Part shown: piece after piece, positions 1 through 64,000 of the stretch
How positions within the stretch are numbered: the first letter of the stretch is position 1
Layout of the letters: the number at the start of each line of letters is the position of its first letter
IMG/VR virus record: IMGVR_UViG_3300022926_000003
Coordinates: 1-64,000 of that record
DNA: 64,000 bases
Reading direction: 5' to 3' (one strand)
Source of the DNA: a virus
The notes under the pieces: generated by a model
What the model saw: only the letters and a program-made list of their open reading frames with translations
Database searches by the model: none
What the model was told of the DNA's origin: nothing
Translations under genes and position numbers: made by a program

Positions 1-1
1 A

Positions 2-1891
2 GGTACATCAGGTACTTCAGGATCATCAGGTACTTCAGGTACAAGTGGTTCATCAGGTACATCAGGTACTTCAGGATCATCAGGTACTTCAGGTACAAGT
101 GGTTCATCAGGTTCCAGTGGTACATCAGGTTCCTCAGGTACATCAGGTTCATCAGGTACATCAGGTTCATCAGGCTCCAGTGGTACATCAGGTTCCTCAG
201 GTACTTCAGGTTCATCAGGCTCTAGTGGTACATCAGGTTCATCAGGTTCCAGTGGTACATCAGGTTCCTCAGGTACATCAGGCTCATCAGGTACTAGCGG
301 CTCTTCAGGTACCTCAGGCTCTAGTGGTACATCAGGTTCCTCAGGTACTAGTGGTTCTTCAGGTACTAGCGGCTCTTCAGGTACCTCAGGTTCAAGCGGT
401 ACATCAGGTTCCTCAGGTACTTCAGGTTCCTCAGGTACATCAGGTTCATCAGGCTCTAGTGGTACATCAGGTTCATCAGGTACATCAGGTTCCTCAGGTA
501 CATCAGGTTCATCAGGTTCCAGTGGTACATCAGGTTCCTCAGGTACATCAGGTTCCTCAGGTACATCAGGTTCATCAGGTTCCAGTGGTACATCAGGTTC
601 CTCAGGTACATCAGGTTCCTCAGGTACATCAGGTTCATCAGGCTCCAGTGGTACATCAGGTTCCTCAGGTACTTCAGGTTCATCAGGCTCTAGTGGTACA
701 TCAGGTTCCTCAGGTACTTCAGGTTCATCAGGCTCCAGTGGTACATCAGGTTCCTCAGGCTCTAGTGGTACATCAGGTTCATCAGGTACATCAGGCTCAT
801 CAGGCTCTAGTGGTACATCAGGTTCCTCAGGTACTTCAGGTTCATCAGGCTCCAGTGGTACATCAGGTTCCTCAGGTACTTCAGGTTCATCAGGTACTTC
901 AGGTTCATCAGGTACCTCAGGTTCAAGCGGTACATCAGGTTCCTCAGGTACATCAGGCTCATCAGGTACTAGTGGTTCTTCAGGTACTTCAGGTTCAAGC
1001 GGTACCTCAGGCTCATCAGGTACATCAGGTTCCTCAGGTACATCAGGCTCATCAGGTACTAGTGGCACATCAGGCTCATCAGGTACATCAGGCTCATCAG
1101 GTACTAGTGGTTCTTCAGGTACATCAGGTTCCTCAGGTACCAGTGGTACCTCAGGATCAAGTGGTACCTCAGGTTCATCAGGTACCAGTGGTTCATCAGG
1201 TACATCAGGCTCATCAGGTACTTCAGGTTCAAGTGGTACATCAGGCTCCTCAGGTACTAGTGGTTCTTCAGGTACCTCAGGCTCTAGTGGTACTTCAGGC
1301 TCATCAGGTACTAGTGGTACCTCAGGTTCAAGCGGTACATCAGGTTCCTCAGGTACATCAGGTTCCTCAGGTACTAGTGGTTCTTCAGGTACCTCAGGTT
1401 CCTCAGGTACCTCAGGTTCAAGTGGTACTTCAGGCTCATCAGGTACCAGTGGTTCATCAGGTACATCAGGTTCCTCAGGTACTAGTGGTTCTTCAGGTAC
1501 CTCAGGTTCAAGCGGTACATCAGGTTCCTCAGGTACATCAGGTTCCTCAGGTACATCAGGTTCCTCAGGTACTAGTGGTTCTTCAGGTACTTCAGGCTCT
1601 AGTGGCACATCAGGTTCCTCAGGTACATCAGGCTCATCAGGTACTAGCGGCTCTTCAGGTACCTCAGGCTCTAGTGGTACATCAGGTTCCTCAGGTACTA
1701 GTGGTTCTTCAGGTACCTCAGGTTCAAGCGGTACATCAGGTTCCTCAGGTACTTCAGGCTCATCAGGTACTAGTGGTTCTTCAGGTACCTCAGGCTCTAG
1801 TGGTACATCAGGTTCCTCAGGTACTAGTGGCTCATCAGGTACTTCAGGCTCAAGCGGTACTTCCGGTTCTTCAGGTACCTCAGGTACTAGT
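2..1891 (+). repeat. Tandem 9/18-nt repeat array coding (GTSGSS)n
   Basis: Degenerate tandem repeats built from the units GGTACATCA, GGTTCCTCA and GGTTCATCA fill the first 1.9 kb. Synonymous variants (AGT/TCA/TCC/TCT for Ser, ACA/ACT/ACC for Thr) are scattered through the array, so selection seems to act on the peptide. The period keeps all three forward frames and some reverse frames open, which creates long spurious ORFs of HQV or MYL repeats. Confidence 0.95.
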
Positions 1892-2338
1892 GGTACTTCT
1901 ATATCAGAAGTTTGGTCTACTGAAACTACTTTATTTTCAGGCGGTAGTAGAGTAATATCTAGTATAGTTCCCACTGATACTCAAGATTCCATACATATAG
2001 AAGGAATTATAGTATTTAATGCTACAGGAGCAAGTTATCTTGCATTAACTATACAACTAGAGTGTGATGCCTTTACTAATATTAGTGGAACTAATGATGT
2101 TACCTATTATTTAGATATAACAGATTTTAATGGGATTAGAAGAGACTCTAATGTTGGATTCCTCCCAATAAAAATTAATGAAATATGTGTAGAATTAACA
2201 GATAACCCTGCTGATGACGATATTACTGTAAAACTTACAAATAATTTATCTTTTGATGTAGATTTTAAATGTTTATTCCAAGTAAGAAAATATGATGATC
2301 CCGCAATTGTAATTTCTCCATCGGTAACAATAACTTAA
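2..2338 (+). CDS. Collagen-like Ser/Thr-rich tail fibre protein (5' end missing)
   Basis: The frame is open from base 2 to the TAA at 2336-2338, so the gene starts upstream of the window. About 630 residues are nearly pure Gly-X-Y triplets, mostly GTS and GSS, with no proline. They are followed by a non-repetitive C-terminal domain of about 148 residues beginning SISEVWSTETT and ending VISPSVTIT. Such G-X-Y arrays are common in phage fibres as rigid trimeric stalks; the C-terminal part may be a trimerising or receptor-binding head. Hundreds of Ser/Thr hydroxyls make it a plausible O-glycosylation target, and glycosyltransferase genes lie at 8734 and 9672. The product class is inferred from repeat type and the structural neighbours, not from a recognised domain. 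Confidence 0.8.
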   Translation, partial: GTSGTSGSSGTSGTSGSSGTSGTSGSSGTSGTSGSSGSSGTSGSSGTSGSSGTSGSSGSSGTSGSSGTSGSSGSSGTSGSSGSSGTSGSSGTSGSSGTSGSSGTSGSSGTSGSSGTSGSSGTSGSSGTSGSSGTSGSSGTSGSSGTSGSSGSSGTSGSSGTSGSSGTSGSSGSSGTSGSSGTSGSSGTSGSSGSSGTSGSSGTSGSSGTSGSSGSSGTSGSSGTSGSSGSSGTSGSSGTSGSSGSSGTSGSSGSSGTSGSSGTSGSSGSSGTSGSSGTSGSSGSSGTSGSSGTSGSSGTSGSSGTSGSSGTSGSSGTSGSSGTSGSSGTSGSSGTSGSSGTSGSSGTSGSSGTSGTSGSSGTSGSSGTSGSSGTSGSSGTSGTSGSSGTSGSSGTSGSSGTSGSSGTSGSSGTSGSSGTSGSSGTSGSSGTSGSSGTSGTSGSSGTSGSSGTSGSSGTSGSSGTSGSSGTSGSSGTSGSSGTSGSSGTSGSSGTSGSSGTSGSSGTSGSSGTSGSSGTSGSSGTSGSSGTSGSSGTSGSSGTSGSSGTSGSSGTSGSSGTSGSSGTSGSSGTSGSSGTSGSSGTSGSSGTSGSSGTSGSSGTSGSSGTSGSSGTSGSSGTSGSSGTSGTSGTSISEVWSTETTLFSGGSRVISSIVPTDTQDSIHIEGIIVFNATGASYLALTIQLECDAFTNISGTNDVTYYLDITDFNGIRRDSNVGFLPIKINEICVELTDNPADDDITVKLTNNLSFDVDFKCLFQVRKYDDPAIVISPSVTIT

Positions 2339-2348
2339 AATATTTATA
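2339..2348 (+). promoter_or_regulatory. AATATTTATA motif upstream of 2367
   Basis: Exact copy of a 10-mer that recurs in intergenic gaps just upstream of start codons. Here it runs into TATAAATA, the classic T4 late-promoter octamer, 18 nt before the ATG. A late promoter role is inferred. Confidence 0.45.
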
Positions 2349-2366
2349 AATAAAACTTACAACATT

Positions 2367-2786
2367 ATGGCTTCTTTAAATCAAAATTTTACAAAGTATG
2401 CATATGATACTTTCACTATTCAATTTACTATTACTACTGATGTGGGGGACATATCCACTTATAAAGCTTATTGGTCAGCGGGCCCTGTACCTACCGGAAT
2501 TGCAAATTCAAATACTACTAAAAGAATAGTAAAAACAACTGGAGCTAGTGATTTTAGTGGTGAAGGAGGAATTGCATACCAACCTGATAATAAATTTTTA
2601 GTTTCAATAACTAAAGATGATTTTGGATGGTTAACAGATAACTTGGATTCTGATGCAGACGAAATTAACGCTACATACGAACATGAATTAGTTTTAGCAG
2701 ATAGTAATGGAGAAAATAGTGTAGTAGTATCTAGAGGTACCTTTACCCTAAATAAAGCTTTATTCCCCTCTGCATCAAGAGTCTAA
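2367..2786 (+). CDS. Putative structural protein, tail fibre region
   Basis: 139 aa, acidic, no signal peptide or membrane segment. I recognise no domain. The sequence alternates short hydrophobic and polar stretches, as in beta-rich virion proteins. It lies between the collagen-like fibre gene and a LamG-like gene, and its own AATATTTATA/TATAAATA motif precedes it. A baseplate, fibre-connector or head-decoration role would fit, but only position supports this. Confidence 0.6.
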   Translation: MASLNQNFTKYAYDTFTIQFTITTDVGDISTYKAYWSAGPVPTGIANSNTTKRIVKTTGASDFSGEGGIAYQPDNKFLVSITKDDFGWLTDNLDSDADEINATYEHELVLADSNGENSVVVSRGTFTLNKALFPSASRV

Positions 2787-2792
2787 AAATAA

Positions 2793-3782
2793 ATGGGTAA
2801 TTTATTAGGTAAAGATAAAATTCTTCTTCAAGGGGATATTAGGAATGTCCAACTTAGAGGTCAACATGGTCGAAATGTTTTCTTAAAAGCAAGACATGAT
2901 ATCCCTTATGACCCTGTTCCTTTAATTACAAATGGATTATACCTTTTTATAGTTTCTCAAGCAACAGGTAGTAATTTAAGCACGTATGATGGTCATGCTT
3001 CAAGTACTACCTTTATTGGATACTATAAGCGATATAAAGATCAATCTCCCGAAGAACATGATTATACTCTATTTTTTGAAAATATAAACAATCCTTCAGA
3101 AAATCCTACTATTAACGACTTTGGTATTACCGAAAATGGTAAGTATAGTGTAAGGTACTTTAAATTTGATAATAATAAATTTATGGATAACATAAATGTT
3201 AACAATACTTTAGATTTCGCAACCACAGATCCTGTAACCCATATAATGTGGATACGTAATGTTAATATAAACCCCGATGAGTATATATACCGTAATGCCT
3301 CCAGCAGCCCTAATCAAAGATACAGAATAAGCAGAGGGCCTAACCCTAACTCAGACCATTTACATGTCGATGTTCCAGTAGGTATGACTGGTACTATCCC
3401 TAGAGTTTACAATTATTTTACTGATTCTTTTCTTATCGACACTTCAGAATGGCATATGTTGGTCATAAGAATAACTGCAAAGTCTGGAGCGGGTGAAGAC
3501 ATTGATATAAAAGTTATAGGGAAAAACCAAGTAACTTGGAATTGGAGTGATGATCCTGAATATAGTGCTAATATTAAAACCCAAGCAACCTTCGACAAAA
3601 CTTATGAATTTGCAACCGCTGGTTCTACCAATGCATGGGGTCTGGTTACTACTCATGATGATGCCTCTAGTTTTGAATCATCACTAATGTTAGTATATAA
3701 CCGTTTCCTTTCAGACAGCGAAGTAAACCAAGTTTATCAACACTTTGCTCCTACTCATGGCTTAGTTGCAGGAATAACATGA
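2793..3782 (+). CDS. LamG/concanavalin-like fibre protein
   Basis: 329 aa. The last 50 residues read like the end of a laminin-G/ConA jelly-roll: a DDASSFESSLMLVYNRFLSD stretch followed by SEVNQVYQHF, matching the usual 'YNRALSdeEI.q.Y' ending of LamG_3 domains. A middle segment, SEWHMLVIRITA, corresponds to the 'W.hvv.t' core strand. The N-terminal ~40 residues may anchor the protein to the virion. The stop overlaps the next start by 4 nt (ATGA), so the two lectin-like genes are probably co-translated. Binding to a host surface glycan is inferred from the fold. Confidence 0.65.
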   Translation: MGNLLGKDKILLQGDIRNVQLRGQHGRNVFLKARHDIPYDPVPLITNGLYLFIVSQATGSNLSTYDGHASSTTFIGYYKRYKDQSPEEHDYTLFFENINNPSENPTINDFGITENGKYSVRYFKFDNNKFMDNINVNNTLDFATTDPVTHIMWIRNVNINPDEYIYRNASSSPNQRYRISRGPNPNSDHLHVDVPVGMTGTIPRVYNYFTDSFLIDTSEWHMLVIRITAKSGAGEDIDIKVIGKNQVTWNWSDDPEYSANIKTQATFDKTYEFATAGSTNAWGLVTTHDDASSFESSLMLVYNRFLSDSEVNQVYQHFAPTHGLVAGIT

Positions 3783-4891
3783 CTTTAAACTTAAATGCAA
3801 CATACAAATCAGAGTCTGTAACAGGATTTATTACAATTGAACAACAAGGTTTTATTACAAATACTTTATTAAAGGGTCAAATTGGTAGTACTAATTTATT
3901 AAGTCAAAATTATGTGGCTTTAAATTCCTCATATGTTACTGAAAGTTTAGTAGGTAAAACTTATGTAGAATTATTAGGAACCCATTCTTTTATACCCTCT
4001 TCAAACACCCCTGATTATGTTACTACAGGCCTAATGCTCCACTTAGATGCTGAAGATTCAGGATCTCAACTTTGGGGGGATGTTAATCCTAATGTTAGTG
4101 GGAATCCCTCCCAAGCCAATAGACCCTTATGGCAATCTTTGGATAATTATGACCCTGGAACTACTTATACCGTATTACCCCTTGGTGGTACAGGTACCCC
4201 CCTTATAGCAGGAGGTACTGAAATAGAACTTACAGGAAGTTTAGCTGCAATATTTGCTAATGGTCCTTTATATGATACTACAGGAAGTGCTAAATATTTA
4301 GGGTTGGATGGAACAGATGATTTTATCCAAGCCACTGGTGGAGTTGTTAAATATCTTTCCCCTGACCCCGACTCAAGTGAAGCAACTGCGGCCATATATA
4401 GATTTCAAAATCTTAATACATCTAGTATAGAAATATGGTTAGCATCAGATCGTAACCGTGATAATAATGTTGAAGAAGAAATACTAATGACTTCATTCTC
4501 TAGACATGTAAGACTAACTAAAAAAGGTACTAGTGGTAGAGATCTTAGAGTTAATATCGAAGGTTCAACTACAAATTATAGTAATACCATCAATAATTTT
4601 TTCCCACCCCTAACTACAGGGAACCCTGGACCTTGGATGCACTTAGTAGTAACTATTGATGGTGCTAATAATACTGTTAAAGTGTACAAAAATGGATCCT
4701 TAACAAACACTTTTTCATCATTAAATATTGACACTACAGCAACTTTGCTCTATAACCCTCTTGTAAGAATAGGAACATATACATCTCAATATTTTAAAGG
4801 AAAAATTGCTATAGTAAGAATGTATGATTTTGCCCTTAGTGCAAATCAAGTTACACAAAATTATAATGCTGAACTTGATAGATTTGAATAA
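3779..4891 (+). CDS. LamG/concanavalin-like fibre protein
   Basis: 370 aa. The clearest LamG-like protein here: 'GLMLHLDAEDSG' starts the jelly-roll (about residue 82), 'WMHLVVTIDGANNTVKVYKNG' gives the central strands (about 285-305), and 'KGKIAIVRMYDFALSANQV' gives the closing strands. The N-terminal 80 residues form a separate Ser/Thr/Asn-rich part. It overlaps the stop of the preceding lectin-like gene by ATGA. Probably a receptor- or polysaccharide-binding fibre tip; the ligand cannot be read from sequence. Confidence 0.7.
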   Translation: MTLNLNATYKSESVTGFITIEQQGFITNTLLKGQIGSTNLLSQNYVALNSSYVTESLVGKTYVELLGTHSFIPSSNTPDYVTTGLMLHLDAEDSGSQLWGDVNPNVSGNPSQANRPLWQSLDNYDPGTTYTVLPLGGTGTPLIAGGTEIELTGSLAAIFANGPLYDTTGSAKYLGLDGTDDFIQATGGVVKYLSPDPDSSEATAAIYRFQNLNTSSIEIWLASDRNRDNNVEEEILMTSFSRHVRLTKKGTSGRDLRVNIEGSTTNYSNTINNFFPPLTTGNPGPWMHLVVTIDGANNTVKVYKNGSLTNTFSSLNIDTTATLLYNPLVRIGTYTSQYFKGKIAIVRMYDFALSANQVTQNYNAELDRFE

Positions 4892-4905
4892 ATCTATATA
4901 ATTTT

Positions 4906-4915
4906 AATATTTATA
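4906..4915 (+). promoter_or_regulatory. AATATTTATA motif upstream of 4920
   Basis: Exact 10-mer copy, 4 nt before the ATG of the next gene. At this spacing a transcript would be nearly leaderless, or the motif could act in translation instead. Confidence 0.4.
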
Positions 4916-4919
4916 ATAA

Positions 4920-5405
4920 ATGGCTCAAGGAACAACAAGACATAATGTTATAGTACCACTTGATGCATGCAGCCCCCCTCCTTCTTCTTATGTGGTATGG
5001 GATAACCAAAAAAAAGAATTTGACCTTAGAAATAATGAAGGATATATATGTGCGGGTCCTAATGATGGTCCCGGAGTTTACACTATTAATATTACTTTAG
5101 ATCCTACTAATTATCCCCAAAATGTGTCGGGAGAATTTGGATATGCACGAATTGAATGTGATGCCGTAACTCAAGGATCTTATACCCAACACCAAGCTAT
5201 GCGTACCACTTTAATATGGGACTCAAGTTCAGGAGATAGTTTAGTAAGCAGTACTGTAGAAGATGTTAGATATCCCGAAGATAAGGTTATTTATGACATA
5301 AAAAGGGTTACGGGTTCTTTTGATAGTAATGGGGGTTTAAATTTTGAAATTTATCAATATGATATTGATAATGTTTATTATTGTTTAAAATATATTTTGT
5401 TATGA
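4920..5405 (+). CDS. Hypothetical structural protein
   Basis: 161 aa, no recognised domain. It begins MAQGTTRHNVIVPLDACSPP and contains DNQKKEFDLRNNEGYICAGP, with beta-strand-like alternation and no signal peptide. It sits in the fibre block, and its TGA overlaps the ATG of the next gene (ATGA at 5402-5405). Probably a small virion or fibre-associated protein; this rests on position only. Confidence 0.55.
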   Translation: MAQGTTRHNVIVPLDACSPPPSSYVVWDNQKKEFDLRNNEGYICAGPNDGPGVYTINITLDPTNYPQNVSGEFGYARIECDAVTQGSYTQHQAMRTTLIWDSSSGDSLVSSTVEDVRYPEDKVIYDIKRVTGSFDSNGGLNFEIYQYDIDNVYYCLKYILL

Positions 5406-6106
5406 GTAGTTCCCCTGTATTTGATAAACTAAATTTACACCCCAAAAAAAGTAAGTATATTTTTGCTAAAAGTGAGGGTGGTGGTAGTAATATACAGGCC
5501 TTAAATTACTCTAACTTAATACATGAACAATTCACCAATGATAACACCTCAGCATTTACAGACAGAAATGATGGAGTTTTTCCATTTTCCTCTCAAAAAT
5601 ATTGTTGCAATAGAATAATAACTTCGAATTCAACAACCCTATCCATTTTTGCAAAATTCCCCATAATTAAAGAAGGAACCACCTCTACCAAGCCCTATAG
5701 ATCAGCTTTTAAAGGGTATATGTATTTTTATAACGATAGCAATTCTAATAATCAAGGAGGATTCTATGATAATGCAATTTTTGAAATAATAGGAAGACTC
5801 CCTTCTACACTAGAAGGAGACAATTCAGTAACAACCCCCACAGATCTTACGTTAACTAACCCTACAAATTTCCAACTAAATTTAATAACCTCCCCCATCA
5901 ATACAGATTTTACTACATATTTTTTTTATAATAACATGTTTCAAGGCCCCCCTTATTTTTATGTAGGAAGAGATCCATCTTCATCAGGAATGGTAGATAA
6001 TGAAGTAGACACATCTAGTAATGATTTTATATATATAGCGGGGATTATGACTGTTCCACCACCTGGGAGTACACGAAACATAAGAACTATAATTGAATAT
6101 ATATGA
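5402..6106 (+). CDS. Hypothetical structural protein
   Basis: 234 aa from the ATG that overlaps the preceding stop (ATGA). An in-frame ATG at 5381 would add seven residues but lies deeper in the upstream gene. Rich in Asn, Ser, Thr and aromatic residues, typical of virion beta proteins. The C-terminus (YIAGIMTVPPPGSTRNIRTI) resembles the ends of the next two genes (YLMY, YLFI after basic/aromatic strands), so 5402, 6103 and 6731 could be distant paralogues. No domain recognised. Confidence 0.55.
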   Translation: MSSSPVFDKLNLHPKKSKYIFAKSEGGGSNIQALNYSNLIHEQFTNDNTSAFTDRNDGVFPFSSQKYCCNRIITSNSTTLSIFAKFPIIKEGTTSTKPYRSAFKGYMYFYNDSNSNNQGGFYDNAIFEIIGRLPSTLEGDNSVTTPTDLTLTNPTNFQLNLITSPINTDFTTYFFYNNMFQGPPYFYVGRDPSSSGMVDNEVDTSSNDFIYIAGIMTVPPPGSTRNIRTIIEYI

Positions 6107-6720
6107 TAAATTCCCCTTTATATCATGAAATTGCTATTGCTAGTTCTAGTATAAATGATAATGTAAATTATGTATATAATCCTTTGTATGGGTCTTTTTA
6201 TAATACAGTTTATATCCCTGATAATGACCAAGATTACCCCCTTGGTAATGATTATACTGGATCTGTTATATTTGAAATTTCAAGATATAGATTTGCTAAC
6301 ACTTTTGCTGAAGACCAAGCTTTAGCTTTTGGAGATCCTGATAGAATTGGGGCTAATATATTAGAAATGTTTATTTCTGTTGAACCTATAGGTGTTAATT
6401 TCAACACAGGTCCTTTTACTTTTACAATGATATCATCTGCTGTTACCCACGCTAGTAATGGTGATGAATACACAGAAGGAGCTGTATCCTCTGAGGGTAT
6501 AAATTACCCTTTTAGTTTTAAAGAAGACCATTTTAACGAGGAAGGGGATTGGAATCTATTTAATGCAGTAGATCCTGCTGGTTATTATGATAATGCAGGA
6601 AACCCCACCCAAACATTTAATATAGTTTATAATAACCTTAACCAAACATTTCAATTAAAATGGTGGATGAGTAAACAACTTGATCCTTTTATAGTTAGAG
6701 GAAACTATTTAATGTATTAA
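6103..6720 (+). CDS. Hypothetical structural protein
   Basis: 205 aa, starting in an ATGA overlap with the previous gene. Acidic and aromatic, no signal peptide. It ends KQLDPFIVRGNYLMY, and the next protein ends AVRGGAKMVKGTYLFI; the shared '(V)(R/K)G.Y L' ending suggests related folds. Function unknown; its place between fibre genes suggests a virion component. Confidence 0.55.
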   Translation: MINSPLYHEIAIASSSINDNVNYVYNPLYGSFYNTVYIPDNDQDYPLGNDYTGSVIFEISRYRFANTFAEDQALAFGDPDRIGANILEMFISVEPIGVNFNTGPFTFTMISSAVTHASNGDEYTEGAVSSEGINYPFSFKEDHFNEEGDWNLFNAVDPAGYYDNAGNPTQTFNIVYNNLNQTFQLKWWMSKQLDPFIVRGNYLMY

Positions 6721-6730
6721 ATTAAAAATT

Positions 6731-7261
6731 ATGGGAAATTTAAAAACACTTAACCAATTAAATATAGCATATAATGATGTTAGTGGGGAGGGGTTATATG
6801 TATCCTCTTCATTTGAGCAACCCTATACTACCCAAAAAGCCTTTATAAACTATACCGTTGCCGGAGGATCAGCAGGTACTACTCCCATTGTGTATTTAGA
6901 AGTTATTCCTGATTCTTTAAACTTTGTCCCTATAGGCCTTCATGTAAAAGGGATAGTAATGCCCCGCCAACTACCTAATACACTTACTAATCTTGTTGGG
7001 GGGACCCAACCTATTAGGTTTGAACAAATTGCTATAATTAGACCTGACAATTCAACCCATTCAAGTTTTAAATATACGCCTTTAAATGTCGCTAGTCCTA
7101 ATAATATTACTTATACTACTCCTCAACCCTATTCAATGTTGGGAAATGACACTGTAGATTATAATAATATTACTTATAATGATTCTACTAAAACTTTTTC
7201 ATGTAGATTAGCTGTTAGAGGAGGAGCAAAAATGGTAAAGGGAACATATTTATTTATATAA
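6731..7261 (+). CDS. Hypothetical structural protein
   Basis: 176 aa with an A-rich 10-nt leader. Contains strand-like runs such as PIVYLEVIPDSLNFVPIGLH and the ending KGTYLFI shared in pattern with the previous protein. No domain recognised. One base separates it from the large fibre gene at 7263. Probably a small fibre or decoration protein. Confidence 0.55.
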   Translation: MGNLKTLNQLNIAYNDVSGEGLYVSSSFEQPYTTQKAFINYTVAGGSAGTTPIVYLEVIPDSLNFVPIGLHVKGIVMPRQLPNTLTNLVGGTQPIRFEQIAIIRPDNSTHSSFKYTPLNVASPNNITYTTPQPYSMLGNDTVDYNNITYNDSTKTFSCRLAVRGGAKMVKGTYLFI

Positions 7262-7262
7262 T

Positions 7263-8696
7263 ATGATTTTTGGTTCTGCAATAGGAATAGCTCTAGGAAG
7301 CACAGGGTCGTACACATTACCCACAACATCTTCCATCCCAGGAATATTTTTTGTATATTCCCCTGCAACCAGTTCGAATGTTTTAACAACATCCTCAGTT
7401 GCCTCTATAGAAGCTATCATTACCAGTGCGGACCAAACCGGCTCCTCAGGTGAATTAATATTTAGAGTACCCTCCCCAGAAAATAATACTTCAAAAGGAG
7501 AACCAATATTTAAAATATCTGCAACTGGTAGTAATAATGAGCCACGCATAGGTATTGGGTTTAGTACAAGTGAAAAGCCTATTAAAGCATTTGATATAAA
7601 ATCCAAAATAGAAAATAGTAGAGGAACAGAATTACTTATCCGCTCCAGCCGTGAATCTGTAGGAGCACAAGTAGGTGATGAAGCAGGAATAATTAATTTT
7701 GTAATTGACAGTGCTTCTTTTAATGATATCACAACTACAGGTTCTATTGCTCGTATTAAAACTAGAGTAAATGATGTCCCTAGTGCTACACAAGGAGTAA
7801 ATGGTCAATTAACTTTTGCTATATCAAGGAATATTAATACCGAGGTTGATATGGTAGACATGGCGCATAATCATGGTGCCTATTCTGATTTTTACTCTAC
7901 AGTTACTAGTCATTCTATTGAAATAAAAGATACTAACCCCCAAACCACTCCTACTGAAAACGCTAGTTTTGTACTTAGTAATGGAACCAATCCTTATGTA
8001 ATTATTAGAACAGACAACCCTGGAACTACCAATCTAGGGGGTCTAATTCAAATAAATAATAAATTTGGAACTGGCACTATATTTTTACATGGACCCACAG
8101 GTGAAATAACAGGAAGCGATATCACTATAGATGATTGGGGTAGTGTATCTGCGTCTTTAGCAGCTATACATGTAAAAACAACATTCGCGAACTCAGGACA
8201 AACCTTGTTAAGTACTACAACTGATCAATATTACCATTATATGGGCAGTAGGCAGTATGGTTATAGTATTGGTATTTTTGATATGTACTCATTAGCTTCC
8301 CCTACTACTCTTACTACAGGTGCAGGAAGTTACATGAAAGCAGGATATGTTGTCCCCGAAGATGGAACTTATAATGTAAACCTTGCCGTTAGAGCTTATG
8401 TTTCTTCCCAACCCACCAGTGATGTTACTGCTGCAGAATATCAAGGTCAATCTCATGATTTCCTTGTTATTAGAAGCCAACCTTCTTCTGGAAACCCTAA
8501 TATGAGTATAATTACTAGTGCTAGTGTAGAATTTAATTCTTCTGATAGTTCTTTTCCTGTAACGGGAAGTGTTAACTACCAACCCCAATCCCTATCTAAG
8601 GGGGACCTCCTTATTATAGGAGCAAAGAGCACCACAAATGCCTCTAGCACTAGGTATATGTTTCATTCTCACACACTTACTTTAAATAAACTTTAA
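7263..8696 (+). CDS. Putative tail fibre / receptor-binding protein
   Basis: 477 aa, the last gene of the fibre block. The first 300 residues are Ser/Thr/Gly-rich with repeated 'TGSN/TGSI' turns typical of elongated beta-helical fibres. A segment around residue 280 (GPTGEITGSDITIDDWGSV) precedes a more compact C-terminal domain of about 180 residues ending RYMFHSHTLTLNKL. The C-terminal domain could be a trimeric receptor-binding head. Role inferred from composition and position; no family recognised. Confidence 0.6.
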   Translation: MIFGSAIGIALGSTGSYTLPTTSSIPGIFFVYSPATSSNVLTTSSVASIEAIITSADQTGSSGELIFRVPSPENNTSKGEPIFKISATGSNNEPRIGIGFSTSEKPIKAFDIKSKIENSRGTELLIRSSRESVGAQVGDEAGIINFVIDSASFNDITTTGSIARIKTRVNDVPSATQGVNGQLTFAISRNINTEVDMVDMAHNHGAYSDFYSTVTSHSIEIKDTNPQTTPTENASFVLSNGTNPYVIIRTDNPGTTNLGGLIQINNKFGTGTIFLHGPTGEITGSDITIDDWGSVSASLAAIHVKTTFANSGQTLLSTTTDQYYHYMGSRQYGYSIGIFDMYSLASPTTLTTGAGSYMKAGYVVPEDGTYNVNLAVRAYVSSQPTSDVTAAEYQGQSHDFLVIRSQPSSGNPNMSIITSASVEFNSSDSSFPVTGSVNYQPQSLSKGDLLIIGAKSTTNASSTRYMFHSHTLTLNKL

Positions 8697-8733
8697 TTTG
8701 TTTTTTTAAATTAAAATTATTATATTAAATGTT

Positions 8734-9675
8734 ATGCAAAAGTTACTTTACGTAACTCCTCACTTGTCAACAGGAGGGTTACCACAATATCTTTTAAAAA
8801 AAATAGAGTATTTTAAATCTCAATTTAACATTTATGTAATAGAATATCAAGATTTAAGTTGGGAATACGTTGTTCAAAAAAATAAGATAAAACAATTACT
8901 AGGGGAAAATAAATTAATTACCCTTTATGAAGATAAACAGGTTTTATTACAACACATAGAAAATATAAAACCTGATATTGTTCATTTTGAAGAAATTCCT
9001 GAGCATTTTATAGATACTATTATTTTAGATAAAATTTTTAATAAACCTAATCGTTCTTATTATATTTTATCTACTACACATTCTTCATACACTGACCCTA
9101 ACCAATTATCTTCACTACCAGACAAATTTATTTTAGTATCTGAGTGGAGTAAAAATAGATTTGAATCGGTAGTAAAAATTCCTTGTGATATTTGGGAATA
9201 TCCGATTGAGGATTTAATTCCTAATAAAGAAAAATACCAAAAAGAATTAGGATTTGATCCTAGTTATAAACATATAATTAATATAGGATTATTTACCCCT
9301 GGTAAAAACCAAAGTGAAATATTCGAAGTTGCAAAACACCTTACAGATAAAGATATAATATTCCACTTTATAGGAAACCAAGCAGGTAATTTTGAAGATT
9401 ATTGGGGTCCCTTAATGAAAAATAAACCTAAAAACTGTAAAGTATGGGGGGAAAGAAATGATGTAGAAAAGTTTTTACAAGCTGCTGATTTATTTTATTT
9501 TAGTAGTATTTTAGAGTTAAACCCCTTAGTAGTTAAAGAATCACTTTCCTACAAACTCCCTATTCTGATGAGAAAACTCCCCACCTACTTAAACCAGTAT
9601 GATAACAATAATTTAGTATCATATACAAATGGGGATGTTAATCAAACTAAAAATTTAATTTTAGAAAAATTATGA
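8734..9675 (+). CDS. Glycosyltransferase, GT4-like (GT-B fold)
   Basis: 313 aa. The N-terminus LLYVTPHLSTGGLPQYL is the typical first strand and glycine loop of GT4 enzymes. The C-terminal half has a Rossmann strand IINIGLFTPGKNQSE and the acid/hydrophobic donor-site region ELNPLVVKESLSYKLPIL. It follows the fibre block after a 37-nt gap rich in T and A. The stop overlaps the next start by ATGA, linking it to a TibC/BAHT-like enzyme. It probably transfers a sugar to a phage or host acceptor; donor and acceptor are unknown. Confidence 0.75.
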   Translation: MQKLLYVTPHLSTGGLPQYLLKKIEYFKSQFNIYVIEYQDLSWEYVVQKNKIKQLLGENKLITLYEDKQVLLQHIENIKPDIVHFEEIPEHFIDTIILDKIFNKPNRSYYILSTTHSSYTDPNQLSSLPDKFILVSEWSKNRFESVVKIPCDIWEYPIEDLIPNKEKYQKELGFDPSYKHIINIGLFTPGKNQSEIFEVAKHLTDKDIIFHFIGNQAGNFEDYWGPLMKNKPKNCKVWGERNDVEKFLQAADLFYFSSILELNPLVVKESLSYKLPILMRKLPTYLNQYDNNNLVSYTNGDVNQTKNLILEKL

Positions 9676-10835
9676 TATACGATAATTTAAGTTATAATGC
9701 TTCTTATAATACTAATGAAAATAAAATAAATATTTCTTTCATTGAAGGAGCTAAAGTTGAAATTAATGGTTCTTTTGATAAGAAATATTTAGTTAAGTTC
9801 TTTAATTATAAAACTAATGAACTTATATGGGAGGATACTATTAGCAATAACATGTGGACTTCCCCTAACCCTCAATATTTTATAAAGTGGAGGGTAGAAG
9901 TTTGGAATAATGGAAACAAAATAAAAGAACATATTTTTGATTGTACTAATAAAAGAGTTTATATTCATTTAGATTCTAAATCCATTGGAGATACATTAGC
10001 ATGGTTTCCTTATATAAAACAATTTCAAGAACAACATAATTGCAAAGTTGTGTGTTCTACATTTCATAATGATTGGTTTAAAAAAGAATATCCTAATGTT
10101 GAATTTGTAGAACCTAATACTATAGTGCATGATTTATATGCTATGTATAGAGTAGGATGGTTTTACGAAGAAGAAAATATCAATTTAAATAAAAATCCAA
10201 AAGAAGTAAAAACCCAACCCTTACAAAAAACTGCAAGTGACATATTGGGGTTACAATATCAAGAAATTAAACCTTCTATTTTTATTAAAAATAAAAAACG
10301 CAATATAAAAGAAAAATATGTTGTTATAGCCCCCCATGGAACCAAACATGCTTCTTATTGGAATAATAAGGGGGGGTGGCAACTTATAATTGATTGGTTA
10401 AATGAAACAGGATATAAAGTAGTTATGATTTCCTATGAAAAATTAGGAAATAGCTGGCATGATTCTAAACTAGGAGGAACCTTACAAAATGTAATAGATA
10501 AAACAGGTGACTATTCTTTCCAAGATAGATTCACAGACATTTTTAACGCTGAAGCTTTTGTAGGAACAGGTAGTGGTTTATCCTGGGTTAGCTGGGCCTT
10601 AAATACCCCTACAATTCTTATCTCAGGATTTAGTGATGAGTATACTGAATTCCAAAATTGTGAAAGAATAAGTGCCCCCTCTAATGTATGCCGTGGATGT
10701 TTTAATACTCATAAATTAGATGCAGGAGATTGGGAGTGGTGTCCCCACCATAAAGATACCCCCCGCCATTTTGAATGCTCAAAATCTATAACCCCAGATT
10801 TGGTTGCTAATGCTCTTGTTCGTATATTGGAGTGA
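9672..10835 (+). CDS. TibC/BAHT-like protein O-heptosyltransferase
   Basis: 387 aa. A beta-rich N-terminal domain (1-95) precedes a GT-B core starting KSIGDTLAWFPYIKQF (about 107). The C-terminal half has 'GTGSGLSWVSWALNTP' and a Cys-rich segment, CRGCF at about 339, WEWCP at about 357 and FECSKSI at about 368. This is the pattern of bacterial autotransporter heptosyltransferases (TibC, AAH, BAHT), whose cysteines bind an iron ion and which O-glycosylate serines of repetitive beta-helical passengers. A phage copy next to Ser/Thr-repeat fibre genes suggests virion-fibre glycosylation. Family assignment is from motif memory; substrate is inference. Confidence 0.75.
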   Translation: MIYDNLSYNASYNTNENKINISFIEGAKVEINGSFDKKYLVKFFNYKTNELIWEDTISNNMWTSPNPQYFIKWRVEVWNNGNKIKEHIFDCTNKRVYIHLDSKSIGDTLAWFPYIKQFQEQHNCKVVCSTFHNDWFKKEYPNVEFVEPNTIVHDLYAMYRVGWFYEEENINLNKNPKEVKTQPLQKTASDILGLQYQEIKPSIFIKNKKRNIKEKYVVIAPHGTKHASYWNNKGGWQLIIDWLNETGYKVVMISYEKLGNSWHDSKLGGTLQNVIDKTGDYSFQDRFTDIFNAEAFVGTGSGLSWVSWALNTPTILISGFSDEYTEFQNCERISAPSNVCRGCFNTHKLDAGDWEWCPHHKDTPRHFECSKSITPDLVANALVRILE

Positions 10836-12092
10836 ATGTTTTGGCTCATAGAGAATAATGAACAATTAACCCAACTTAGGGCAAAGAATTTTAAGAATGT
10901 TTTTATTGAACCTATATGGTCTAATGAAAACGTTCACCCCTACCATAGGGGAATCCAAGGGTTTTATATTAGGGAAGTAAACTATAAAAAAGGATTTATA
11001 GTTGTACTACAACATAGCGAAACCACTAGTTGTGGTATGGATGAAATTTATGATCTAATATATAGTTTTGATGAAATATTTGTAAGGGATAGGAAAGCAT
11101 TTTTAAATATAGCACCTAATAAAAAGCTTAGCGACATAGACTATATATATCCTACAGATATCCCAGACTCATTCCCATGCCATGAGTTTTTCTATAGGCA
11201 ATATCCTAACATAGCCAATATAGGTAGCATCATCCCCATAGTAAAGCATTATGAACGTTGTGAAACGATATTTCACGCGGTTAAGCATGTGTTTTCTATG
11301 GAGAAACCACCACACTTTGAGTTTTATAATATCAAAGCTACAAATGTGTTTTATTGGATTGAACAAGAGGGAATTAAGGTAGATCCCGAGTTATTTGAAA
11401 AGTATTTTAAAGCTAATGTTACCCCTTGGGACCATGTTTATACGTGTTTTAATCTAAAAACAACTACTACGCGACCCTCAAACACTTATGGAGGTGTAAA
11501 TTATATGGCGTTGGATAAAAAAAATGGTTGTCGAGAAGCGTTTATACCTAAAAACGACTTTTTATTAGAGATTGATATTAGTGCTTATCACCCTACATTA
11601 GCGGCACAATTGGTAGGATACAAATTTGAGCATGAAGACATACACCAAGCATTTGCTGACATGTATGGGGTAGATTATAAAAAGGCTAAGGAGTTAACTT
11701 TTAAACAGCTATACGGAGGGGTATTTAAGGAATATAAAGAGTTAGAATTCTTTAAACGTGTAGAAAAATATATAGAGGATATAAGTAGTAAGGAAGAATA
11801 CAAGTGTAAATCTGGATATGTTTTTAAAACAGATATGAAGCCTCAAAAACTGTTTAATTACATACTTCAAAACACGGAAACGTATTATAATGTGCTTATT
11901 TTAGAAGAAATCATACATATACTTAAAAATAGTGAAACTAAGATTGTTCATTATACTTATGATTCATTCTTGTTAGATGTATCTAAGGATGAGAAATATG
12001 TAGTGTTGTCTATCCTCGCTGTATTTAAGAAATATGGATTTTCTACTAAAGTAGAGGCAGGTCCCAATTATAGTTCTTTAGAAAGGGTGTAA
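10836..12092 (+). CDS. Divergent family A DNA polymerase-like protein
   Basis: 418 aa, starting one base after the previous stop. From about residue 210 the sequence follows the family A palm/fingers order: a 'TRPSNTYGGVNYMALDK' stretch, motif A LEIDISAYHPTLAAQLVG (Asp at about 247), 'EDIHQAFADMYGV', motif B KKAKELTFKQLYGG (about 281-296), and motif C HYTYDSFLL (Asp at about 376). Both putative metal-binding Asp residues are present. The N-terminal 170 residues could be a decayed 3'-5' exonuclease domain, but I see no DEDD set. The T4 replicative enzyme (family B) is also encoded here, so this is a second polymerase-type protein; reverse transcriptase or primase-polymerase activity is not excluded. 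Confidence 0.65.
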   Translation: MFWLIENNEQLTQLRAKNFKNVFIEPIWSNENVHPYHRGIQGFYIREVNYKKGFIVVLQHSETTSCGMDEIYDLIYSFDEIFVRDRKAFLNIAPNKKLSDIDYIYPTDIPDSFPCHEFFYRQYPNIANIGSIIPIVKHYERCETIFHAVKHVFSMEKPPHFEFYNIKATNVFYWIEQEGIKVDPELFEKYFKANVTPWDHVYTCFNLKTTTTRPSNTYGGVNYMALDKKNGCREAFIPKNDFLLEIDISAYHPTLAAQLVGYKFEHEDIHQAFADMYGVDYKKAKELTFKQLYGGVFKEYKELEFFKRVEKYIEDISSKEEYKCKSGYVFKTDMKPQKLFNYILQNTETYYNVLILEEIIHILKNSETKIVHYTYDSFLLDVSKDEKYVVLSILAVFKKYGFSTKVEAGPNYSSLERV

Positions 12093-12100
12093 TATTTATA
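12091..12100 (+). promoter_or_regulatory. AATATTTATA motif upstream of 12115
   Basis: Exact 10-mer starting at the stop codon of the polymerase-like gene, 14 nt before the next ATG. Putative late-type promoter. Confidence 0.4.
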
Positions 12101-12114
12101 TGTAAAGCCCAAAC

Positions 12115-12501
12115 ATGAACAACAAGCTATTTTGTACCTTTACCTCTTTAGAGGATTTAGAGAGGACATTATTGGAGGTAAAATCTAGCTACGATATACT
12201 CTATAAAAAGATTTTTGTTTTATATATAAAAAGTAATGACGAATATGTTTGCACATATAACGTAGAGCCGAGCAGCGTAGAGAGAATTTTACCCGAAACC
12301 ATATTAGTCCACAGAAAAAAAGAATCCAATACTTTATATACAATTAACGCCCTTAATGAACTAATTAAATCTTTAAACGGAGGGGTAGTTGATGTGAGAT
12401 ATAAGGTGAATTGGCAACATTACAGAAACACCATTTTGCTAACCCAGCACAATGAGTTAAGACAATTAAAGACAAGGATCCACAAGATCATTGAACTTTA
12501 A
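12115..12501 (+). CDS. Hypothetical protein
   Basis: 128 aa, unrecognised. It begins MNNKLFCTFTSLEDLERTL and ends RQLKTRIHKIIEL with a helical, basic C-terminus. It lies between the family A polymerase-like gene and gp32, and a hairpin terminator follows, so it closes a transcription unit. A role in replication is possible from position only. Confidence 0.6.
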   Translation: MNNKLFCTFTSLEDLERTLLEVKSSYDILYKKIFVLYIKSNDEYVCTYNVEPSSVERILPETILVHRKKESNTLYTINALNELIKSLNGGVVDVRYKVNWQHYRNTILLTQHNELRQLKTRIHKIIEL

Positions 12502-12505
12502 TTTG

Positions 12506-12530
12506 GGACCTTAAATTTAGGTCCTTATAT
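12506..12530 (+). terminator. Hairpin terminator upstream of gp32
   Basis: GGACCT (12506-12511) pairs with AGGTCC (12519-12524) around an AT loop, followed by the T-rich TTATATTT. Its place just after a stop codon fits a rho-independent terminator. Confidence 0.6.
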
Positions 12531-12562
12531 TTAATGAAAGTTACATTTTAAACAGTTATATT

Positions 12563-13369
12563 ATGGATTTAAACGCAATTCGCAGTAAGCTGAATTCCCT
12601 ACAGCAGCAAAATAAGGGAAATGGAGGCTCCGATCGGAGTCTATTTTGGAAACCAAGCATTGGTAAACAGGTAGTACGTATTGTACCTAATAAGTTTAAC
12701 AAAGCAAATCCTTTTACGGAAGTATACTTCCATTATGGGATTGGTGAACGTGTTATGATTTCACCTATCAATTATGGTGAAAAAGATCCAATTGTTGAGT
12801 TTGCGAAGCAACTTCGTACAACTAGTGATAAGGAAAATTGGCGTTTGGCTAAGAAGCTTGACCCCAAAATGCGTATCTTCGTACCTGTAATTGTACGTGG
12901 TGAAGAAGATCAAGGTGTTAAACTTTGGCAGTTTGGTAAGAATACTTACCTCGAATTCCTTTCACTTGCTGATGATGACGACATTGGCGACTACACAGAT
13001 ATTCATCAGGGACGTGATATTACAGTTGATACTGTAGGTCCTGATGTAACAGGAACCGCTTATAATAAGTCTTCGGTTCGTGTTAAGACTAAGCAAACCC
13101 CACTTGGTGATGCTGACCAGATTCAAAGCTGGTTAGATGATCAATCAAATCCTCTTGACGTGTTTAAGCGTTATTCATTTGAGGATATGAAAAACAATCT
13201 CCAAACATTCTTGGCACCTGAAGATGAAGCCCAAGAAGGAGATATTATTGATGAAGGAAAAGGCGACGACCTCCCTTTTGATAATGGGGGGTCTCAAAAC
13301 AATTATGCTCTAAAGACTCCCCCAACAAAAACGAGCAAGATAGACCAATTTGACGAATTATTTAGCTAA
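12563..13369 (+). CDS. 32: gp32-like single-stranded DNA-binding protein
   Basis: 268 aa. Coats ssDNA during replication and recombination. The N-terminus (MDLNAIRSKLNSLQQQ) resembles the cooperative-binding LAST-like region, followed by LFWKPSIGKQVVRIVPN and the OB-fold core. The tail after about residue 220 is acidic with a DELFS end, as expected for partner recruitment. No cysteine is visible, so the T4 zinc site (three Cys, one His) is absent. It is the first gene of a tight unit with uvsX, rnh and the helicase; the start ATG follows the 12506 terminator. Confidence 0.88.
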   Translation: MDLNAIRSKLNSLQQQNKGNGGSDRSLFWKPSIGKQVVRIVPNKFNKANPFTEVYFHYGIGERVMISPINYGEKDPIVEFAKQLRTTSDKENWRLAKKLDPKMRIFVPVIVRGEEDQGVKLWQFGKNTYLEFLSLADDDDIGDYTDIHQGRDITVDTVGPDVTGTAYNKSSVRVKTKQTPLGDADQIQSWLDDQSNPLDVFKRYSFEDMKNNLQTFLAPEDEAQEGDIIDEGKGDDLPFDNGGSQNNYALKTPPTKTSKIDQFDELFS

Positions 13370-14445
13370 TGCCTAGGAAAAAAGCATCACTTACAGAGGC
13401 AGTTTCAGCAGAGCTTAAAGCAAATTTCGACCTTAGCAAATTTAAGGAAAAGAAAATGCTTAATGCTAATGCTAAATTTAAGCCCCAACAATGGATCCCA
13501 CTTTCCCAAGCATTCCAGGATGTAACTTCAATTCCAGGCATACCTGCAGGACATATTGTTCTACTAAGAGGCCATTCTGATACCGGTAAGACAACCGCCT
13601 TAATTGAGGCGGCTGTCTCCGGCCAGAAACGAGGAATACTCCCTGTGTTTATTATCACAGAGATGAAATGGAGTTGGGAACATGCTAAAATGATGGGTCT
13701 TGAAATCAACGAAGTAGTTGATGAAGAAACTGGTGAAATTACAGATTATAATGGTAACTTTATTTATGTAGATAGAGAAACTATTAATTCTATTGAAGAC
13801 GTAGCAGCGTTTATTTTAGATTTGATTGACGAACAAAAGAAAGGTAACCTACCTTACGATCTATTGTTCTTGTGGGACTCAATTGGCTCAGTACCATGCG
13901 AAATGTCACTTAAATCAAATAAAAATAATAATGAGTGGAATGCTGGTGCTATGTCTACCCAATTCGGTAATAATGTAAACCAGCGTATTGTACTTTCACG
14001 TAAAGAAAGTAGTCCATATACTAATACATTAGTTTGTATTAATAAGGTGTGGACACTTAAACCTGAATCACCTATGGGTCAACCTAAGTTGATGAATAAA
14101 GGTGGATACGCTATGTGGTTTGATTCAACATTTGTAGTAACATTTGGCAATGTAATGTCTGCAGGTACATCTAAAATTAAAGCAATCAAAGATGGTAAGC
14201 AGGTAGAATTCGCTAAACGTACCAATGTTCAGATTGATAAAAATCACATTAATGGAGTTACTACCAGAGGTAAAATTGTTATGACACCTCATGGGTTTAT
14301 CAATGATAATGATAAAGAAATTAAAACCTATAAGGACGCTCATGCAGAAGCCTGGAGAGCTATTTTAGGGGGTATTGATTTTGATATCATGGAAGAAGAT
14401 CAGGAAGTACAAGATATTTCTCACTTCGAAAAAGAACCTGATTAA
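13369..14445 (+). CDS. uvsX: UvsX-like RecA recombinase
   Basis: 358 aa. Strand-exchange ATPase for recombination-dependent replication. Walker A GHSDTGKTT at about 68-76, Walker B-like LLFLWDSIGS at about 165, and the downstream MSTQFGNNVNQRIVLSRKES region typical of phage UvsX. The C-terminus is acidic (EEDQEVQD). It starts on the last base of the gp32 stop (TAATG) and shares one base with the next gene, so translation is coupled to the neighbours that feed and use it. Confidence 0.9.
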   Translation: MPRKKASLTEAVSAELKANFDLSKFKEKKMLNANAKFKPQQWIPLSQAFQDVTSIPGIPAGHIVLLRGHSDTGKTTALIEAAVSGQKRGILPVFIITEMKWSWEHAKMMGLEINEVVDEETGEITDYNGNFIYVDRETINSIEDVAAFILDLIDEQKKGNLPYDLLFLWDSIGSVPCEMSLKSNKNNNEWNAGAMSTQFGNNVNQRIVLSRKESSPYTNTLVCINKVWTLKPESPMGQPKLMNKGGYAMWFDSTFVVTFGNVMSAGTSKIKAIKDGKQVEFAKRTNVQIDKNHINGVTTRGKIVMTPHGFINDNDKEIKTYKDAHAEAWRAILGGIDFDIMEEDQEVQDISHFEKEPD

Positions 14446-15482
14446 TGAATAGGAAGGATTATTTGGAAATGCTCAATAACATTGAGCAAGGGGAACCGAC
14501 TGCTAAACCTGGCCAACATGAGAGGGTGGTGTTTATTGATGGTTTAAACTTATTTTTGCGTAATTTTGCTATGCTTAAATTTGTTAACCATACAGGCACA
14601 CATATAGGGGGGTTGTCTGGGTTTTTACGTTCGTTAGGTTCTCTTATAAACCAAATACAACCTACCTCTATATATATAGTATTCGATGGAGTGGGTGCCT
14701 CCACTAATAGGAGGTACCTACTCCCCGAATACAAAACAGGTAGAAACTTAACTCGTATTACTAATTGGGATATTTTTGATAGTATTGATGATGAAAATAA
14801 TGCTAAAGTAGACCAAATCATCCGCTTAATCCAATACCTAAAATGCTTACCAGTTAAAGTGGTATCAATAGACAAAGTAGAAGCAGACGATATTATAGCT
14901 TATATGTCAAAAGATATGGCTAAACGCTTTAATACAAAATCATATATTGTTTCTAGTGACAGGGATTTCCTTCAGTTAATAGATGATAATGTAACAGTTT
15001 ACCGCCCTATAGAACGAGAATTTTATGACCCACGTACTGTAAAGGAAAAGTTTGGTATTATACCTCAAAACTTTATTCATTATAAAGTGTTAGTAGGTGA
15101 TGCCTCTGATAAAGTACCTGGTATTAAAGGCTTAGGTAAAAAAGGTGTGCTAAAGCGTTTCCCTGAGTTAGGGGAGGGTGAACTTGAATTTGATCAACTA
15201 TTTAAAATTAGTGAACAAAAGCTAAAAAATAGTGTAGTATATGCTAGGGTAATTCAAGATTGGGACAAGCTTTTAAACACTAAAAAGATTATGGACTTAA
15301 GTGAACCCATGCTATCAGAAAAAGAAAAGCAAGATTTATCTCAACTAACCGAGGAACCATTAAATGAACTCCGTATACTTGAGTTCATGAGTTTATACAA
15401 CGAAGATGGTATGACCCACATTATTAAAAATACAGAATTTTGGTTAAAAGATACATTTACAAGATTAGTTTATGACGCTTAA
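14445..15482 (+). CDS. rnh: RNase H / 5'-3' exonuclease (FEN-1 family)
   Basis: 345 aa. Removes RNA primers and flaps from Okazaki fragments. Metal-binding acidic residues sit in FIDGLNLFLRNF (about 29-40), VFDGVGAS (about 80), VEADDIIAYM (about 146) and SSDRDFLQLIDD (about 168). An H3TH-type segment, GDASDKVPGIKGLGKKG, follows at about 222. This is the T4 Rnh/5'-nuclease order. It overlaps the helicase gene by 11 nt, so both are probably translated together. Confidence 0.88.
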   Translation: MNRKDYLEMLNNIEQGEPTAKPGQHERVVFIDGLNLFLRNFAMLKFVNHTGTHIGGLSGFLRSLGSLINQIQPTSIYIVFDGVGASTNRRYLLPEYKTGRNLTRITNWDIFDSIDDENNAKVDQIIRLIQYLKCLPVKVVSIDKVEADDIIAYMSKDMAKRFNTKSYIVSSDRDFLQLIDDNVTVYRPIEREFYDPRTVKEKFGIIPQNFIHYKVLVGDASDKVPGIKGLGKKGVLKRFPELGEGELEFDQLFKISEQKLKNSVVYARVIQDWDKLLNTKKIMDLSEPMLSEKEKQDLSQLTEEPLNELRILEFMSLYNEDGMTHIIKNTEFWLKDTFTRLVYDA

Positions 15483-16833
15483 TAGTCTCTCAACATATGG
15501 TACAGCCTTTCAAGTAAAGGTTCTATCCTCTTTGCTTACACACAAAGAATTCCTTCAAAATATATATGATATATTAACTGAAGAATACTTCGACAATTCA
15601 GCACACAAGTGGATTATTGGACAAATTTTAGATTATTACGAACAATACCATACAACACCCACAATGGAAGTGTTGAGGGTAGAAATGAAAAAAGTAGAAA
15701 ATGATGTCCTCCAGCTATCTATTAAAGAACAACTTAGAGAAGCTTACCAAGCCTCAAATGAAGATTTAGAATATGTTGAAAAAGAATTTTCATCTTTCTG
15801 TAAGAACCAGCAACTCAAAAAAGCACTACTTAACTCAGTGGACTTACTTAACTCTGGTGATTTTGAGTCTATTAGGAATCTTATTGATAATGCATTAAAA
15901 GCAGGTGCAGAAAAAAACATAGGACATGAATATATTAAAGATACTGAAGCTCGTTATCGGGAAGAAGCAAGAGCAGTTGTACCAACTCCTTGGGATAAAT
16001 TTAATGACCTTATGCAGGGGGGTCTGGGTAACGGAGATTTTGGTCTTATATTTGGTAATCCTGGAGGAGGTAAGTCGTGGACTTTGGTTGCGCTTGGTGG
16101 CTATGCCGTAAAATTAGGCTTTAATGTAGTTCACTATACGTTAGAACTTGGCGAGGATTATGTAGGTCGACGCTACGATGCATTTTTCACAGGTAAGTCA
16201 GTAGATACACTATTTAAAAATAGGGAACGAGTAGACGAAATAGTTAAAGAACTACCTGGCCAACTTATTATCAAAGAATATGCTCCTGGGCAGGCAACTA
16301 TAAATACTCTTCGTTCACACCTCCAAAAGTGCGAGGATTTAGATTTTAAACCTGATTTAGTTATTATTGATTATGTAGATCTTCTTTCATCTAAAAAGCG
16401 AGTTCAAGACCGTAAAGGAGAAATAGATGATATTTATATTAGTACTAAAGGTCTCGCTAAAGAGTTACAATTGCCTGTTTGGTCTGTTTCCCAAGTAAAC
16501 AGAGCAGGGGCAAAAGATGATGTAATTGAAGGTGATAAGGCAGCTGGCAGTTATGATAAAATTATGATTACTGACATTGCAATATCTCTTTCACGTAAAA
16601 AGGAAGATAAAGTAAATGGCACAGGTAGATTTCACATTATGAAAAATAGATACGGAATGGATGGTATGACATTTTCGGTCAACGCAGATACATCTACAGG
16701 TCATTTTGAAGTTATGGATCACCATTTTGACGATAGTGAAGGTCCCTCTCCTGTACAACAAATTGATGGGACAAGTATGAATACCCTAGATCGAGATCTT
16801 CTAGCACAACAATTTTTTCAACTTAATTCTTAA
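15472..16833 (+). CDS. 41: gp41-like replicative DNA helicase (DnaB family)
   Basis: 453 aa. Hexameric 5'-3' helicase. An N-terminal helical domain (1-150) is followed by the RecA-like core with Walker A GNPGGGKS (about 195-202) and Walker B LVIIDYVDLL (about 300). The arginine/glutamine finger region 'WSVSQVNRAGAKDD' follows at about 340. It starts inside the end of the rnh gene. No gp59 loader or gp61 primase is evident in this window, so those may lie elsewhere. Confidence 0.9.
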   Translation: MTLNSLSTYGTAFQVKVLSSLLTHKEFLQNIYDILTEEYFDNSAHKWIIGQILDYYEQYHTTPTMEVLRVEMKKVENDVLQLSIKEQLREAYQASNEDLEYVEKEFSSFCKNQQLKKALLNSVDLLNSGDFESIRNLIDNALKAGAEKNIGHEYIKDTEARYREEARAVVPTPWDKFNDLMQGGLGNGDFGLIFGNPGGGKSWTLVALGGYAVKLGFNVVHYTLELGEDYVGRRYDAFFTGKSVDTLFKNRERVDEIVKELPGQLIIKEYAPGQATINTLRSHLQKCEDLDFKPDLVIIDYVDLLSSKKRVQDRKGEIDDIYISTKGLAKELQLPVWSVSQVNRAGAKDDVIEGDKAAGSYDKIMITDIAISLSRKKEDKVNGTGRFHIMKNRYGMDGMTFSVNADTSTGHFEVMDHHFDDSEGPSPVQQIDGTSMNTLDRDLLAQQFFQLNS

Positions 16834-16843
16834 AAACACTTAA

Positions 16844-17830
16844 ATGGCAAACAGCAAACTATTGCAGGAGAGAGTAGTCTATAAACCCTTCGAATATCCC
16901 GAAGCACATAATTATTGGCTAAAACAACAACAGGCACATTGGCTTCACACTGAAGTACCAATGATGAGTGATGTAAACGATTGGAAACAAAACTTAACAG
17001 AAACCGAAAAAAATATAGTAGGATCCATTTTAAAAGGTTTTGCCCAAACTGAAACTGTAGTAAACGATTACTGGAGTGGTTTGGTAACTAAATGGTTCCG
17101 TAAACCCGAAATAATTATGATGGCCACAACGTTTGGGGCCTTTGAAACAATACATGCGGAAGCATATTCACTATTAAATGAAGAACTTGGACTTGATGAC
17201 TTTTCAGAATTTCTCGAAGACGAAACTACGATGGCTAAGATTGAAAACCTTATGTCAGTTAGGGATAGTTTTAATGGCGAAAAAGATTGGCACGAAATCG
17301 CTAAATCCCTCGCTATATTTTCTGCTTTCACAGAAGGGGTCAATTTATTCTCCTCTTTCGCCGTACTCCTATCTTTTAAAATGCGAAATAAGCTTAAGGG
17401 AGTGGGACAAATTGTTGAGTGGAGCATTAGAGACGAATCAATGCACTCAGAAGCAGGATGCTGGTTATTTAGAACACTTATCCAGGAAAACCCTGAGCTC
17501 AACACTCCGGAGCTCAAAACAGCAATAACAGAAGCTGCATTACTTTCACTTCACCTCGAACTTGAGTTTATTGAGAAAGTATATGAATTGGGTGATCTTG
17601 AAGGGTGTTCTAAAGAAGATTTAATCTCATTTATTAAACATAGAGTTAATACCAAAATGGGGGATTTAGGATATGAGGGTGTAGTTAATGGAATTGACCC
17701 TAATGCACTTAAAAGAATGAAATGGTTTGATAGTTTATCAGCAGGTAAACAGCACACTGATTTCTTCGCAAACAGAGTCACAAATTACAGCAAGGGCCAT
17801 ATGGAATGGGATGCTGAAGCAATATTTTAA
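16844..17830 (+). CDS. nrdB: Ribonucleotide reductase class I, small subunit
   Basis: 328 aa. Holds the di-iron/tyrosyl radical that starts ribonucleotide reduction. The segment FETIHAEAYSLLN carries the Glu, His and radical Tyr in the E-T-I-H-x-x-x-Y spacing of E. coli R2, and RDESMHSEAG carries the second Glu/His pair. It sits 10 nt after the helicase gene and 3 nt before nrdA, an nrdB-nrdA order. It supplies dNDPs for phage DNA synthesis. Confidence 0.92.
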   Translation: MANSKLLQERVVYKPFEYPEAHNYWLKQQQAHWLHTEVPMMSDVNDWKQNLTETEKNIVGSILKGFAQTETVVNDYWSGLVTKWFRKPEIIMMATTFGAFETIHAEAYSLLNEELGLDDFSEFLEDETTMAKIENLMSVRDSFNGEKDWHEIAKSLAIFSAFTEGVNLFSSFAVLLSFKMRNKLKGVGQIVEWSIRDESMHSEAGCWLFRTLIQENPELNTPELKTAITEAALLSLHLELEFIEKVYELGDLEGCSKEDLISFIKHRVNTKMGDLGYEGVVNGIDPNALKRMKWFDSLSAGKQHTDFFANRVTNYSKGHMEWDAEAIF

Positions 17831-17833
17831 GTT

Positions 17834-19543
17834 ATGGACGGAAATTTAGTAGCAGATACAACAAATTGGGTTGCAGGAAAGGATTACCCTGAATGGATGG
17901 ATGAAGTAGGCGTAGCAACTATATCTAAAGGGTATTTATTACCGGATGAAACACCAAAGAAAGCCTACAGAAGAGTTGCGAAAGCGATCGCAGAACGTAT
18001 TAATAGACCAGATCTGGAAAATAAGTTCTACAGATATATTTGGAACGGTTGGATTGGCCTTGCTTCTCCCGTGTTATCTAACACTGGGACCGATAGGGGT
18101 CTTCCCATCAGCTGTTTTGGTATTGATACACCTGATAGCGTTAGGGGAATTGGATTAACAAATGCTGAACTTATGAAACTTACCGCTTTAGGTGGTGGTG
18201 TAGGTATTAGTGTTTCTAGAATTCGCCCTAGAGGAACTACAATTACAGGTAATGGTAAAAGTGAAGGTGTAGTACCATGGTGTAAAATCTACGACTCAGC
18301 TATCATAGCAACTAACCAAGGTTCAGTTCGTAGAGGTGCTGCTTCTGTAAACTTAGATATCAATCACCTTGATATTGATGAGTTTATGCAGATTCGTAGA
18401 CCTAAAGGTGATCCTAATAGACAGTGTCTTAATCTACACCAATGTGTTGTAGTAGATGATACTTTTATGAGACGTCTACAAGATAGGGACAGCAATGCTA
18501 TGAAACTTTGGCTTGAGATACTTAAAACACGTGTAGAAACAGGTGAACCATATATTATGTTTAAGGATAATGTTAATAAAAACAACCCTTTAGCATATGC
18601 TATGAATAACCTTGATGTCAGTATGACTAATATTTGTACTGAGATTACACTCCACACAGATGAAGAGCATAGTTTTATTTGCTGTTTAAGCTCTTTAAAC
18701 CTCGCAAAATACGATGAGTGGAAAGATACTGATGTAGTAGAAACATCTATTCGCTTTTTAGATGGTGTAATGCAAGAGTTTATTGATAAAAGTGCAGGTA
18801 AAGAATCACTTATTCGTACTTGGAGACACGCTAAAAAAGGTAGAGCATTAGGATTAGGTGTAATGGGTTGGCACTCATTCCTTCAACAAAAAGGATTGCC
18901 ATTTAATTCTATTGCTTCAACAGCCTGGACCCATACTATTTTTAGTGATATTAGAAGTAAAGCAGAAGCTACTTCAAGACAACTTGCTGAAGAATATGGT
19001 GAACCTACTTGGTGTAAGGGTACAGGTATGAGAAATACCCACTTACTTGCTATTGCACCTACAGTCTCAAATTCTCGCCTAAACAATTGTTCAGCAGGTA
19101 TTGAGCCCATCCCAGCTAATATCTACACTTTTAATGGTGCTAAAGGAACATTTATTGTTAAAAATAAAGAATTGGAATGTTTATTAGAAGGTAAAGGACA
19201 CAACACAGATAAAGTATGGGATCAAATCTTAGCAGACAATGGTTCTGTTCAAAATTTATCTGAAGATATATTATCACCTGACGAAAAGGAGGTATATTTA
19301 ACATTTAGTGAGGTAAATCAACTTGAATTAGTTAGGCAAGCAGCTATTAGACAAAAATATATTGATCAAACACAATCTCTAAACCTTTCATTTGACCCTA
19401 CTGATTCCCCTAAATGGATTAACCAGTGTCATATGGAGGCTTGGAAATTAGGAGTTAAAACTTTATATTATCTTCGCACAGATTCCGTGATAAAAGGAGA
19501 TTTAGGATCCCGTACTGCAGAATGCGTTTCTTGTGATGGGTGA
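17834..19543 (+). CDS. nrdA: Ribonucleotide reductase class I, large subunit
   Basis: 569 aa, shorter than the ~750 aa of T4 or E. coli NrdA because the N-terminal ATP-cone activity domain is absent. Catalytic parts are present: the active-site Cys in LPISCFG (about 98), NICTEI with the Asn/Cys/Glu triad (about 274), the partner Cys in CCLSSLNLA, and the C-terminal redox pair CVSCDG. Lack of an ATP cone implies no dATP feedback shut-off, often seen in phage enzymes. It pairs with nrdB immediately upstream. Confidence 0.92.
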   Translation: MDGNLVADTTNWVAGKDYPEWMDEVGVATISKGYLLPDETPKKAYRRVAKAIAERINRPDLENKFYRYIWNGWIGLASPVLSNTGTDRGLPISCFGIDTPDSVRGIGLTNAELMKLTALGGGVGISVSRIRPRGTTITGNGKSEGVVPWCKIYDSAIIATNQGSVRRGAASVNLDINHLDIDEFMQIRRPKGDPNRQCLNLHQCVVVDDTFMRRLQDRDSNAMKLWLEILKTRVETGEPYIMFKDNVNKNNPLAYAMNNLDVSMTNICTEITLHTDEEHSFICCLSSLNLAKYDEWKDTDVVETSIRFLDGVMQEFIDKSAGKESLIRTWRHAKKGRALGLGVMGWHSFLQQKGLPFNSIASTAWTHTIFSDIRSKAEATSRQLAEEYGEPTWCKGTGMRNTHLLAIAPTVSNSRLNNCSAGIEPIPANIYTFNGAKGTFIVKNKELECLLEGKGHNTDKVWDQILADNGSVQNLSEDILSPDEKEVYLTFSEVNQLELVRQAAIRQKYIDQTQSLNLSFDPTDSPKWINQCHMEAWKLGVKTLYYLRTDSVIKGDLGSRTAECVSCDG

Positions 19544-19553
19544 TATATTTATA
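19544..19553 (+). promoter_or_regulatory. ATATATTTATA motif upstream of the holin-like gene
   Basis: Variant of the recurring AATATTTATA motif, just after the nrdA stop and about 24 nt before the ATG at 19578. Late expression would suit a lysis gene. Confidence 0.4.
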
Positions 19554-19577
19554 CATGAATCTTAAAAACAAATTATT

Positions 19578-19763
19578 ATGAAAGACAAAGTATTAGGAAT
19601 TGTAAGACACGCTTTAACATTTGTTGGTGGTGTTTTAGTAACACAGGGTGTCCTTGATGACGCTACTTTTATGGAATTATTTGGTGCAGTAATGACACTC
19701 GTTGGTGGTGTTTGGTCTGTGATCGATAAGAACAAAGCAGAAGCTACCGAAACAGAAGCTTAA
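19578..19763 (+). CDS. Small holin-like membrane protein
   Basis: 61 aa with two hydrophobic helices, LTFVGGVLVTQGVL and LFGAVMTLVGGVWSVI, separated by a short acidic turn, and a charged C-terminal tail. The 'GGxLVxxGxL...GAVxxLVGxxWSVIDK' pattern is that of small two-TM phage holins. A strong terminator follows, then a spanin-like pair, which supports a lysis role. A non-lytic small membrane protein remains possible. Confidence 0.65.
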   Translation: MKDKVLGIVRHALTFVGGVLVTQGVLDDATFMELFGAVMTLVGGVWSVIDKNKAEATETEA

Positions 19764-19784
19764 TAAAACAAAAAAACTTAACTT

Positions 19785-19828
19785 GAGGGTCTAATCAGTT
19801 ACATAAATACTGGTTAGACCCTCTTTTT
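19785..19828 (+). terminator. Rho-independent terminator
   Basis: GAGGGTCTAA (19785-19794) pairs perfectly with TTAGACCCTC (19814-19823), followed by TTTTT. The 10-bp stem and T-tract form the best terminator in the window, separating the holin-like gene from the spanin-like genes. Confidence 0.9.
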
Positions 19829-19839
19829 CTATTAAATAA

Positions 19840-20106
19840 ATGAAGTCACCTATAACATTTGAGCAGTTTACTAAAAACCCAGTTGCAGCAATAGCATTCG
19901 CGGCTATAGGAGTAATAGGGTATTTGTATGTAGACATGATGAAAATTCATGAGGCTCAACTCGAAAATTTAGAATCTTCTTGTGTGCAAAGGATTGAGGA
20001 TCATAAAGAAAGGATTGAATCCTTAGAAGAAACTATCCTTAGGTACGAAGAAAAACTAGAAGTAATTAACGAAAAGTTATTAGAATGTTTAGACACACGA
20101 GATTAA
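19840..20106 (+). CDS. Putative inner-membrane spanin (i-spanin)
   Basis: 88 aa. One N-terminal membrane segment, AAIAFAAIGVIGYLYVDMM (about 14-32), followed by a charged, heptad-like coiled coil to the end. This is the layout of Rz-type i-spanins. A lipoprotein gene starts inside its last 22 nt in another frame, as in many i-/o-spanin pairs, and a holin-like gene lies upstream. Assignment is by architecture and context; spanin sequences are too variable for motif proof. Confidence 0.55.
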   Translation: MKSPITFEQFTKNPVAAIAFAAIGVIGYLYVDMMKIHEAQLENLESSCVQRIEDHKERIESLEETILRYEEKLEVINEKLLECLDTRD

Positions 20107-20618
20107 TACTAGCTGTACTATTAGTAGGCTGTGGGGTAGAAGCAGGAGAAGATATAAAAACCCCTGTAAAAGTAGATGTATCCCCATCAGTTGAACTTAA
20201 TGAAGATTTATTAGCAACTGTAGATGCTACTTTAGAAGTAGCAGATATAGCTCTTGATGAAATCCTTGAAGACAAAATTAAAACAAGAAACCAGATTCTC
20301 CAATTACAGTATACAGTAAACCAAGAAGAAGCCCTATTAACAAATTTATCAGGAGAATTAGGAGCTAAAGATAGTTTACTTTTTGCCTACCAAGCAAATA
20401 ATTTATTTCTTGAAGAAAAAATTCAAGAAATAGAAGACAATTTAAATCATGCTTTACATAAGTGTGGTAATGAATGTTACCCTACAATTATAAGATTAAA
20501 TCAAGAAAACCAAGATTTATTAAATTATGTAGACTCTTTACAAAATTGGGTTTTTTATTTAGATTCATTGGTAGAAACTAACAAAAAGTTAAGTAAAAAA
20601 AATACTTTTCCTCACTAA
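20085..20618 (+). CDS. Putative outer-membrane lipoprotein spanin (o-spanin)
   Basis: 177 aa. The N-terminus MFRHTRLILAVLLVGCG carries a lipobox (LVGC, Cys 16). The rest is largely alpha-helical and heptad-rich (about 55-170), apart from CGNEC. It overlaps the end of the membrane-coiled coil gene 19840. Together they could bridge the two membranes during lysis. It is longer than lambda Rz1, so a different envelope role cannot be ruled out. Confidence 0.5.
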   Translation: MFRHTRLILAVLLVGCGVEAGEDIKTPVKVDVSPSVELNEDLLATVDATLEVADIALDEILEDKIKTRNQILQLQYTVNQEEALLTNLSGELGAKDSLLFAYQANNLFLEEKIQEIEDNLNHALHKCGNECYPTIIRLNQENQDLLNYVDSLQNWVFYLDSLVETNKKLSKKNTFPH

Positions 20619-20627
20619 GTTTTAAAA

Positions 20628-20993
20628 ATGGTTTTATATTATTACAATGCTAAACTTGATAGAGTTGTTGATGGTGATACTATTGACGCCTTAGTAGATT
20701 TAGGTTTTGATACATGGAAACATGTCCGTATTAGGTTAAACGGAATAGATGCCTATGAATCTCGAACTAGGGATTTAGATGAAAAGAAAAAAGGATTAAA
20801 AGCCAAAGCAAGAGTAGAGGAACTCTTAGCTCTCACAGACGGCCAGTTTTTCCTTTACTCAAAAGGAGTAGATAAATATGGTAGATGTTTGGGTGATGTA
20901 AGAATAGAACCTAACGCTCATAATCACATTAATTTAAGTGAAAAATTATTAGCTGAAAATTTAGCAGTGCCTTATTACGGGGGTAAAAGATAA
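20628..20993 (+). CDS. Thermonuclease-like nuclease (SNase domain)
   Basis: 121 aa, a single staphylococcal-nuclease domain. 'RVVDGDTIDALVDLGF' gives the first strands with the calcium-site Asp. 'VRIRLNGIDAYESR' holds the catalytic Arg and Glu, and 'KYGRCLGDV' the second Arg. No signal peptide, so it acts in the cytoplasm or after lysis. Such nucleases could degrade host DNA for nucleotide salvage. It follows the spanin-like genes and precedes a promoter. Confidence 0.85.
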   Translation: MVLYYYNAKLDRVVDGDTIDALVDLGFDTWKHVRIRLNGIDAYESRTRDLDEKKKGLKAKARVEELLALTDGQFFLYSKGVDKYGRCLGDVRIEPNAHNHINLSEKLLAENLAVPYYGGKR

Positions 20994-20994
20994 A

Positions 20995-21026
20995 TTTGGA
21001 TCTTTAAATTTTTATTCGTATATTCA
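20995..21026 (+). promoter_or_regulatory. Bacteroidota-type promoter upstream of 21031
   Basis: TTTG (20995-20998), a 20-nt spacer, then TATATTCA (21019-21026) preceded by TTCG. This matches the Bacteroidota -33/-7 pattern and five other sites here with the same spacer. The ATG follows within 5 nt, so the transcript may be leaderless. Confidence 0.65.
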
Positions 21027-21030
21027 CCTC

Positions 21031-21540
21031 ATGCACACAATTGAGGTTATCGAAGAGCAGTTGTCGCAACTCCAAAAATTGAATTACAATCAATTCTTTT
21101 GGTGGCGTAGATGGGGCCGTAAGGGTCAGTCTTTACACAATTATGCTCCATTGATTGACAAAATTCGTAATGGTGACTACGACCCAAGTCCTTATTTGTG
21201 GCAAATCCATTATTGTCAATGGGAAATTGATCAAAAATACAAAAAATATGAAGGTGATGGTCAAGCCCAAGCTGCTGAGACCCGTCTTGATAAAAACCGT
21301 CGCCGTCGTCTTGTTGATGATCATGAAAAGTATGAAAAGGAAAATCTGACCCAATTACGTAAAGATTTTACTACCACATTTCGTATGACCAAACAAGATT
21401 TTGATCATGATGTAGTTGAGGTTGGAGGTACACTGGAGGAATTTTATAATTACTGTGAAGACAAATACGGTAAATACAATCGTCCCACTACAGCACCCCG
21501 TAGAGGTCGACCACCAAAAAATAAAGAATTATATTTTTAA
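21031..21540 (+). CDS. Hypothetical protein with C-terminal AT-hook
   Basis: 169 aa, aromatic and basic. The N-terminal half contains NQFFWWRRWGRKGQS. The C-terminus carries APRRGRPPKNKE, a canonical AT-hook core (RGRP), which binds the minor groove of AT-rich DNA. It has its own promoter and precedes the deazaguanine genes by one base. A DNA-bound role, such as recruiting or regulating the modification genes, is possible but not shown. Confidence 0.65.
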   Translation: MHTIEVIEEQLSQLQKLNYNQFFWWRRWGRKGQSLHNYAPLIDKIRNGDYDPSPYLWQIHYCQWEIDQKYKKYEGDGQAQAAETRLDKNRRRRLVDDHEKYEKENLTQLRKDFTTTFRMTKQDFDHDVVEVGGTLEEFYNYCEDKYGKYNRPTTAPRRGRPPKNKELYF

Positions 21541-22359
21541 ATGAGTATAGAAGCATCAGCAAAGGGAGCAATAGTATCACATGAGATACCTTTTACTTAC
21601 CTACAAGCTAGTCTAGAATTTAACGACTATGACTATTTACTCCCTCATTTGTATGATCAATTTGAGGAGTACAAAGAATTCTTCCAAAGAAGCAACCATG
21701 CAGGTAAGCGTCACATTATAATGGATAATTCTCTCCATGAACTTGGAGCACCTTACTCAAAAGGTAGAATGATTTCTATTATTGAGGAAATAAAACCCGA
21801 TGAATTTATAGTACCAGATGCTTGGGAAGACGCCACCCAATCAATGCGCCAAGCTAAAGAATGGAGCTTTATTGAATTACCTGAAGGAGTAAAGAAAGTT
21901 GCAGTAGTACAAGGTAAATCATTTGATGACGTAGTAAAGTGTTATCAAACATATAAGTGGTTGGGTTACACCAAAATTGCATTTTCATATGGAGCTAGCT
22001 ATTATAACGATATATTCCCACATCCTAATAAGGATATTGGGAAAGCATTGGGACGTCAATTAGTTATTAGCAAAATGATTAATATGGGTCTTATTGGAAA
22101 AAGCGATAAAATTCATCTTTTAGGTTGTTCCCTCCCACAAGAGTTTTTATATTATAAGGATGTAAAACAAATTGTAAGCATAGACACTTCAAATCCTGTA
22201 ATGGCGGCATTTGATGGTACTCTTTATAATAATTGGGGTCTAGATTCTAAACCTAAAACTAAAATAGATGAAGTAATTGATGCTAAATTTGATGAAGCCA
22301 TATATGAAGCTATACGACATAATACTACATACTTTAAATTAATTAATAATATAACATGA
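21541..22359 (+). CDS. dpdA: TGT-fold, DpdA-like 7-deazaguanine DNA transglycosylase candidate
   Basis: 272 aa. The order of conserved blocks follows tRNA-guanine transglycosylase: MDNSLHELG (61-69), VPDAWEDA (91-98), VVQGKS (122-127, compare IVQG of TGT), and LLGCSLPQEFLYYKD then IDTSNP (nucleophile-position Asp at about 215). The TGT zinc motif CxCxxC is absent, as expected for DNA-acting or phage relatives. The gene overlaps queC by ATGA. With QueC, QueD, QueE and FolE nearby, exchange of guanine in DNA for a preQ0-type base is the best inference. A tRNA-acting TGT is the alternative. Confidence 0.75.
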   Translation: MSIEASAKGAIVSHEIPFTYLQASLEFNDYDYLLPHLYDQFEEYKEFFQRSNHAGKRHIIMDNSLHELGAPYSKGRMISIIEEIKPDEFIVPDAWEDATQSMRQAKEWSFIELPEGVKKVAVVQGKSFDDVVKCYQTYKWLGYTKIAFSYGASYYNDIFPHPNKDIGKALGRQLVISKMINMGLIGKSDKIHLLGCSLPQEFLYYKDVKQIVSIDTSNPVMAAFDGTLYNNWGLDSKPKTKIDEVIDAKFDEAIYEAIRHNTTYFKLINNIT

Positions 22360-23192
22360 ATAAACAAGCAGTTTTATCTTTAAGTGGAGGAATGGACAGC
22401 TCCACAGTTTTGCTAAGACTATTAGCAGAAGGCTACGAGGTTACAGCTTTGAGTTTTGATTATGGACAAAAACATAAAGTTGAACTCTCCCGTGCTCGTG
22501 AATTAGTAAGCCACCTTAATACAGTTAGACTTGAACAATCCCCACTAGGTGAATTTAGGGAAAAATACCCAGAAATTAAATATGGAGTAATTAAACTTGA
22601 TGGTTTGGCTCCTATGCTTAATAGTGCCCTTGTAGAAGGTGGAGATGAGGTGCCTGAAGGACACTATGAACAGGAAAACATGAAGGAAACAGTTGTTCCT
22701 AATAGAAATAAAATTTTCTCATCAATAATTCAAGCGGTAGCACTATCAATAGCAAATGAAAAAGATACTGAAGTACATATTGCGATGGGTATTCACGCAG
22801 GTGATCATGCTATATACCCCGATTGTAGACAAGAGTTCAGGGACGCTGACTATGCAGCTTTCACCGAAGGTAATTGGAACGCTGGGCGCGTTACCTATCA
22901 TACCCCTTACCTCAGTGGGGATAAGTATGATATTTTGCTTGATGGAAGAAGATGCTGCGATGAATTGGGACTTGATTTCAACCGAGTTTATTCCCTTACA
23001 AATACTTCTTATAAGCCCCTTAGTTTTGGTGATAAGTGGTACAGCGACTATAAATCTGCTTCTTCGGTGGAACGTGTCGAAGCGTTTATTAAGTTGGGGA
23101 CAGAGGATCCGGTACAATATGCTGATGAGAGAGGACCCGTTACATGGAATACTGTAAAACAACATGTTGAACAAGTTTTAGCTGAAGCCTAA
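22356..23192 (+). CDS. queC: QueC-like 7-cyano-7-deazaguanine synthase
   Basis: 278 aa. Converts 7-carboxy-7-deazaguanine to preQ0 with ATP and ammonia. The PP-loop SLSGGMDSS is at 8-16, with FDYGQKHKVEL, VVPNRNKIF and GDHAIYPDCRQEF as in the family. The C-terminal zinc ribbon is altered: where bacterial QueC has TCY and CGxCxxC, this protein reads NTSYKP and GDKWYSDYKSASSVER, so all four zinc cysteines are missing. It sits between the TGT-fold gene and queD with overlaps on both sides. Confidence 0.88.
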   Translation: MNKQAVLSLSGGMDSSTVLLRLLAEGYEVTALSFDYGQKHKVELSRARELVSHLNTVRLEQSPLGEFREKYPEIKYGVIKLDGLAPMLNSALVEGGDEVPEGHYEQENMKETVVPNRNKIFSSIIQAVALSIANEKDTEVHIAMGIHAGDHAIYPDCRQEFRDADYAAFTEGNWNAGRVTYHTPYLSGDKYDILLDGRRCCDELGLDFNRVYSLTNTSYKPLSFGDKWYSDYKSASSVERVEAFIKLGTEDPVQYADERGPVTWNTVKQHVEQVLAEA

Positions 23193-23650
23193 TGTTTATA
23201 TCAACTAAAGTATTTGATGGGTTTAGCTGTGTGTTTCGTCAAGCTAAAGCAGAAGGCACACATTGTAGATTTCTCCATGGTTATGGAATCTCGTTTAAAG
23301 TATGGTTTAAAGGGGAACTAGACGAACGTAATTGGGTTTGGGATTTTGGGGGTATGAAACGTGCTAAAACCGAAATTGATGGTATGAATCCTAAAGCTTG
23401 GATGGACCATATGTTTGATCATACTATGCTTGTAGCTGAAGACGATCCATTCCTAGAATCATTTCGTAGAATGGATGAAGCAGGTGTAATTCAACTTAGA
23501 GAAATACCAGCAACTGGAGCAGAACGTTTTGCTCAGTATATTTATGAGAAACTTAACAAGTTTGTATTAGAAGAAACAGATGGACGTGTTAAGGTTATGC
23601 AAGTAGAATTTAGAGAACACGGAAAAAACACAGCAATCTATGCTGAATAA
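23192..23650 (+). CDS. queD: QueD-like 6-carboxytetrahydropterin synthase
   Basis: 152 aa. Makes 6-carboxytetrahydropterin from dihydroneopterin triphosphate, the product of FolE. The block HCRFLHGYG matches the catalytic Cys and CxxxHGH region, and MFDHTML matches the catalytic Asp/His. Two of the three usual zinc histidines are replaced: AAH becomes CVF, and HGH becomes HGY. Either zinc is bound differently or the enzyme is divergent. It starts on the last base of queC. Confidence 0.8.
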   Translation: MFISTKVFDGFSCVFRQAKAEGTHCRFLHGYGISFKVWFKGELDERNWVWDFGGMKRAKTEIDGMNPKAWMDHMFDHTMLVAEDDPFLESFRRMDEAGVIQLREIPATGAERFAQYIYEKLNKFVLEETDGRVKVMQVEFREHGKNTAIYAE

Positions 23651-23678
23651 ATAAAAGTTAATAACAAAAATCAAAATT

Positions 23679-24299
23679 ATGAAAAAAACAATTATGGCCT
23701 TTGGGTTGGCCTTAACCACCCTAGTTAGTTCTGCACAAACAACTGTTGTTGATGTTATTGTAAATAGCGAAGACCACACCTTGTTAGAAGCTGCAGTAGT
23801 AGAAGCAGGATTAGTTGAAGCTTTAAGCGACACAACAGGAACATTTACAGTATTTGCACCTACAGATAGTGCATTTATTACTTTAGCAACCTCACTCCAA
23901 CTCGAACCCACTGATCTATTAGAGTTACAAAACTTGGCAGATATTCTTACATATCATGTTGTGGGAACCACAGCTCTAAGTACTGATCTGTATGATGGTA
24001 TGGAAGTAACAGCACTAAACAATGGTACTTTAACTATTGGTGTAGATAGCACAGGAGTCACAGTTGAATATGCCATGGTCACAGTTGCTGACCTTGTCAC
24101 AGATAATGGTGTTGTTCATGTTATTGATGCTGTTCTTGTACCTAGTAGTACTAATTCAATACTAGAGCTAGAAAATAAAACCCCACAAAATAATATTTAC
24201 TATAATATTATGGGTCAAGAAATTGATAGCTACGATCAAATTCCCTTTAACTCCATTTATATTAAAAATGGTGAAAAGTTTCTAAAGATCGAAAGATAA
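23679..24299 (+). CDS. Secreted fasciclin (FAS1) protein with type IX sorting tail
   Basis: 206 aa. A signal peptide MKKTIMAFGLALTTLVSSAQ precedes one FAS1 domain (about 22-152) with the FTVFAPTDSAF box and the H2-type VVHVIDAVL ending. After a linker, the C-terminus (NIYYNIMGQEIDSYD to FLKIER) has the form of a type A T9SS sorting domain (Y-N-x-x-G-Q-E near the start, basic end). FAS1 domains mediate adhesion. It is inserted between queD and queE, splitting the modification operon. Export through the host type IX system is inferred. Confidence 0.75.
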   Translation: MKKTIMAFGLALTTLVSSAQTTVVDVIVNSEDHTLLEAAVVEAGLVEALSDTTGTFTVFAPTDSAFITLATSLQLEPTDLLELQNLADILTYHVVGTTALSTDLYDGMEVTALNNGTLTIGVDSTGVTVEYAMVTVADLVTDNGVVHVIDAVLVPSSTNSILELENKTPQNNIYYNIMGQEIDSYDQIPFNSIYIKNGEKFLKIER

Positions 24300-24300
24300 T

Positions 24301-25074
24301 ATGCTTAAAAGGATAGAAGATTACGATAAAGTATTACCTGTATTAGAGGTATATCGATGCGTGCAAAGTGAGGGCTCCCGTTTCGGGCGCCCCACTATTG
24401 CCGTTCGAACTACAGGATGTACCCACCGCTGTTGGTTTGGTGAAGGTGGGTGGTGTGATTCGTGGTATACTTCAATCCACCCTGAAAAAGGTACGTTTAC
24501 ATTTAATGACATTATCAATATTTATGATGAGAATCCTCAAGTAAAAGAGATGATGTTAACAGGGGGTTCACCAACAATGCATGCTGCCCTTGTAAATGAA
24601 CTTACCCATTTTGCCAACGAAAGAGGAATTCTCATTACAATCGAAACCGAAGGGTCTCACTTCGTGGAAACGGATTTTCCACTTGGTCTCGTATCCCTTA
24701 GCCCTAAGTTTTCTAATTCTGTCCCTCGTGTGGGTATTACTACTCCCGGTGGTAAAGTGGTTGATGAAAGGTTTGTCACTCAGCATAACAAGTTTAGACT
24801 CCATTATGAGAACATTCAGAAAATGATTGATTTTCATAGTGATTATCATTATAAACCAGTTTGGGATGGTACCGATGAGTGTTTAGCTGAAATTGAGGAA
24901 TTTAGAGTTAAAATGAATATTCCTAAAAATAAAACATTTGTTATGCCTGCAGGGGATACAAGAGAAACACTAGTTGAAATGTACCCTAAAGTATTTGAAA
25001 TGGTCGCTGAGCATGGATATAATATGACTGGTCGAGACCATATTATAGCTTATAATACAGAACGTGGAGTTTAA
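24301..25074 (+). CDS. queE: QueE-like radical SAM 7-carboxy-7-deazaguanine synthase
   Basis: 257 aa. Converts carboxytetrahydropterin to 7-carboxy-7-deazaguanine. The N-terminus has the QueE pattern VQSEGSRFGRPTIAVRTTGC. The iron-sulfur motif reads CTHRCWFGEGGWCDSW, CX3CX7C instead of the usual CX3CX2C, an insertion of five residues before the last Cys. TGGSPTMH matches the SAM-binding GGEP-like region. It is followed by a strong terminator, ending the transcription unit. Confidence 0.85.
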   Translation: MLKRIEDYDKVLPVLEVYRCVQSEGSRFGRPTIAVRTTGCTHRCWFGEGGWCDSWYTSIHPEKGTFTFNDIINIYDENPQVKEMMLTGGSPTMHAALVNELTHFANERGILITIETEGSHFVETDFPLGLVSLSPKFSNSVPRVGITTPGGKVVDERFVTQHNKFRLHYENIQKMIDFHSDYHYKPVWDGTDECLAEIEEFRVKMNIPKNKTFVMPAGDTRETLVEMYPKVFEMVAEHGYNMTGRDHIIAYNTERGV

Positions 25075-25093
25075 CGACTTACAAATTTATGCC

Positions 25094-25121
25094 AAAAAGG
25101 GCACCTTCGGGTGCCTTTTTT
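25094..25121 (+). terminator. Rho-independent terminator after queE
   Basis: AAAAAGGGCACC, loop TTCG, GGTGCCTTTTTT: an 8-bp GC stem capped by a C(TTCG)G tetraloop with an A-tract before and T-tract after. It may act on both strands. Confidence 0.92.
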
Positions 25122-25131
25122 AATATTTATA
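25122..25131 (+). promoter_or_regulatory. AATATTTATA motif upstream of the metalloprotease
   Basis: Exact 10-mer directly after the queE terminator and 24 nt before the ATG at 25156. Its position between a terminator and a new gene strongly suggests a promoter. Confidence 0.55.
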
Positions 25132-25155
25132 ACCGAAAGTTACAACCAAACCGCT

Positions 25156-27153
25156 ATGAAAAAACTGATTTTCCTATTTTTACTACTTATGACATTGCCC
25201 CTTTATGGGCAAGAAAGATGTGGCACAGATGCTCTTTTTGAGCAACAGCTACAAGATCCTAAATTTAAACGAAGCTATTTAAAACTTGAAAAAATAGCTA
25301 AGGAAGCAGAAGAAGCTAAAAGGGCTTCATCTATGCCTGATCTTCCTATAACTGTACCGGTTATTGTCCATATTATTCACCTTGGTGAGCCCTATGGAGT
25401 GGATAACCATTTACCTATTGAATATGTTCAAGAAGCTATTGATAATGCCAACCAAAACTTTGCAGGTGAGTTTAGTGACGACCCCACAGCAAATACAGAA
25501 ATAGATTTTTGTATTGCAAATTTATCTACTAGTGGTGCTCCAATTGAAGGTATTAGATATTATAATTGGGATGATTTAGGTTTCGGTGACATTTCTGATT
25601 TTTACTTAAATAATGTAAATGTTTCTAATTTAATTGGGTATGATCGTAGTAATTATTGTAATATTTTTGTTGCACCTTTTACTAGTCCTTTAGGATTTGC
25701 TTATTTAGCCCCTTCAAATTATGGGGTATTTGTAGGTACAAATTACTTTGGAATAACTGGGTATCAAAATAATTATGCTTTAAATAGAACACTAGTACAC
25801 GAACTAGGACATTATTGTGGGTTATTCCATACATTCCACAATACTTCTACGTGTAATCCTACTGGTAATTGCGTCAGCCAAGGTGATGCTGTATGCGATA
25901 CCCCACCAACTACAGGTTCTGCGGGATGTGGACCTTTATCATGTCCTGAAACATTGGTGGAGAATTTCATGGATTATTCTAATGACCAATGCATGGATAG
26001 TTTTACCCAGGGTCAAGCTTTAAGAATGCTTAGCAGACTAGAAACAGCTCGCCCAGGGGTAGTAAATAACACACTAGCTTGTGGTGCTATTGATGGTGTA
26101 GATGCTGGTGTAAGTGGTGTTACTATACCAAATCTTGGTTGTGACCCTACACAAGATATAGAATTTATATTAACTAGTTATGGTGATACTTTAACTGAAA
26201 CCACTATTAATTATACAATTAATGGTGAAGAGTTATTTATGATTTGGACAGGTAATTTAGGATTTGGTGAAAGTGAAACTATAACTATACCTAATTTTGA
26301 AGTAGGTTATGGTCTAGTAGATATTGAAATTAATGTAGATGCCTTAGGAGATGTCTACGCAGATAATAACACTCAGTCAGTTCAACTTGACAATTATGAA
26401 GGTTCTCTTATTGATATTAATATACAATTTGACGCCCTTCCCTACGGATTCCATTGGGTTTTATACGAGGCTGATAGTTTAAACAATCCTATAGGAGATG
26501 CTATTAGTGGGGTAGGAAGCCAGACATATACTAATGCTGATTATTCTTGTGAATCTGAAACTTATAGTTTTTGTTTACCTGAAGGTAACTATGTTTTAGT
26601 GTTAGAAGATATTTTTGGTAATGGGTTACATTATTATTGTGTAGATAATCCTGATGAGTATGGGCTTATCTCAATTATAAGTGGGAATGATACATTAAAC
26701 TCAATCCAAGGAGGGTGGGCTGATGGTGAACCTTTACCCTTTTATGTAATACCCTCTTTTTGTCCCCCTAACGATTGTCCATGGGATGTAGATGGTAATG
26801 GATTTGTATGGGTAAGTGATATACTACAAATTATACAATATTATGGACTTGAAGTAGAACCTTGTAACCAATTTGATATCAACCAAGATGGGGTTGTAGG
26901 GGTAGATGATATATTAGATGCTATTGCTAATTTTGATACTGAATGTGGAACAGGTTTAATGTCTCCCCCATTAGATAGTTTTAGACGATTAGTACAAGAG
27001 GCAGGAGAAGAAGTTGTTACTCAAAAACTATATAATTTGCAAGGACAAGAAGTACAATATAATGATTATCTAGATACAGGAATCTATTTTATAGTTCAAG
27101 AATGGACAAATGGTTTTGTGATTAGTAAAAAAATCTATCACCAACAACATTAA
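25156..27153 (+). CDS. Secreted M43 (pappalysin-type) metalloprotease with type IX sorting tail
   Basis: 665 aa from the ATG at 25156, which gives a clean signal peptide MKKLIFLFLLLMTLPLYGQ; a longer reading from 25111 would start inside the terminator. The zinc motif HELGHYCGLFH begins at about 215, and the Met-turn ENFMDYSND follows. After beta domains come two dockerin-like calcium repeats (DVDGNGFVWVSDIL, DINQDGVVGVDDIL; about 545-590). The C-terminus, KLYNLQGQEVQYND to KKIYHQQH, is a type A T9SS sorting domain. It probably cuts surface or matrix proteins outside the host. It overlaps the next gene by one base. Confidence 0.85.
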   Translation: MKKLIFLFLLLMTLPLYGQERCGTDALFEQQLQDPKFKRSYLKLEKIAKEAEEAKRASSMPDLPITVPVIVHIIHLGEPYGVDNHLPIEYVQEAIDNANQNFAGEFSDDPTANTEIDFCIANLSTSGAPIEGIRYYNWDDLGFGDISDFYLNNVNVSNLIGYDRSNYCNIFVAPFTSPLGFAYLAPSNYGVFVGTNYFGITGYQNNYALNRTLVHELGHYCGLFHTFHNTSTCNPTGNCVSQGDAVCDTPPTTGSAGCGPLSCPETLVENFMDYSNDQCMDSFTQGQALRMLSRLETARPGVVNNTLACGAIDGVDAGVSGVTIPNLGCDPTQDIEFILTSYGDTLTETTINYTINGEELFMIWTGNLGFGESETITIPNFEVGYGLVDIEINVDALGDVYADNNTQSVQLDNYEGSLIDINIQFDALPYGFHWVLYEADSLNNPIGDAISGVGSQTYTNADYSCESETYSFCLPEGNYVLVLEDIFGNGLHYYCVDNPDEYGLISIISGNDTLNSIQGGWADGEPLPFYVIPSFCPPNDCPWDVDGNGFVWVSDILQIIQYYGLEVEPCNQFDINQDGVVGVDDILDAIANFDTECGTGLMSPPLDSFRRLVQEAGEEVVTQKLYNLQGQEVQYNDYLDTGIYFIVQEWTNGFVISKKIYHQQH

Positions 27154-28628
27154 TGAAGAAATTATTATTAGCTTTACTTTTTTTACCATTTAGTATATTA
27201 GGACAATGTGATCTTGAAATACTTGATTTTAATGTTAATGATGCTACAATTACTGTAGCTTTTAACAATACAAATAACTGTGGGGGGACAGGTGGGCCTG
27301 ATGGTATATCTGAAATTCAATTTGGGTTTCAAGCAATAGATAGTAACTGTAATGCTATGAATATTGGTTGGGATTTCCCTAGTGGAATATCTATCCCTGA
27401 TAACAGTAATCATCCTGGATGGTTATACTCAGCTACTACAACTGAAATATTTGGTAATTGGACTAATAACTATGGTCCTGAATTACAACCCCCTTACTAT
27501 ACGGGGGATACTTTAACTTTTCCTTTGGATAATGTTTATCAATCAACAAATATCAATACAACTTCTCAACTTGCCAATAATTTACAATATTGGTATGATG
27601 AAGGTTATAGCATTCAAGCAGTAATATGGCAGATTAGCTATGGGCCTACAATGTATGCTGAAGATGGGGGTTGGGCAGAAGTAGGGGCAAATGGTGATGG
27701 GACCAGTTATGGGAGTGGGTTGTATGAAGATACTAACTTTTTAGACAATTGGATAATCGTAGGACCTTGCGAGGAACCCGAAGAACCATTAATATTAGAT
27801 GAATGTAATAACCCAATAGCTTGTAATTACAACAACCAATGGTTTGAACCAGGTGGGTTTTGTATTTATTGTGATACTCCTAATGGTGAAGAACTATGTA
27901 ATGAATACCAAAACTCAGACGGTTATTGGGATTTTTATTTTAATGCTTTTGATTGTCCTGAAGAAGTTGAGTGTGATACTGTTTACATAGAACTACCCCC
28001 TGATACTATATATGAAATAGATACTCTTATTATTACTGTAACTGAAATTGATACACTTTATATAGAGCTACCTCCCGATACAATTATTGTAACTGAAATT
28101 GATACACTCTATATAGAACTACCCCCGGACACAGTTACTGAAACTATATTTATAACAGATACAATTACTGTAACTGAGACAGAATTTATTTTTGTAACTG
28201 ATACTGTAATTGAAACAGAATACATCTATTCTGTAGATACAATTTATATAATACAAAGTGATACAGTTACTATATATGAGTTTGTAGAAATAGATTGTGA
28301 AACAGGTTTACCTTGTAGTGAAATTAGGAATAAAGAATGTAATGTTTACATTCCTAACGCCTTCACCCCAGATAATGATGGGTATAATGATGGGTGGGAG
28401 ATAGTACTAGATCCTGAATGTTGGACTGATGTTAAGGTTCAAGTAATAAGTAGATGGGGAAATATAGTATGGGAATCTTATGATGTAAATAACTTAGTTT
28501 GGAATGGTAATTTTAGAGGGGGTGATTATTATGTACAAAATGAAATGTATTTGTGGTGGTTCCAAGCAAGGAAAGTAGGGACAGCTGAAGTAAAAGAATT
28601 AAGAGGACACGTTATAATTTTACGTTAA
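27153..28628 (+). CDS. Secreted stalk protein with gliding-motility-type (T9SS type B) C-terminal domain
   Basis: 491 aa. Signal peptide MKKLLLALLFLPFSILGQ. A beta-rich domain (20-210) and a Cys-rich stretch (about 218-275) are followed by a stalk of repeats such as VTEIDTLYIELPPDT (about 275-385). The last 95 residues, CNVYIPNAFTPDNDGYNDGW through SRWGNIVWES to the HVIILR end, match the CHU_C/gliding-motility-associated domain used as a type B T9SS signal. It follows the metalloprotease without a gap. A surface adhesin anchored by the host type IX system is the likely role. Confidence 0.8.
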   Translation: MKKLLLALLFLPFSILGQCDLEILDFNVNDATITVAFNNTNNCGGTGGPDGISEIQFGFQAIDSNCNAMNIGWDFPSGISIPDNSNHPGWLYSATTTEIFGNWTNNYGPELQPPYYTGDTLTFPLDNVYQSTNINTTSQLANNLQYWYDEGYSIQAVIWQISYGPTMYAEDGGWAEVGANGDGTSYGSGLYEDTNFLDNWIIVGPCEEPEEPLILDECNNPIACNYNNQWFEPGGFCIYCDTPNGEELCNEYQNSDGYWDFYFNAFDCPEEVECDTVYIELPPDTIYEIDTLIITVTEIDTLYIELPPDTIIVTEIDTLYIELPPDTVTETIFITDTITVTETEFIFVTDTVIETEYIYSVDTIYIIQSDTVTIYEFVEIDCETGLPCSEIRNKECNVYIPNAFTPDNDGYNDGWEIVLDPECWTDVKVQVISRWGNIVWESYDVNNLVWNGNFRGGDYYVQNEMYLWWFQARKVGTAEVKELRGHVIILR

Positions 28629-28679
28629 CTTGGTTTTTTCAAAAATTGTTCGTAAAGTTATATCAAATTTATTAACCAA

Positions 28680-29339
28680 ATGAAAGTTACGCTATTAAAT
28701 GTTACACCAAATGCTGAAGAGCATATAGTAGAAGTAGCACGTGTATCTAGCTCACGTAAAGACAAAAAAAGCAAACCTGAAGGTCTTCTTAATTACCTAA
28801 TTAAACATAAACATTGGTCTCCATTTGAACATGGACATGTTACTTTTGAAATCGAAACATCAAAAGCAATAGGTATACAATTAATCAGACACCGTTCATT
28901 TTCATTTCAAGAGTTTAGCCAACGATACCAAGATGTTAACAAGCTTGAAGGTATGTTTGAACCTATTGAACTAAGAGCACAATGTGAAGATAATAGACAA
29001 AGTTCAACAGAAATAATTAATCCTGAAATTTTTAATAACAATCAAAGTTATTTTAAAGGTAAAGCATCTGAAGTTATAGATGCTCATTTAAAAAGAACTC
29101 ATGCTTTATATAATGAGCTTTTAGAAGCAGGAGTAGCTCGTGAACAAGCACGTATGGTTCTTCCACTTGCTACAACTACTAAAATTCATATGACAGGTAG
29201 TATTCGTAGTTGGATTCATTTTCTTGAACTAAGAGATGATGAACATGCTCAAAAAGAAATCCAATTAGTAGCTAAAGAGATTAAAAAACACTTTATAAAC
29301 AAATTCCCAGTGATCTCGAACGCTTTAGGATACGTATAA
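28680..29339 (+). CDS. thyX: Flavin-dependent thymidylate synthase
   Basis: 219 aa. Makes dTMP from dUMP with FAD and methylene-tetrahydrofolate. The signature RHRSFSFQEFSQR (R70) is the ThyX RHRx7S motif, and HGHVTFEIE and HLKRTHALYNELL belong to the FAD/dUMP fold. Its 51-nt leader contains TTCGTAAAGTTA, a weak relative of the promoters seen elsewhere. It complements nrdAB for dNTP supply. Confidence 0.92.
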   Translation: MKVTLLNVTPNAEEHIVEVARVSSSRKDKKSKPEGLLNYLIKHKHWSPFEHGHVTFEIETSKAIGIQLIRHRSFSFQEFSQRYQDVNKLEGMFEPIELRAQCEDNRQSSTEIINPEIFNNNQSYFKGKASEVIDAHLKRTHALYNELLEAGVAREQARMVLPLATTTKIHMTGSIRSWIHFLELRDDEHAQKEIQLVAKEIKKHFINKFPVISNALGYV

Positions 29340-29341
29340 GC

Positions 29342-29785
29342 ATGAAACATTTATTTATATTATTTAATTTAGTTCTTATAATAGCAAGCGTTTGCCATTC
29401 CCAAAAAATAGGATATGAGTTAAGAACAAACGGTAAATCATACCTTACTATAAGTCATAAAATACACAATAAAGGTGGACTTGAATTAAGACATAAAACT
29501 GATTTAGGTGAAAATCGATTTACTTATAGACACAATTTTAAAGTAACAGACAAAGTAGTATTTAGTGTCCCACTTCACTACAAAAGAGAAAAAAACGAAC
29601 CTACTTGGGAACCACGTTTAATTTATAAGTTTGAAAAATTTAAACTTTGGGTACAACAAGAATTTTGGTTCGACGAAATATATAATTTTGCAATAGCAAC
29701 AGATATTCCATATAAAAACTACGTTTATAGAGTAGGATGGGATACTTCAAACACAATACGATTTAGAATTTCAATTAAAATTTAA
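29342..29785 (+). CDS. Putative outer-membrane or exported beta protein
   Basis: 147 aa. A signal peptide MKHLFILFNLVLIIASVCHS is followed by alternating amphipathic strands ending WDTSNTIRFRISIKI, with a C-terminal strand like that of small beta-barrels. It lies between thyX and a phosphate permease, so an outer-membrane channel partner for phosphate is possible. I recognise no family. Confidence 0.55.
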   Translation: MKHLFILFNLVLIIASVCHSQKIGYELRTNGKSYLTISHKIHNKGGLELRHKTDLGENRFTYRHNFKVTDKVVFSVPLHYKREKNEPTWEPRLIYKFEKFKLWVQQEFWFDEIYNFAIATDIPYKNYVYRVGWDTSNTIRFRISIKI

Positions 29786-29794
29786 CACAACAAA

Positions 29795-30733
29795 ATGAGT
29801 TTATTAGCAATGGTAGGGTTTTGCCTTGCCGGTTATTCAGTTATCGCTAACGACAGCGTTCAAACACTAGGCACTTGGATTGCCTCTAACAGAGAAAAAT
29901 TTAAATGGTACGTTATGTGGGCTGCAGCTTCTGCAGTAATGATAGGTACTATGGTTTATGGGTGGTATGCCTATGATGGAGATATATCATATGGAAGATT
30001 AACTAAAATACCATTCCAAGAAGTACAGTGGTATCATGCACTAGCACCTTTAGCACTAGTTGCACTTACTAGAAAAGGTATTCCTGTATCTACTTCATTC
30101 CTTGTACTCTCAGCATTCGCCTCTACTTTTGTACTTGAAAAAATGCTACTTAAAAGTGTAGTGGGTTACGGATTAGCAGCAATAGTAGCATATACCCTTT
30201 GGTTTATTATCTCTAATTTCTTTGATGAAAATAAAGATATTAAGGAAGAAAATAAAAAATATTGGAGAATAGGACAATGGTTCACTACAGGATTCCTATG
30301 GTTTACTTGGTTGTCTCATGATGTAGCTAATATTGCTGTATTCCTCCCTCGCCAACTTTCAGTTGTAGAGCTTATAGGAGTAATTACCTTCTTTACAGCA
30401 GGTCTAGGATGGATTTTTTATCAACAAGGAGGTAAAATACAACAAATTGTCTTAGACAAACAAAATACAAAATATGTTAGATCAGCTACTTTAATTGATT
30501 TAGTGTATGCTTTCCTATTACTTTATTTTAAACAAATAAATAACATTCCTATGTCAACTACCTGGGTATTTGTTGGATTGTTGTGTGGTAGAGAGTTAGC
30601 ATTGAATACATACCTTACTAAAAAGGGTAATCTTAAGCAAGTATTCCCTATTGTAGCTAAAGATTTCCTAAAATTATTAGTAGGATTAATGGTATCAGTA
30701 GCAATAGTATTATTAATACATTATGTACTTTAA
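29795..30733 (+). CDS. pit: PiT-family inorganic phosphate permease
   Basis: 312 aa with about nine membrane segments. Both PiT signature halves are visible: IANDSVQTLGTW at about 17 and HDVANIAVF at about 170, plus PVSTSF and PMSTTWVFVGLLCGREL near the second half. The inverted N-D repeats are the phosphate/cation site of this family. It would raise phosphate uptake by the infected cell. It follows a predicted outer-membrane protein; a 35-aa membrane peptide starts inside its end. Confidence 0.85.
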   Translation: MSLLAMVGFCLAGYSVIANDSVQTLGTWIASNREKFKWYVMWAAASAVMIGTMVYGWYAYDGDISYGRLTKIPFQEVQWYHALAPLALVALTRKGIPVSTSFLVLSAFASTFVLEKMLLKSVVGYGLAAIVAYTLWFIISNFFDENKDIKEENKKYWRIGQWFTTGFLWFTWLSHDVANIAVFLPRQLSVVELIGVITFFTAGLGWIFYQQGGKIQQIVLDKQNTKYVRSATLIDLVYAFLLLYFKQINNIPMSTTWVFVGLLCGRELALNTYLTKKGNLKQVFPIVAKDFLKLLVGLMVSVAIVLLIHYVL

Positions 30734-30830
30734 CATTTCTTTAGTAGATACTTTATTTATAGCTATGACATTTACAATTGTAGTTTTGTCTATAGTATCT
30801 ATTATTAAGAATAAAAATGATAAAAAATGA
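30723..30830 (+). CDS. Small single-span membrane peptide
   Basis: 35 aa. It starts 11 nt before the permease stop and ends in an ATGA overlap with the lysin-like gene. One hydrophobic helix (FIAMTFTIVVLSIVSII) is followed by a lysine-rich tail. The double overlap with both neighbours supports a real gene. A holin, antiholin or permease accessory peptide would all fit. Confidence 0.5.
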   Translation: MYFNISLVDTLFIAMTFTIVVLSIVSIIKNKNDKK

Positions 30831-31435
30831 ATTGTCCAACAAGAGAACAAATTGAAACCGCAGTCAAGTCTAAAGAATACAAATGGTTTGAAAGTGGAGA
30901 TTACAATTTAAACATAGTAGGAGTTAGAAACTCTGAAACATTAAACGAAGTAACTAATAAATTTGATGACTACATGACTGTCTCCTATAAGGTAGATGGT
31001 ATGTGGAATTATAGTTGCTTCGGATGCACAACCGACCCAGGCAAGTATTGGGTTGAAAATATTATGAAAGAATCAGGTGTTGCTATTTTAAAGCCTAATC
31101 AGTATAGAAGTACTTACCAAATTGGGTTGCACCAAGGTAAATACGAAGCACTACGTCAAGTAAAACCTGTACAAGTTTACAGGGATAATAACTTAGATGT
31201 TTGTTATGATCTAGATGAAGAAAATATTGAAAAAGGTATTTTTGGAATTAACATTCACCGAGCAACTAAATATGAAGGTAAAACTTCTACTCAAATCGAT
31301 AAATGGTCTGCAGGTTGCCAAGTAATTGCTTCTAATGATGATTGGCAAGATTTTATGGGCCTTGTTAGACAATCTAGAGACATTTGGGGTAATTCATTTA
31401 CATATACCCTAATTGAATCAGACGATATTACATAA
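30827..31435 (+). CDS. Putative peptidoglycan peptidase / endolysin-like protein
   Basis: 202 aa. The C-terminal half has FGINIHRA, then a spacer, then KWSAGCQVIAS and DFMGLVRQS. The His...S-x-G-C order resembles the active site of L,D-transpeptidase (YkuD)-type folds, and this arrangement occurs in phage lysin-like proteins. 'YRSTYQIGLHQGKYEALRQV' precedes it. No signal peptide, as for holin-dependent endolysins. A membrane peptide gene overlaps upstream. The reaction is inferred. Confidence 0.55.
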   Translation: MNCPTREQIETAVKSKEYKWFESGDYNLNIVGVRNSETLNEVTNKFDDYMTVSYKVDGMWNYSCFGCTTDPGKYWVENIMKESGVAILKPNQYRSTYQIGLHQGKYEALRQVKPVQVYRDNNLDVCYDLDEENIEKGIFGINIHRATKYEGKTSTQIDKWSAGCQVIASNDDWQDFMGLVRQSRDIWGNSFTYTLIESDDIT

Positions 31436-31478
31436 TACAATTAACCACGTTACATATATATATAAAACCAAATTTAAT

Positions 31479-31961
31479 ATGAAAAATTTATTTTTAACTC
31501 TTACATTAATCTTGGGAGCAACTTCATTTGCTGCCGCCCAAGGTGATACTACTACGTGTTGTGAAACCCACAACCACGATAACGCTAAAGGAGATTGGTA
31601 CATAGGTACTGGTGACATCTCTAATACTGCATGGACTCAGTGGATGCTTACCCCCACTGTAGGGTATGCTTTTACTGATGACGTTATGGCAGGATTTTCT
31701 TTAAATCAAGGAACCACTACTGATAGCACAGGTGCTACTGTAGCAGGTGATTTGAATTTAGATGTCCATGCTCGTTATTTTTACAAAGGTTTTTTTGGGT
31801 ACATTGGTACTCAAAACCTAACAACCGACTTTGGACTAAATATTGGTGTTGGTAAATTGTTTACTACTACTACTAATAATATGTACTTAGACCCTCGTGT
31901 AGTTTATAACACTACAGATGGAACCGCTAACTTGAGAATTGGGTTTGGCCTAAAATTCTAA
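31479..31961 (+). CDS. Outer-membrane beta-barrel protein
   Basis: 160 aa from the ATG at 31479, which gives the signal peptide MKNLFLTLTLILGATSFAAAQ; an ATG at 31413 would add an unlikely extension overlapping the upstream gene. The mature part has strand-turn repeats (WMLTPTVGYAFTDDVMAGFS, LNLDVHARYFYKGFFGYIGT) and ends in IGFGLKF, an aromatic C-terminal strand. Resembles small Bacteroidota outer-membrane barrels. It may alter the host surface, for example to block superinfection. A terminator-like hairpin follows. Confidence 0.65.
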   Translation: MKNLFLTLTLILGATSFAAAQGDTTTCCETHNHDNAKGDWYIGTGDISNTAWTQWMLTPTVGYAFTDDVMAGFSLNQGTTTDSTGATVAGDLNLDVHARYFYKGFFGYIGTQNLTTDFGLNIGVGKLFTTTTNNMYLDPRVVYNTTDGTANLRIGFGLKF

Positions 31962-31991
31962 AATAATCTCAAGGTTAATTGTAAATAAGAA

Positions 31992-32025
31992 GGCTACTCC
32001 CTTAACGGGGAGTAGCCCTCTAAAT
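31992..32025 (+). terminator. Hairpin terminator
   Basis: GGCTACTCCC (31992-32001) pairs with GGGAGTAGCC (32008-32017) around a 6-nt loop, followed by CTCTAAATTTTAT. The stem is strong, but the T-tract is weak. Confidence 0.65.
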
Positions 32026-32041
32026 TTTATATTTTAGTAAA

Positions 32042-32554
32042 ATGGAACAAGCAATAAGTGAAAAAGACTTAGACTTTAAATTAAAGTTAATAGCTAAAAA
32101 AATTAATGACGAACATAAAGATGATCCTACCCCTGTAGTATTAGTTTGTATACTAAATGGTGGATTTATGTTCTTTAGTGATTTGGTAAAACAAATTACA
32201 ATCCCTATTGAAATAGATTTTATTCGTTGCAAATCTTACTTTGGTAGAAAACAAGGTGATTTAGTAGTTAGTAAAGACTTAGAAACTAAAATTAAAGGCA
32301 AACATGTTTATCTTGTAGACGATATTTTAGATTCAGGTAATACTATGAAAGCAGTCTCTAAATTCCTCTCAGTTAAAGAACCAAAAACAGTTACTCCTGT
32401 TGTAGCAATTTATAAGGAAAGCGGGGATTTTGATAAAGTTTATCATATCTTATACCAACCTACTGATTCTGTATTTGATCCTTGGTATATAGGTTATGGT
32501 ATGGATGATGATAAGGGCCACAATAGAAATTTAAGTACAATTTATACTATATAA
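32042..32554 (+). CDS. Purine (hypoxanthine-type) phosphoribosyltransferase
   Basis: 170 aa. The PRPP-binding motif VYLVDDILDSGNTM (about 90-103) and the early VLVCILNGGFMFFSDLV loop are those of hypoxanthine/guanine phosphoribosyltransferases. The end contains FDPWYIGYGMDD, also seen in HPRT. It would salvage purine bases released from host nucleic acid. It shares one base with folE. Confidence 0.85.
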   Translation: MEQAISEKDLDFKLKLIAKKINDEHKDDPTPVVLVCILNGGFMFFSDLVKQITIPIEIDFIRCKSYFGRKQGDLVVSKDLETKIKGKHVYLVDDILDSGNTMKAVSKFLSVKEPKTVTPVVAIYKESGDFDKVYHILYQPTDSVFDPWYIGYGMDDDKGHNRNLSTIYTI

Positions 32555-33249
32555 TGGAAAACAAACGAAGAAAGTTACACAACGATATTGAGTGTGTACC
32601 TACAGGTTATGCAAATGGGGCTGCAATGGATCGTCCACTTACCCCCCATGAAAAAGAAGTTATGATTAATGAAGCAGCAGATGCCTATAGTAGGTTTCTA
32701 GATGCTTTAAAATGTGATTGGAGAAATGATCCCAATTCAATGGAAACCCCAAAACGAGTAGCAAAGGCATATGTAAATGATTTATGGGCGGGTAGGTATG
32801 ATGGATTCACTGATATTACGTCTTTTCCTAGTGATGGTTATGACGGTATCGTCATTGAACGTAATATTCCCCTTACTAGTATGTGTTCCCATCATCACCA
32901 AACTATTCATGGAGTTGTTCATATTGGTTACGTTGCAGGTGCAGAAGGAAGAGTAATTGGTTTGTCTAAATTAAACCGGATTGTAGAACACTTTGGTCGT
33001 AGAGGAGCAATCCAAGAACAGCTTACATCTGCTATTCACCAAGGTGTAGAAAAAGTATGTGAAGGTAATTTAGGGGTTATTGTTACTGTAGTTGCAACCC
33101 ACAACTGTGTAAGTTGCAGAGGAATTAAGCACTCAGGTGCAGCGATGGTTACCACTAAAGCAAGTGGAGTATTTAGAGATGATAGTAATCAAGCCCGTAA
33201 AGAGTTTTTTGATAGTTTAAAAATCAATAACGGAGGGCATCAAATATAA
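32554..33249 (+). CDS. folE: GTP cyclohydrolase I
   Basis: 231 aa. Converts GTP to dihydroneopterin triphosphate, the first step to folates and 7-deazaguanines. Zinc ligands are intact: SMCSHHHQ (about 109-116) and HNCVSCRGIKH (about 183-193). GRVIGLSKLNRIVEHF is the family core. It is separated from the que genes by 7.5 kb but supplies QueD's substrate, and folate for ThyX. It overlaps the phosphoribosyltransferase gene. Confidence 0.92.
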   Translation: MENKRRKLHNDIECVPTGYANGAAMDRPLTPHEKEVMINEAADAYSRFLDALKCDWRNDPNSMETPKRVAKAYVNDLWAGRYDGFTDITSFPSDGYDGIVIERNIPLTSMCSHHHQTIHGVVHIGYVAGAEGRVIGLSKLNRIVEHFGRRGAIQEQLTSAIHQGVEKVCEGNLGVIVTVVATHNCVSCRGIKHSGAAMVTTKASGVFRDDSNQARKEFFDSLKINNGGHQI

Positions 33250-33254
33250 TAGTT

Positions 33255-33761
33255 ATGAGTGAACAATTAGAGTTATTTACCAAAGTCCCTTTTGTTGATG
33301 AAGTGGAAGAGTTTAATCAATTAATGAATAAACCAAACAATTATGAACCTACTATACCCGAAACAAAAGAGTGGGAGTTCGTTTACAACTTCGTACTGGA
33401 GGAACTTGAGGAATATAGAGAGGCATGTCAACGAGGTGACATCGTTGAAGTTTTGGACGCTTTGTGCGACATTGCTTACGTCTCATTGGGGAATGGAGTT
33501 ATGTTACATGGCCTTAAGGATAAAATTTGGCCCGCCTATCAAGAAGTTCAAGCCTCTAACCTATCAAAAGCTTGCTCGAGTGAAGATGAGGCACGAGCAA
33601 CAGTTGAAAAGAGATCCGAAGAGCAAGGTGAACCCTGCCATTATGAAAAGGTTGGCGATAAGTATATTGTTTACCGCTCGCGTGATCGTAAAGTAATGAA
33701 AAATATAAATTACTTTAGACCCGATCTTAAACAATTTTTTACTAAAGATGAATTAAAATGA
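33255..33761 (+). CDS. MazG-like NTP pyrophosphohydrolase
   Basis: 168 aa. The segment EELEEYREACQRGDIVEVLDALCDIAYV has the ExxE...ExxD metal-binding pattern of all-alpha NTP pyrophosphatases (MazG/HisE type). The C-terminal part (KVGDKYIVYRSRDRKVMK) is an added beta domain as in phage phosphoribosyl-ATP-diphosphatase-like proteins. It may clean damaged or modified dNTPs, or adjust ppGpp. It overlaps the next gene by ATGA. Confidence 0.75.
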   Translation: MSEQLELFTKVPFVDEVEEFNQLMNKPNNYEPTIPETKEWEFVYNFVLEELEEYREACQRGDIVEVLDALCDIAYVSLGNGVMLHGLKDKIWPAYQEVQASNLSKACSSEDEARATVEKRSEEQGEPCHYEKVGDKYIVYRSRDRKVMKNINYFRPDLKQFFTKDELK

Positions 33762-34009
33762 GTGATGGATTAAATGAAGCCCTAAAGGGAAATACTTACT
33801 CCCATACTAGATATAAAAAAATTCTCACAACTACCCCTAAAGCCAAAAACATAGACAAAATGCCAGACCAAAAATGGCATCGTGTTCTCTCATTTATAAA
33901 ATCAGGGATACGTATATTGGGGTATGGTTTTATTCCTTTTAATATGTTAACAGCTGTTATTTTACTTATAATAAGTGAAGTAGTAGGTATAATTGAAGAA
34001 TTAGTATGA
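33758..34009 (+). CDS. Small membrane protein
   Basis: 83 aa. A charged N-terminal half is followed by hydrophobic segments SGIRILGYGFIPFNMLTAVI and LLIISEVVGIIEEL, probably one or two membrane helices. It overlaps both neighbours by ATGA, suggesting co-translation with the MazG-like protein and thioredoxin. No family recognised. Confidence 0.6.
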   Translation: MSDGLNEALKGNTYSHTRYKKILTTTPKAKNIDKMPDQKWHRVLSFIKSGIRILGYGFIPFNMLTAVILLIISEVVGIIEELV

Positions 34010-34257
34010 AAAAATTAATTTATTTTAGTGCCCCTTGGTGCACTCCTTGTAAAGTATTAGGTCCTGTAATGGAAGAAGTTGCCCAAGAAGCAAACGTTCA
34101 AAAAATAAACATAGACAATAGTCCTGAAATATCAAGCCACTATGGGATAAGAAGTATCCCTGCTGTAGTTTTAATTGATGGTATGGGTAATGAAGTAACT
34201 AGAAAAATGGGGGTACATTCAAAGCAAGCCTACCTCGATATGTATAATCAAAACTAA
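34006..34257 (+). CDS. Thioredoxin
   Basis: 83 aa, close to a minimal thioredoxin fold. The active site APWCTPCK is at 9-16, and the cis-Pro region SIPAVVLIDG at about 55. It could serve as electron donor for ribonucleotide reductase, whose C-terminal redox Cys pair is present. It starts in an ATGA overlap and shares one base with the next gene. Confidence 0.88.
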   Translation: MKKLIYFSAPWCTPCKVLGPVMEEVAQEANVQKINIDNSPEISSHYGIRSIPAVVLIDGMGNEVTRKMGVHSKQAYLDMYNQN

Positions 34258-35294
34258 TGCTTAAAAAGCTACAAGAAAGAATATTTCCTTTCATTATAGC
34301 ATTAAGCGCTCTATCAGTTTCAGCATCAGCAGCATTTTACTCAGTTACAGGATTAAGTAAATTGTTTGCTGGTGCTTCAACTGAAGTGCTTATAATGGCA
34401 GGTTCTTTAGAAGTAGCTAAACTAGTAATTGCTTCCTTACTCTATCAGTATTGGGACACAATTAATAAAGGACTTAGAACTTACCTAGGCATAGCTTGTT
34501 TTGTCCTTATTTTAATTACCTCAGCAGGCATCTATGGTTTTTTATCTTCAGCATATCAAGAAACTGCTGCTTTAGCAGGTAACATTGATGCTCAAGTTGC
34601 TCTTGTAGAAACTAAAAGGGACAATGTTAAAGAACAATTAGCGGTATATAATGAAGAAAAATCTTCTATTAATACTGCTGTGGCTTCATTGCGAGATGGT
34701 TTATCTAACAATATAATACAGTATAAAGACCCTGAAACGGGTGAAATAATAACAACTACTTCTAGTTCAACTCGTAAAGCTCTAGAAAAACAACTCGACC
34801 AGGCAATTGAACGTCAAATTCAAATTAATACTAGAGTAGACGATTTAAATCAACAATTATTTGAGTACGAAACCGAAATAGTAAACATCCAAACTGGAAG
34901 TGATGTTGCTAGTGAACTAGGCCCCCTTAAATACTTATCAGGTTTAACTGGCTTAGGTATGGATAAAATAATAAATTATCTTCTTTTAATAATAATTTTT
35001 GTATTTGATCCTTTGGCCATATCTTTAGTAGTAGCTGCAAACTTTGCTTTTGCACAGTTAAGAAATAAAGATGAAAATGAACCTAATGAAGCTTTAAAAC
35101 AAGCTTTTGAAAGACATAAAGAAGAAGTTGTAAAAGAAGAAAAACCCTTAGAAGTATATGGGGAAACTAAAAAAGAAAAACCCCTATTTTCTTCCCCACA
35201 AACAAATCCACCAACAATTCAAACTCCACCTCCATCAAAACCCCAACCCCTCCCAAAAAAAAAACGAAGATTCCCCCTAAATCCTCAGAGTTAA
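34257..35294 (+). CDS. Membrane protein with periplasmic or cytoplasmic coiled coil
   Basis: 345 aa. Three N-terminal hydrophobic segments (about 12-105) precede a long heptad-rich coiled coil (about 115-225), then another hydrophobic segment (YLLLIIIFVFDPLAISLVVA, about 240-262) and a Pro/Lys-rich tail. The tail (PSKPQPLPKKKRR) is basic. Such proteins occur in T4-like phages of aquatic bacteria without known role. A membrane-anchored scaffold is conceivable. Confidence 0.65.
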   Translation: MLKKLQERIFPFIIALSALSVSASAAFYSVTGLSKLFAGASTEVLIMAGSLEVAKLVIASLLYQYWDTINKGLRTYLGIACFVLILITSAGIYGFLSSAYQETAALAGNIDAQVALVETKRDNVKEQLAVYNEEKSSINTAVASLRDGLSNNIIQYKDPETGEIITTTSSSTRKALEKQLDQAIERQIQINTRVDDLNQQLFEYETEIVNIQTGSDVASELGPLKYLSGLTGLGMDKIINYLLLIIIFVFDPLAISLVVAANFAFAQLRNKDENEPNEALKQAFERHKEEVVKEEKPLEVYGETKKEKPLFSSPQTNPPTIQTPPPSKPQPLPKKKRRFPLNPQS

Positions 35295-35314
35295 CAATAG
35301 ATTATAATTAAGTT

Positions 35315-37000
35315 ATGTACAAAAAATGTTATGCTGAATATGCTGGTAAAAACCGGTATAAGATACATCTATGGGAAGAAGATAATTATAATATAATTCC
35401 TTGGAGCAATCCTGCTTATGTTGAGTGCTCTGAAAATGAAGCTCAATACCAGGGTTTGAAGGGGGAATGGTTAAAGAAAACCTATAAATGGGACAAAGAT
35501 ACCCCTGGCCTCCACTTCCATGACATGCCTGCTTACCAAAAGTTCCTTATTGAAAAATATGGAACTAATGATGAAGTGTCTAAGGGACACCGTGAAGTAT
35601 TTTTTGATATTGAGATTGAAATGGGTGGAGCACTTACAGAAGAGTATATTAAAGAAGCTCCTAAACCTGTAACTTCAATTGCTTGGTATGATAAAACACC
35701 TGATGAATGGGTAATTCTTATTTTAGATAAAAAGAATCAAATTAAACATACTAAGGGACACAAAGAAATTATCCCTTGTGCTAGTGAAGAAGAACTACTT
35801 AGTAAGTTTATAGAAAAATTTAGAGAAATAAACCCAGACATCCTTGTAGGATGGAATAGTGATTACTTTGATATTCCTTATCTTTATTTTAGGATTAGTA
35901 GAGTGCTAGGTGAAGATTTTGCTAATGCCTTATCTCCTATAGATGTTGTAAAAGACGAAAGTGCTTGGAACCGCAACGGATGGCTCAATATTGCAGGAGT
36001 TGAATCACTAGACTATATGAAACTACATAAAAAGTTTAGTTTCCGAGATGAACCCTCAATGAGACTAGATGCTATTGGAGAAAAATATGTTAATTTAGGT
36101 AAAGTTGAATATGATGGTAATCTAGATCGTTTATTCGAAGATGATATCCAAAAGTTTATTCAATACAACTTTCGAGATGTAGAAATACTTAAGGCACTAG
36201 ATGAAAAATTTGAATATATTGGCCTTGTAAAAAACCTATCACATAAAGGAAAACACAATTATGGAGAGGTTTATGCAAACACTAAAACCCAAGACGGAGC
36301 AATTTCAGCTTATTTGTTAGGACAAAATATTGTCCCACCTTCTAGAGATAAAAATCCAATTCATAAAAAGGGTTATGCAGGTGGTTATCTATTTTGTCCT
36401 GCTGCAGGTTTGTATAAGTACATGTTTGATGAGGATCTAACTTCACTGTATCCTTCAATTATTATGTCTCTTAACATTGGTAAAGAAACATATGTTGGTA
36501 GAGTAATGGATTTGTTTGATGATCGAAATAATCGTTTAGGGTTAAATGATCTTAAAGCAATGGACCCTAATAAAGAATTGTGTGTTGAAAACCTACAACG
36601 TAAACAAACTTATATTCCCTGTAAAAAAATTATTGAAACTATAGAAAATAATAACTTAGCCATCTCAGCTAATGGTGTAATGTTTAGAACTGATAAGCCT
36701 TCTGTTTTGTCAACTATACTTGCTAAATGGTTTGATGAGCGAGTGGAATATAAAGGTTATATGAAAAAAGCATATAAAGCTGGTGATAAAGAAAAGGGTG
36801 CGTTTTGGCATCAACGTCAACACACAATGAAAATTTTGTTAAATAGCTTGTATGGTGCAACTGCTCTTGGTAGTTTTAGATACGGTAACGTAATCCTTAG
36901 TGAGGCAATCACTCTATCTGGTCAGCGTATTATTCAAGAAAGTGCTTTGTGTGCTAATAGACATATGAATAAAGTAATTAGAGGAGAAGTAAAACTATGA
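35315..37000 (+). CDS. 43A: DNA polymerase family B, N-terminal part (exonuclease, palm motif A, fingers)
   Basis: 561 aa. The 3'-5' exonuclease motifs are visible (EVFFDIEIE at about 94; GWNSDYFDIPYLYFR; YNFRDVEIL). Polymerase motif A DEDLTSLYPS carries Asp at about 374, and motif B KILLNSLYGA starts at about 506. The ORF stops in ATGA at 36997-37000, before motif C, which is in the next ORF. The pair together is about 870 aa, the length of T4 gp43. The natural reading is a two-piece polymerase; a sequencing indel is the alternative. Confidence 0.88.
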   Translation: MYKKCYAEYAGKNRYKIHLWEEDNYNIIPWSNPAYVECSENEAQYQGLKGEWLKKTYKWDKDTPGLHFHDMPAYQKFLIEKYGTNDEVSKGHREVFFDIEIEMGGALTEEYIKEAPKPVTSIAWYDKTPDEWVILILDKKNQIKHTKGHKEIIPCASEEELLSKFIEKFREINPDILVGWNSDYFDIPYLYFRISRVLGEDFANALSPIDVVKDESAWNRNGWLNIAGVESLDYMKLHKKFSFRDEPSMRLDAIGEKYVNLGKVEYDGNLDRLFEDDIQKFIQYNFRDVEILKALDEKFEYIGLVKNLSHKGKHNYGEVYANTKTQDGAISAYLLGQNIVPPSRDKNPIHKKGYAGGYLFCPAAGLYKYMFDEDLTSLYPSIIMSLNIGKETYVGRVMDLFDDRNNRLGLNDLKAMDPNKELCVENLQRKQTYIPCKKIIETIENNNLAISANGVMFRTDKPSVLSTILAKWFDERVEYKGYMKKAYKAGDKEKGAFWHQRQHTMKILLNSLYGATALGSFRYGNVILSEAITLSGQRIIQESALCANRHMNKVIRGEVKL

Positions 37001-37923
37001 TACACTTAGAAGAAACACCTTGGTGGATATGTGACGAAGGAGATAAAAATTTCTGTGCTTATGTAGACACAGACTCAAATTACTTTAACGCTGAACCCCT
37101 CTTACTACATCTCTACCCAGATTTTGAAAGTAAAACTGATGAAGAAAAAGACAACCTACTTGAACAAATCGCACTTAAGTATCAGGACATCATTACTTCT
37201 CATTATGATGAGTTGGCTAGGGACTGCTTCAATGTCGGTACACATCGACTTGAAATGAAAACAGAGTGCGTTATCCGTTCTGCTTATTTTAGAGCAACTC
37301 GTAGATATGCTCAGTGGATAACTAAACAAGAGGGTATAGCTAAAGAATCACTAGATGTTAAAGGACTTGAGTTTAAAAAAGCTAACTTTCCTCCTATATT
37401 TGGAGATTTCTTTAATGATATCTTAGAGCAAATTCTAAAAGGAGCAGATCAAAAACATATTGATAAGTTAATTTTAGATTTTAGGAATCATGTTATGTCT
37501 AAAGATTTAGATATAGCTAAACTTGGCAATCCTACCTCTGTAAAAACACTAAATGAGTATGTAGTTCGTAAACCTAGAGCAGGTGAGGTAATGACTGAAC
37601 TTAAAAAAGGTGCCCCTGTTAATGTTAAGGCAGCAGTAAAGTATAATGATTTGCTTAACTTTTGGGGTATTAAAAACCATAGCCGAATAGTACAGGGAGA
37701 TAAAATCAAATGGGTCTATTTAAAAGATAATCCCTACAAAATTGAACAAATAGGCTTCTTAACCTTTGACATGCCAGATAAGTTTCGTATATTTCTTGAG
37801 GACTATGCTGATAGGAAAAAATCATTTGAAACTATACTACAATCTAAGTTGGAAGGGTTTTATAATGACCTAGGCTGGACATTAAATTTAAATCCAAACA
37901 TAAATAAATTTTTTAGTTTCTAA
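36997..37923 (+). CDS. 43B: DNA polymerase family B, C-terminal part (palm motif C, thumb)
   Basis: 308 aa. Motif C AYVDTDSNYF (Asp-Thr-Asp at about 24-26) lies just after the start, followed by the palm/thumb. KTECVIRSAYFRATRRYAQWI and KGLEFKKANFPP are thumb-proximal blocks seen in T4-like gp43. The ORF is in the -1 frame relative to 43A and starts in an ATGA overlap, with a TAA in its own frame 5 nt upstream. The C-terminus NINKFFSF may be the clamp-binding peptide. It shares one base with the clamp gene. Confidence 0.85.
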   Translation: MIHLEETPWWICDEGDKNFCAYVDTDSNYFNAEPLLLHLYPDFESKTDEEKDNLLEQIALKYQDIITSHYDELARDCFNVGTHRLEMKTECVIRSAYFRATRRYAQWITKQEGIAKESLDVKGLEFKKANFPPIFGDFFNDILEQILKGADQKHIDKLILDFRNHVMSKDLDIAKLGNPTSVKTLNEYVVRKPRAGEVMTELKKGAPVNVKAAVKYNDLLNFWGIKNHSRIVQGDKIKWVYLKDNPYKIEQIGFLTFDMPDKFRIFLEDYADRKKSFETILQSKLEGFYNDLGWTLNLNPNINKFFSF

Positions 37924-38675
37924 TGATATCAAAAAATAGATTACAATCAGTTATCTCTAAGTATTATCTTGGAGGTAAAGTAGAATCCGTTAAATGGGAA
38001 ATTGAAGGAGGTACTTTAACTATCGACTTTATGGCTCCTACTAAGGATATGATTGGTAGGGTAATTGCTTGGGAATTTCCTATCACAACTGAGGGCACAT
38101 TAGCTATCTTTAACACAACTCAACTTAATAGGCTATTGAATGTACTATCAGGTGATTTGGTACTTGATGCTGAAAAAACCAAAGCAATACTTACTAAACT
38201 TAATATCCAAGACGCCAAATCTACTATTAACTACTCACTTGCTGATCCACTTATGATACCTAAAGTAGGTGAGGTAAATGAAGATGTTCAATGGCAAGCT
38301 AGAGCTAATTTTGATAATGAAGACTTCCAAACGTTTATTAGAGCAGCAGGAGCTATTCAAGGAAACGAGCTTGTTACAGTAAACCCCACACAAGATATTA
38401 TCGGTAACTCAGTACTTCAATTTACATTTGGTGAACGTATGGATTTCTCAAATAAAGTAGAATTTCATGTTGCAGCTAAATTTGAAGATAATGTTAGAGA
38501 AGATAATAAGATTCCCTTTAGTAGTGAAATGCTTAGAGAAATATTTAACGCTAACAAAACGTCAGATGAATGTCAAATGAGTTTTGTGGATGATGGCCTT
38601 CTTCGCCTTATCTTTAGATCCGAAGATGAGAATATAGACTCTATGTACTTTGTCGTACGAAAAGCAGATTATTAA
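37923..38675 (+). CDS. 45: gp45-like sliding clamp
   Basis: 250 aa, close to T4 gp45 (228 aa). Trimeric processivity clamp. The sequence has two similar beta-alpha-beta halves, with FNTTQLNRLLNVLSGDLVLD in the first and FSSEMLREIFNANKTSDECQ in the second. Its position between the polymerase and clamp-loader genes supports the call. I know the family by pattern and synteny rather than by a short signature. Confidence 0.82.
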   Translation: MISKNRLQSVISKYYLGGKVESVKWEIEGGTLTIDFMAPTKDMIGRVIAWEFPITTEGTLAIFNTTQLNRLLNVLSGDLVLDAEKTKAILTKLNIQDAKSTINYSLADPLMIPKVGEVNEDVQWQARANFDNEDFQTFIRAAGAIQGNELVTVNPTQDIIGNSVLQFTFGERMDFSNKVEFHVAAKFEDNVREDNKIPFSSEMLREIFNANKTSDECQMSFVDDGLLRLIFRSEDENIDSMYFVVRKADY

Positions 38676-38683
38676 TATTTATT
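38674..38683 (+). promoter_or_regulatory. AATATTTATT motif upstream of 38687
   Basis: One-base variant of the recurring 10-mer, directly after the clamp stop and 3 nt before the next ATG. Confidence 0.35.
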
Positions 38684-38686
38684 GAC

Positions 38687-39022
38687 ATGGAAAAAAAAGA
38701 AACAACGTATGGGGAAATGGCATTTGGAACCCCTACTTGGAAAATAGGTCCCATAGAAGGTTTTCTTAAAAGAAAGTTTCCTAATGAAGATAAAGACATA
38801 GATGCTTTCTTATATAATGAAGCCCCACAAACATACCCTGAAAGATCAGAGTATAATGGGTTTTATAAAGGGTGGGATTCAACTGAACCTAATCCTGTTA
38901 AATCTAGTGATCAAGAAGCAGAAGCTTATTTTATTAGGGATTATAATAGATTTAAAGAAGAAAAAAATCTAAATGAATGGACAAAGCGCCAATGGCAGCG
39001 TCGCGCAGGAATTATCAAATAA
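38687..39022 (+). CDS. Hypothetical protein
   Basis: 111 aa, charged, with many aromatic residues and a basic end (KRQWQRRAGIIK). No domain recognised. It follows the clamp gene by 11 nt behind an AATATTTATT motif, and a 106-nt gap with hairpins follows it. A small DNA-associated role is possible but unsupported. Confidence 0.6.
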   Translation: MEKKETTYGEMAFGTPTWKIGPIEGFLKRKFPNEDKDIDAFLYNEAPQTYPERSEYNGFYKGWDSTEPNPVKSSDQEAEAYFIRDYNRFKEEKNLNEWTKRQWQRRAGIIK

Positions 39023-39128
39023 TTTGGTAATTTCTTAAAAATTATGTATATTTATTGGTGACTTTAGGGCACCAACCTAGTTATTATAATTATTAACCGT
39101 CACCTTAGGGGACACAAAACAAAACAAA
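39023..39128 (+). promoter_or_regulatory. Leader of the hsp20 gene with hairpins and a promoter-like TATATTTA
   Basis: Contains TGTATATTTATTGG (39045-39058), then GGTG...CACC and GTC...GAC hairpins around two copies of a CTTTAGGG/CCTTAGGGG element, then an A-rich run before the ATG. A regulated, perhaps temperature-responsive, 5' leader is possible. Confidence 0.4.
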
Positions 39129-39569
39129 ATGACACACGTATTATTTAATGAAAATTATACTAGTCCACTTGATGTACTAGTTAGAAATTTTTTCGACTCA
39201 CAAGGTACATTTGATAAGCCTAGTCGACCCACAGTAACACATCCTATTGATGTATTTGAAGATCAAAATGGCCTTACACTCGAAGTAGCTTGTACGGGTA
39301 TTGATAAAAAAGATGTAAACATTAACATTGAAGGGGATGTTCTTAGACTTTCCTATGACAAAGGAAAACCCACCCCATCAACCCAAACTGAAGAAAATGG
39401 AACCCGCTACTACCACTCAGGTATTAAAAAAAGTAACTTCAATTTAGGTTGGAAAATCTCCCGTAGGTTTAATCTAGCTAAAGCTAATGCTGAAATGGTA
39501 AATGGTTTGCTTGTAATTAGTATCCCGTTTGCACTTGAATCAAAACCAAAATCAATTACTATTAAGTAA
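39129..39569 (+). CDS. Small heat-shock protein, Hsp20 / alpha-crystallin
   Basis: 146 aa. The alpha-crystallin domain spans about 38-135: PIDVFEDQNGLTLEVACTGI, the DVNINIEGDVLRLSYD strands, SRRFNLAKANAEMVNGLLVI, and the IPF-like tail IPFALESKPKSITIK. It holds unfolding proteins for refolding. It stands just before groES/groEL with a long leader, making a three-chaperone block. Phage T4-like relatives in cyanobacteria also carry hsp20. Confidence 0.9.
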   Translation: MTHVLFNENYTSPLDVLVRNFFDSQGTFDKPSRPTVTHPIDVFEDQNGLTLEVACTGIDKKDVNINIEGDVLRLSYDKGKPTPSTQTEENGTRYYHSGIKKSNFNLGWKISRRFNLAKANAEMVNGLLVISIPFALESKPKSITIK

Positions 39570-39580
39570 TTTACTTTAGG

Positions 39581-39612
39581 GTTGGTGTCCTGAAGATCCT
39601 TTCGTATATTCC
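39581..39612 (+). promoter_or_regulatory. Bacteroidota-type promoter upstream of 39636
   Basis: GTTG (39581-39584), a 20-nt spacer, then TATATTC (39605-39611) preceded by TTCG. It gives a leader of about 20 nt to the ATG at 39636 and would drive the chaperonin genes. Confidence 0.65.
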
Positions 39613-39635
39613 CGCGTATTAGAAAAAACAAAGTT

Positions 39636-39890
39636 ATGAATTTTATTAAAGACCCACTCCTCGGTGAGTATTTCATCCAAGTTGATGATTACAACTATTC
39701 TGTTTACAAAACAATCATGCCAGATAGTGGTACACCTTATGATTCCTGTATAGGACATTGTAGTAGCCTCGAAGCAGCACTTAATAAGGTTGTTGAAAAT
39801 AAAATGAAACAAAGTTCTTATACTAGTATTAAGGATTATATTATTGAACTTAGAAATATTAAAAACGAATTTAAACAACACTTTTTGTAA
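39636..39890 (+). CDS. Hypothetical protein
   Basis: 84 aa. A compact N-terminal part with NFIKDPLLGEYFIQVDDYNY and CIGHCSSLEAAL, and a helical basic C-terminus. No family recognised. It is first behind the 39605 promoter and shares one base with groES, so it is expressed with the chaperonin. Confidence 0.6.
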   Translation: MNFIKDPLLGEYFIQVDDYNYSVYKTIMPDSGTPYDSCIGHCSSLEAALNKVVENKMKQSSYTSIKDYIIELRNIKNEFKQHFL

Positions 39891-40177
39891 TGGTAAAAGC
39901 ATTATTTAACGCGGTTATTATAAAACCGATCGAAGAAGAAGAAAGTGTCCATGGGAGCATTATTGTTCCTGATATGGGCAAAGAAAAAAACCTTAAAGGT
40001 GAAGTAGTATCTGTTGGTCCTGGTTACTATTCAGGTATGGGACACTTTATTGAGACTACTATAAAAGTAGGGGATATTGCACTTCTTCCCCAAATGGGTC
40101 CTACTAAAGTAGACTATGAAGGGCAGGAATACTACATGATTGAAGAAAATAAAATTTTAGGAATTATTGAAAAATGA
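39890..40177 (+). CDS. groES: Co-chaperonin GroES
   Basis: 95 aa, the usual GroES length. The mobile-loop region is EEESVHGSIIVPDMGKEKN (about 17-35), with GEVVSVGPG and KVGDIALLPQMGPTKVDYEG typical of the fold. Caps GroEL. It overlaps groEL by ATGA, so the two are made together. Confidence 0.92.
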   Translation: MVKALFNAVIIKPIEEEESVHGSIIVPDMGKEKNLKGEVVSVGPGYYSGMGHFIETTIKVGDIALLPQMGPTKVDYEGQEYYMIEENKILGIIEK

Positions 40178-41799
40178 ATAAAACAACTATCGTAAACTAC
40201 GGAGACGACTCCCGTAAAAAATTAATTAGTGGGGTTAATCAACTCGCAGATGCAGTCGTAACTACTTTGGGGCCAAATGGTCGTAATGTTGTTATCCAAA
40301 ATGAACAAGGTGTTCCCCAAAGTACTAAGGATGGAGTAACTGTAGCTAAAGCTATTGAACTTGAGGATACTGTTGAAAATACGGGTGCTCAAATGGTTAA
40401 GCAGGCTGCTATTAAAACTGCTGAACAAGCAGGTGATGGTACTACCACTTCTACTTTGCTGGCCCGTGAAATTGTAAATGCAGGTATGCGCTACAGTGAT
40501 AAGGGACATAACATTGTAGAGATTAAACGTGGTATTGATGTATGTGTTAAAGCCCATGTAGATTATCTTAGGGAGATATCTCAAGATATTTCTAGCGAAA
40601 AGCAACTCCGCCAGGTAGCTACTATCTCAGCTAATAATGATGAAGAGGTAGGTGAGTTGATTGCTACTGCTATGGAAAAAGTTGGACGTGATGGTGTAGT
40701 AACTATTGAAGAGTCACGTACAGGTGAAACCTACCTTGAAACAGTAGAGGGCCTACAATTTGATAGGGGCTATAAATCACCTTATTTTGTTACTAACAAT
40801 GACAATATGAGTTGTGTACTCAAGGATGCAGCTATTCTTTTTTATAACGGTAGAATTACTACTGTAAAAGATTTGCTCCCCCTCCTTGAAAATCTATCAC
40901 AGCAAGCTAAATCACTTCTTATTGTTGCTGAAGATATTGATGGTGAAGCACTTGCTACACTTGTTGTTAATAAAATGAGAGGTATTTTGAACGTATGCTG
41001 TGTTAAAGCCCCTGATTTTGGTGATCGTCGTACTTTGCTTATGAATGATATGGCTACCCTTACAGGTGGTACTGTTGTTGATAAAGACAAAGGTATGAAA
41101 CTTGATAAGTTTGACCTAAATTGGTTAGGTGAGTGCCGTACAGTTACTGTCACTAAAGAATCAACTACTCTTGTTGATGGTGCAGGTACCGAAGAAGCTA
41201 TTGAGGGGCTGTGTGCCCAACTTCAATCTCAAATTGAAAATTCTACTTCACCTTTTGAAACTGAAAAACTCCAAGAGCGTTTAGCTAAACTTACAGGTGG
41301 AGTAGCTGTTGTCCATGTAGGTGGGAACACTGAAACTGAAATGCGTGAACGTAAAGATAGAGTTGATGATGCTCTTCAAGCTACTAAAGCGGCTATTGAA
41401 GAAGGTATTGTACCTGGTGGGGGAGTAGCATTGCTTCGTTCTAGTGAAAACGTAACGTGTAAAACTACTAACGATGACCAAAAACTAGGATGTGCTATTA
41501 TGAATGCAGCTCTGCGTAAACCCTTTAGACAAATCCTTATAAATGCTGGTATAGAAGATGCTCCCCGCATCGAATTTAGTACTACATCAGCTGAAAATGC
41601 TAATATAGGTTACAATATTAAAACTGGTAAGTTTGATGATTTCCTTAAAAAAGGTATTATTGATCCTACCAAAGTTACGCGTTGTGCTCTCGAAAATGCA
41701 GCTTCAATTGCAGGTACTATTTTGTTAACAGAATGTACTGTAGTTAATAAACCTCAAGAAAATCAAGATGAGGTTGGAGCTATGTCTGGAATGTATTAA
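40174..41799 (+). CDS. groEL: Chaperonin GroEL
   Basis: 541 aa, full length. ATP-site motifs [18 protein letters not shown] and [11 protein letters not shown] are intact. The later [22 protein letters not shown] and [10 protein letters not shown] blocks carry the hydrolytic Asp and equatorial nucleotide site. The C-terminus ends GAMSGMY rather than the long GGM repeat. With groES it forms a complete phage-encoded folding machine, probably for capsid or other virion proteins; T4 itself uses host GroEL with gp31. Confidence 0.95.
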
Positions 41800-41808
41800 T
41801 TTTAGCCA

Positions 41809-42072
41809 ATGGCTGAATTTGAAACAGTAGAGCAAAAGCAACTAATCGCTAAAAGGGTACCACCGGGAGACCGGTGGTCCCTTACTAGTGATAGTAGTAC
41901 TATTTATGAGTCACTTACAGACACATTAGAAGCATATTTTCAAAAAACTAAATTTAACAAAGCATTTTATTTAGATCCTATTGGAAGTGCTTTGTATGCT
42001 GTAGATAGAGTAGAAGTAGAAATAGAACAGGAACCAATCAAAACATTTGATTTTTATGGAGATGGCTATTAA
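41809..42072 (+). CDS. Hypothetical protein
   Basis: 87 aa, acidic. Starts MAEFETVEQKQLIAKRVPPG and ends in IKTFDFYGDGY. No recognised domain. It follows groEL by 9 nt and overlaps the start of the clamp-loader gene. The coding DNA GGTACCACCGGGAGACCGGTGGTCC (41858-41882) contains a perfect CCACCGG/CCGGTGG palindrome arm pair. Confidence 0.6.
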   Translation: MAEFETVEQKQLIAKRVPPGDRWSLTSDSSTIYESLTDTLEAYFQKTKFNKAFYLDPIGSALYAVDRVEVEIEQEPIKTFDFYGDGY

Positions 42073-42982
42073 TAATAGTTTATGGGTAGAAAAGTATCGG
42101 CCCAATGTACTTGAAAATTATGTAGGCAATGAGCATCTAAAAAATATTGTTAAACGATATTTAGAAGAGAACGATATACAAAATCTAATCTTCTATGGAC
42201 CCGCTGGTACAGGAAAAACTACACTCGCCAAACTTTTGGTTAAGAATCTTGATTGTGAGCACCTTTATATTAATGCCAGCGATGAAAGAGGTATTGAAAC
42301 AATTAGGGATAAAGTATCGGGGTTTGCTAGCACAATGTCGTTTAAACCACTTAAAGTGGTTATTCTGGATGAGGCTGATTTTCTTACTATCCAGGCACAA
42401 GCTTCTCTCCGCAATGTCATTGAAACGTTCTCTAAAAGTACAAGGTTTATATTAACTTGTAATTACGTAGAGCGTATTATTGATCCTCTACAGTCACGTT
42501 GCCAAGTACTTAAAATTGTACCCCCAACTAAAGGTGCTGTTGCTGCACACCTTTTTAATATCTTATCTAAAGAGAATGTACAACATAGCACTGACCATCT
42601 TAAAGATCTTGTAAACCAATATTACCCAGATGTACGTAAAATGCTTAACGTATGCCAAATGTCTACTAAAGATGGTGAGCTTGTATTAGATAAACAAACA
42701 CTTGTATCATCCAATTATGTTGATAAAGTTATTGAATTATTGGTTAATCCAAATTCATTTAAACAAATTCGACAAGTAATTGCAGATTCCAATGTAAATG
42801 ATTTTGAAGCGCTATATAAAGCTTTATATGAGCGTATGGACGAATACACATCACGTCCTGCAGAAGCAATTATTATTATTGAAGAATATATGTACCATTC
42901 AAATTTCCGAATTGATAAGGAAATTAACATAATGGCATGTATTTCTAAACTACTTGAAATCTCTGGTAAAGTTGTTATATAA
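42062..42982 (+). CDS. 44: gp44-like clamp-loader large subunit (AAA+ ATPase)
   Basis: 306 aa from ATG 42062 (MAINNSLWVEKYRP); ATGs at 42047 and 42056 are also in frame. Walker A GPAGTGKT at about 46-53, Walker B VVILDEADFL at about 100, sensor 1 LTCNY, and the SRC motif as SRCQVLKI. This is the RFC/gp44 pattern. It loads the gp45 clamp with gp62. The start lies inside the end of the preceding gene. Confidence 0.9.
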   Translation: MAINNSLWVEKYRPNVLENYVGNEHLKNIVKRYLEENDIQNLIFYGPAGTGKTTLAKLLVKNLDCEHLYINASDERGIETIRDKVSGFASTMSFKPLKVVILDEADFLTIQAQASLRNVIETFSKSTRFILTCNYVERIIDPLQSRCQVLKIVPPTKGAVAAHLFNILSKENVQHSTDHLKDLVNQYYPDVRKMLNVCQMSTKDGELVLDKQTLVSSNYVDKVIELLVNPNSFKQIRQVIADSNVNDFEALYKALYERMDEYTSRPAEAIIIIEEYMYHSNFRIDKEINIMACISKLLEISGKVVI

Positions 42983-43184
42983 AGACATATTTGAATTTGG
43001 AGAACGAATGTTTCTATTGTATCGTACCGCTAAGGTTACTGATAAAATAGATCCTAACATATTAAAACAATACTGGCATTGTGACACAGTGCTTAAAAAA
43101 GAAGAATTATATTATTTTTGCAACGAAATTAAAACAATAAACTATGAAGAAATCAGAAATGACAGCTCAACAACCACAACTTGA
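42954..43184 (+). CDS. Hypothetical small protein
   Basis: 76 aa if read from TTG at 42954, or 58 aa from ATG at 43008. The stretch between the two (KLLYKDIFEFGER) looks coding. Unrecognised, with the sequence FLLYRTAKVTDKIDPNILKQ. It lies between gp44 and gp62 and overlaps the next gene by about 40 nt. Start choice is uncertain. Confidence 0.5.
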   Translation: MKSLVKLLYKDIFEFGERMFLLYRTAKVTDKIDPNILKQYWHCDTVLKKEELYYFCNEIKTINYEEIRNDSSTTTT

Positions 43185-43386
43185 TTTGAGCAAAACTACC
43201 TCAATCACTACTGAAAATGGGGACCAAATATTTAAGCAAGGATTTGTCTTGCGTAAAGTATCCCGTTTTATTACAGGTGGTGAGGATGCTGTCCTCCCCA
43301 TTCCAGTATTTTATGATGGGGCCACAGGAAAAATTTACTCGGAAACTCTCCCATCTGAATTGAGAGACGAGTATGACACTTTTTGA
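43144..43386 (+). CDS. Hypothetical small protein
   Basis: 80 aa. Contains QLDLSKTTSITTENGDQIFK and a DAVLPIPVFYDGATGKIYSE segment. No domain recognised. It overlaps the preceding ORF and ends inside the start of gp62, so it is part of the clamp-loader cluster. Real coding is supported by the overlaps with both neighbours. Confidence 0.55.
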   Translation: MKKSEMTAQQPQLDLSKTTSITTENGDQIFKQGFVLRKVSRFITGGEDAVLPIPVFYDGATGKIYSETLPSELRDEYDTF

Positions 43387-43783
43387 TTGGCTCAAAGAGT
43401 TAACAGGTAAGAAACGAGATTGGGACTCCTTCTCGGATAAAGAGAGGGAGTCCTTTAATCCTTATATGGTTAATCGTTTTTTATCTATGCACCAACCCTT
43501 TGTTGAGTTGGTAAATTATGTTCAAACCATACCTTACACTGATAAGAAAAAATACTATACAGTGTATTGTGGTTTACTCCCTAAACAAAATGTTTGGTTA
43601 AAATACATTAAATCAAGTATGAAACAACCCAATAAAAAATTAGTGGAAACAATTGCTTCCCTCTATGAAGTTTCTACCGCTCAAGCAGTAGATTGGATAA
43701 ACATACTTGATAAAAAGTATATTAAGGAAGCACTACAACAACAGGGCTTACAAAAAGACGAAATTAAAGAATTATTTAAGTAA
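43373..43783 (+). CDS. 62: gp62-like clamp-loader small subunit
   Basis: 136 aa, like the short gp62 of marine T4-like phages (T4's is 187 aa). The run DWLKELTGKKRDWDSFSDKE, then FNPYMVNRFLSMHQPFVELV, and a C-terminal helical part (ASLYEVSTAQAVDWINIL) match the phage gp62 pattern I know. Partner of gp44 in loading the clamp; position 390 nt after gp44 supports this. It overlaps the preceding gene by 14 nt. Confidence 0.78.
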   Translation: MTLFDWLKELTGKKRDWDSFSDKERESFNPYMVNRFLSMHQPFVELVNYVQTIPYTDKKKYYTVYCGLLPKQNVWLKYIKSSMKQPNKKLVETIASLYEVSTAQAVDWINILDKKYIKEALQQQGLQKDEIKELFK

Positions 43784-43998
43784 TGGATAGCATAGTTACC
43801 TCAGTAATTAAACAATTTGAAACCCGTTCTAAAATGGGTGAACAAAAGTATGGAGTTAACATGGATCGAGGAGATCTACAATTCCCCGAATGGGTCACTC
43901 ATATGAAAGAAGAGTTAATGGATGCCATACTTTATTTAGAGAAATTAGAAAAAATATATGGCCAAGAAGCCCCAAATACTCAAGGAGATACAGAATAA
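43783..43998 (+). CDS. Small MazG-like / phage nucleotide-metabolism protein
   Basis: 71 aa. The pattern KMGEQKYGVNMDRGDLQFPEW followed by EELMDAILYLEKLEK is common in small phage proteins related to the all-alpha NTP pyrophosphatase fold (ExxxD helix). It lacks the full ExxE-ExxD set, so activity is unsure. It shares one base with gp62 and overlaps the nuclease gene by 41 nt. Confidence 0.6.
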   Translation: MDSIVTSVIKQFETRSKMGEQKYGVNMDRGDLQFPEWVTHMKEELMDAILYLEKLEKIYGQEAPNTQGDTE

Positions 43999-44881
43999 AG
44001 AATTGCCTGAGGTAAATTATGCTTACCAAAAGACAATTTCTTATTCGCAAATGTCTATGTACAGGAGTTGCCCACACAAGTGGGCACTCCAGTACAAAGA
44101 TGGACACTATCAAAATGAACAATCTATCCATTTTACTTTTGGTACGGCAATGCATGAAGTAATCCAAGATTGGCTTACTGTATTATATGAACAGTCAGGG
44201 GTAAAAGCAGATGCTATGAATTTAGAGGAGTTATTTCAAGAAAAATTTATAGGATTGTATAAAGAAGGATACAAACAAAATAAAGACACCCATTATTCCT
44301 CCCCAGAAGAACTACGAGAGTTTTTTGAAGATGGTGTAGCAATACTTGACTTTCTTAAGAAAAAACGTAAACAATACTTTGGTAATCGTGGTTGGCATCT
44401 AGCAGGAATCGAGTTACCAATTGTAATGAACGTTGGTAGAAATTTAGTATACAAAGGTTTTATTGACCTCGTATTATACCATGAACCCACAAACAAATTT
44501 TATGTATACGATATAAAAACGTCTACTAGGGGATGGAACGATACAGCTAAAAAAGACGAAAACAAGCAAATGCAGCTTGTGCTTTATAAGAAGTTCTTTA
44601 ATGAACAATATGGTATCCCGCTTGAAAATATAGAAGTGGAATTCTTTATTGTGCGTAGAAAAATATGGGAAAATAGTGATTACCCAATTCATAGAGTACA
44701 ACAACATAGACCCGCTGCAGGTAGAAATAAACTTAAAAAAGCAGACCGTATATTAGATGAGTTTATTACTGAGTGTTTTTCTTCTGAAGGGAAACATTTA
44801 AACGTGGAGCACCCAAAAATTGTATCTAAATTATGTGAATGGTGTCCCTTTAATAATAATAAAGAGTTATGCAACAAATAA
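43958..44881 (+). CDS. PD-(D/E)XK nuclease with Cas4/RecB-like Fe-S cysteines
   Basis: 307 aa. 'SYSQMSMYRSCPHKWAL' has the first cluster Cys at about 38 and 'FTFGTAMHEVIQDWL' the His. The nuclease core is YKGFIDLVLYHE followed by FYVYDIKTS (Asp, Asp, Lys) and QMQLVLYKKF (QxxxY). The C-terminal CEWCPFNNNKELC supplies three more cysteines. This is the Cas4/AddB/RecB-like exonuclease layout. It probably processes DNA ends in recombination. No CRISPR array is seen, so a Cas4 role is unlikely. It overlaps the next gene by 13 nt. Confidence 0.85.
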   Translation: MAKKPQILKEIQNKELPEVNYAYQKTISYSQMSMYRSCPHKWALQYKDGHYQNEQSIHFTFGTAMHEVIQDWLTVLYEQSGVKADAMNLEELFQEKFIGLYKEGYKQNKDTHYSSPEELREFFEDGVAILDFLKKKRKQYFGNRGWHLAGIELPIVMNVGRNLVYKGFIDLVLYHEPTNKFYVYDIKTSTRGWNDTAKKDENKQMQLVLYKKFFNEQYGIPLENIEVEFFIVRRKIWENSDYPIHRVQQHRPAAGRNKLKKADRILDEFITECFSSEGKHLNVEHPKIVSKLCEWCPFNNNKELCNK

Positions 44882-45498
44882 TTACTCAAGAGTCTAAAGA
44901 ATTAGTTGAATTTATTTCAAATAATATGGAGAGTCATACTTTCCATCATCATTATCATATATTATACGATTTAAGAACTTTTTTAGGGAAAGATTCTATT
45001 AATTATGTTGAAATAGGATGTTTTGCTGGAGGGTCAGCATGTTTAATGACCTCCCACCCCTATCCTACCAATTGCTTATCTATTGATATAGGAAGCCCCA
45101 TCCCCCCAGAAATAGCTAAAGCAAATGTAGCTAAATATAAAAAGGAACATAATACTTGGGAATACTTTAAAGGTAGTTCTCGTAATCTTTCTACTATTAA
45201 TATTGTAAAAAATAAATTCCCTGTAATTGATCTTTTGTTTATTGATGGGGATCATAGTTATCAAGCTGTAATTGATGATTTTTATAACTATAAAGATTTA
45301 GTTCCTGTAGGAGGCTATATTATATTTGATGATTACTTAGATTTTAAACACTCCCCTGAAGTAAAACCAGCTGTAGATCATATAGTAAAAGAGTTAGACC
45401 CCAATTATGAAATAATTGGAACTTTAAAAAATGAATTTAAAGCTAAACCTGCTTCTAAAGAGTTAAGCAACGAATTTATAATTAAAGTTAAATATTAA
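44869..45498 (+). CDS. Class I SAM-dependent methyltransferase-like protein
   Basis: 209 aa. NYVEIGCFAGGSACLM (about 46-61) is the SAM-binding glycine loop. LLFIDGDHSYQAVIDDF (about 121-137) is the motif-IV region of Methyltransf_24 type enzymes, with GGYIIFDDY after. It starts in the nuclease gene's end and is followed by sugar-biosynthesis genes, so it may O-methylate a sugar. The substrate is not known. Confidence 0.7.
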   Translation: MQQIITQESKELVEFISNNMESHTFHHHYHILYDLRTFLGKDSINYVEIGCFAGGSACLMTSHPYPTNCLSIDIGSPIPPEIAKANVAKYKKEHNTWEYFKGSSRNLSTINIVKNKFPVIDLLFIDGDHSYQAVIDDFYNYKDLVPVGGYIIFDDYLDFKHSPEVKPAVDHIVKELDPNYEIIGTLKNEFKAKPASKELSNEFIIKVKY

Positions 45499-45500
45499 AA

Positions 45501-46130
45501 ATGGCCAACGGGATATATAAAATTACTGAAGAGTTTGAAGCCAAACTCGCAGATTATACAGGAGCAAGGTATGCTATTACGGTAGATAATGCTTCTAATG
45601 CTTTATTTTTAGCTTTAAAGTATGAAAATATAGAAGGAAAAGAAATTACTATTCCTTCTAGAACCTACCCATCAGTCCCTTGTGAAATTATTCATGCTGG
45701 GGGGAAAGTTAAATTTAAACCTGTAAAAGGAAAGACCATAAAAGGAGCATACCAATTAGAGGGCTCTAACGTATGGGATTCTGCTCTAAGATTTACAGCA
45801 GACATGTATTTACCTAACACACATATGTGTATTTCATTCACTGGACCTTATAAACATTTTAAGCTATCTAAAGGTGGTGCTATATTAACTGACTCACATG
45901 AGGCTTATTTATGGTTTAAAAGAGCTAGATATAGTGGAAGAAGAGAATGTTCATATCACGAAGATAACTTTGATATGTTAGGTTGGAACTTTTACATGAT
46001 GCCGGAACTTGCAGCTAGGGGGTTGTTACTTATGGGACAATTCTATGAAATGGGTGGTGGTAAGAAACACAATGAAGATTTGGAACTACCTTATCCCGAT
46101 TTAAGTAAATTTGAAATATATAAGAAATGA
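45501..46130 (+). CDS. Short DegT/DnrJ-type PLP sugar aminotransferase-like protein
   Basis: 209 aa, about half the normal 370-400 aa. 'LADYTGARYAITVDNASNAL' is the N-terminal cofactor region, 'ITIPSRTYPSVPCEIIHAGG' the second. 'ISFTGPYKHFKLSKGGAI' holds the PLP-Lys position before GG. The C-terminal domain is missing. It may be a compact enzyme or partial homologue. Neighbours are two acyltransferases, which would suit N-acylation of an amino sugar. ATGA overlap with the next gene. Confidence 0.7.
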   Translation: MANGIYKITEEFEAKLADYTGARYAITVDNASNALFLALKYENIEGKEITIPSRTYPSVPCEIIHAGGKVKFKPVKGKTIKGAYQLEGSNVWDSALRFTADMYLPNTHMCISFTGPYKHFKLSKGGAILTDSHEAYLWFKRARYSGRRECSYHEDNFDMLGWNFYMMPELAARGLLLMGQFYEMGGGKKHNEDLELPYPDLSKFEIYKK

Positions 46131-46612
46131 TATCAAACAAATCAAAAATAGGTAAAAATGTAGAAATTCATCCCCTAGCACTAATAGAAGATGGTGTAGA
46201 AATTGGTGATAACACTAAAATTGGTCCGTTTTGCATTGTGAGGACTGGTGCGAAGATTGGTAAGAATTGTTCATTTACTGCTTATTGTGAAATTAGAAAT
46301 AACGTCGTAGTGGGTGATAGAACCTCTATGGGAAGCAGATGCACAATCTCAGCAAACGCTACTATTGGGAAAAATTGTGTAATTAAATATGGGTTTGTAT
46401 TAACCGACACTCCAAACCTTGAAGAAAATTCAACAAAAATTGTAAAAGGTATAGGTAATTTTGTGCTAATTGGTGCAAATGTAACCTTAATGCCTGATAC
46501 ATCAGTTGGAAATAATTCAATTATAGGTGCTAATTCCCAAGTAAGAAATGATATTCCTGCAGATGAAATTTGGTATGGGATTCCCGCTAAAAAATATAAG
46601 GACAATAAATGA
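46127..46612 (+). CDS. Left-handed beta-helix acetyltransferase (LpxA/FdtC-like)
   Basis: 161 aa of hexapeptide repeats: IGKNVEIHP, VEIGDNTKIGPFCIV, VVVGDRTSMGS, ATIGKNCVIKYG, NFVLIGANVTLMP. The ending IPADEIWYGIPAKKYKD is the usual tail of sugar acyltransferases. With the aminotransferase-like gene it could N-acetylate an amino sugar. It overlaps both neighbours by ATGA. Confidence 0.85.
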   Translation: MISNKSKIGKNVEIHPLALIEDGVEIGDNTKIGPFCIVRTGAKIGKNCSFTAYCEIRNNVVVGDRTSMGSRCTISANATIGKNCVIKYGFVLTDTPNLEENSTKIVKGIGNFVLIGANVTLMPDTSVGNNSIIGANSQVRNDIPADEIWYGIPAKKYKDNK

Positions 46613-47430
46613 TATTATCAATTTTACCTAATACTAAAGAAGGAATGATTACTTATTATGTAGGTGATAATCCTGAACATGTAAAACATTTAAAAAATTG
46701 TAAATTATTTTGCAAACAAAAATTTGAAGGATTAAATAATGTAGTACAAGTTATTGTAAAAAATCCCCAACTAGAATTTTATAGGTTATCCCATCAAGTA
46801 AAATACCCATACACTTTTGATAAAAAATCATATATTAAGGGTGATAATTGTTCTATAGACCCTACAGCTGTAATTGGTGATGGTGTTGTAATTGGTGATA
46901 ATGTAATTATTGGCCCTAATTCTGTAGTTTATTCTAAAACTGAAGTAGGAAATGGAACAAGGATAGATGCTAATTGCAGTATTGGAACCGAAGGTATGAT
47001 GTGGGTGTGGGATGGGGCTACTAAAGTTTTTTTAAGACAATTAGGTGGAGTTAAAATAGGAAACAACTGTATTATTGGTAGTAATACTTCAATAGTAAGA
47101 GGATCAGCAAATGAATACACAACCTTAAAAGACAATGTTAACTTAGCTCCTGGTTGCTGTATAGGTCATGGAACTAAAATTGGAGAAAATGTACATTTTG
47201 CTAATAATGTTACTATAGGGGGTTCTGTTAAGATATCTAATAATTGTTTCTTAGGTTGTGCCACCATCATAAACCCTAGAATAGAACTCCAATCAGATAA
47301 TATAATATTAGGAGCAGGAAGTGTAGTAATTAAAAACATAAAAGATAGTGGAGTTTATATAGGAATTCCTGCTAAAAAGAAAAAAAACATTGAACCCAAC
47401 CTTAAAGGAATTCCACTATGGAACTTATAA
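46609..47430 (+). CDS. Left-handed beta-helix acyltransferase (LpxD-like)
   Basis: 273 aa. An N-terminal alpha/beta domain (1-75) precedes a long hexapeptide helix: SIDPTAVIGDGVVIGDNVII, RIDANCSIGTEGMMW, VKIGNNCIIGSNTSIV, CIGHGTKIGENVHF. The tail ends VYIGIPAKKKK. The two-domain layout resembles LpxD or WbbJ-like sugar acyltransferases. The end overlaps the next gene by 13 nt. Acceptor unknown. Confidence 0.8.
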   Translation: MILSILPNTKEGMITYYVGDNPEHVKHLKNCKLFCKQKFEGLNNVVQVIVKNPQLEFYRLSHQVKYPYTFDKKSYIKGDNCSIDPTAVIGDGVVIGDNVIIGPNSVVYSKTEVGNGTRIDANCSIGTEGMMWVWDGATKVFLRQLGGVKIGNNCIIGSNTSIVRGSANEYTTLKDNVNLAPGCCIGHGTKIGENVHFANNVTIGGSVKISNNCFLGCATIINPRIELQSDNIILGAGSVVIKNIKDSGVYIGIPAKKKKNIEPNLKGIPLWNL

Positions 47431-48158
47431 ATAAAAAATATAGTAACCCTAAATTAGCAATAGTTGTAACTACTTATTATAGACCTGATGGTAAAACATT
47501 TAGTTATATAAAAAATACCTTACAAAGTGTTTTTAACCAAACATATAAAAATTGGAAAATATACTTAATAGGAGATAATTACAAAGACAAAGCAGAATTT
47601 GAACAAATAATTAAACTTTGCCCCCCAAATAAAACCCTACCCATTAACCTTCCAGTGGCTGTAGAAAGGAAAAGGTATCCTAAAGGAGGAGAGGATTTAT
47701 GGCATAGTGGGGGTGCCCACGGTACCAACATAGGGATAGAATATGCTATAAACGAAGGTTATGATTATATCTGTAAATTAGACCACGATGATATTTATTT
47801 TCCTGATCATTTAGAAACCTTAGCTACAGCAATAGAAACTACTCAATCTCCATTTCTTTATACTAAATCCAAATACCTAAATGGTGTTTTACCCCGCCAA
47901 AACCCCCCAGAACTTTATACTAATCTCCCCCCAACTCCTATTAATATAATTAATTCTAGTACTTGTATTAACTATAGAATTATACCTTTAAGAAGAAGAG
48001 ACCCTTTATATTTTTATGGAAGACGTGAACCTGGAGATATAAATTTTTATAATAGAGTTAACCCTTGGATGAAACAACATGATTTAAAACCTGTATTTAT
48101 CAATAAGTTAACTGTTGATCATTTTGAGGAGGGTTATACCCGAAACACATCTTTTTAA
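47418..48158 (+). CDS. Family 2-like glycosyltransferase (GT-A)
   Basis: 246 aa. KLAIVVTTYYRPD is the nucleotide-binding N-terminus, with SVFNQTYKNWKIYLIGDN and the DxD-type CKLDHDDIYFPDHL (about 119). It probably transfers a sugar in the phage or host surface glycan. It follows the acyltransferase genes with a short overlap. An AATATTTATA motif follows the stop. Confidence 0.8.
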   Translation: MELINKKYSNPKLAIVVTTYYRPDGKTFSYIKNTLQSVFNQTYKNWKIYLIGDNYKDKAEFEQIIKLCPPNKTLPINLPVAVERKRYPKGGEDLWHSGGAHGTNIGIEYAINEGYDYICKLDHDDIYFPDHLETLATAIETTQSPFLYTKSKYLNGVLPRQNPPELYTNLPPTPINIINSSTCINYRIIPLRRRDPLYFYGRREPGDINFYNRVNPWMKQHDLKPVFINKLTVDHFEEGYTRNTSF

Positions 48159-48165
48159 TTTCGCG

Positions 48166-48175
48166 AATATTTATA
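48166..48175 (+). promoter_or_regulatory. AATATTTATA motif upstream of 48192
   Basis: Exact 10-mer in the 33-nt gap after a glycosyltransferase, 16 nt before the next ATG. Confidence 0.45.
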
Positions 48176-48191
48176 TCAAAATATATTAGCT

Positions 48192-48374
48192 ATGAAAAAA
48201 GATTTAACATTAACAAGCGTAAAAATTCAAAGTGATTTATTTGAAGAATTTAAAGTAGCATGTGTTAGACATAAGTTTTCTTTTCAAAAACTTGCTGACC
48301 GTTGTGTTCATTTGTATCTTACTGATGAAGACTTTAAACGTCAAATCCACAATCACAATAGTTTAGATTTATAA
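48192..48374 (+). CDS. Small ribbon-helix-helix-like protein
   Basis: 60 aa. LTLTSVKIQSDLFEEFKVAC followed by KFSFQKLADRCVHLYL resembles a ribbon-helix-helix: a strand with alternating residues, then two helices. Such proteins bind DNA as dimers and repress their own operons. It sits between a promoter-like motif and a glycosyltransferase run. The fold is inferred from pattern only. Confidence 0.55.
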   Translation: MKKDLTLTSVKIQSDLFEEFKVACVRHKFSFQKLADRCVHLYLTDEDFKRQIHNHNSLDL

Positions 48375-48386
48375 TAAAAAAACAAA

Positions 48387-49838
48387 ATGGTTACGAAAAT
48401 GAAAGGATATGTTCCCAAAGAGGAACGTAAAAAGATACTCCTAATGTGTGATGATATTAGGACTCATTCGGGAATAGGGACTATAGCCAAAGAAATGGTG
48501 CTCCATACCTGCCATCACTATAATTGGGTAAATATAGGAGCAGCAATACAACACCCTGAAGAAGGAAAAATTATAGATTTAAGCCCTGAAACCAATAAAA
48601 TAACAGGATTAGAAGACACCTCAGTAACTATATACCCTAGTAATGGGTATGGGAACCCCGATGCAGTGAGGTTCTTTATAAAAAGAGAGCAGCCTGATGC
48701 CATTTTTATATTTACTGACCCCAGATATTGGACTTGGTTGTTTCAAATGGAAAACGAAATTAGGCAAAATATTCCTATTATTTATTTAAATATTTGGGAC
48801 GACTTCCCAGCCCCAATGTATAATAAAGAATATTATGAATCATGTGATTTGTTAATGGGCATTTCAAAACAGACTGTTAATATAAATAAATTAGTATTAG
48901 GAGATAAAGCTAAAAATAAAATTATTTCTTATGTTCCCCATGGGCTAAATCATAAAATATTTTTCCCTATCGACAAATCACACGAAAAAGCCACTCAGCT
49001 TGAAGAGTTTAAAACTGAGCTTTTTAAAGGCAAAGAATATGATTTTGTTACCCTTTACAACTCTAGAAACATTAGGCGTAAACAGATACCAGATACTATT
49101 TGGGCCTATAAACAATTCGTTGATAAACTTACTCCCAAGCAAGCTGAGAAATGTCTTCTAATATTAAAAACCCAAAGGATAGATCCTAATGGTACCAATT
49201 TACCTGCTGTTATTGAAACTTTGTGTGGGGATGATAAAAAGTATAACATTTTATTTGTAGAGGATAAATTGGATACTGAGCATATGAATTTTCTATATAA
49301 TTGCTCTGATGTTCAGATCCAACTTACATCTAATGAAGGGTGGGGGTTAAGTTTAACCGAAGCTTTACTTGTAGGTAACCCTATAGTAGCTAATGTTACC
49401 GGGGGAATGCAAGACCAAATGAGATTTATAGATAATAAAGGAAAATGGTTTACCCCTAATGAGAAAATACCTTCAAACCATAGAAAAACATATACCCAAC
49501 ATGGAGAATGGGCCTTTCCTATTTTCCCTTCAAGTATTTCAATCCAAGGTTCCCCTCCTACCCCTTATATTTTTGATGATAGATGTGATTCTAGTGATGC
49601 CGCTAATAGATTATTTGAGGTATGGGAAATGGGGGCTAAAGAAAGAAAAATTAAAGGAGAAATAGGAAGAAAGTGGGCTCTAAGTGATGAAGCAGGATTC
49701 ACTGCAGAAAAAATGTCCTACCGTATTATAGATAATATAGATACATTATTTAAAAATTGGAAGCCCCGAGAAAGGTATGAACTAATCAAAATAGACACTA
49801 GAAAACCAAAAGTAACACCCCATAAATTAGAATATTAA
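48387..49838 (+). CDS. Glycosyltransferase, GT4-like
   Basis: 483 aa. The N-terminal LLMCDDIRTHSGIGTIAKEM is a GT-B glycine loop. The donor half has VTLYNSRNIRRKQIP and the donor-binding EGWGLSLTEALLVGNPIVA with acidic residues at the expected spacing (about 316-334). An ATG at 48402 is a possible alternative start. Overlaps the next GT by one base. Confidence 0.8.
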   Translation: MVTKMKGYVPKEERKKILLMCDDIRTHSGIGTIAKEMVLHTCHHYNWVNIGAAIQHPEEGKIIDLSPETNKITGLEDTSVTIYPSNGYGNPDAVRFFIKREQPDAIFIFTDPRYWTWLFQMENEIRQNIPIIYLNIWDDFPAPMYNKEYYESCDLLMGISKQTVNINKLVLGDKAKNKIISYVPHGLNHKIFFPIDKSHEKATQLEEFKTELFKGKEYDFVTLYNSRNIRRKQIPDTIWAYKQFVDKLTPKQAEKCLLILKTQRIDPNGTNLPAVIETLCGDDKKYNILFVEDKLDTEHMNFLYNCSDVQIQLTSNEGWGLSLTEALLVGNPIVANVTGGMQDQMRFIDNKGKWFTPNEKIPSNHRKTYTQHGEWAFPIFPSSISIQGSPPTPYIFDDRCDSSDAANRLFEVWEMGAKERKIKGEIGRKWALSDEAGFTAEKMSYRIIDNIDTLFKNWKPRERYELIKIDTRKPKVTPHKLEY

Positions 49839-51118
49839 TGAAACCTTTATTTATAATAAGTTGCCCCATAGACACTTACTCAGGTTATGGAGCACGTTCT
49901 CGAGATTTAGTTAGAGCTATTATTGAGCTTGACAAATATAATGTAAAAGTTCTACCCCAAAGATGGGGGAGTTGCCCTTGGGGGTTTATAGAAAATAATT
50001 TAGAGGAATGGGGATTTATACAACCCCACCTTCTTCCTCCAGGTAATCAACTTCCTGCGAAACCCCAAGTGTGGGCTCAAATTAGTGTACCTAATGAATT
50101 CCAACCTGTAGGGGAATATAATATTGGAATTACTGCCGGCATAGAAACCACCGTATGTGATCCCTCATGGATCCAGGGATTAAATAGAATGGATTTAAAT
50201 TTAGTATCTTCAAATCATTCCAAAAATACATTTGAAAACCTTAGATTTGAACATAAAGAAGGAGATACTCCTGTTGAAATATATATAGAAAAACCTATAG
50301 AAGTATTATTTGAAGGAGCGGATTTAACTAAATATTTTCCTTCAAAAGAAACTAATAAATTTGATTTAAAAGATATAAAAGATCAATTTGCTTACTTATT
50401 TGTAGGACATTGGATGCAAGGAGTTGTAGGAGAAGATAGGAAAAATGTAGGCCTAATGATAAAACTCTTCTACGAAACATTCAAAAACCAGAAAAAAACA
50501 CCTGCATTAATTTTAAAAACTAGTGGGGCGGGTGCATCTTATATGGATAGAGAAATGATCTTAGATAAAATAGATGAAATTAAAAAAACAATAGAAGCAG
50601 ACACTTTACCTAATATTTATTTACTTCATGGTGAACTTACTGATGAAGAGATGAATAATCTTTACAATCATAAAAAAGTTAAAGCTATGATATCTTTAAC
50701 TAAAGGGGAAGGATTTGGTAGACCCTTATTAGAATTTAGTTTAACTAAAAAACCTATTATTACTACTAATTGGAGTGGCCATATTGATTTTTTAGATAGT
50801 AAATTTACTACTTTGTTAGAAGGAAAGCTTACTAAAGTACATGATAGTGCATTAGTAAAAAACATTCTCCTTAAAGAAGGAAGTTGGTTCTCAGTAGAAC
50901 CCTCTCAGGCAGTTTCCTATTTAAAAGATGTTTTTGATAACTATCCTAAATATAAAAAACAGGCATTACTCCAATACCATAAAAGTAAAAACCATTTTAG
51001 TTATGGAAATATGAAACAAGCTTTAGAGGTAATAATGGAAGAACACTTACCTGATGTCCCTAATGAAATTAGTTTGAAATTACCTAAACTTAAAAAATTA
51101 GAAAATGTTGAAAGATAA
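49838..51118 (+). CDS. Glycosyltransferase, GT4-like
   Basis: 426 aa. SCPIDTYSGYGARSRDLVRA starts the GT-B fold; GEGFGRPLLEFSLTKKPIIT near residue 290 is the donor-site block. Related in layout to the preceding gene (both have 'S/TGxGx' loops and long inserts), so a tandem duplication is possible. The final 14 nt overlap the zinc-ribbon gene. Confidence 0.8.
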   Translation: MKPLFIISCPIDTYSGYGARSRDLVRAIIELDKYNVKVLPQRWGSCPWGFIENNLEEWGFIQPHLLPPGNQLPAKPQVWAQISVPNEFQPVGEYNIGITAGIETTVCDPSWIQGLNRMDLNLVSSNHSKNTFENLRFEHKEGDTPVEIYIEKPIEVLFEGADLTKYFPSKETNKFDLKDIKDQFAYLFVGHWMQGVVGEDRKNVGLMIKLFYETFKNQKKTPALILKTSGAGASYMDREMILDKIDEIKKTIEADTLPNIYLLHGELTDEEMNNLYNHKKVKAMISLTKGEGFGRPLLEFSLTKKPIITTNWSGHIDFLDSKFTTLLEGKLTKVHDSALVKNILLKEGSWFSVEPSQAVSYLKDVFDNYPKYKKQALLQYHKSKNHFSYGNMKQALEVIMEEHLPDVPNEISLKLPKLKKLENVER

Positions 51119-51536
51119 ATTAACAATATGTCCTCGTTGTGGAAGCGATGCTTGTTACGAACAAGAAATGGGGGCGGATTACGTTATAAGTTTATGTTAT
51201 GGGTGTGGATTTACAACTAATACTTTAATGCAATCTGGCAGTTCATTTCTTAGTGAGCAAATAGAAATACTTCCCGAGTTGTATAAGGATCTTATTTATG
51301 TAGATGATAAAGGTTTAAATTGGATGCCTTCTGCTACTAATAATCCTGAAAAAGGAATGGTGTATGCTGATGGTAAAAATGTTAAAGAATGGAGATGGGC
51401 TGCTGTAAAAGCTCTTTCTGAAGATCAAAGTGAAAAAACTTATAAAATGGATATGCAAAATCTAAAACACTTTGCCGAACACGATTATATGGAAGCTCTT
51501 GATTATATTGGTATGTTTAAAGAAGAAAAAAAATGA
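51105..51536 (+). CDS. Zinc-ribbon protein
   Basis: 143 aa. LTICPRCGSDACYEQ and ISLCYGCGFTTN form a CPxC...CxxC zinc ribbon (about 9-37). The rest is helical with GLNWMPSATNN and EWRWAAVKAL. The same architecture is seen in uncharacterised proteins of T4-like phages. It is embedded among glycosyltransferase genes with overlaps on both sides. Role unknown. Confidence 0.65.
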   Translation: MLKDKLTICPRCGSDACYEQEMGADYVISLCYGCGFTTNTLMQSGSSFLSEQIEILPELYKDLIYVDDKGLNWMPSATNNPEKGMVYADGKNVKEWRWAAVKALSEDQSEKTYKMDMQNLKHFAEHDYMEALDYIGMFKEEKK

Positions 51537-52153
51537 AAATAAGTTACGGCCTTACAGTATGTAATGAAGATAAAGAAATAGATAATTTAATTTCTTATTT
51601 AATAGAAAAAATTGACAATGAAGATGAAATTGTAATAGTATATGATAAGAATCGGATTACTAATGAGACTATAGAAGTTCTTGAAAAGTATGAAGATGAC
51701 ATTGATTACTATCCTTTTGATTTTAAACAAAACTTTTTAGAAAATAAAAATTACCTCCAAACTAAATGTACTGGGGACTACATATTTCAATTAGATGCTG
51801 ATGAGATTCCTAGTGAGATTCTTCTAATTAACCTAAAAAATATCCTTAAAGAGAACCCTGTTGATTTATTAATTACCCCCAGAAAAAACATAGTAGAAGG
51901 TCTTACCCCCCAACACACTAAACAATGGGGATGGCAGGTATCACCTGAAGGATGGGTAAACTGGCCTGACCCTCAAAAAAGAATATATAAAAATTCCTCC
52001 AAAATTCAGTGGGAAGGACATCAAGTACATGGGATGGTTAAAGGTTATGAAACTTATGTTACTTTACCTATGGAAGAACATTTTAGTATTATTCATAATA
52101 AAGAAATAGAACGACAAGTTTTTCAAAATAATAGATATGCACAAATAGGATGA
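51533..52153 (+). CDS. Family 2-like glycosyltransferase
   Basis: 206 aa. ISYGLTVCNEDKEIDNLISY starts the GT-A fold, and YIFQLDADEIPSEIL (about 81-95) carries the DxD. WQVSPEGWVNWPDPQKRIYK is like the acceptor part of WaaE/KdtX-type enzymes. It overlaps both neighbours by ATGA. Confidence 0.78.
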   Translation: MKISYGLTVCNEDKEIDNLISYLIEKIDNEDEIVIVYDKNRITNETIEVLEKYEDDIDYYPFDFKQNFLENKNYLQTKCTGDYIFQLDADEIPSEILLINLKNILKENPVDLLITPRKNIVEGLTPQHTKQWGWQVSPEGWVNWPDPQKRIYKNSSKIQWEGHQVHGMVKGYETYVTLPMEEHFSIIHNKEIERQVFQNNRYAQIG

Positions 52154-52890
52154 AAGTAGCTATTATTTTACATTTACACTATCAAGATTTGTGGCCTTGG
52201 TTTAGAGTTAGGTTAAAATCTATTTTGCAAAATAATCCTAAAACTGATTTGTATGTTAGTGTAAACAATTTAAATACCCCCTATATAAAAGATATTAGTA
52301 AGTATAGTAAAGAAGTATTTTTAGTAGAAAATAAAGGGTTAGATGTAGCTCCTTTCTTACATGTTTGTGATCAAATTAAGTCAATTCCTTATAAATATTA
52401 TATAAAGATCCATGGAAAAAAGTCTATTCATACCCCTAAGTTAGGAGAAATGTGGAGAACTCAATTAGTAGATAGCTTTTTACATAGTAATATGCAATAT
52501 GTTACTGCTCTTTCTGAGCTTTCATCTAATACGGTCCCCTGTATGGTAGGTTCTGCTCCTTGGTTATTTAGTGAAACTTTAGATAACGTAAATTATCTAG
52601 ATGCTCTTCCCTTTATAAAAAAAGCATTAAAACTCCTCAACACAGACTCTACTTTAGTATTTAAAGATAAAAGACTTGCCCCTCCTTTTTTTGCTGGGAC
52701 TATGTTTTTAGTAAATGATCTCTATATGAAAAATCTTTATAATTTAATAGATATTCCTTCTCTCCTTCCTAAATTTGAAGAGGGATATGACCGCTATGGT
52801 AGTTTAGCCCATGGGTTCGAAAGGTTATTAGGTTACCTTACTACAACTTTATTTGAAGGTGAACTATATAGCATAAAAATTACTTCTTAA
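52150..52890 (+). CDS. Rhamnan-synthesis (RgpF-like) glycosyltransferase
   Basis: 246 aa. VAIILHLHYQDLWP, VENKGLDVAPFLHVC and YYIKIHGKKS are conserved blocks of the RgpF/rhamnan-synthesis F family, which acts in rhamnose-glucose polysaccharide assembly. It overlaps the preceding GT gene by ATGA. A role in phage-directed surface glycan synthesis is inferred. Confidence 0.78.
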   Translation: MKVAIILHLHYQDLWPWFRVRLKSILQNNPKTDLYVSVNNLNTPYIKDISKYSKEVFLVENKGLDVAPFLHVCDQIKSIPYKYYIKIHGKKSIHTPKLGEMWRTQLVDSFLHSNMQYVTALSELSSNTVPCMVGSAPWLFSETLDNVNYLDALPFIKKALKLLNTDSTLVFKDKRLAPPFFAGTMFLVNDLYMKNLYNLIDIPSLLPKFEEGYDRYGSLAHGFERLLGYLTTTLFEGELYSIKITS

Positions 52891-52907
52891 TAAAATAATT
52901 TTAAAAT

Positions 52908-53684
52908 ATGATTTCTGTAATTATTCCTACTTATAAAGAACCTGAAGTTTTAGATCTGTGTTTAAAATCTGCTATTGAAGGTCAAACTGAAAAGAATCAA
53001 ATAATAGTAGTAGTAGATGGTTTTTATGATCTAAATAAAGAGATCCTTGAAAAGTATAAAAAACACATTGAAATCCTTAACTTAGAAGAAAATGTGGGTC
53101 TTAGCAGGGCTACTAACTTAGGAGTTTTTAATGCTACATCAAACAAAATCCTTATAGTCAACGATGACAATGTATTCCCAGACCAATGGGATATAGCATT
53201 AATAGCAAGTTATTCTCCTGGATCTGTAGTTACTCCCAATCAAATTGAACCTATTCCTAGCATGTTCAAACAGATGCATATTAAAAATTTAGGTAGGGAT
53301 CCTAAAAAGTTTGATTTAAAGGCATTTTGGGAGTATGAAGAAAGTATTATAGAAGAAAGTAAAGTTGAAGAAACTGGGTGTACCTTACCTATTTTTATGA
53401 ATAAATGGGATTATATGAAAATAGGGGGATGGGATGAATCTTATCCTGGTGCTTGGGTTGTTGATTGGGACTTTTTTCTTAAATGTGAGATAGCAGGATT
53501 AAGAATGTTAAGAACTTACGAGTGCCATTTTTATCACTTTGTTTCATATGGCACAGAAGCTACTTATGAAGAAAAAATTAACAAACAGCAAAAAGAACAA
53601 CTTTGCCACGAATATTTTAAGTACAAATGGGGGCAATGGGCTAAACACAACCCAGACAATAACTCTAAAATGTTAGATTTCTAA
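52908..53684 (+). CDS. Family 2 glycosyltransferase
   Basis: 258 aa. MISVIIPTYKEPEVLDLCL is a classic GT2 start. The DxD region is ILIVNDDNVFPDQWD (about 83-97), and WDESYPGAWVVDWDFFLKCE (about 178-198) is the acceptor-side D/E motif. Last gene of the main glycosyltransferase run; an AATATTTATA motif lies just after it. Confidence 0.85.
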   Translation: MISVIIPTYKEPEVLDLCLKSAIEGQTEKNQIIVVVDGFYDLNKEILEKYKKHIEILNLEENVGLSRATNLGVFNATSNKILIVNDDNVFPDQWDIALIASYSPGSVVTPNQIEPIPSMFKQMHIKNLGRDPKKFDLKAFWEYEESIIEESKVEETGCTLPIFMNKWDYMKIGGWDESYPGAWVVDWDFFLKCEIAGLRMLRTYECHFYHFVSYGTEATYEEKINKQQKEQLCHEYFKYKWGQWAKHNPDNNSKMLDF

Positions 53685-53693
53685 ATATTTATA
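53684..53693 (+). promoter_or_regulatory. AATATTTATA motif upstream of 53697
   Basis: Exact 10-mer overlapping the stop of the GT2 gene, 3 nt before the next ATG. Confidence 0.4.
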
Positions 53694-53696
53694 ACC

Positions 53697-54044
53697 ATGG
53701 ATAAGGAAAATAAAAAACGTGAAATCCTTGCTGTGGAAATACTTTATGATGATAAAGAAGATTTAGATATACTAACTGAATCTGAGGATTTCCACAAGCT
53801 ATTATTTGATGAAGTTGTAAGTGGGATAGAAGAAGCATTAGAGACTAACTTTACTCAAGCTAAAATAATCCACATACCTAATTTAGAATGTTCAGTAATA
53901 ATATACAGACGTAATTTTAAAGCTGCTATTGAAGGAGTTATTAAGTTTTACGAGAAACAAGAAGATTATGATAAGTGTGCTAAATTGGTTAAGTTAAAAC
54001 AAAAGGTTAATGGGGCAGAAAAAAGAAATAAAGGAAATACTTGA
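53697..54044 (+). CDS. Hypothetical protein, paralogue of 55887
   Basis: 115 aa, acidic then basic. The C-terminal part IEGVIKFYEKQEDYDKCAKLVKLK matches the ending pattern LAHYEREEEYEDCIKITEAINYLK of the 55887 gene, and both have an N-terminal helix followed by a short beta sheet. They look like diverged paralogues 2 kb apart. Function unknown. It overlaps the next gene by 35 nt. Confidence 0.6.
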   Translation: MDKENKKREILAVEILYDDKEDLDILTESEDFHKLLFDEVVSGIEEALETNFTQAKIIHIPNLECSVIIYRRNFKAAIEGVIKFYEKQEDYDKCAKLVKLKQKVNGAEKRNKGNT

Positions 54045-54438
54045 ATCTATTTTAGGAACCACTGTTCACCTTACTAGTGATAAGGCAGACACTGAAGCTA
54101 AAATAAAAAATGAGTTTATTCGTATAATAGGTTTATTTGAGGAAGCTTGGCAGCGTCAACATAAATTGTACGATGAATTTAAAATAGATATATCAACAAT
54201 TGATGATATTTACTTTCAAGTTATAGAAAGTCTAGTCCATTTCTGCTTTGAACCTGTTGCTGCAGAAGCTATACTATTTTATGTATACACAAGATTTGAC
54301 GATAATAAACGAGTAGTACCCTTTTTAGATGATGAAGGTGTTGAATATATGTTTAATACTAAAGAAGAATTGTGGGAATACTTAGTAGATCTAAAAATAA
54401 AAATAGATAAAAATGCCCAAGGCAAAACCCCTAAGTAA
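54010..54438 (+). CDS. Hypothetical protein
   Basis: 142 aa, helical and acidic (RIIGLFEEAWQRQHKLYDEF, VAAEAILFYVYTRFDDN). No recognised domain. It overlaps both neighbours (35 and 26 nt), so it belongs to a coupled set with the HNH-like protein. Role unknown. Confidence 0.6.
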   Translation: MGQKKEIKEILESILGTTVHLTSDKADTEAKIKNEFIRIIGLFEEAWQRQHKLYDEFKIDISTIDDIYFQVIESLVHFCFEPVAAEAILFYVYTRFDDNKRVVPFLDDEGVEYMFNTKEELWEYLVDLKIKIDKNAQGKTPK

Positions 54439-55039
54439 ACAACAGATACAAGCAGCTATGAATAAGACTATGTCTAACCGTGCAGCCGCTCGTTACTTAG
54501 GTGTTTCCTACATTCACTACAAAAAATGGGCCAAAAATTATGAAGCCACTGAAGAAGGTTACCCAGACCTATTTGAACAACATAAAAACCAAGCAGGTAA
54601 AGGTATACCCAAGTTTTTAAATGGTAGTGTAAAACAACCTGCTGTGTTAGACATTATAGAAGGTAGAGTTGATAGTTCCCACTTTTCAGCTGCTAAAATT
54701 CGTGAGAGAATGATAGGGGAGGGTTATTTAGAGGATTGTTGTTCAAATTGTTCATTTAATGAACGCAGGGTGTTAGATTACAAAGTTCCGTTAATAATGA
54801 ACTTTAAAGACAATAATAAAAAAAATTATAAATTAGATAACGTAGAACTCCTTTGTTATAATTGTTACTTTTTAACAGTTGGGGACATATTTAGTGACAA
54901 ACAAATCCAAACAATGGAGGAATATAAACCAGTTAATGAAGGTCAAGTAGATTGGGAAATTGATGATTATCACCTTCAACGCCTAAAAGAACTAGGTTTA
55001 GAAGATAAAGATGAATTAGATTTGATATCAAGGATATGA
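54413..55039 (+). CDS. Degenerate HNH-fold protein with N-terminal HTH
   Basis: 208 aa. An HTH-like segment, MSNRAAARYLGVSYIHYKKW (about 19-38), is followed by a zinc-finger fold with CCSNCSFNERR (about 103) and NVELLCYNCYF (about 145-156). In active HNH nucleases the middle strand has a D-H pair and the end is CxxCH; here the strand reads LIMNFKDNN and the end CYNCYF, so both catalytic-site histidines are missing. A DNA-binding regulator derived from a homing nuclease is the likeliest reading. Confidence 0.6.
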   Translation: MPKAKPLSKQQIQAAMNKTMSNRAAARYLGVSYIHYKKWAKNYEATEEGYPDLFEQHKNQAGKGIPKFLNGSVKQPAVLDIIEGRVDSSHFSAAKIRERMIGEGYLEDCCSNCSFNERRVLDYKVPLIMNFKDNNKKNYKLDNVELLCYNCYFLTVGDIFSDKQIQTMEEYKPVNEGQVDWEIDDYHLQRLKELGLEDKDELDLISRI

Positions 55040-55743
55040 GCAAAGTAATAGAATGGTCAGGATATAAATGGTTAACCCAAGAAAGGTGGGGACAGGTACA
55101 CAAGGATAAACCCTATTGTTGGTATGATCCTAGTGCAGTTCAAATTACATTAAAAAACTATTTAACTTTAAAAACCCAATACAACCCTAAGGAGTTTAAA
55201 GAATTAGGAATTAGACCTAAAGTAGGTGTAGGTTTGGTATCATGTGCTACTGAATTTGGTCCTGGCATATTTGAAATAAAAGCTAAATTACCATATGGTA
55301 AGAACTTATGGCCTGCTTTTTGGATGTGGAGTTGGGACAGTTGGCCCCCTGAAATTGATATATTTGAAGGTTATTCTCATAAAAAACCAAATTATCATAG
55401 GTTTAATTGGAACAAACCTTGGGCTTGTAGGCATATAGATACAAATGTACACTACTCTGAAGAGGGTAAAAATAAAATGTGGGGACCTAAAAGTCATTTT
55501 ATGGGCTTTAAAGATCCCACAAAACACTTCTTAAAGTACAAATTAAATTGGAGCTTAGACTCATTAAAGTTTTATTACAATGACAGATTAGTCCGTGTAA
55601 TAAGTGATCCAGTTGTAATGAAACAGGTAAATAATACTAAAATGAATGTTGTAATAAATAACCATGTTACACAGGATATGCCCTATTCAGAAATACCACT
55701 TAGTAACTTTACTATAAAATACTTTAAGTATGAAAAAGCGTAA
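55036..55743 (+). CDS. Glycoside hydrolase family 16-like glycanase
   Basis: 235 aa, a single catalytic domain. WPPEIDIFEGY (about 113-123) is the GH16 E-x-D-x-x-E catalytic signature with both Glu residues and the Asp intact. FEIKAKLPYGKNLWPAFWMW precedes it, and FLKYKLNWSLDSLKFYYNDRL follows as in family beta strands. GH16 enzymes cut laminarin, agar, carrageenan or related beta-glycans. No signal peptide, so it could be a virion depolymerase or act at lysis. ATGA overlap with the HNH-like gene. Confidence 0.85.
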   Translation: MSKVIEWSGYKWLTQERWGQVHKDKPYCWYDPSAVQITLKNYLTLKTQYNPKEFKELGIRPKVGVGLVSCATEFGPGIFEIKAKLPYGKNLWPAFWMWSWDSWPPEIDIFEGYSHKKPNYHRFNWNKPWACRHIDTNVHYSEEGKNKMWGPKSHFMGFKDPTKHFLKYKLNWSLDSLKFYYNDRLVRVISDPVVMKQVNNTKMNVVINNHVTQDMPYSEIPLSNFTIKYFKYEKA

Positions 55744-55885
55744 GCATCAAAAATTAGTAGACGATTACGATGGACAAAAACGTAAACATCTTGAAAAGCT
55801 TGCGACAAAAAGTTTGGAGAATGACGAAAAGATGCTTAAATTCAAGTCAAAACAAATAAAAGGAGATTACCTTGATCTATTTTGA
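55730..55885 (+). CDS. Small basic protein
   Basis: 51 aa, Lys/Arg-rich (KKRKHQKLVDDYDGQKRKH). It starts 14 nt before the GH16 stop and ends just before the ATG of the next gene. Helical and highly charged; no hydrophobic segment. Overlap with neighbours on both sides supports it. Role unknown; similar basic peptides occur in phage small-gene clusters. Confidence 0.5.
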   Translation: MKKRKHQKLVDDYDGQKRKHLEKLATKSLENDEKMLKFKSKQIKGDYLDLF

Positions 55886-55886
55886 T

Positions 55887-56198
55887 ATGCCGTACGTGAA
55901 ACACATAAAGGTAGGAACGTATGAAGAATTCCTTAATATGGCTAAAACTAAAGATTTTATGCTTGCTAAAGGAATTGTAGAAAAGATACTAAATAATTTG
56001 GATACTAAGAAAAAACAAATTCCTGTGTTTGAAGTAGAAGTGGAGGAAGAAGGAGCTATTTATACATTATCAATGGAAACAGATGAATTTATTGATATCT
56101 TAGGAACAAACTTAGCTCATTATGAGCGTGAAGAAGAATACGAAGATTGTATTAAAATAACTGAAGCAATAAACTATTTAAAATCAAAAAATGGCTAG
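55887..56198 (+). CDS. Hypothetical protein, paralogue of 53697
   Basis: 103 aa from ATG 55887; an upstream TTG at 55872 would overlap the small basic gene. VEVEEEGAIYTLSMETDEF forms a beta hairpin followed by helices ending REEEYEDCIKITEAINYLK, like the end of the 53697 product. Acidic. Function unknown. Confidence 0.6.
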   Translation: MPYVKHIKVGTYEEFLNMAKTKDFMLAKGIVEKILNNLDTKKKQIPVFEVEVEEEGAIYTLSMETDEFIDILGTNLAHYEREEEYEDCIKITEAINYLKSKNG

Positions 56199-56331
56199 GA
56201 AAATCAGCGCATTGGAAAATGCCCCCAGCACCAACAAAGTGAGCCGCCCTGGTGTTCACGCTAAAACAAAAACCAGCAAAAATAAAAATTCTAAAAACTA
56301 TAAAAAAGCCTATAGAGGTCAAGGACGATGA
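56191..56331 (+). CDS. Small basic protein
   Basis: 46 aa, strongly basic and low complexity (SKNKNSKNYKKAYRGQGR). It overlaps the previous stop by 8 nt and the next start by ATGA. The double overlap suggests coding. Resembles small DNA- or RNA-binding phage peptides in composition only. Confidence 0.5.
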   Translation: MARKISALENAPSTNKVSRPGVHAKTKTSKNKNSKNYKKAYRGQGR

Positions 56332-56507
56332 GCAAAAATAGCCCACACCAAAGGTTAGATGCGTTCCAAAAATGGGATCGTTTTATGGAACATGAGTCTC
56401 CTGCTTATAAGGAGCGCAAGAAGAAAAAACCCAAAAAACCAGGTTACCTCCCACCAGAAGAAGAGGACTTGGAAGATTACTACAGTGGTAAGCGTGGTAA
56501 ACGTTGA
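56328..56507 (+). CDS. Small charged protein
   Basis: 59 aa. SPHQRLDAFQKWDRFMEHES is followed by a Lys/Pro-rich stretch KKKKPKKPGY and an acidic segment ending RGKR. Starts in an ATGA overlap. A competing frame (ATG at 56359) covers the same DNA, but that reading is less protein-like in this part. Role unknown. Confidence 0.55.
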   Translation: MSKNSPHQRLDAFQKWDRFMEHESPAYKERKKKKPKKPGYLPPEEEDLEDYYSGKRGKR

Positions 56508-56775
56508 CCCCCAAATAGTGACAGCTAAGCAGGCTATGGAGGCTATGTCTGATGAAGATTTAGCCTTTGTAGCGGCTTATTACCCCATGATGCTTAATGG
56601 AATGTGTATGATGGTTACTTTAGAAGACCAATTAGAAAAGGAAGATAAAGAAGTCAGTCATAAAATCGTCATAGCAAAACCGGGGAAGCCTAAAAATTTA
56701 TTCTTATATTTATGGAATAAGTTTAAGCAATGGCGATTTTTCAAATTTGGGAAGACGGTAAATACCGAGAGGTAG
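56485..56775 (+). CDS. Hypothetical protein
   Basis: 96 aa if started at GTG 56485; ATG at 56536 would give about 79 aa. The conserved-looking core is AMEAMSDEDLAFVAAYYPMM, with a basic C-terminus (LWNKFKQWRFFKF). It ends inside the start of the SWIM-like gene. No domain recognised; start uncertain. Confidence 0.5.
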   Translation: MVSVVNVDPQIVTAKQAMEAMSDEDLAFVAAYYPMMLNGMCMMVTLEDQLEKEDKEVSHKIVIAKPGKPKNLFLYLWNKFKQWRFFKFGKTVNTER

Positions 56776-57158
56776 TACAAGATTCTTCACAATTTAAGTA
56801 TAAACCTAAAGGACACAAGTTTGTGAATGTGCAACGCTTGACATATGAGCATGAACACGATTGGATGCCCCCTTCACTTATAGTGATGGATGGTAAAAAA
56901 TACATTATGCCTACTTGGACAGAGGTACATCCTGAAACCAAATTGAGTGACATTAAATGGGAACGTCCTGAGGTTAAGCCAAAAGAGCCAAATATGGTAG
57001 TTATGGAGTTTACTTCTAAGAGTAATCCTGATATTACCTATGAGGCACGTAAGGTGACTTTACCCACTGGAAAAATTACATTTAGTTGTAACTGCCCAGG
57101 TGTTTGGAGATCGAAAACTAGAGAGTGTAAACATATTAAAGAACTAAAAAATGCGTAA
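56730..57158 (+). CDS. SWIM-like zinc-finger protein
   Basis: 142 aa. The C-terminal ITFSCNCPGVWRSKTRECKHI (about 118-138) has the CxC...CxH order of SWIM zinc fingers, which bind DNA or proteins. The N-terminal part is beta-rich (IVMDGKKYIMPTWTEV). It overlaps genes on both sides. Short proteins of this sort are frequent in T4-like phages; role unknown. Confidence 0.65.
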   Translation: MAIFQIWEDGKYREVVQDSSQFKYKPKGHKFVNVQRLTYEHEHDWMPPSLIVMDGKKYIMPTWTEVHPETKLSDIKWERPEVKPKEPNMVVMEFTSKSNPDITYEARKVTLPTGKITFSCNCPGVWRSKTRECKHIKELKNA

Positions 57159-57465
57159 TCACAACAATCGCCGCCGTAAGCGGAACTACCATGGTAGGAT
57201 GGCTGAACTAGCCTATGCTATGATTACTGGAAATGCTGAAGCTGTTGCTAGGCATTATAAAGAGGCAGTACGTTATGGCGGAAAAATGGACCGCCGTGAC
57301 TGCGAGGAGTTCATGAGGGAGTTCCGTGGTGAGATGGAGGACCGAGTCCCTAGCAAACAGCAGGTTGCTGTTGGTAAGGAAAAAGTCAAGCGGAACCGTG
57401 AGTTGCGTGAATTGGAAAGGCAGTTGGGTATTGAGCCTAAAAAAGGAAGAAGAAGGTCATCTTAA
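57151..57465 (+). CDS. Basic hypothetical protein
   Basis: 104 aa with Arg-rich ends (NNRRRKRNYHGR, KKGRRRSS) and a helical middle (MAELAYAMITGNAEAVARHY). May bind nucleic acid. It overlaps the SWIM-like gene by 8 nt. The first copy of a 29-nt repeat, with the -33 part of a promoter, starts inside its end. Confidence 0.6.
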   Translation: MRNHNNRRRKRNYHGRMAELAYAMITGNAEAVARHYKEAVRYGGKMDRRDCEEFMREFRGEMEDRVPSKQQVAVGKEKVKRNRELRELERQLGIEPKKGRRRSS

Positions 57466-57483
57466 AGTCATCCTAAAATGTGG
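57455..57483 (+). repeat. 29-nt direct repeat, copy 1
   Basis: GGTCATCTTAAAGTCATCC, then one variable base, then AAAATGTGG. Copy 2 is at 57868-57896. Both carry the TGTG -33 element of a promoter, so they are duplicated promoter sequence. Confidence 0.85.
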
Positions 57484-57509
57484 AATTGCTGATCTTTCAT
57501 CGTATATTT
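57479..57509 (+). promoter_or_regulatory. Bacteroidota-type promoter upstream of 57532
   Basis: TGTG (57479-57482), 20-nt spacer, TATATTT (57503-57509) preceded by ATCG. The ATG at 57532 lies 22 nt downstream. Confidence 0.65.
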
Positions 57510-57531
57510 AACGCGAAGAAAAAAAAGCAAC

Positions 57532-57867
57532 ATGAGTACTAATTACGTTTCAAAGTTCGATGAGTACAGAATGAGTACTAGCTATTACGCTTACGACGTT
57601 GAGCAATTTGATGAAGCTAAGCCGTTCATAGTTTGGAATCCTAATCATAAGACATACTTCTCGTTTACTCTACTTAATGATATGATGTATGAAGTTCGAG
57701 AAGACTTCGTTGATGACGTTCATAAAGTTTATGTCTACAGATATGCTCGTTATATTAAGTCAATTAATGATTTTAAAAGTTATAAGCAACAAGTGCAAGT
57801 AGTAGATGAAAATCTTAAAGCAGAGATTTTAAATCTTAAGCGTTATTATTACAGAAAAATAAAATAA
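57532..57867 (+). CDS. Hypothetical protein
   Basis: 111 aa, Tyr-rich (MSTSYYAYDVEQFDEAKPF, VYVYRYARYIKSINDF), with a basic C-terminus RYYYRKIK. No recognised domain. It is a single-gene unit behind its own promoter and directly before repeat copy 2, so it is probably an early gene. Confidence 0.6.
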   Translation: MSTNYVSKFDEYRMSTSYYAYDVEQFDEAKPFIVWNPNHKTYFSFTLLNDMMYEVREDFVDDVHKVYVYRYARYIKSINDFKSYKQQVQVVDENLKAEILNLKRYYYRKIK

Positions 57868-57896
57868 GGTCATCTTAAAGTCATCCCAAAATGTGG
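57868..57896 (+). repeat. 29-nt direct repeat, copy 2
   Basis: Second copy of the element at 57455-57483, differing at one base. It supplies the -33 region of the next promoter. Confidence 0.85.
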
Positions 57897-57922
57897 GATC
57901 CGAAAATCCGGTTCGTATATTC
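57892..57922 (+). promoter_or_regulatory. Bacteroidota-type promoter upstream of 57947
   Basis: TGTG (57892-57895), 20-nt spacer, TATATTC (57916-57922) preceded by TTCG. The first 45-nt leader repeat starts inside it. Confidence 0.7.
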
Positions 57923-57955
57923 ATGGGGTAAAGTTAAGGCAGAGAAATGACAGAT
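57911..57955 (+). repeat. 45-nt leader repeat, copy 1
   Basis: Identical to 58285-58329. It spans the -7 element, the 5' leader and the first codons (MTD) of a membrane micropeptide gene. Confidence 0.9.
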
Positions 57956-58042
57956 CAGGTTTGGATTATTATTTATGGAGTTGTGTTTGGGGTTTGTATT
58001 CCTATCAATATTTACAATTACTTTAAGTACATTAAAAAATAA
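57947..58042 (+). CDS. Membrane micropeptide, copy 1
   Basis: 31 aa. It begins MTDQVWIIIYGVVFGVCIPI and ends YFKYIKK, one hydrophobic helix with a basic tail. Its ATG, leader and promoter are duplicated at 58321, as are its last codons and 3' flank. The two copies keep start, stop and topology while the middle has diverged, which supports selection for a peptide. Function unknown; similar to small phage membrane-active or toxin-like peptides in size only. Confidence 0.6.
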   Translation: MTDQVWIIIYGVVFGVCIPINIYNYFKYIKK

Positions 58043-58049
58043 AATAAAA

Positions 58050-58247
58050 ATGAATGCATTTGTCTTCTATATCCTGAATTTTCTTGGGGCAGCATTTTTG
58101 CTTTTGCAATTAATACTCTTTATTTTAAACTTTATTGCAAACACGCACATCATCATTAGCGGAGACCCAGAGCCTGCTAATTATTATATGCTTTTGTTTG
58201 GATTAGTTATCATTACCCTTATTATTATTCTTTATCTTGAAGAATAA
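58050..58247 (+). CDS. Small two-span membrane protein
   Basis: 65 aa from ATG 58050; earlier in-frame starts overlap the micropeptide. Two hydrophobic segments, FVFYILNFLGAAFLLLQLIL and YYMLLFGLVIITLIIIL, are joined by a short polar loop (ISGDPEPAN). It lies between the two micropeptide modules, so it may share the first promoter. Role unknown. Confidence 0.6.
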   Translation: MNAFVFYILNFLGAAFLLLQLILFILNFIANTHIIISGDPEPANYYMLLFGLVIITLIIILYLEE

Positions 58248-58265
58248 AAAATTTCCCGCGAGGGA

Positions 58266-58296
58266 TTTGGGGTTGTAAGATCCCGTTCGTATATTC
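58266..58296 (+). promoter_or_regulatory. Bacteroidota-type promoter for micropeptide 2 and the tRNA array
   Basis: TTTG (58266-58269), 20-nt spacer, TATATTC (58290-58296) preceded by TTCG. No terminator lies between it and the tRNA genes starting at 58422. Confidence 0.7.
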
Positions 58297-58329
58297 ATGG
58301 GGTAAAGTTAAGGCAGAGAAATGACAGAT
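58285..58329 (+). repeat. 45-nt leader repeat, copy 2
   Basis: Identical to 57911-57955. Confidence 0.9.
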
Positions 58330-58410
58330 TTTCAAATTTATTGTTGGAGTTTTTTGAGTTTATTGGTTATTTTTAATACTTACACTTACTTTAAGTACAT
58401 TAAAAAATAA
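58321..58410 (+). CDS. Membrane micropeptide, copy 2
   Basis: 29 aa. It begins MTDFQIYCWSFLSLLVIF and ends YFKYIKK. It is a diverged paralogue of 57947, with identical leader, first three residues and last seven. One hydrophobic helix and a basic tail. A 34-nt 3' flank is also identical to that of copy 1. It precedes tRNA-Leu by 11 nt. Confidence 0.6.
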   Translation: MTDFQIYCWSFLSLLVIFNTYTYFKYIKK

Positions 58411-58421
58411 AATAAAAATAT

Positions 58422-58506
58422 GGCGCTGTGGTGGAAGTGGTAGACACGACAGACTTAAAATCTGTTGGACCGTAGGTCCGTGGGGGTTCGAGTCCCCCCA
58501 GCGCTA
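58422..58506 (+). tRNA. tRNA-Leu(UAA)
   Basis: 85 nt. GGCGCTG pairs with CAGCGCT (G:U at the end), the anticodon loop CTTAAAA gives UAA, a class II variable arm is present, and the T arm is GGGGG TTCGAGT CCCCC. No CCA is encoded. It reads UUA, a frequent codon here. Confidence 0.95.
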
Positions 58507-58514
58507 CAAAATAT

Positions 58515-58588
58515 GCTCCCTTAGCTCAGCTGGATAGAGCAACAGCCTTCTAAGCTGTGGGTCACAGGTTCAAATCCTGTAGGGAGTA
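58515..58588 (+). tRNA. tRNA-Arg(UCU)
   Basis: 74 nt. Acceptor GCTCCCT/AGGGAGT (G:U end), anticodon stem ACAGC/GCTGT with loop CTTCTAA giving UCU, T arm ACAGG TTCAAAT CCTGT. It reads AGA. Confidence 0.95.
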
Positions 58589-58662
58589 CTAGGTTCTTTA
58601 CTTATTGAAATAAATAGCATTCGCTGATGACGTCACTGCGTAATAAAATGACGCACCAATAT

Positions 58663-58736
58663 GGGAACGTAGCTCAATTGGTTAGAGCATCAAGCTTATA
58701 TCTTGAAGGTCGCAGGTTCGATTCCTGCCGTTCCTA
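58663..58736 (+). tRNA. tRNA-Ile(UAU)
   Basis: 74 nt. Acceptor GGGAACG/CGTTCCT, anticodon stem TCAAG/CTTGA with loop CTTATAT giving UAU, T arm GCAGG TTCGATT CCTGC. A UAU anticodon reads AUA directly without lysidine modification. Confidence 0.92.
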
Positions 58737-58737
58737 C

Positions 58738-59082
58738 AAATGAAGGAAACCCTACCGCGCTGATCACGCACGGGGGGGTATGACTGAATGTGTTCCTATG
58801 ATTAGGGGAATAAAGTACACATGTTAATAGGTAGCTCGACTTACAGCAAGCGCTGTAGGGGGTGAAAGCCCGGTGTGGGCCTATTAGGGTGTGGTTGTGT
58901 GATAGTGGAACTAAATTCTACTAAGCGATATTGTGAACTTCAATTGGGGTTAGCAGCCATGAAGTGAAATGATTAATGGGATGCGGGTTTAACACTCCTC
59001 TTGTGCCATTATGATTTACCAATACAACCGCCTGCTTGTCGCGCTTAAGAGCCTGAATAACTCTTTACCCATTCCTTCATTT
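58738..59082 (+). ncRNA. Candidate structured non-coding RNA inside the tRNA array
   Basis: The 345-nt segment is richer in G+C than its surroundings and has no plausible ORF. AAATGAAGGAA (58738-58748) pairs perfectly with TTCCTTCATTT (59072-59082), closing the element. Inside, compatible helices are: GTGT/ACAC around CCTA/TAGG (58790-58820), AATAGG/CCTATT (58826/58880) enclosing TACAGC/GCTGTA (58842/58852), and GTGGTTGT/ACAACCGC (58891/59024) enclosing AGTGGAA/TTCTACT, ACTTCA/TGAAGT and TAATGG/CCATTA. I see no tmRNA, RNase P or group I intron signatures. Large phage RNAs such as GOLLD and ROOL also sit beside tRNAs, but this is smaller and not recognisably either. Confidence 0.7.
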
Positions 59083-59085
59083 ATT

Positions 59086-59159
59086 GATCCCGTAGCTCAG
59101 TTGGTTAGAGCATCTCACTTTTAATGAGAGGGTCCTGGGTTCGAGTCCCAGCGGGATCA
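59086..59159 (+). tRNA. tRNA-Lys(UUU)
   Basis: 74 nt. Acceptor GATCCCG/CGGGATC, anticodon stem TCTCA/TGAGA with loop CTTTTAA giving UUU, T arm CTGGG TTCGAGT CCCAG. It begins 4 nt after the structured RNA element. Confidence 0.95.
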
Positions 59160-59179
59160 CAGCGTGTGAGGCGAATGTA

Positions 59180-59254
59180 GCCACTATAGCTCAGCGGTAG
59201 AGCAATGCTCTTGTAAAGCATCGGTCGTTGGTTCAATTCCGACTAGTGGCTCCA
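59180..59254 (+). tRNA. tRNA-Thr(UGU)
   Basis: 75 nt including an encoded CCA. Acceptor GCCACTA/TAGTGGC, anticodon stem ATGCT/AGCAT with loop CTTGTAA giving UGU, T arm GTTGG TTCAATT CCGAC. The only tRNA here with CCA in the DNA. Confidence 0.93.
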
Positions 59255-59502
59255 ATTTCCCCCCTGCCAGGGGGAGAGGGGTAAAAGTGCGAACGGATAT
59301 GGCAGTATTCTAGTAGTCGATGTCTCTGGGTTCGATTCCCAGTTGGCCTGATACTTGGGGTCAGAGAGGGGAACAGACATCACCCCATAATAACCCTTGG
59401 TCTAATATGGGAGACTAGGTTTTCTATAACCCAGAATATAGAATCTCAGTGGTCCGACGAGATACCAGACGGACAAGTCCTCAGCGCTGGCTGGGGCAAT
59501 AT
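59255..59502 (+). ncRNA. Second structured segment with a tRNA T-arm relic
   Basis: 248 nt without a credible ORF. It has hairpins CCCCCT/AGGGGG (59260/59269), CCCATA/TATGGG (59384/59406), TTCTATA/TATAGAA (59422/59437), GTCCG/CGGAC (59452/59470) and CCTCAGC/GCTGGGG (59479/59490). At 59326-59342, CTGGG TTCGATT CCCAG is a perfect T arm, but no matching acceptor or anticodon arm is found around it. It may be a decayed tRNA fused to a small RNA, or a tRNA-like domain of an unknown RNA. Confidence 0.5.
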
Positions 59503-59572
59503 GGTTAGGTGTCCGATTAGAAGGTATAGGATCGCAAATCCTATTACGGTGGTGCAATTCCACCCCTAACCT
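59503..59572 (+). tRNA. tRNA-Cys(GCA)
   Basis: 70 nt. Acceptor GGTTAGG/CCTAACC, anticodon stem TAGGA/TCCTA with loop TCGCAAA giving GCA, T stem GGTGG/CCACC. The T loop is TGCAATT, with G at the position that is almost always T55, and the D arm is short, so it is an atypical but foldable tRNA. Confidence 0.82.
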
Positions 59573-59574
59573 CA

Positions 59575-59584
59575 AATATTTATT
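59575..59584 (+). promoter_or_regulatory. AATATTTATT motif upstream of 59589
   Basis: One-base variant of the recurring 10-mer, just after tRNA-Cys and 4 nt before the next ATG. Confidence 0.35.
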
Positions 59585-59588
59585 ACAA

Positions 59589-59804
59589 ATGAAACATTTA
59601 AGTTACTTATTGGGGTTGTTTATTGCCCTTGGATTGTCAAGTTGTTCTCCTTATTATTATAATAGCAGAACCCAATCTGCTGTTTTTACTAATGATGGAA
59701 AATTTTCTCATATGAGGTATAGTGGAAGAGGTAATTCCTACAACAATGGAATTCGTACTAGATATGCTAGGGTCCCCCGTAAGCAATGTCAAAGGGATTG
59801 GTAA
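59589..59804 (+). CDS. Small lipoprotein
   Basis: 71 aa. The signal MKHLSYLLGLFIALGLSSC ends in a lipobox (LSSC, Cys 19). The mature part is short, Tyr/Arg-rich and basic (NNGIRTRYARVPRKQCQRDW). Probably in the outer membrane; superinfection exclusion is a common role of phage lipoproteins, but nothing here proves it. The stop overlaps the next start (TAATG). Confidence 0.65.
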   Translation: MKHLSYLLGLFIALGLSSCSPYYYNSRTQSAVFTNDGKFSHMRYSGRGNSYNNGIRTRYARVPRKQCQRDW

Positions 59805-60010
59805 TGAAAGTAGGAGATATTATAAATTTTTTTCTATTTGGCGAGGAGGTCCAAGGAGAGGTTCTTAACATTAATACCAAAGATAAAACAGTTAGATTAC
59901 TACATGAAGGGTATAATTACCCCGAAGTACAAACATTTAGAAAACTACCAAAAAAGAAATCAGACGTACCACCATGGTACATTTTAACAAACCAAAATAC
60001 AAAACGATGA
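59804..60010 (+). CDS. Hypothetical small protein
   Basis: 68 aa from the ATG overlapping the lipoprotein stop. MKVGDIINFFLFGEEVQGEV and NINTKDKTVRLLHEGYNYPE suggest a small SH3/KOW-like beta barrel. It ends in an overlap with the next lipoprotein (ATGA). Function unknown. Confidence 0.6.
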   Translation: MKVGDIINFFLFGEEVQGEVLNINTKDKTVRLLHEGYNYPEVQTFRKLPKKKSDVPPWYILTNQNTKR

Positions 60011-60231
60011 AACAACTATTTTTTATTGGAGCAATTGTTGCTCTTGCCTCTTGTGGAGGAACCGAAGACGAAAACTGTGTAACCCCTATGGCTGATAGCT
60101 GTGCAACTGACAGCCTACAGTGGGACACTACAGGTGTAGAAATGCCTTTTAATACAGACTCAATCGAGACTGTAGGTGAATTGCTTGATAGCCTTGCAGC
60201 TGTTGAGCCTACAGCTAAAATGACCCACTAA
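60007..60231 (+). CDS. Small lipoprotein
   Basis: 74 aa from ATG 60007, which overlaps the previous stop. MKQLFFIGAIVALASCGG is a lipoprotein signal with the lipobox LASC (Cys 16). The mature part is acidic (TEDENCVTPMADSCATDSLQ). Starting at 59974 would destroy the signal. Likely at the outer membrane. tRNA-Leu(UAG) follows after 9 nt. Confidence 0.65.
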   Translation: MKQLFFIGAIVALASCGGTEDENCVTPMADSCATDSLQWDTTGVEMPFNTDSIETVGELLDSLAAVEPTAKMTH

Positions 60232-60240
60232 GGGTTATTT

Positions 60241-60320
60241 GCCTAAGTGGTGGAATTGGTATACACGCTAGTCTTAGGAACTAGTGCTTCGGCGTGTGGG
60301 TTCGAGTCCCACCTTAGGTA
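60241..60320 (+). tRNA. tRNA-Leu(UAG)
   Basis: 80 nt. Acceptor GCCTAAG/CTTAGGT, anticodon stem CTAGT/ACTAG with loop CTTAGGA giving UAG, variable arm TGCTTCGGCGT, T arm TGGG TTCGAGT CCCA. It lies apart from the main array, behind two lipoprotein genes. Confidence 0.93.
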
Positions 60321-60339
60321 CAACTAAATAAGTTATAAA

Positions 60340-60552
60340 ATGAAAATGTTCGAACAAGTCCGAGTCCCAGACTCACGTAAGGGTAATGATTATATTGTTA
60401 CTGCTGAAATTAACCAAGTAGCCTACGATGATAGGGAAGGTCCTTACTACTTTGTACAAAAAGCAGAGTCTGGTAAAGGTCGTAGGATTAAAAAAGCCGA
60501 TTTTAAAAGAGGTAAATTCTATCACCATTCTGAGGTTATGACATTGACATGA
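60340..60552 (+). CDS. Hypothetical small protein
   Basis: 70 aa, basic, beta-rich (FEQVRVPDSRKGNDYIVTAE, GPYYFVQKAESGKGRRIKKA). No family recognised. It overlaps the glycosyltransferase-like gene by ATGA. Confidence 0.6.
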   Translation: MKMFEQVRVPDSRKGNDYIVTAEINQVAYDDREGPYYFVQKAESGKGRRIKKADFKRGKFYHHSEVMTLT

Positions 60553-61487
60553 GTCCTTGTATATTAGTTACTTCCCATATAAACAATAGTGAGAAAATAA
60601 AAATTGCTCACAAACTTGTAGATTTTTTACAAGATAAAAAGTTACCCGTAATATTTGCGGGTAACTTCCCCATTCCTATAGAAATACAACAAAAGGTAGA
60701 TTATACTTTAAATATTAAAGAAAATCCTAGACCTAATAGGTATGCTGTATTTTGGGAGCTTGTAGATCCTAAAATAGAGTGGGGAGAAAATCTTTATGCG
60801 GAATTTGTAGAATGGGATTATGGCTATGCTCATCTTCACCAAATACTTAAAGCAATTAAGTTGTGTCAAAGTTTAGGATATGATTATGTTTATCATCTAA
60901 ACTATGATATAGAATTAAGTGAAGAAAACTTTTATAAATTTATTAACAGAGGGGAAAAAGGAGATCCTTTATTTTTTCCTTGGGGAGAAGGGGAGGATTA
61001 TAATTTTGCAACTAATATATTTGCTCTTCCCTGTAACACATATGTAAATTCTATAGAGCCTGTGCTTAATTTGTATAAAGAGGGAACAGTCAATGATCCT
61101 AACCTTAAAGAGGGTTGGTTCTGTGAATCTTTTTTTAAATGGGCAATTGAGAAGTACTCAAACCAAAAATTCCCACACACACAAGATATCCCCTTTTCAG
61201 GAGTATATAAAAGTTTTAATGGAAAATATACTTTAGGGCAATCTTTAGTAAACATATATTTTTATTCTGAAAAAAACTCATATTTGATTTGGCCTAAAGA
61301 GGGAACTTTCCCAGATCCATGTAGTTTGGAACATGAAGATGGAAGTATACACCCTCTTAAACCCACCCCTGTATCTTATATTTTTATTTTAAATAGTAAT
61401 AAAGAAGGGAATTATTATTATAAAGAAGATTTAGTATTTACTAATAATATTGAATTTAGGAGAACTAACTGTATTGTTAAAAAATAA
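60549..61487 (+). CDS. Putative glycosyltransferase (GT-A type)
   Basis: 312 aa. It begins CILVTSHINNSEKIKIAHKL, a Rossmann-like start, and has YDYVYHLNYDIELSEENFYK (about 118-137), where NYDIE resembles a DxD region. LFFPWGEGEDYNFATNIFAL follows as in GT-A acceptor strands. It shares one base with a clear GT2 gene, which supports the call. Family assignment is moderate. Confidence 0.6.
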   Translation: MSPCILVTSHINNSEKIKIAHKLVDFLQDKKLPVIFAGNFPIPIEIQQKVDYTLNIKENPRPNRYAVFWELVDPKIEWGENLYAEFVEWDYGYAHLHQILKAIKLCQSLGYDYVYHLNYDIELSEENFYKFINRGEKGDPLFFPWGEGEDYNFATNIFALPCNTYVNSIEPVLNLYKEGTVNDPNLKEGWFCESFFKWAIEKYSNQKFPHTQDIPFSGVYKSFNGKYTLGQSLVNIYFYSEKNSYLIWPKEGTFPDPCSLEHEDGSIHPLKPTPVSYIFILNSNKEGNYYYKEDLVFTNNIEFRRTNCIVKK

Positions 61488-62626
61488 TGAAATTTACTAT
61501 ATATAGTGGGTTCTATAATAATATAGAATACTTAAATCAAGTTTGGGAAGGTATAAAAAACCAAACCTACACTAATTGGGAATGGATCATATCAGATGAT
61601 TTTAGTGAAGATTCCTCTATAGAAAAAACCCTAATAGATTTCACCTCACTCCACCCTCAGATAAAATACATTAAACCTAGATGGAAAAGAGAATTTTACT
61701 TTAACCCCCCTGTCGAGATTTCTACAGGAGACATTATGCTAGTACAGGATGTTGATGATTTCCCCCATCCTAAATTATTAGAAGTTTATAAGTATAATTT
61801 TGATAAATTCCCCAAAGTAGAAATGATATCTTGTTCTTCTATAATGAAAAAGAATCATATTAAAGGGAAAATTGAGTGGTATAGAGATAACCATTATAAG
61901 GGGGTCTATAACCTAGAGGAAGGAAAAAAAATGTGGAGAAGTTTAGGAGATGCTAGAGCTTATAGAATAAAAACCCGTTCCACAGAAGAATTTGCTAAAG
62001 AAGGAGAATTTAAACATAGTTTTGCAGAAGATCTTGTTAAGGGGTATATTACGGAAACTAAAGGAAAACTCTTATTCCTCCCTAGAGTATTACATACTTA
62101 CTCCCAAGAATCTAACACATCAGTATCCCATAAAGTAAGACCTAGTGAAGAACTACAAATTATGGTTGAAGAAAATAGTAGGTTTATAGAAAAACGTAAT
62201 TCTAAAATAAACTTAGAAGAATTAGATTCTATTGAACATTACTATGATGAATGTTATGATGTGTGGGTGGGTATGTTATTATCTGATCATTATAATTATC
62301 CCCAAAATTTTAAATTTGATATCCACAATTCTCAATTAAATCCCCGTTCTAGAAATAGAATTAGGGAGCTGTTTTTTGATTATGGTATAGAGTATTTCAA
62401 GTTTAGGGAAGATGCAGATTATGCTTTTTTTAAAGTAAATACACAAGAAGATCTTGAATACACCAAACAAAATATAGAATTTTACTTAAAAAATAATAAA
62501 AAAGTAACTATTTGCTGTGGGGTAGATAAATTAAAAGATAAATTATGTTCCACAATAGGATACCTTCATTGGTGGCATGAATGGGGAGGAAATCGAAATC
62601 TTGTTTTTAATCATCAATTTTCATAA
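61487..62626 (+). CDS. Family 2 glycosyltransferase
   Basis: 379 aa. FTIYSGFYNNIEYLNQVWEG and IKNQTYTNWEWIISDDFSED are the GT2 N-terminal blocks, and IMLVQDVDDFPHPKLLEVY (about 84-102) has the DxD. The C-terminal 130 residues form an extra domain (CGVDKLKDKLCSTIGYLHWW). Probably acts with the 60549 product on one glycan. A promoter follows. Confidence 0.8.
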   Translation: MKFTIYSGFYNNIEYLNQVWEGIKNQTYTNWEWIISDDFSEDSSIEKTLIDFTSLHPQIKYIKPRWKREFYFNPPVEISTGDIMLVQDVDDFPHPKLLEVYKYNFDKFPKVEMISCSSIMKKNHIKGKIEWYRDNHYKGVYNLEEGKKMWRSLGDARAYRIKTRSTEEFAKEGEFKHSFAEDLVKGYITETKGKLLFLPRVLHTYSQESNTSVSHKVRPSEELQIMVEENSRFIEKRNSKINLEELDSIEHYYDECYDVWVGMLLSDHYNYPQNFKFDIHNSQLNPRSRNRIRELFFDYGIEYFKFREDADYAFFKVNTQEDLEYTKQNIEFYLKNNKKVTICCGVDKLKDKLCSTIGYLHWWHEWGGNRNLVFNHQFS

Positions 62627-62642
62627 TCCCGTCATATGAAAA

Positions 62643-62674
62643 TGTGGTTTTTGCCGGGAACTTTCGTATCTTTA
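62643..62674 (+). promoter_or_regulatory. Bacteroidota-type promoter upstream of 62681
   Basis: TGTG (62643-62646), 20-nt spacer, TATCTTTA (62667-62674) preceded by TTCG. The ATG at 62681 follows within 6 nt, suggesting a very short or absent leader. Confidence 0.6.
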
Positions 62675-62680
62675 TGGTGC

Positions 62681-62815
62681 ATGAAAAAGCGGAAAAACAT
62701 AAACGCTAGTGTACCTGAGGGTAAATATTTCCGCCAACCCTCTAATAAGGTACATACTGACAAAAGTAAATATACCCGTAAAACAAAACATAAAAATGAA
62801 AATGACAGTCTCTGA
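62681..62815 (+). CDS. Small basic protein
   Basis: 44 aa, directly behind a promoter. It begins MKKRKNINASVPEGKYFRQP and ends with a Lys-rich DKSKYTRKTKHKNE stretch. Basic 'KxKYxRKxKHK' endings occur in small conserved proteins of many T4-like phages, which supports it as real. It overlaps the next start by about 20 nt. Function unknown. Confidence 0.6.
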   Translation: MKKRKNINASVPEGKYFRQPSNKVHTDKSKYTRKTKHKNENDSL

Positions 62816-63026
62816 TTGTTACGCAAACGCACGTGAAGCACTAGCACGTGGTGATGAAGACAAAGCACGTGATCTAGCTGACTTCGGTATCATGAAAGTA
62901 GCAGATGCCCGTGCTGAAGGTGCTAAATTTGACGACACCATTGATGACGTACGAATTGCCCTATGGCTCGAACGTTTCTGGTATTTTTTAGAAAACAATA
63001 ATCTGATGCTCGATGGAGAGGAATAA
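62796..63026 (+). CDS. Hypothetical protein
   Basis: 76 aa from ATG 62796 (an ATG at 62802 is also possible); longer in-frame readings run through the small basic gene. All-helical: VSDCYANAREALARGDEDKA, then RIALWLERFWYFLENNN, like a small TPR/helical hairpin fold. Codon use is more G+C-rich than neighbours. It overlaps the next gene by 14 nt. Confidence 0.6.
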   Translation: MKMTVSDCYANAREALARGDEDKARDLADFGIMKVADARAEGAKFDDTIDDVRIALWLERFWYFLENNNLMLDGEE

Positions 63027-63213
63027 GATCTATAAGGAAGCACAATACATCCTTAACCAACTCAATGAAATTGACCGCAAACACTTCTCTGAAGTTACTG
63101 AGGAAGTATTTACCCACCTCCAGCATATAAGGTTTATAGCAGAAGAAATCCAACGTAAATCCCAGAATTATGTACATCGACCTGAGGCGCCAGGAGAACG
63201 AGATCGACCTTAA
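63013..63213 (+). CDS. Hypothetical small helical protein
   Basis: 66 aa, charged and helical (KIYKEAQYILNQLNEIDRKH, EEVFTHLQHIRFIAEEIQRK). It overlaps neighbours by 14 and 44 nt. No family recognised; overlap with both flanking genes supports translation. Confidence 0.5.
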   Translation: MERNKIYKEAQYILNQLNEIDRKHFSEVTEEVFTHLQHIRFIAEEIQRKSQNYVHRPEAPGERDRP

Positions 63214-63412
63214 AATAGCAGAAGAACGCAAACGCCCATTTTATGTAATAGATGAGTATGCAAGGGTGTTTGCCGGATTGAGGAGAGGGTATCCATATTT
63301 TAGTGAAGATATAAATGAAGCAAAACCAATTTACAACAATGAACAGTTTGGAGCTATCCGAAGAGGAAGCACTTACGGTATCGAAAGAGTTTCGGCCCAA
63401 GATCTATTGTGA
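63170..63412 (+). CDS. Hypothetical small protein
   Basis: 80 aa. IDLRRQENEIDLKIAEERKR is helical; YARVFAGLRRGYPYFSEDIN and IRRGSTYGIERVSA follow. No domain recognised. It overlaps the preceding gene by 44 nt and the HAD gene by about 98 nt (or 74 if that starts at 63339). Confidence 0.5.
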   Translation: MYIDLRRQENEIDLKIAEERKRPFYVIDEYARVFAGLRRGYPYFSEDINEAKPIYNNEQFGAIRRGSTYGIERVSAQDLL

Positions 63413-63866
63413 TATGGATGGAGTGCTTACTGACTTTGATAAGCAGTTTAGCGAAATTCACCCTTGGGGTCCCAAAAAGTTTACTGAAAAAAACGGTAAA
63501 GATGAGTTTTGGGAACTTATTGATGGTAGAGGAGTAGGTTTTTGGGTAGGAATGGATTGGATGGAAGATGGTAAGGAACTATTTAAATTTATTACTGAAA
63601 ACTTCTACGTTGAGTTGCTTTCCTCCCCTTCAAGAGCAGAACACTCACGGTTAGGTAAGCGGTTGTGGGTTAGAAACCACAAGTTAGGAGTTAAGTTGAA
63701 TTTGGCTTATTCCCATAACAAGCAAAAGTATGCTGCTCCTTCTCACATTTTGATTGATGATCGAAAAGATAACATTGAGCAGTGGGAATCTAAAGGAGGA
63801 ATTGGTATATTACACACATCCGCAAAAGAAACAATTGAATGTCTGAAAAAAAAGGTAACACTGTAA
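63315..63866 (+). CDS. HAD-family 5'(3')-deoxyribonucleotidase-like phosphatase
   Basis: 183 aa (an ATG at 63339 gives 175). IYCDMDGVLTDFDKQF (about 30-45) is the HAD nucleophile motif DxDG in the DMDGVLxDF form typical of deoxyribonucleotidases. ELLSSPSRAEHS holds the motif II Ser, and HILIDDRKDNIEQW the late DD motif. It would dephosphorylate (d)NMPs, balancing pools in a phage with its own nrdAB and thyX. It overlaps the next gene by 28 nt. Confidence 0.8.
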   Translation: MKQNQFTTMNSLELSEEEALTVSKEFRPKIYCDMDGVLTDFDKQFSEIHPWGPKKFTEKNGKDEFWELIDGRGVGFWVGMDWMEDGKELFKFITENFYVELLSSPSRAEHSRLGKRLWVRNHKLGVKLNLAYSHNKQKYAAPSHILIDDRKDNIEQWESKGGIGILHTSAKETIECLKKKVTL

Positions 63867-64000
63867 AACTTAAGTTTCCATTCCCTGAACACCTGTGTTG
63901 TGAGGTGTTTTCACCTGGTTTAGATAGGTGGCACCGAGTTACACCAAATGAGTTTAGAAGTTTTGTAGGCAAGCGTAGAATCCTACATTTGGAAGGTGAT
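63839..64000 (+). CDS. Hypothetical protein (3' end outside window)
   Basis: 54 codons visible, still open at the window edge. It starts MSEKKGNTVKLKFPFPEHLC and continues with RWHRVTPNEFRSFVGKRRIL. The start overlaps the HAD gene. No domain recognised in this part. Confidence 0.5.
   Translation, partial: MSEKKGNTVKLKFPFPEHLCCEVFSPGLDRWHRVTPNEFRSFVGKRRILHLEGD

Follow-up and report, generated by a model that had tools for sequence, protein, structure and literature searches.

Which molecule does a TibC-type glycosyltransferase encoded by a phage modify, and could a Gly-Ser-Thr repeat fibre encoded in the same DNA be its acceptor? The stretch analysed here (the window) comprised bases 1–64,000 of a 100,680-base virus record. 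An initial annotation had proposed that the ORF at 9672–10835 encodes a TibC/BAHT-like enzyme, and that the phage uses it to modify its own fibre. The features that bear on the question were as follows.

2–2338 (+): collagen-like fibre, 5' end missing at the contig start (PF01391, 4.4e-90, 295.8 bits)
2–1900 (+): repeat part of the fibre, 211 GTS/GSS triplets (triplet count)
1901–2335 (+): C-terminal domain of the fibre, 145 aa (ORF reading)
3779–4891 (+): virion structural protein with a Laminin_G_3/ConA-like domain, between the fibre and the enzyme (PF13385, 1.6e-12; phrog_8510, 5.4e-17)
8734–9675 (+): GT4 glycosyltransferase (PF00534, 3.7e-12)
9672–10835 (+): TibC-type glycosyltransferase (TIGR04414) of the phage-type clade, 387 aa, ATG start (profile, fold, tree and alignment)
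9990–9992 (+): Asp-107, equivalent to TibC Asp-110 (aligned to TibC; Asp in 68/68 rows)
10344–10346 (+): Lys-225, possible stand-in for TibC Lys-230 (Lys in 4/68 rows, exactly those lacking Lys at 228)
10353–10355 (+): Ser-228, at the position of TibC Lys-230 (Lys in 64/68 rows, Ser in 3, Ala in 1)
10689–10778 (+): iron-finger cysteines C340, C343, C357 and C369 (invariant in 68/68 rows of alignment A2)

The TibC-type enzyme and its GT4 partner

The DNA polymerase linked the window to T4-like phages, the nearest being Mel-JY01 (35%). This polymerase was encoded by two ORFs with a 4-base overlap, 35315–37000 and 36997–37923, which corresponded to positions 88–567 and 565–852 of phrog_262, respectively. 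The region at 10836–12092, directly 3' of the TibC gene, resembled positions 962–1231 (of 1445) of phrog_17, a second DNA polymerase family, and a phage-encoded GroEL was located at 40174–41799 (phrog_5725, 541 bits). About ten glycosyltransferases had been described in the window; the Pfam scan of 30 window proteins reduced this number to eight glycosyltransferase-like proteins, one of them below the cut-off. A second sugar cluster at 46609–55743 contained a hexapeptide transferase, a GT2, two GT4s, a GT2, RgpF, a GT2, and a GH16 glycosyl hydrolase.

The enzyme matched TIGR04414 (NCBIfam, Aah/TibC O-heptosyltransferases) with an E-value of 2.3e-91 and 306.5 bits (family cut-off, 200), which bore out the TibC/BAHT-like assignment, and its nearest PDB entries by sequence were those of TibC (4rb4/4rap, E about 1e-50). 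No PHROGs family was found for the enzyme, and no autotransporter, as found beside classical BAHT enzymes, was matched among the 30 window proteins scanned with Pfam. Structure prediction, which the initial annotation had put forward as a check, was performed with AlphaFold2 from 68 sequences and gave a model with a mean pLDDT of 91.3 and a pTM of 0.89. In a Foldseek search with this model, TibC chains ranked at the top (TM 0.85), and LPS heptosyltransferases scored far lower. VIA-align superposed residues 16–387 of the model on TibC with a Z-score of 39.5 (rmsd 2.2, 357 residues aligned), and comparison of the model with WaaC and WaaF gave Z-scores of about 18–19. The N-terminal barrel and the GT-B fold of TibC were both retained in the predicted structure.

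These data bear on the possibility that the enzyme alters host lipopolysaccharide, like LPS heptosyltransferases, and blocks superinfection or changes the receptor. The enzyme showed GT9 similarity in Pfam, a second glycosyltransferase cluster was present at 47418–53684 of the window, and phage glycosyltransferases near tail fibres are read as O-chain modifiers in the accessible part of PMC7029224. However, the best LPS heptosyltransferase model reached only 33.4 bits, far below the score for the protein-modifying family, the structural Z-score was higher for TibC than for WaaC and WaaF, and both the N-terminal barrel and the iron finger were kept, so that we give the lipopolysaccharide role a slim chance.

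The active site was compared with that of TibC, which, according to the available portion of PMC4358343, uses ADP-heptose to modify serines in a repetitive protein, binds iron through Cys-339, Cys-342, Cys-358, and Cys-370, has Asp-110 as the proposed catalytic base, and loses all or most of its activity when Lys-230 is mutated. The cysteine cluster described in the initial annotation (CRGC, WCP, FEC) was present and contained C340, C343, C357, and C369, which correspond to these iron ligands. The sugar-site residues Thr-226, Arg-286, and Trp-305 of TibC corresponded to T224, R286, and W305 of the window enzyme; among the 68 rows, Trp was found in 68, Arg in 62, and Thr or Ser in 68. Phe-265 and Val-266 of the TibC thumb tip were not conserved in the window enzyme. 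Lys-230, a conserved functional residue that the NCBIfam definition does not include, was replaced by Ser in three sequences (window enzyme, L004, L375) and by Ala in one (L376), and these four belonged to one clade (in the tree, L377 stands for the cluster of L376 and L001 for the window). Since Lys-225 occurred in exactly the four rows lacking Lys-228, the lysine looks as if it had moved three residues within the loop, and it is possible, judging from the alignment, that Lys-225 does the job of Lys-230.

From the alignment scan, we took the best 80 relatives each from viral contigs (at least 568 detected) and from genome contigs (172 detected); a single-sequence scan of genome contigs detected no relatives of the enzyme. 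In a tree of 148 rows, constructed by a quick method and containing some long branches, 72 bacterial sequences were separated with a support of 100 from 68 viral and eight genome-contig sequences. By this sequence phylogeny, the phage TibC homologues are a clade apart from the classical autotransporter enzymes. Classical TibC relatives, among the best 80 of 172, were common in Lentisphaeria, Bradyrhizobium, Trinickia, Acetobacter, and some Bacillota (L303–L374). That phages carry members of this family was already apparent from UniProt, which holds phage proteins named Aah/TibC, such as A0A6J5SVC1 ('Glycosyltransferase Aah/TibC'). Four phage contigs (G020, G023, G143, and G222) each carried two TibC-type matches close together, as if duplicated.

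In the window, GT4 and TibC are encoded by separate genes, and the stop codon of the former overlaps the start codon of the latter (ATGA). In many phages, a larger protein carried the enzyme at its C-terminal end; in Mel-JY01, the GT4 and TibC parts were in one protein of 1226 aa, the middle part of which was taken for the annotated FkbM-type methyltransferase. A comparison of 32 loci revealed relatives of the window GT4 (8734) in 26, one locus (L001) representing the same phage as the window; in other phages, these relatives adjoined TibC or were fused to it.

The repeat fibre and its linkage to the enzyme

The fibre of about 630 Gly-Ser-Thr residues that had been described at the start of the window contained exactly 633 repeat residues. 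All 211 triplets were GTS (104) or GSS (107), with Gly at every third residue throughout, as expected for PF01391, and the composition was 318 Ser, 104 Thr, 211 Gly, and no Pro. The DNA copies agreed at only 72% and comprised 70 different 18-base units; selection therefore seems to hold the peptide pattern. A recent DNA artefact was ruled out as the origin of the repeat, since the copies differ in DNA and the GTS/GSS pattern never breaks. Because the window starts at base 1 of the contig, the N-terminal part of the fibre lies outside the record; two near-identical contigs likewise ended within the fibre repeat. The model of the C-terminal domain was unusable (pLDDT 35), and this domain had no match in the PDB.

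Identification of the repeat protein as a virion fibre relies on its place before another structural gene and on relatives in two other loci. In L006, the repeat protein beside TibC ended in a Peptidase_S74 tailspike chaperone domain, and in L378, the block consisted of a repeat ORF, GT4, GT4, TibC, tail sheath, and tail tube. The usual order in phages was fibre, GT4, GT4, TibC, tail sheath, and tail tube. In the window, the enzyme had been described as lying next to the fibre; the two do share the window, but they are 7.3 kb apart with nine forward ORFs between them. Across 8,726 triplets of TibC-linked repeats, position X was 41% Thr and 26% Ser, and position Y was 61% Ser and 7% Thr; Ser or Thr occupied 67% of the X and 67% of the Y positions, and Pro was about 0.1%. 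In one contig (G217; L626, 1–10451), a collagen ORF of the GST type adjoined one of the GPQ type, both upstream of TibC.

The association of enzyme and repeat was examined from three directions. A GST repeat was defined as at least 45 residues with Gly in 14 of 15 triplets and Ser plus Thr in at least half of the X and Y positions. For the forward comparison, 112 viral TibC loci were reduced to 65 clusters at 90% identity, with L036–L039 left out and the cluster L028/L029 scored as negative because its longer member had no repeat. GST repeats were found in 32 of the 65 independent TibC loci vs. 0/80 around another glycosyltransferase of the same phage. When only loci of at least 16 kb were counted, the values were 21/24 and 0/28, respectively; under a relaxed rule, 22/24 TibC loci were positive, and one of the two remaining misses (L383) had a GST ORF of 2409 aa elsewhere on the contig, outside the first locus. 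In 34 positive loci that were measured (including Mel-JY01 and LR756501.1), enzyme and repeat were on the same strand in 31, and the median distance was 4.1 kb. Mel-JY01, a Microcystis phage with the host Microcystis elabens, carried both a TibC-domain protein and a GTS-repeat fibre. No GST repeat was detected in the sequence at the 26 loci of the L007 group or at L038. The control (0/80) ruled out a general proximity of glycosyltransferases to GST repeats in these phages. This same control also bears on the lipopolysaccharide role, which would leave the linkage to GST repeats unexplained.

For the reverse comparison, contigs were picked only by a GTSGSSGTSGSSG-coding pattern (GTSGSS) or by a GPQ collagen pattern. 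We searched 100 of at least 120 GTSGSS loci, representing 99 contigs (G021 occurred twice), and 100 of at least 120 GPQ loci; L040, which has both patterns, was counted with GTSGSS only. Among the matches listed, TIGR04414 was detected in 28/99 GTSGSS contigs vs. 1/100 GPQ-collagen contigs (Fisher test, 6e-9; length-stratified permutation, 0/20,000). TIGR04414 was found in 13 of 18 GTSGSS contigs of at least 80 kb, again among the matches listed, and about 72% of all GTSGSS contigs in these matches had no detected TibC, many of them being short fragments. The possibility that any collagen-like fibre goes with TibC was ruled out by the rarity of TIGR04414 in GPQ contigs (1/100 in the matches listed); at the loci of the one positive contig (L195/L294), neither a GTSGSS pattern nor a GST repeat was present in the locus sequence.

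In the third comparison, contigs of one lineage were anchored on the tail sheath, and 22 of 80 were taken, long ones by choice. GST repeats were found in 6/7 TibC-positive contigs and 0/9 TibC-negative contigs (read whole or to at least 95%; p = 0.0009). Among the TibC-positive contigs, G217, G219, G220, and G231 were shared with the forward test, and G222 (negative), G228, and G229 (both positive) were new; G232 was left out, with an enzyme fragment at its end. Five further TibC-negative sheath contigs, partly read, also lacked GST repeats. On the smaller loci alone, the comparison was weaker (5/15 vs. 0/12).

The sheath itself has to be considered as an acceptor: the enzyme might glycosylate another virion protein, with the GST fibre as a mere neighbour in the structural block. 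In several phages, the tail sheath gene lay just downstream of TibC, and the sheaths of the L018 group and L030, which had no GST repeat in the locus sequence, contained stretches of up to 45–47% Ser plus Thr, whereas stretches of at least 40% occurred in 0/466 control ORFs. However, a sheath was always present in the sheath-anchored set, and yet the GST repeat tracked TibC within it; moreover, the Methylococcaceae loci described below pair the repeat with the enzyme. Modification of another virion protein, such as the sheath, in place of the fibre is therefore unlikely, although it has slightly better prospects than the lipopolysaccharide role. Long sheaths with Ser/Thr-rich parts near a GT4-TibC type protein were those at 11256–15170 of L018 (1304 aa) and 4853–6889 of L030 (678 aa). 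Different groups may thus have different acceptors, given that the sheath adjacent to TibC is Ser/Thr-rich in L030 and in some members of the L007 group.

Although co-inheritance in one lineage inflates all of these linkage counts, the comparative sequence support for a tie between enzyme and fibre across phages is strong. In the initial annotation, the phage had been proposed to glycosylate its own fibre; the tie on which this proposal depends held up in repeated comparative tests that could have failed, and self-glycosylation of the fibre is likely on this evidence.

Bacterial loci of the phage-type clade

Under the relaxed rule, GTS repeats were found at six of the eight genome-contig loci of the phage-type clade vs. 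1/72 classical loci (from the best 80 of 172), and some of these eight loci may come from viral contigs that binning placed in bacterial assemblies. In three loci of Methylococcaceae (L297, L298, and L299), a repeat-protein gene was situated directly upstream of the enzyme gene. L299 did not pass the relaxed rule, and its repeat was visible by eye and by Pfam. The two repeat proteins that were read fully had 287 and 323 aa, and the Methylococcaceae GTS-repeat protein is apparently exported, as its start resembles a signal peptide by eye. L297 is on a 4.5-Mb scaffold of Methylobacter luteus, where the neighbouring genes look like Mfd and a glycolate-oxidase subunit, which we take to mean that this locus is not a prophage.

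These loci also bear on whether enzyme and fibre merely share their descent within a single group of large aquatic myophages, with no functional tie. Most positive loci did fall in one region of the tree, containing 61 viral rows, and the order of the block was often identical. Against this, the pairing recurred with other orders and strands (L006, L422, L438, Mel-JY01, and LR756501.1), extended to deep branches of the clade and to Methylococcaceae, and was absent from sheath-matched relatives without TibC. Co-inheritance alone is thus the least probable of the three alternatives.

Proposed mechanism and comparison with known systems

The reading that we prefer, with a probability of roughly 0.7, is that the window encodes a cytoplasmic TibC-type protein O-glycosyltransferase of a phage-specific clade that transfers most likely ADP-heptose, or a close ADP-sugar, onto the proline-free G-(T/S)-S fibre of the phage. 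TibC works in the cytoplasm, prior to export, and because the phage fibre would be made in the cytoplasm, no export would be needed. During infection, the enzyme would draw the ADP-heptose, or a closely similar ADP-sugar, from the host cell and use it to prime the G-(T/S)-S repeat at its serines and perhaps at its threonines; the product of the adjoining upstream GT4 gene would probably extend the sugar. The sugar coat may stiffen or stabilise the proline-free collagen-type rod, shield the fibre from proteases, or tune adsorption. A stabilising role is plausible because glycosylation is known to stabilise collagen (PMC3368898, in the part available).

The supply of the donor was examined through genes of the ADP-heptose pathway. 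Domain II of rfaE was matched in 0/12 records, and gmhA in 1/20, with no match in the window phage. The gmhA match (L532/L533, 15084–15653; 251 bits, cut-off 209), to the first enzyme of the pathway, was in the huge phage LR756504.1 (636 kb), about 27 kb from the TibC homologue that this phage encodes. As no ADP-heptose genes were found in the window phage, the donor must come from the host; the window record is a fragment or of uncertain completeness, so that absence of heptose genes is not proven. The donor may also be other than heptose.

In a wider sense, we would give even odds to a so far undescribed, widespread system in large aquatic phages, in which a distinct TibC-type clade and its GT4 partners coat collagen-like fibres that lack proline, follow the pattern G-(T/S)-(S/N/A), and can reach thousands of residues, with sugar replacing stabilisation by Pro or hydroxyproline. 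Methylococcaceae would have adopted the pair for an exported repeat protein, and the subclade of the window, with its lysine three residues upstream, would perhaps have a changed donor. If this is true, nature would offer collagen-like rods that lack proline, as well as a peptide tag that may accept dense decoration by an enzyme. Many phages offer test cases, and for one of these, Mel-JY01, the host is named (Microcystis elabens).

In the parts available of PMC7029224 and PMC12619734, the usual interpretation of phage glycosyltransferases encoded beside tail fibres is that they alter host surface sugars or phage DNA. The specific association with a single fibre type suggests a different target of glycosylation, the virion itself. 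In the open PubMed Central literature, with subscription papers mostly outside, we found no TibC-type enzyme tied to a phage or to a phage collagen-like fibre, and we likewise found no description there of phage TibC-type enzymes as a clade linked to fibres.

The enzymes of mycobacteriophage glycosylation belong to a family that we take to be unrelated to the TibC-type enzyme of the window. Glycosylation of mycobacteriophage virions (Freeman 2023, via the available part of PMC12619734) resembles the proposed system in having glycans on phage virion proteins; there, the C-termini of capsid and tail tube subunits are glycosylated, whereas the predicted target here is a collagen-like fibre. The closest relatives are the TibC/AAH enzymes (BAHT, TIGR04414), with which the window enzyme shares a score above the family cut-off, the barrel and GT-B fold, the four iron-finger cysteines, the catalytic Asp, and the Thr/Arg/Trp of the sugar site. 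The phage enzymes differ from them in forming a separate clade, in often being fused to or beside a GT4, in having a collagen-like repeat protein and not an autotransporter as the partner, and, in the window subclade, in the Ser at the position of Lys-230. The known acceptor of TibC is a beta-helix, whereas the proposed phage acceptor is a collagen-like rod. Glycosylated collagen-like proteins of the BclA type use other enzymes and sugars, and compared with these proteins, the fibre type of the window is almost without proline and has Ser as the main Y residue. The likeness to Bacillus anthracis BclA and to collagen with glycosylated Thr, as described in the accessible part of PMC3368898, lies in a sugar on a collagen-like rod, for which stabilisation of the triple helix is known.

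Follow-up and report, generated by a model that had tools for sequence, protein, structure and literature searches.

The window, by which we mean the whole 64,000-nt stretch of viral DNA analysed (positions 1 to 64,000 of IMG/VR record IMGVR_UViG_3300022926_000003), probably encodes a self-contained base-exchange DNA modification system in which a phosphoribosyltransferase (PRT) recycles the displaced guanine. We assign this reading a probability of about 0.68. The window carries genes for FolE, QueD, QueE and QueC and for an enzyme with a TGT fold, whose motifs and genomic neighbourhood are both conserved among related viruses.

In the proposed mechanism, FolE, QueD, QueE and QueC would convert GTP to a free 7-deazaguanine base, either preQ0 or the amide ADG. 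The enzyme encoded at 21541 would then excise guanine from phage DNA after replication and insert the deazaguanine, probably at most or all guanines, via a covalent Asp intermediate like that of TGT in tRNA. Every insertion would free one guanine, which for full exchange amounts to an estimated 34,900 or so per copy of the 100.7-kb genome. The PRT encoded with folE would join the displaced guanine to PRPP to give GMP, and host kinases would return this to GTP and so to FolE; no guanylate kinase was identified among the window genes tested. Guanine salvage would both remove the product that could reverse the exchange and recycle the precursor, and the AT-hook protein may assist in keeping the 21541 enzyme bound to DNA. 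Because each insertion frees one guanine, full-genome replacement by a transglycosylase needs explaining, and a coupled salvage enzyme, if confirmed, would explain how the exchange is pulled and fed.

Organization of the gene cluster

ORF coordinates and family matches agree with the preliminary description, in which a TGT-fold gene overlaps queC and is followed by queD, with queE downstream and folE at 32554 (Table 1). The dpdA and queC ORFs overlap by 4 nt, and the hpt stop codon overlaps the folE start. Relatives of dpdA were found in at least 96 viral loci and queC is in view in 89 of the 96 among the matches listed, so the cluster is not a chance arrangement. These 96 loci were selected by dpdA from the matches listed, and many of the counts given here include close relatives.

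Table 1. Features of the predicted DNA modification cluster in the window
Feature	Position	Strand	Evidence or remark
169-aa all-helical AT-hook protein	21031..21540	+	C-terminal PRRGRPPK
dpdA, predicted TGT-fold DNA guanine transglycosylase, immuto/CP220 type, 272 aa	21541..22359	+	phrog_19058, E 3e-41
queC, zinc-less clade	22356..23192	+	PF06508, E 3e-36
queD, 6-carboxytetrahydropterin synthase	23192..23650	+	phrog_2389, E 8e-39
Fasciclin-domain gene	23679..24299	+	PF02469, E 2e-27
queE, radical SAM 7-carboxy-7-deazaguanine synthase	24301..25074	+	phrog_2076, E 2e-46
Terminator-like hairpin, 12-bp stem and T run	25094..25121	+	consensus scan
hpt, hypoxanthine/guanine-type PRT	32042..32554	+	PF00156, E 6e-24
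folE, GTP cyclohydrolase I, first pathway step	32554..33249	+	PF01227, E 3e-41

The predicted transglycosylase belongs to the immuto/CP220 type

The match of the 21541 product to phrog_19058 spans residues 11-269. The proteins of Campylobacter phage CP220 and Flavobacterium phage immuto belong to the same PHROG, which we take to be the type called "DpdA3". An AlphaFold2 model (pLDDT 87.3, pTM 0.85) resembles TGTs in Foldseek (E 7e-9), and by this model the product has a TGT fold. The VIA Z values of 17.8-18.1 are tied among arcTGT 1iq8, TGT 1r5y and DpdA 7ui4, so the fold comparison does not separate DNA-acting from tRNA-acting enzymes. The fold is shared with bacterial TGT and bacterial DpdA (PDB 7ui4) at 13-14% identity over about 236 residues, but the window enzyme has 272 residues and no zinc motif. 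The motifs DNS and DTSNP each occur in 102 of 103 distinct family members (each of at least 235 aa), and their Asp residues presumably correspond to TGT D102 and D280. The zinc motif CxCxxC occurs in none of the 103, and the earlier characterization of the product as a TGT-fold protein without a zinc motif is thus upheld.

The preliminary description proposed a comparison with DpdA subfamilies. This grouped the product with immuto and CP220 in phrog_19058, apart from DpdA1 (9g type, phrog_887; hhalign probability 0.3%, E 0.22) and DpdA2 (nt-1 YP_008125322, phrog_10773; BLASTP E 2.1). Judged by its sequence, the enzyme is of neither the 9g nor the nt-1 type. A Pfam search gave no TGT match and a single hit to DUF6610 below the cut-off, and a sequence search of the PDB returned nothing relevant. 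The product scores 15.4 bits against the NCBIfam DpdA model (cut-off 200), but this model is no test of phage DpdAs because those of 9g and VpKK5 score 13.9 and 16.0. The combination of a DpdA-like TGT-fold enzyme with the full GTP-to-deazaguanine pathway supports the modification predicted previously, and we infer that DNA is the substrate. This suggests a function for phrog_19058, a family with no assigned function and many members in viral metagenomes (at least 582 relatives).

A purine phosphoribosyltransferase accompanies folE

The PRT gene at 32042 is the most informative neighbour, and it is absent from the preliminary description. Its product scores 84.7 bits against PF00156, well above the gathering threshold of 26.3, and matches HPRTs in the PDB (E 5e-24); its match to TIGR01203 (E 2e-34, 118.5 bits) falls under the HPRT equivalog cut-off of 150. 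The PRPP motif is intact in all 73 distinct hpt proteins and in 12 of 12 gpt-like proteins. The motif includes an Asp that presumably contacts N7 of the purine, an atom that 7-deazaguanine lacks.

Linkage to folE was seen from both directions. In 43 of the 96 dpdA-selected loci folE is in view, and a PRT lies within 2.5 kb in 42 of these 43 (among the matches listed), with a gap of less than 150 nt in 39 of the 42. After clustering, the association was found in 29 of 30 clusters at 90% identity and 9 of 10 at 70%; one locus, L119, has folE with no recognised PRT. When loci were selected by PRT, 74 of 77 had a que, folE or dpdA gene, and folE was linked in 67 of the 77 (within 150 nt in 62 of the 67). 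The hpt and gpt-like subfamilies interchange on the DpdA tree (8 changes per label, 5-6 of them forced by supported branches), although in some branches the PRT type follows descent. Other DpdA phages can have the PRT domain fused to FolE, as seen in 29 of 49 and 30 of 80 loci selected by FolE, and all four fusion references examined have both the PRPP and hood motifs.

On balance we lean towards the view that a purine PRT is an overlooked, recurrent part of phage 7-deazaguanine DNA modification that closes the guanine loop and drives the exchange toward completion. It would have been acquired on several occasions, either paired with folE as hpt or gpt or fused to FolE, and nearly all members of the window's phage group would carry it. 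A PF00156 gene was not found in CP220, MA9V-3, CAjan, nt-1, Dp-1 or 9g. The PRT is thus dispensable: CAjan and 9g do without it, and so does CP220, which is reported as fully modified in the available part of its description, so that even complete replacement does not require it. We rejected the idea that the PRT strictly marks complete replacement, given that CP220 lacks a PF00156 gene. A literature search for PRTs in the deazaguanine pathway returned, in the portions of text available, only nicotinate/nicotinamide enzymes and nothing relevant, which does not imply that the association is unpublished.

Extent of replacement and identity of the base

It had been proposed that a share of guanines is replaced. 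This is at odds with CP220, the closest characterised relative without QueF: in the part of PMC8306585 available to us, 100% of dG in the DNA of CP220 and CPt10 is reported as dADG. Because phrog_19058 is common to the window and CP220, near-complete replacement is by analogy the better prediction.

The preliminary description also saw no QueF or amidotransferase and deduced that preQ0 is inserted. The absence holds: no QueF above the cut-off, formyltransferase or GATase_6 was found in this record or in two 109.7-kb relatives. The deduction does not, because CP220 likewise has no QueF above the cut-off and no GATase_6 and yet is reported to carry the amide. The missing genes thus do not single out preQ0, which is not favoured over the amide. 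Reading base identity from gene content (QueF and GATase_6) was rejected on the same ground.

A QueC clade without the zinc site

In alignment, the window QueC keeps SGGxDS, YxQxHxxE, VPxRN and YPDC. The zinc motif C(x)8CxxCxxC is absent from it and from all 131 homologous QueC fragments of at least 255 aa (copies included), and is present in CP220, VpKK5, Dp-1, 9g and Quinobequin. There is thus a clade of QueC proteins that seemingly function in the absence of a zinc site presumed to be necessary. A tie between zinc-less QueC and an amide product was considered and rejected, as CP220, for which dADG is reported, keeps the motif and the QueF-bearing immuto has lost it.

Comparison with known systems

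Flavobacterium phage vB_FspM_immuto_2-6A encodes a dpdA 39% identical to that of the window and annotated as a DNA guanine transglycosylase, a zinc-less queC (63% identical), queD, queE and folE, with a PRT upstream of folE as in the window. It differs in having QueF and a formyltransferase, and its PRT is gpt-like whereas that of the window is hpt-like. Campylobacter phages CP220 and CPt10 (Firehammervirus) share with the window a dpdA homologue of the same PHROG (36% identical), queC, queD and the lack of a QueF above the cut-off. Unlike the window, they have no PF00156 PRT, their queC keeps the zinc motif, and their genes are scattered, with the dpdA homologue annotated as hypothetical. In the DpdA1 phages VpKK5, Quinobequin-P09, MMDA13 and ply2008005c, folE is coupled to a purine PRT domain beside que and transglycosylase genes, as in the window, but the PRT is fused to FolE and the dpdA is of another subfamily (hhalign A1 vs A8, probability 0.3%).

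Alternative explanations

The PRT could represent ordinary purine salvage that travels with nucleotide genes by chance. Purine salvage is common, hpt and folE lie near each other in some bacteria, and in Cellulophaga phage phiST a PRT gene occurs away from any que gene. We consider this rather unlikely, as the position beside folE survives repeated subfamily swaps and becomes a fusion in other lineages, and as the PRT-selected loci nearly all hold deazaguanine genes, with folE as the linked partner. It is less probable still that the PRT activates the deazaguanine base itself, converting preQ0 or ADG to a ribonucleotide that is then reduced and polymerised, so that replacement would occur during DNA synthesis. 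PRTs acting on preQ0 are known from toyocamycin biosynthesis, the ribonucleotide reductase genes in the window fit such a route, and complete replacement would need no processive exchanger. However, the HPRT signature is complete in the PRT, including the Asp expected to bind the N7 absent from 7-deazapurines, and the enzyme's gene adjoins or is fused to that of the GTP-consuming FolE rather than of QueC or a polymerase. Moreover, an exchange enzyme with motifs conserved across the group is present, and CP220 is reported as fully modified without a PRT.

A tRNA queuosine role has been raised for phages without DpdA (PMC6884629), and the cluster might correspondingly boost queuosine in host tRNA, with the 21541 enzyme a tRNA transglycosylase. 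The TGT fold and the tied Z values are compatible with this. We regard it as very improbable given the lack of a Pfam TGT match, the absence of the zinc motif from 103 of 103 family members and the lack of a QueF above the cut-off in the record. Of the nearest relatives, that of immuto is annotated as a DNA enzyme and that of CP220 belongs to a phage with reportedly modified DNA.

The AT-hook protein and other cluster elements

In 82 of the 96 dpdA-selected loci (among the matches listed), an AT-hook gene is located no more than 3 kb from dpdA, and 101 of 114 homologous protein fragments, duplicates included, have an xGRP motif near the C-terminus. The model of the window protein (pLDDT 89.6) had no PDB match at E ≤ 0.001 (best E 1.5). 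Matches to PHROGs were weak (best 0.0095), and the best viral model (E 0.0019) is uncharacterised. A search run without a positive control gave no match to the protein in immuto, CP220 or MA9V-3. It is possibly a DNA-binding partner of the transglycosylase.

The fasciclin gene between queD and queE goes unmentioned in the preliminary description, as do the hairpin, the AT-hook gene and the PRT gene. Fasciclin matches at E ≤ 1e-3 occur in 4 of 26 dpdA loci (L008, L009, L010 and L028), and the gene is probably a passenger. The hairpin scan found 10 candidates overall against 7.8 expected, and the hairpin downstream of queE has the longest stem.

The probable modification cluster and its transglycosylase

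The virus record from which the window is taken is 100,680 bp long. Its 7-deazaguanine genes, assigned with Pfam, PHROGs and NCBIfam, overlap in places: the start of queC overlaps dpdA by 4 nt, queD overlaps queC by 1 nt, and hpt and folE form a second pair (table). This is the order given in the preliminary description, with queE downstream and folE at 32554. The CHU_C type IX secretion signal in a phage protein suggests a Bacteroidota host.

Features of the window and of the related viral locus L005
Positions	Feature
21031-25074	One strand: AT-hook protein, dpdA, queC, queD, fasciclin, queE, then a 12-bp terminator-like hairpin
21031-21540	AT-hook protein gene
25111-28628	Secreted-type proteins: M43 metallopeptidase (weak dockerin-like match) and CHU_C type IX secretion-signal protein
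32554	One-base overlap of hpt and folE
35315-37923	Family B DNA polymerase, apparently two ORFs with a 4-nt overlap
35315-37000	Polymerase ORF, exonuclease and N-terminal part
36997-37923	Polymerase ORF, C-terminal part
40174-41799	Phage chaperonin gene (Cpn60, E 1e-73)
46609-53684	Five clustered glycosyltransferase-type genes and a hexapeptide-repeat transferase
58422-60321	Six tRNA genes, among them Ile (tat) and two Leu
L005 4936-13437	Tandem set of four large paralogues that have N-termini in common and alternate with small paralogous ORFs; DTSN-type segments repeated in some large paralogues, tail-fibre-like by eye

Using tblastn, the dpdA product matched 25 of 50,697 phage records. The best match (39%), in Flavobacterium phage immuto, is annotated as a DNA guanine transglycosylase; homologues in Campylobacter phages of the CP220 group (35-36%) are hypothetical proteins where annotated. 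The window, immuto and CP220 proteins share phrog_19058, whereas 9g DpdA falls in phrog_887 and nt-1 DpdA2 in phrog_10773, and direct comparison of the window enzyme with DpdA1 and DpdA2 revealed no significant similarity. We take its subfamily to be DpdA3, which Cui and colleagues reportedly tied to complete guanine replacement in 2023. The predicted model is a TGT fold. Structure comparison left the archaeal and bacterial TGTs tied with bacterial DpdA (Z 17.8-18.1); the fold does not separate TGT from DpdA. Of 103 distinct family members of at least 235 aa, 102 carry DNS, 102 carry DTSNP and none has the zinc motif CxCxxC, in line with the zinc-less enzyme originally described. The window transglycosylase is a new member of an already known family.

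QueC of this group also lacks its zinc motif (0 of 131 fragments, copies included), as do the QueC proteins of Stenotrophomonas phages ply2008005c and MMDA13, and the remaining signature motifs, plus SDYKSASS, are all kept in 124 of the 131. Alignment by eye places TSY where other QueC proteins have CY. QueC is described as needing zinc, with Tyr189 in the zinc region essential (PMC13329287).

A phosphoribosyltransferase accompanies folE

Starting from the dpdA product and from its alignment, searches (one of them confined to the best 80 of at least 582 matches) gave 96 loci, whose neighbouring genes were called by HMMs made mostly from the window's phage group, the gpt-like HMM from one sequence. 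The AT-hook gene is no more than 3 kb from dpdA in 82 loci (42 of 53 clusters at 90% identity); its product has a confident predicted fold and no known relative by sequence or fold comparison. By these HMMs, folE was visible in 43 loci, 42 of which have a phosphoribosyltransferase (PRT) within 2.5 kb (33 hpt-type, 9 gpt-like), always on the same strand and separated by <150 nt in 39. The hpt gene is upstream in 33/33 cases; gpt-like genes precede folE in five and follow it in four. At the exception, L119, none of the inspected ORFs around folE was recognised as a PRT. The linkage holds after clustering at 90% (29/30) and 70% identity (9/10).

In the reverse direction, the best 80 of 259 hpt-only matches were taken and three already in the dpdA-selected set excluded; 74 of the 77 remaining loci have a que, folE or dpdA gene, and 67 have folE. 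None was in view at L174, L178 and L179; a PTPS gene lies elsewhere on the L174 contig, and none was found on that of L178. What is new is that the transglycosylase cluster is coupled to a purine PRT.

The hpt (HPRT-like) and gpt-like (Gpt/XPRT-like) PRTs belong to the same superfamily, as distantly related subfamilies (hhalign E 4e-9). A DpdA tree was built from 57 proteins, omitting 44 loci without a PRT view, locus L004, sequences shorter than 235 aa and near-copies at the 95% identity level. On it each PRT label requires eight changes, of which well-supported branches force 5-6; even so, the labels are more clustered than in shuffles.

The immuto PRT matched 40 records (tblastn), including, at their N-terminus, proteins of 295-300 aa that Vibrio, Stenotrophomonas and Sphingomonas phages encode under the annotation GTP cyclohydrolase; the N-terminal domain of the fusion matched 38 and so added many Pseudomonas phages. 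This domain has a weak Pfam match or none, retains RGG, DD[IL]ID[ST]GxT and W[VI]V[FW]PWE, and in VpKK5 matches phrog_8995 (phosphoribosyl transferase, E 9e-9). PRT-FolE adjoins que genes and a DpdA1-type gene in the four fusion phages inspected. Among viral loci selected by FolE, the VpKK5 query gave 49, of which 29 have the fusion and 17 no PRT; the 9g query gave 80, of which 30 have the fusion and 50 no PRT. Three loci have a separate PRT, and a DpdA1 gene is in view at 56 of the 59 fusion loci. Elsewhere, folE is followed by XPRT in a Brevundimonas phage and gpt by queE in a jumbo Pseudomonas phage, and no que gene is near the PRT of Cellulophaga phiST; a PTPS gene is nonetheless present in each of these three genomes.

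Proposed role and inserted base

Base exchange would set free one guanine per insertion, an estimated 34,900 per genome copy at full exchange and near 3.5 million for 100 progeny, similar in size to the cell's GTP pool. A guanine PRT could clear this competing product and send it back to GTP. The alternative, a 7-deazapurine as HPT substrate, is unlikely judging from sequence, because the PRPP motif is kept in 73/73 HPT proteins and its Asp presumably contacts purine N7. Against the recycling proposal counts the lack of a PF00156 gene in CP220, MA9V-3, CAjan, nt-1, Dp-1 and 9g, so that a PRT is not essential. Overall, we consider guanine recycling plausible, at slightly better than even odds.

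DNA modification by the cluster, as first proposed, is well supported (probability about 0.88). Replacement of only a share of guanines had been expected; complete or near-complete replacement is rather likely, given that 100% of dG is reported as dADG, the amide form, in CP220 and CPt10 (PMC8306585). Replacement is likewise described as complete in Firehammervirus (PMC10273834), and a 2019 account classed Campylobacter phages with dADG among those lacking DpdA (PMC6884629).

The preliminary choice of preQ0 as the likeliest base is no longer favoured. No QueF above cut-off occurs in the window's record or four relatives (a weak match in the former sits within folE), and neither formyltransferase nor GATase_6 in the record and its two 109.7-kb relatives, but CP220 carries the amide although it too has no QueF above cut-off and no GATase_6. 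We regard preQ0 and ADG as equally possible, each somewhat short of even odds, and another base as unlikely. Four hpt-bearing loci (L171, L172, L175 and L180) have hpt, folE, dpdA, formyltransferase and QueF consecutively, resembling immuto in gene content but with an hpt-type PRT.

Follow-up and report, generated by a model that had tools for sequence, protein, structure and literature searches.

A T4-like phage of Bacteroidota encodes a protein with a type B sorting signal for the type IX secretion system

The type IX secretion system (T9SS) is largely confined to Bacteroidota, where it also powers gliding, and a virus whose genes appear to be addressed to it raises the question of what such a virus might place outside its host, and by which route. 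The question is posed by positions 23679-28628 of the window, i.e., bases 1-64000 of an IMG/VR virus record of 100,680 bases. Here a first-pass annotation had described three secreted proteins with T9SS C-terminal signals: a FAS1 protein and an M43 metalloprotease with type A tails, and a stalk protein with a type B domain. The three open reading frames are indeed located there, but a QueE gene (24301-25074) separates the FAS1 gene from the other two, and the C-terminal signal was recovered for the type B protein and not for the FAS1 and M43 proteins. What can be stated with most support is that at least one phage product carries a T9SS type B sorting signal; this protein is under maintaining selection, and its head has so far been found in viral records only. 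Given this address label on a phage protein, a stalk of viral origin is probably exposed on the surface of the infected cell. The features of the locus are as follows:

23679-24299, + strand: FAS1-domain protein, 206 aa, with a putative signal peptide and a short tail (YYNIMGQ...)
24165-24296, + strand: short C-terminal tail of the FAS1 protein, without a match to any type A model; also present in FAS1 proteins elsewhere among viral records
24301-25074, + strand: QueE-like radical SAM gene between the FAS1 and M43 genes (just below the Pfam cut-off, and from gene context)
25094-25121, + strand: intrinsic-terminator-like hairpin between QueE and M43
25156-27153, + strand: M43 metalloprotease, 665 aa, with a putative signal peptide, a dockerin-like region (below the Pfam cut-off) and a short type A-like tail
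25798-25830, + strand: zinc-binding motif HELGHYCGLFH
26953-27150, + strand: short C-terminal tail of the M43 protein (YNLQGQEV...DTGIYF); no type A model match
27153-28628, + strand: candidate type B T9SS cargo, 491 aa, with a putative signal peptide (approx. aa 1-17), head domain, stalk and type B sorting domain
27204-27770, + strand: head domain (aa 18-206), 65-80% identical to crAss-like phage homologues
27975-28295, + strand: stalk of DTVYIELPPDT-like repeats
28338-28625, + strand: type B C-terminal sorting domain (TIGR04131/PF13585)
28680-29339, + strand: ThyX, conserved neighbour of the type B slot
29342-29785, + strand: small exported protein, probable outer-membrane barrel (barrel by eye), 92-93% conserved in sister phages

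The record belongs to a T4-like phage that infects Bacteroidota. It carries T4-type genes for a single-strand binding protein, a UvsX-like recombinase, a processivity factor and baseplate wedge proteins, and inspection of the window revealed ribonucleotide reductase subunits, GroEL/GroES and a sigma-like gene; no T9SS machinery genes were noticed in the region. A search for a close isolated phage relative found none, the best match of the DNA polymerase being a Microcystis phage at 35%. The cargo genes belong to a co-directional run of QueC, QueD, FAS1, QueE, M43, the type B protein, ThyX, the small exported protein and a PiT-like transporter, within which the hairpin between QueE and M43 suggests a separate transcription unit for the M43 and type B genes. 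An alternative GTG start of the M43 gene at 25111 falls within this hairpin, and the gene was taken as 25156-27153. The T4-type late promoter motif TATAAATA is not more frequent than expected by chance. The Que genes are part of a 7-deazaguanine set in the window (21541-25074 and 32554-33249: QueC, QueD, QueE-like, GTP cyclohydrolase-like and possibly DpdA-like), which suggests that the phage DNA is modified.

The C-terminal domain of the 27153-28628 product (residues 400-490 of 491) scores 39.3 bits against TIGR04131 (cut-off 35) and 44.5 bits against PF13585 (cut-off 27), so that the type B domain proposed earlier for the stalk protein is confirmed over both curated cut-offs. The N-terminus, MKKLLLALLFLPFSILGQ-CDLE, is signal peptide-like by eye (the signal peptides of all three cargo proteins were assigned by eye and with a simple pattern), and most homologues likewise have signal-peptide-like starts with a QC mature end. 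The head, of approx. 190 residues, is followed by a cysteine-containing linker and then by the repeat stalk. Confidence in the AlphaFold model lies mainly in the beta-rich C-terminal domain, and a Foldseek search with this model placed PorZ first among PDB entries (E 4e-3, which is above 0.001); the fifth entry (E 2e-2) was a chain from the T9SS translocon complex with RemZ. As PorZ is a T9SS protein carrying such a C-terminal domain, these matches are in line with a T9SS-type fold, in a suggestive manner only. It is likely that the type B protein is secreted, and its predicted routing by the host T9SS has good support from sequence and synteny and suggestive support from fold; the type A routing that had been claimed for the FAS1 and M43 proteins is not established.

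The head domain belongs to no Pfam family, and its low-confidence model matched nothing in the PDB; one viral match, at 62% identity, was obtained. Viral contigs contain 28 matches to the whole protein, most of them 43-51% identical and most outside the lineage of the window. Aligned head domains are 65-80% identical to that of the window, and in two crAss-like homologues the identity is still 78-80% despite saturation of synonymous sites, which indicates that the head is old and constrained. The assignment of these relatives follows from gene families and gene order: in L011, the neighbours of the homologous gene include, according to PHROGs, the large terminase subunit (TerL, phrog_6681), the portal (phrog_6547) and several virion proteins; a portal of that family is also present in L030, and other loci have the same layout. 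On these grounds, L011 and L030 are read as crAss-like phages. A head-like stretch was also read by eye within a 998-aa type B protein of a 270-kb record (G013), a phage judging from its polymerase, helicase and head-tail adaptor. A search of a phage collection with the cargo proteins gave weak type B matches only, in two phages of 634-642 kb, one fragment for M43, and no match for FAS1. A bacterial origin of the head was considered and rejected, as the bacterial matches to the protein, among the matches listed, cover the C-terminal sorting part only, and a search of 396 Bacteroidota genomes gave no convincing match to the head, with one weak fragment.

The gene occupies a conserved slot. A type B domain over the cut-off lies beside ThyX in all 11 related records with a ThyX at least 80% identical, which, given near-duplicates, represent approx. 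six distinct lineages. The front parts of these proteins differ strongly, and their lengths range from 498 to approx. 1050 aa. In L073, L084, L087 and L088, a second slot, after NrdA, is occupied by a protein of 893-1010 aa whose type A domain exceeds the cut-off. The FAS1, M43 and type B genes are among the least conserved of the locus, with dN/dS of 0.21-0.40 vs. 0.06-0.10 for their neighbours, i.e., they evolve approx. two to five times faster.

Type B substrates depend on PorP/SprF-like shuttles (PMC12618676, PMC9143113), and reporters fused to type B domains are secreted with such shuttles (PMC12618676). The record encodes no PorP/SprF shuttle, and a host shuttle would therefore have to accept the type B domain; because orphan type B substrates are known in Flavobacterium johnsoniae (PMC12618676), the absence of a nearby shuttle is compatible with membership in this class. 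A different arrangement is found in the 270-kb phage, which encodes a PorP/SprF-family shuttle (L268:13458-14447, - strand; TIGR03519 179 bits, cut-off 90.55) at a distance of approx. 7 kb from the gene for its 998-aa type B protein. No earlier description of a phage-borne shuttle of this type is known to us from open papers. The same phage also has a 125-aa protein (L270:8469-8846) that comprises barely more than a signal peptide and a type B domain, the latter below the cut-off. It is plausible that the host of the T4-like phage has a T9SS, in view of the cargo itself and of the presence of SprA in 59 of 60 genomes from a single, plausible Bacteroidota order that served as a proxy for the host.

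Taken as a whole, these observations are best explained, with somewhat better than even confidence, by a phage type B protein that is carried to the cell surface by the host T9SS and a host shuttle and there causes exclusion or a change in adhesion. The product of 27153-28628 would be exported by Sec, and its C-terminal domain would be recognised by the host T9SS and a PorP/SprF-like shuttle, which would deliver it to the outer face of the infected cell. The repeat stalk would then project the head domain from this surface, where the head would most likely bind or mask a surface component and thereby block adsorption of rival phages or alter the adhesion of the infected cell. The M43 protease would probably use the same machinery, via its short type A-like tail, to reach the surface or the medium, and so, with less certainty, would the FAS1 protein via its own. 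That the purpose is the exclusion of rival phages is a guess, and one that might well prove wrong. With similar reserve, it may be proposed that several Bacteroidota phage lineages without close kinship have in common a phage-restricted toolkit for T9SS display, consisting of the conserved slot, interchangeable type B heads and, in the 270-kb phage, a shuttle, which would serve rival exclusion or adhesion control. If this is correct, T4-like phages keep dedicated genes for remodelling the exterior of the infected cell via the T9SS, type B carriers and the phage-encoded shuttle constitute concrete, testable protein pairs, and competition between co-infecting phages of the abundant phylum Bacteroidota may find its explanation here.

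The role of the other two cargo proteins is less clear-cut. Both have export-like N-termini and recognisable domains (FAS1, PF02469, 96.5 bits vs. a cut-off of 22; M43, PF05572, 49.9 bits vs. 23, with HExxHxxGxxH intact as HELGHYCGLFH). The type A tails claimed for them did not withstand the model search: neither tail matches TIGR04183 or PF18962 at E<=10, and PF18962 has no match across the entire record, so that two of the three proteins lack a C-terminal domain match and only the type B protein has one, to TIGR04131. For this reason they are not classed as type A cargo, a designation that is probable at most. They might instead be exported to the periplasm or the outer membrane without the T9SS, leaving the type B protein as the sole T9SS cargo, which is a serious possibility though not the favoured one. 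It agrees with the missing model matches and with profile comparisons, in which the FAS1 tail resembles type A domains with a probability of 0.9%. It is harder to reconcile with the FAS1 relatives of two viral records (G014, G017), in which a type A domain over the cut-off directly follows FAS1, and with the P. gingivalis C-terminal domain, of which the last 22 residues are enough for secretion (PMC5445135). The M43 tail itself resembles phage type A domains with a probability of 52%, the likeness being to their second half, and the comparison of the FAS1 tail with the M43 tail gives a probability of 65%. The M43 tail profile had no match in 60 genomes, in a search that lacked a positive control. 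Moreover, the tail motif YN-x-x-GQ...Y is common to unrelated proteins (21 ORFs vs. four expected from shuffles) and enriched among exported ones, signal-peptide-like starts being present in 17 of the 21 vs. 116 of 1161 ORFs overall; this enrichment is supportive only, as the motif was defined after the tails had been seen and the 21 ORFs include near-duplicates.

Other readings concern the type B protein and the locus as a whole. It might be supposed that the cargo genes are host contamination of the contig, as their domains are typical for Bacteroidota chromosomes; synteny rules this out to the point of leaving it scarcely conceivable, since phage genes flank the cargo genes on both sides and the order is conserved across many independent viral contigs, and the suspicion that the contig is host-chromosomal was thus refuted. 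It is also improbable that the type B protein belongs to the virion and has an Ig-like C-terminal domain that merely resembles that of T9SS cargo. Ig-like domains are frequent on phage virions, and room for such a role is left by the crAss-like phages, whose counterpart of the gene is part of the head module, flanked by genes of the portal/capsid region and by further virion genes. Against it speak the signal-peptide-like starts with a QC mature end in most homologues, the scores over T9SS-specific cut-offs, and the T4-like phages, in which the type B gene is found amid genes of nucleotide metabolism. Rather unlikely, but less so, is a nutrient or matrix module in which the exported protease, the PiT-like transporter, small outer-membrane proteins and, in the sister phages, a TonB-dependent receptor remodel the envelope, feeding the infected cell or loosening its matrix, with the type B protein as an adhesin in their service. 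The intact zinc motif of the protease fits this proposal, as do the TonB-dependent receptors of the same type in L034 and L028 and the PHO4/PiT-family phosphate transporter at 29795-30733 (37.2 bits vs. a cut-off of 33.7; 95-96% conserved in sister phages), and the metallopeptidase of a Maribacter phage has been discussed as matrix-degrading (PMC8776804). However, heads that are variable and, as far as searched, phage-restricted fit conflict or recognition better than nutrition, and evolution is slow in the transporter and the small exported protein (dN/dS 0.06-0.09), in contrast to the cargo genes.

Surface display by a phage-encoded T9SS cargo, as preferred here, is not a new concept, contrary to the first-pass annotation, which knew of no such phage strategy. 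Bellas et al. (2020, PMC7468147) proposed that Cryophage, with three type A cargo genes, hijacks the T9SS of its host, possibly in order to compete with other phages or exclude superinfection, and de Jonge et al. (2019, PMC6949934) reported that crAss-like phages have T9SS sorting domains adjacent to their head section. What is added is the use of the type B route by T4-like phages, a slot that is conserved while its heads vary, the shared head and the phage-borne shuttle. Cryophage likewise infects Bacteroidota and has several T9SS-tagged proteins that vary between variants, but its genome is a 76-kb circle, its type A domains are found on an endoglucanase, a GH39 protein and a PA14 protein, and the portion consulted mentions no type B protein (PMC7468147). 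In the crAss-like phages, the sorting-domain proteins lie upstream of the head gene section, and crAss-like contigs contain the head domain of the window in that section; these phages are nonetheless an unrelated lineage with BACON domains, for which the part of the report consulted proposes no mechanism (PMC6949934). The type B cargo of F. johnsoniae also combines a signal peptide with a type B domain and reaches the surface (PMC12618676, PMC9143113), but it is encoded by bacterial genes that are often paired with their own shuttle gene, as in the 270-kb phage and unlike the window. Should exclusion hold, the superinfection-exclusion protein Ltp (PMC3952083) would offer a parallel as a phage-made surface protein that blocks rivals, although it is a lipoprotein of temperate Gram-positive phages and involves no T9SS.

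Several further observations were made in the window and in related records. A glycoside hydrolase family 16 domain (55036-55743, 51 bits) occurs in the window without an obvious signal peptide. Sister phages encode a full TonB-dependent receptor (L034:17729-20467, 912 aa; L028:1832-4630, 932 aa), for which Pfam plug and barrel domains were found in L034 and the best match among 46 Bacteroidota genomes is 42% identical; at the corresponding place, the window has a small exported protein (31479-31961). In L002 (928-4818), the products of six successive genes all begin with a leader like MKELNAFRKFLAE, which resembles the one that targets T4 internal proteins to the capsid; they are possibly packaged in the head. 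Finally, L001 (2095-9437) has what is probably a tail-fibre array, made up of three long paralogues that have their N-terminus in common (MWKPIxxPxxW...RKDIKGLPIMEARK), with a similar small gene after each of them.
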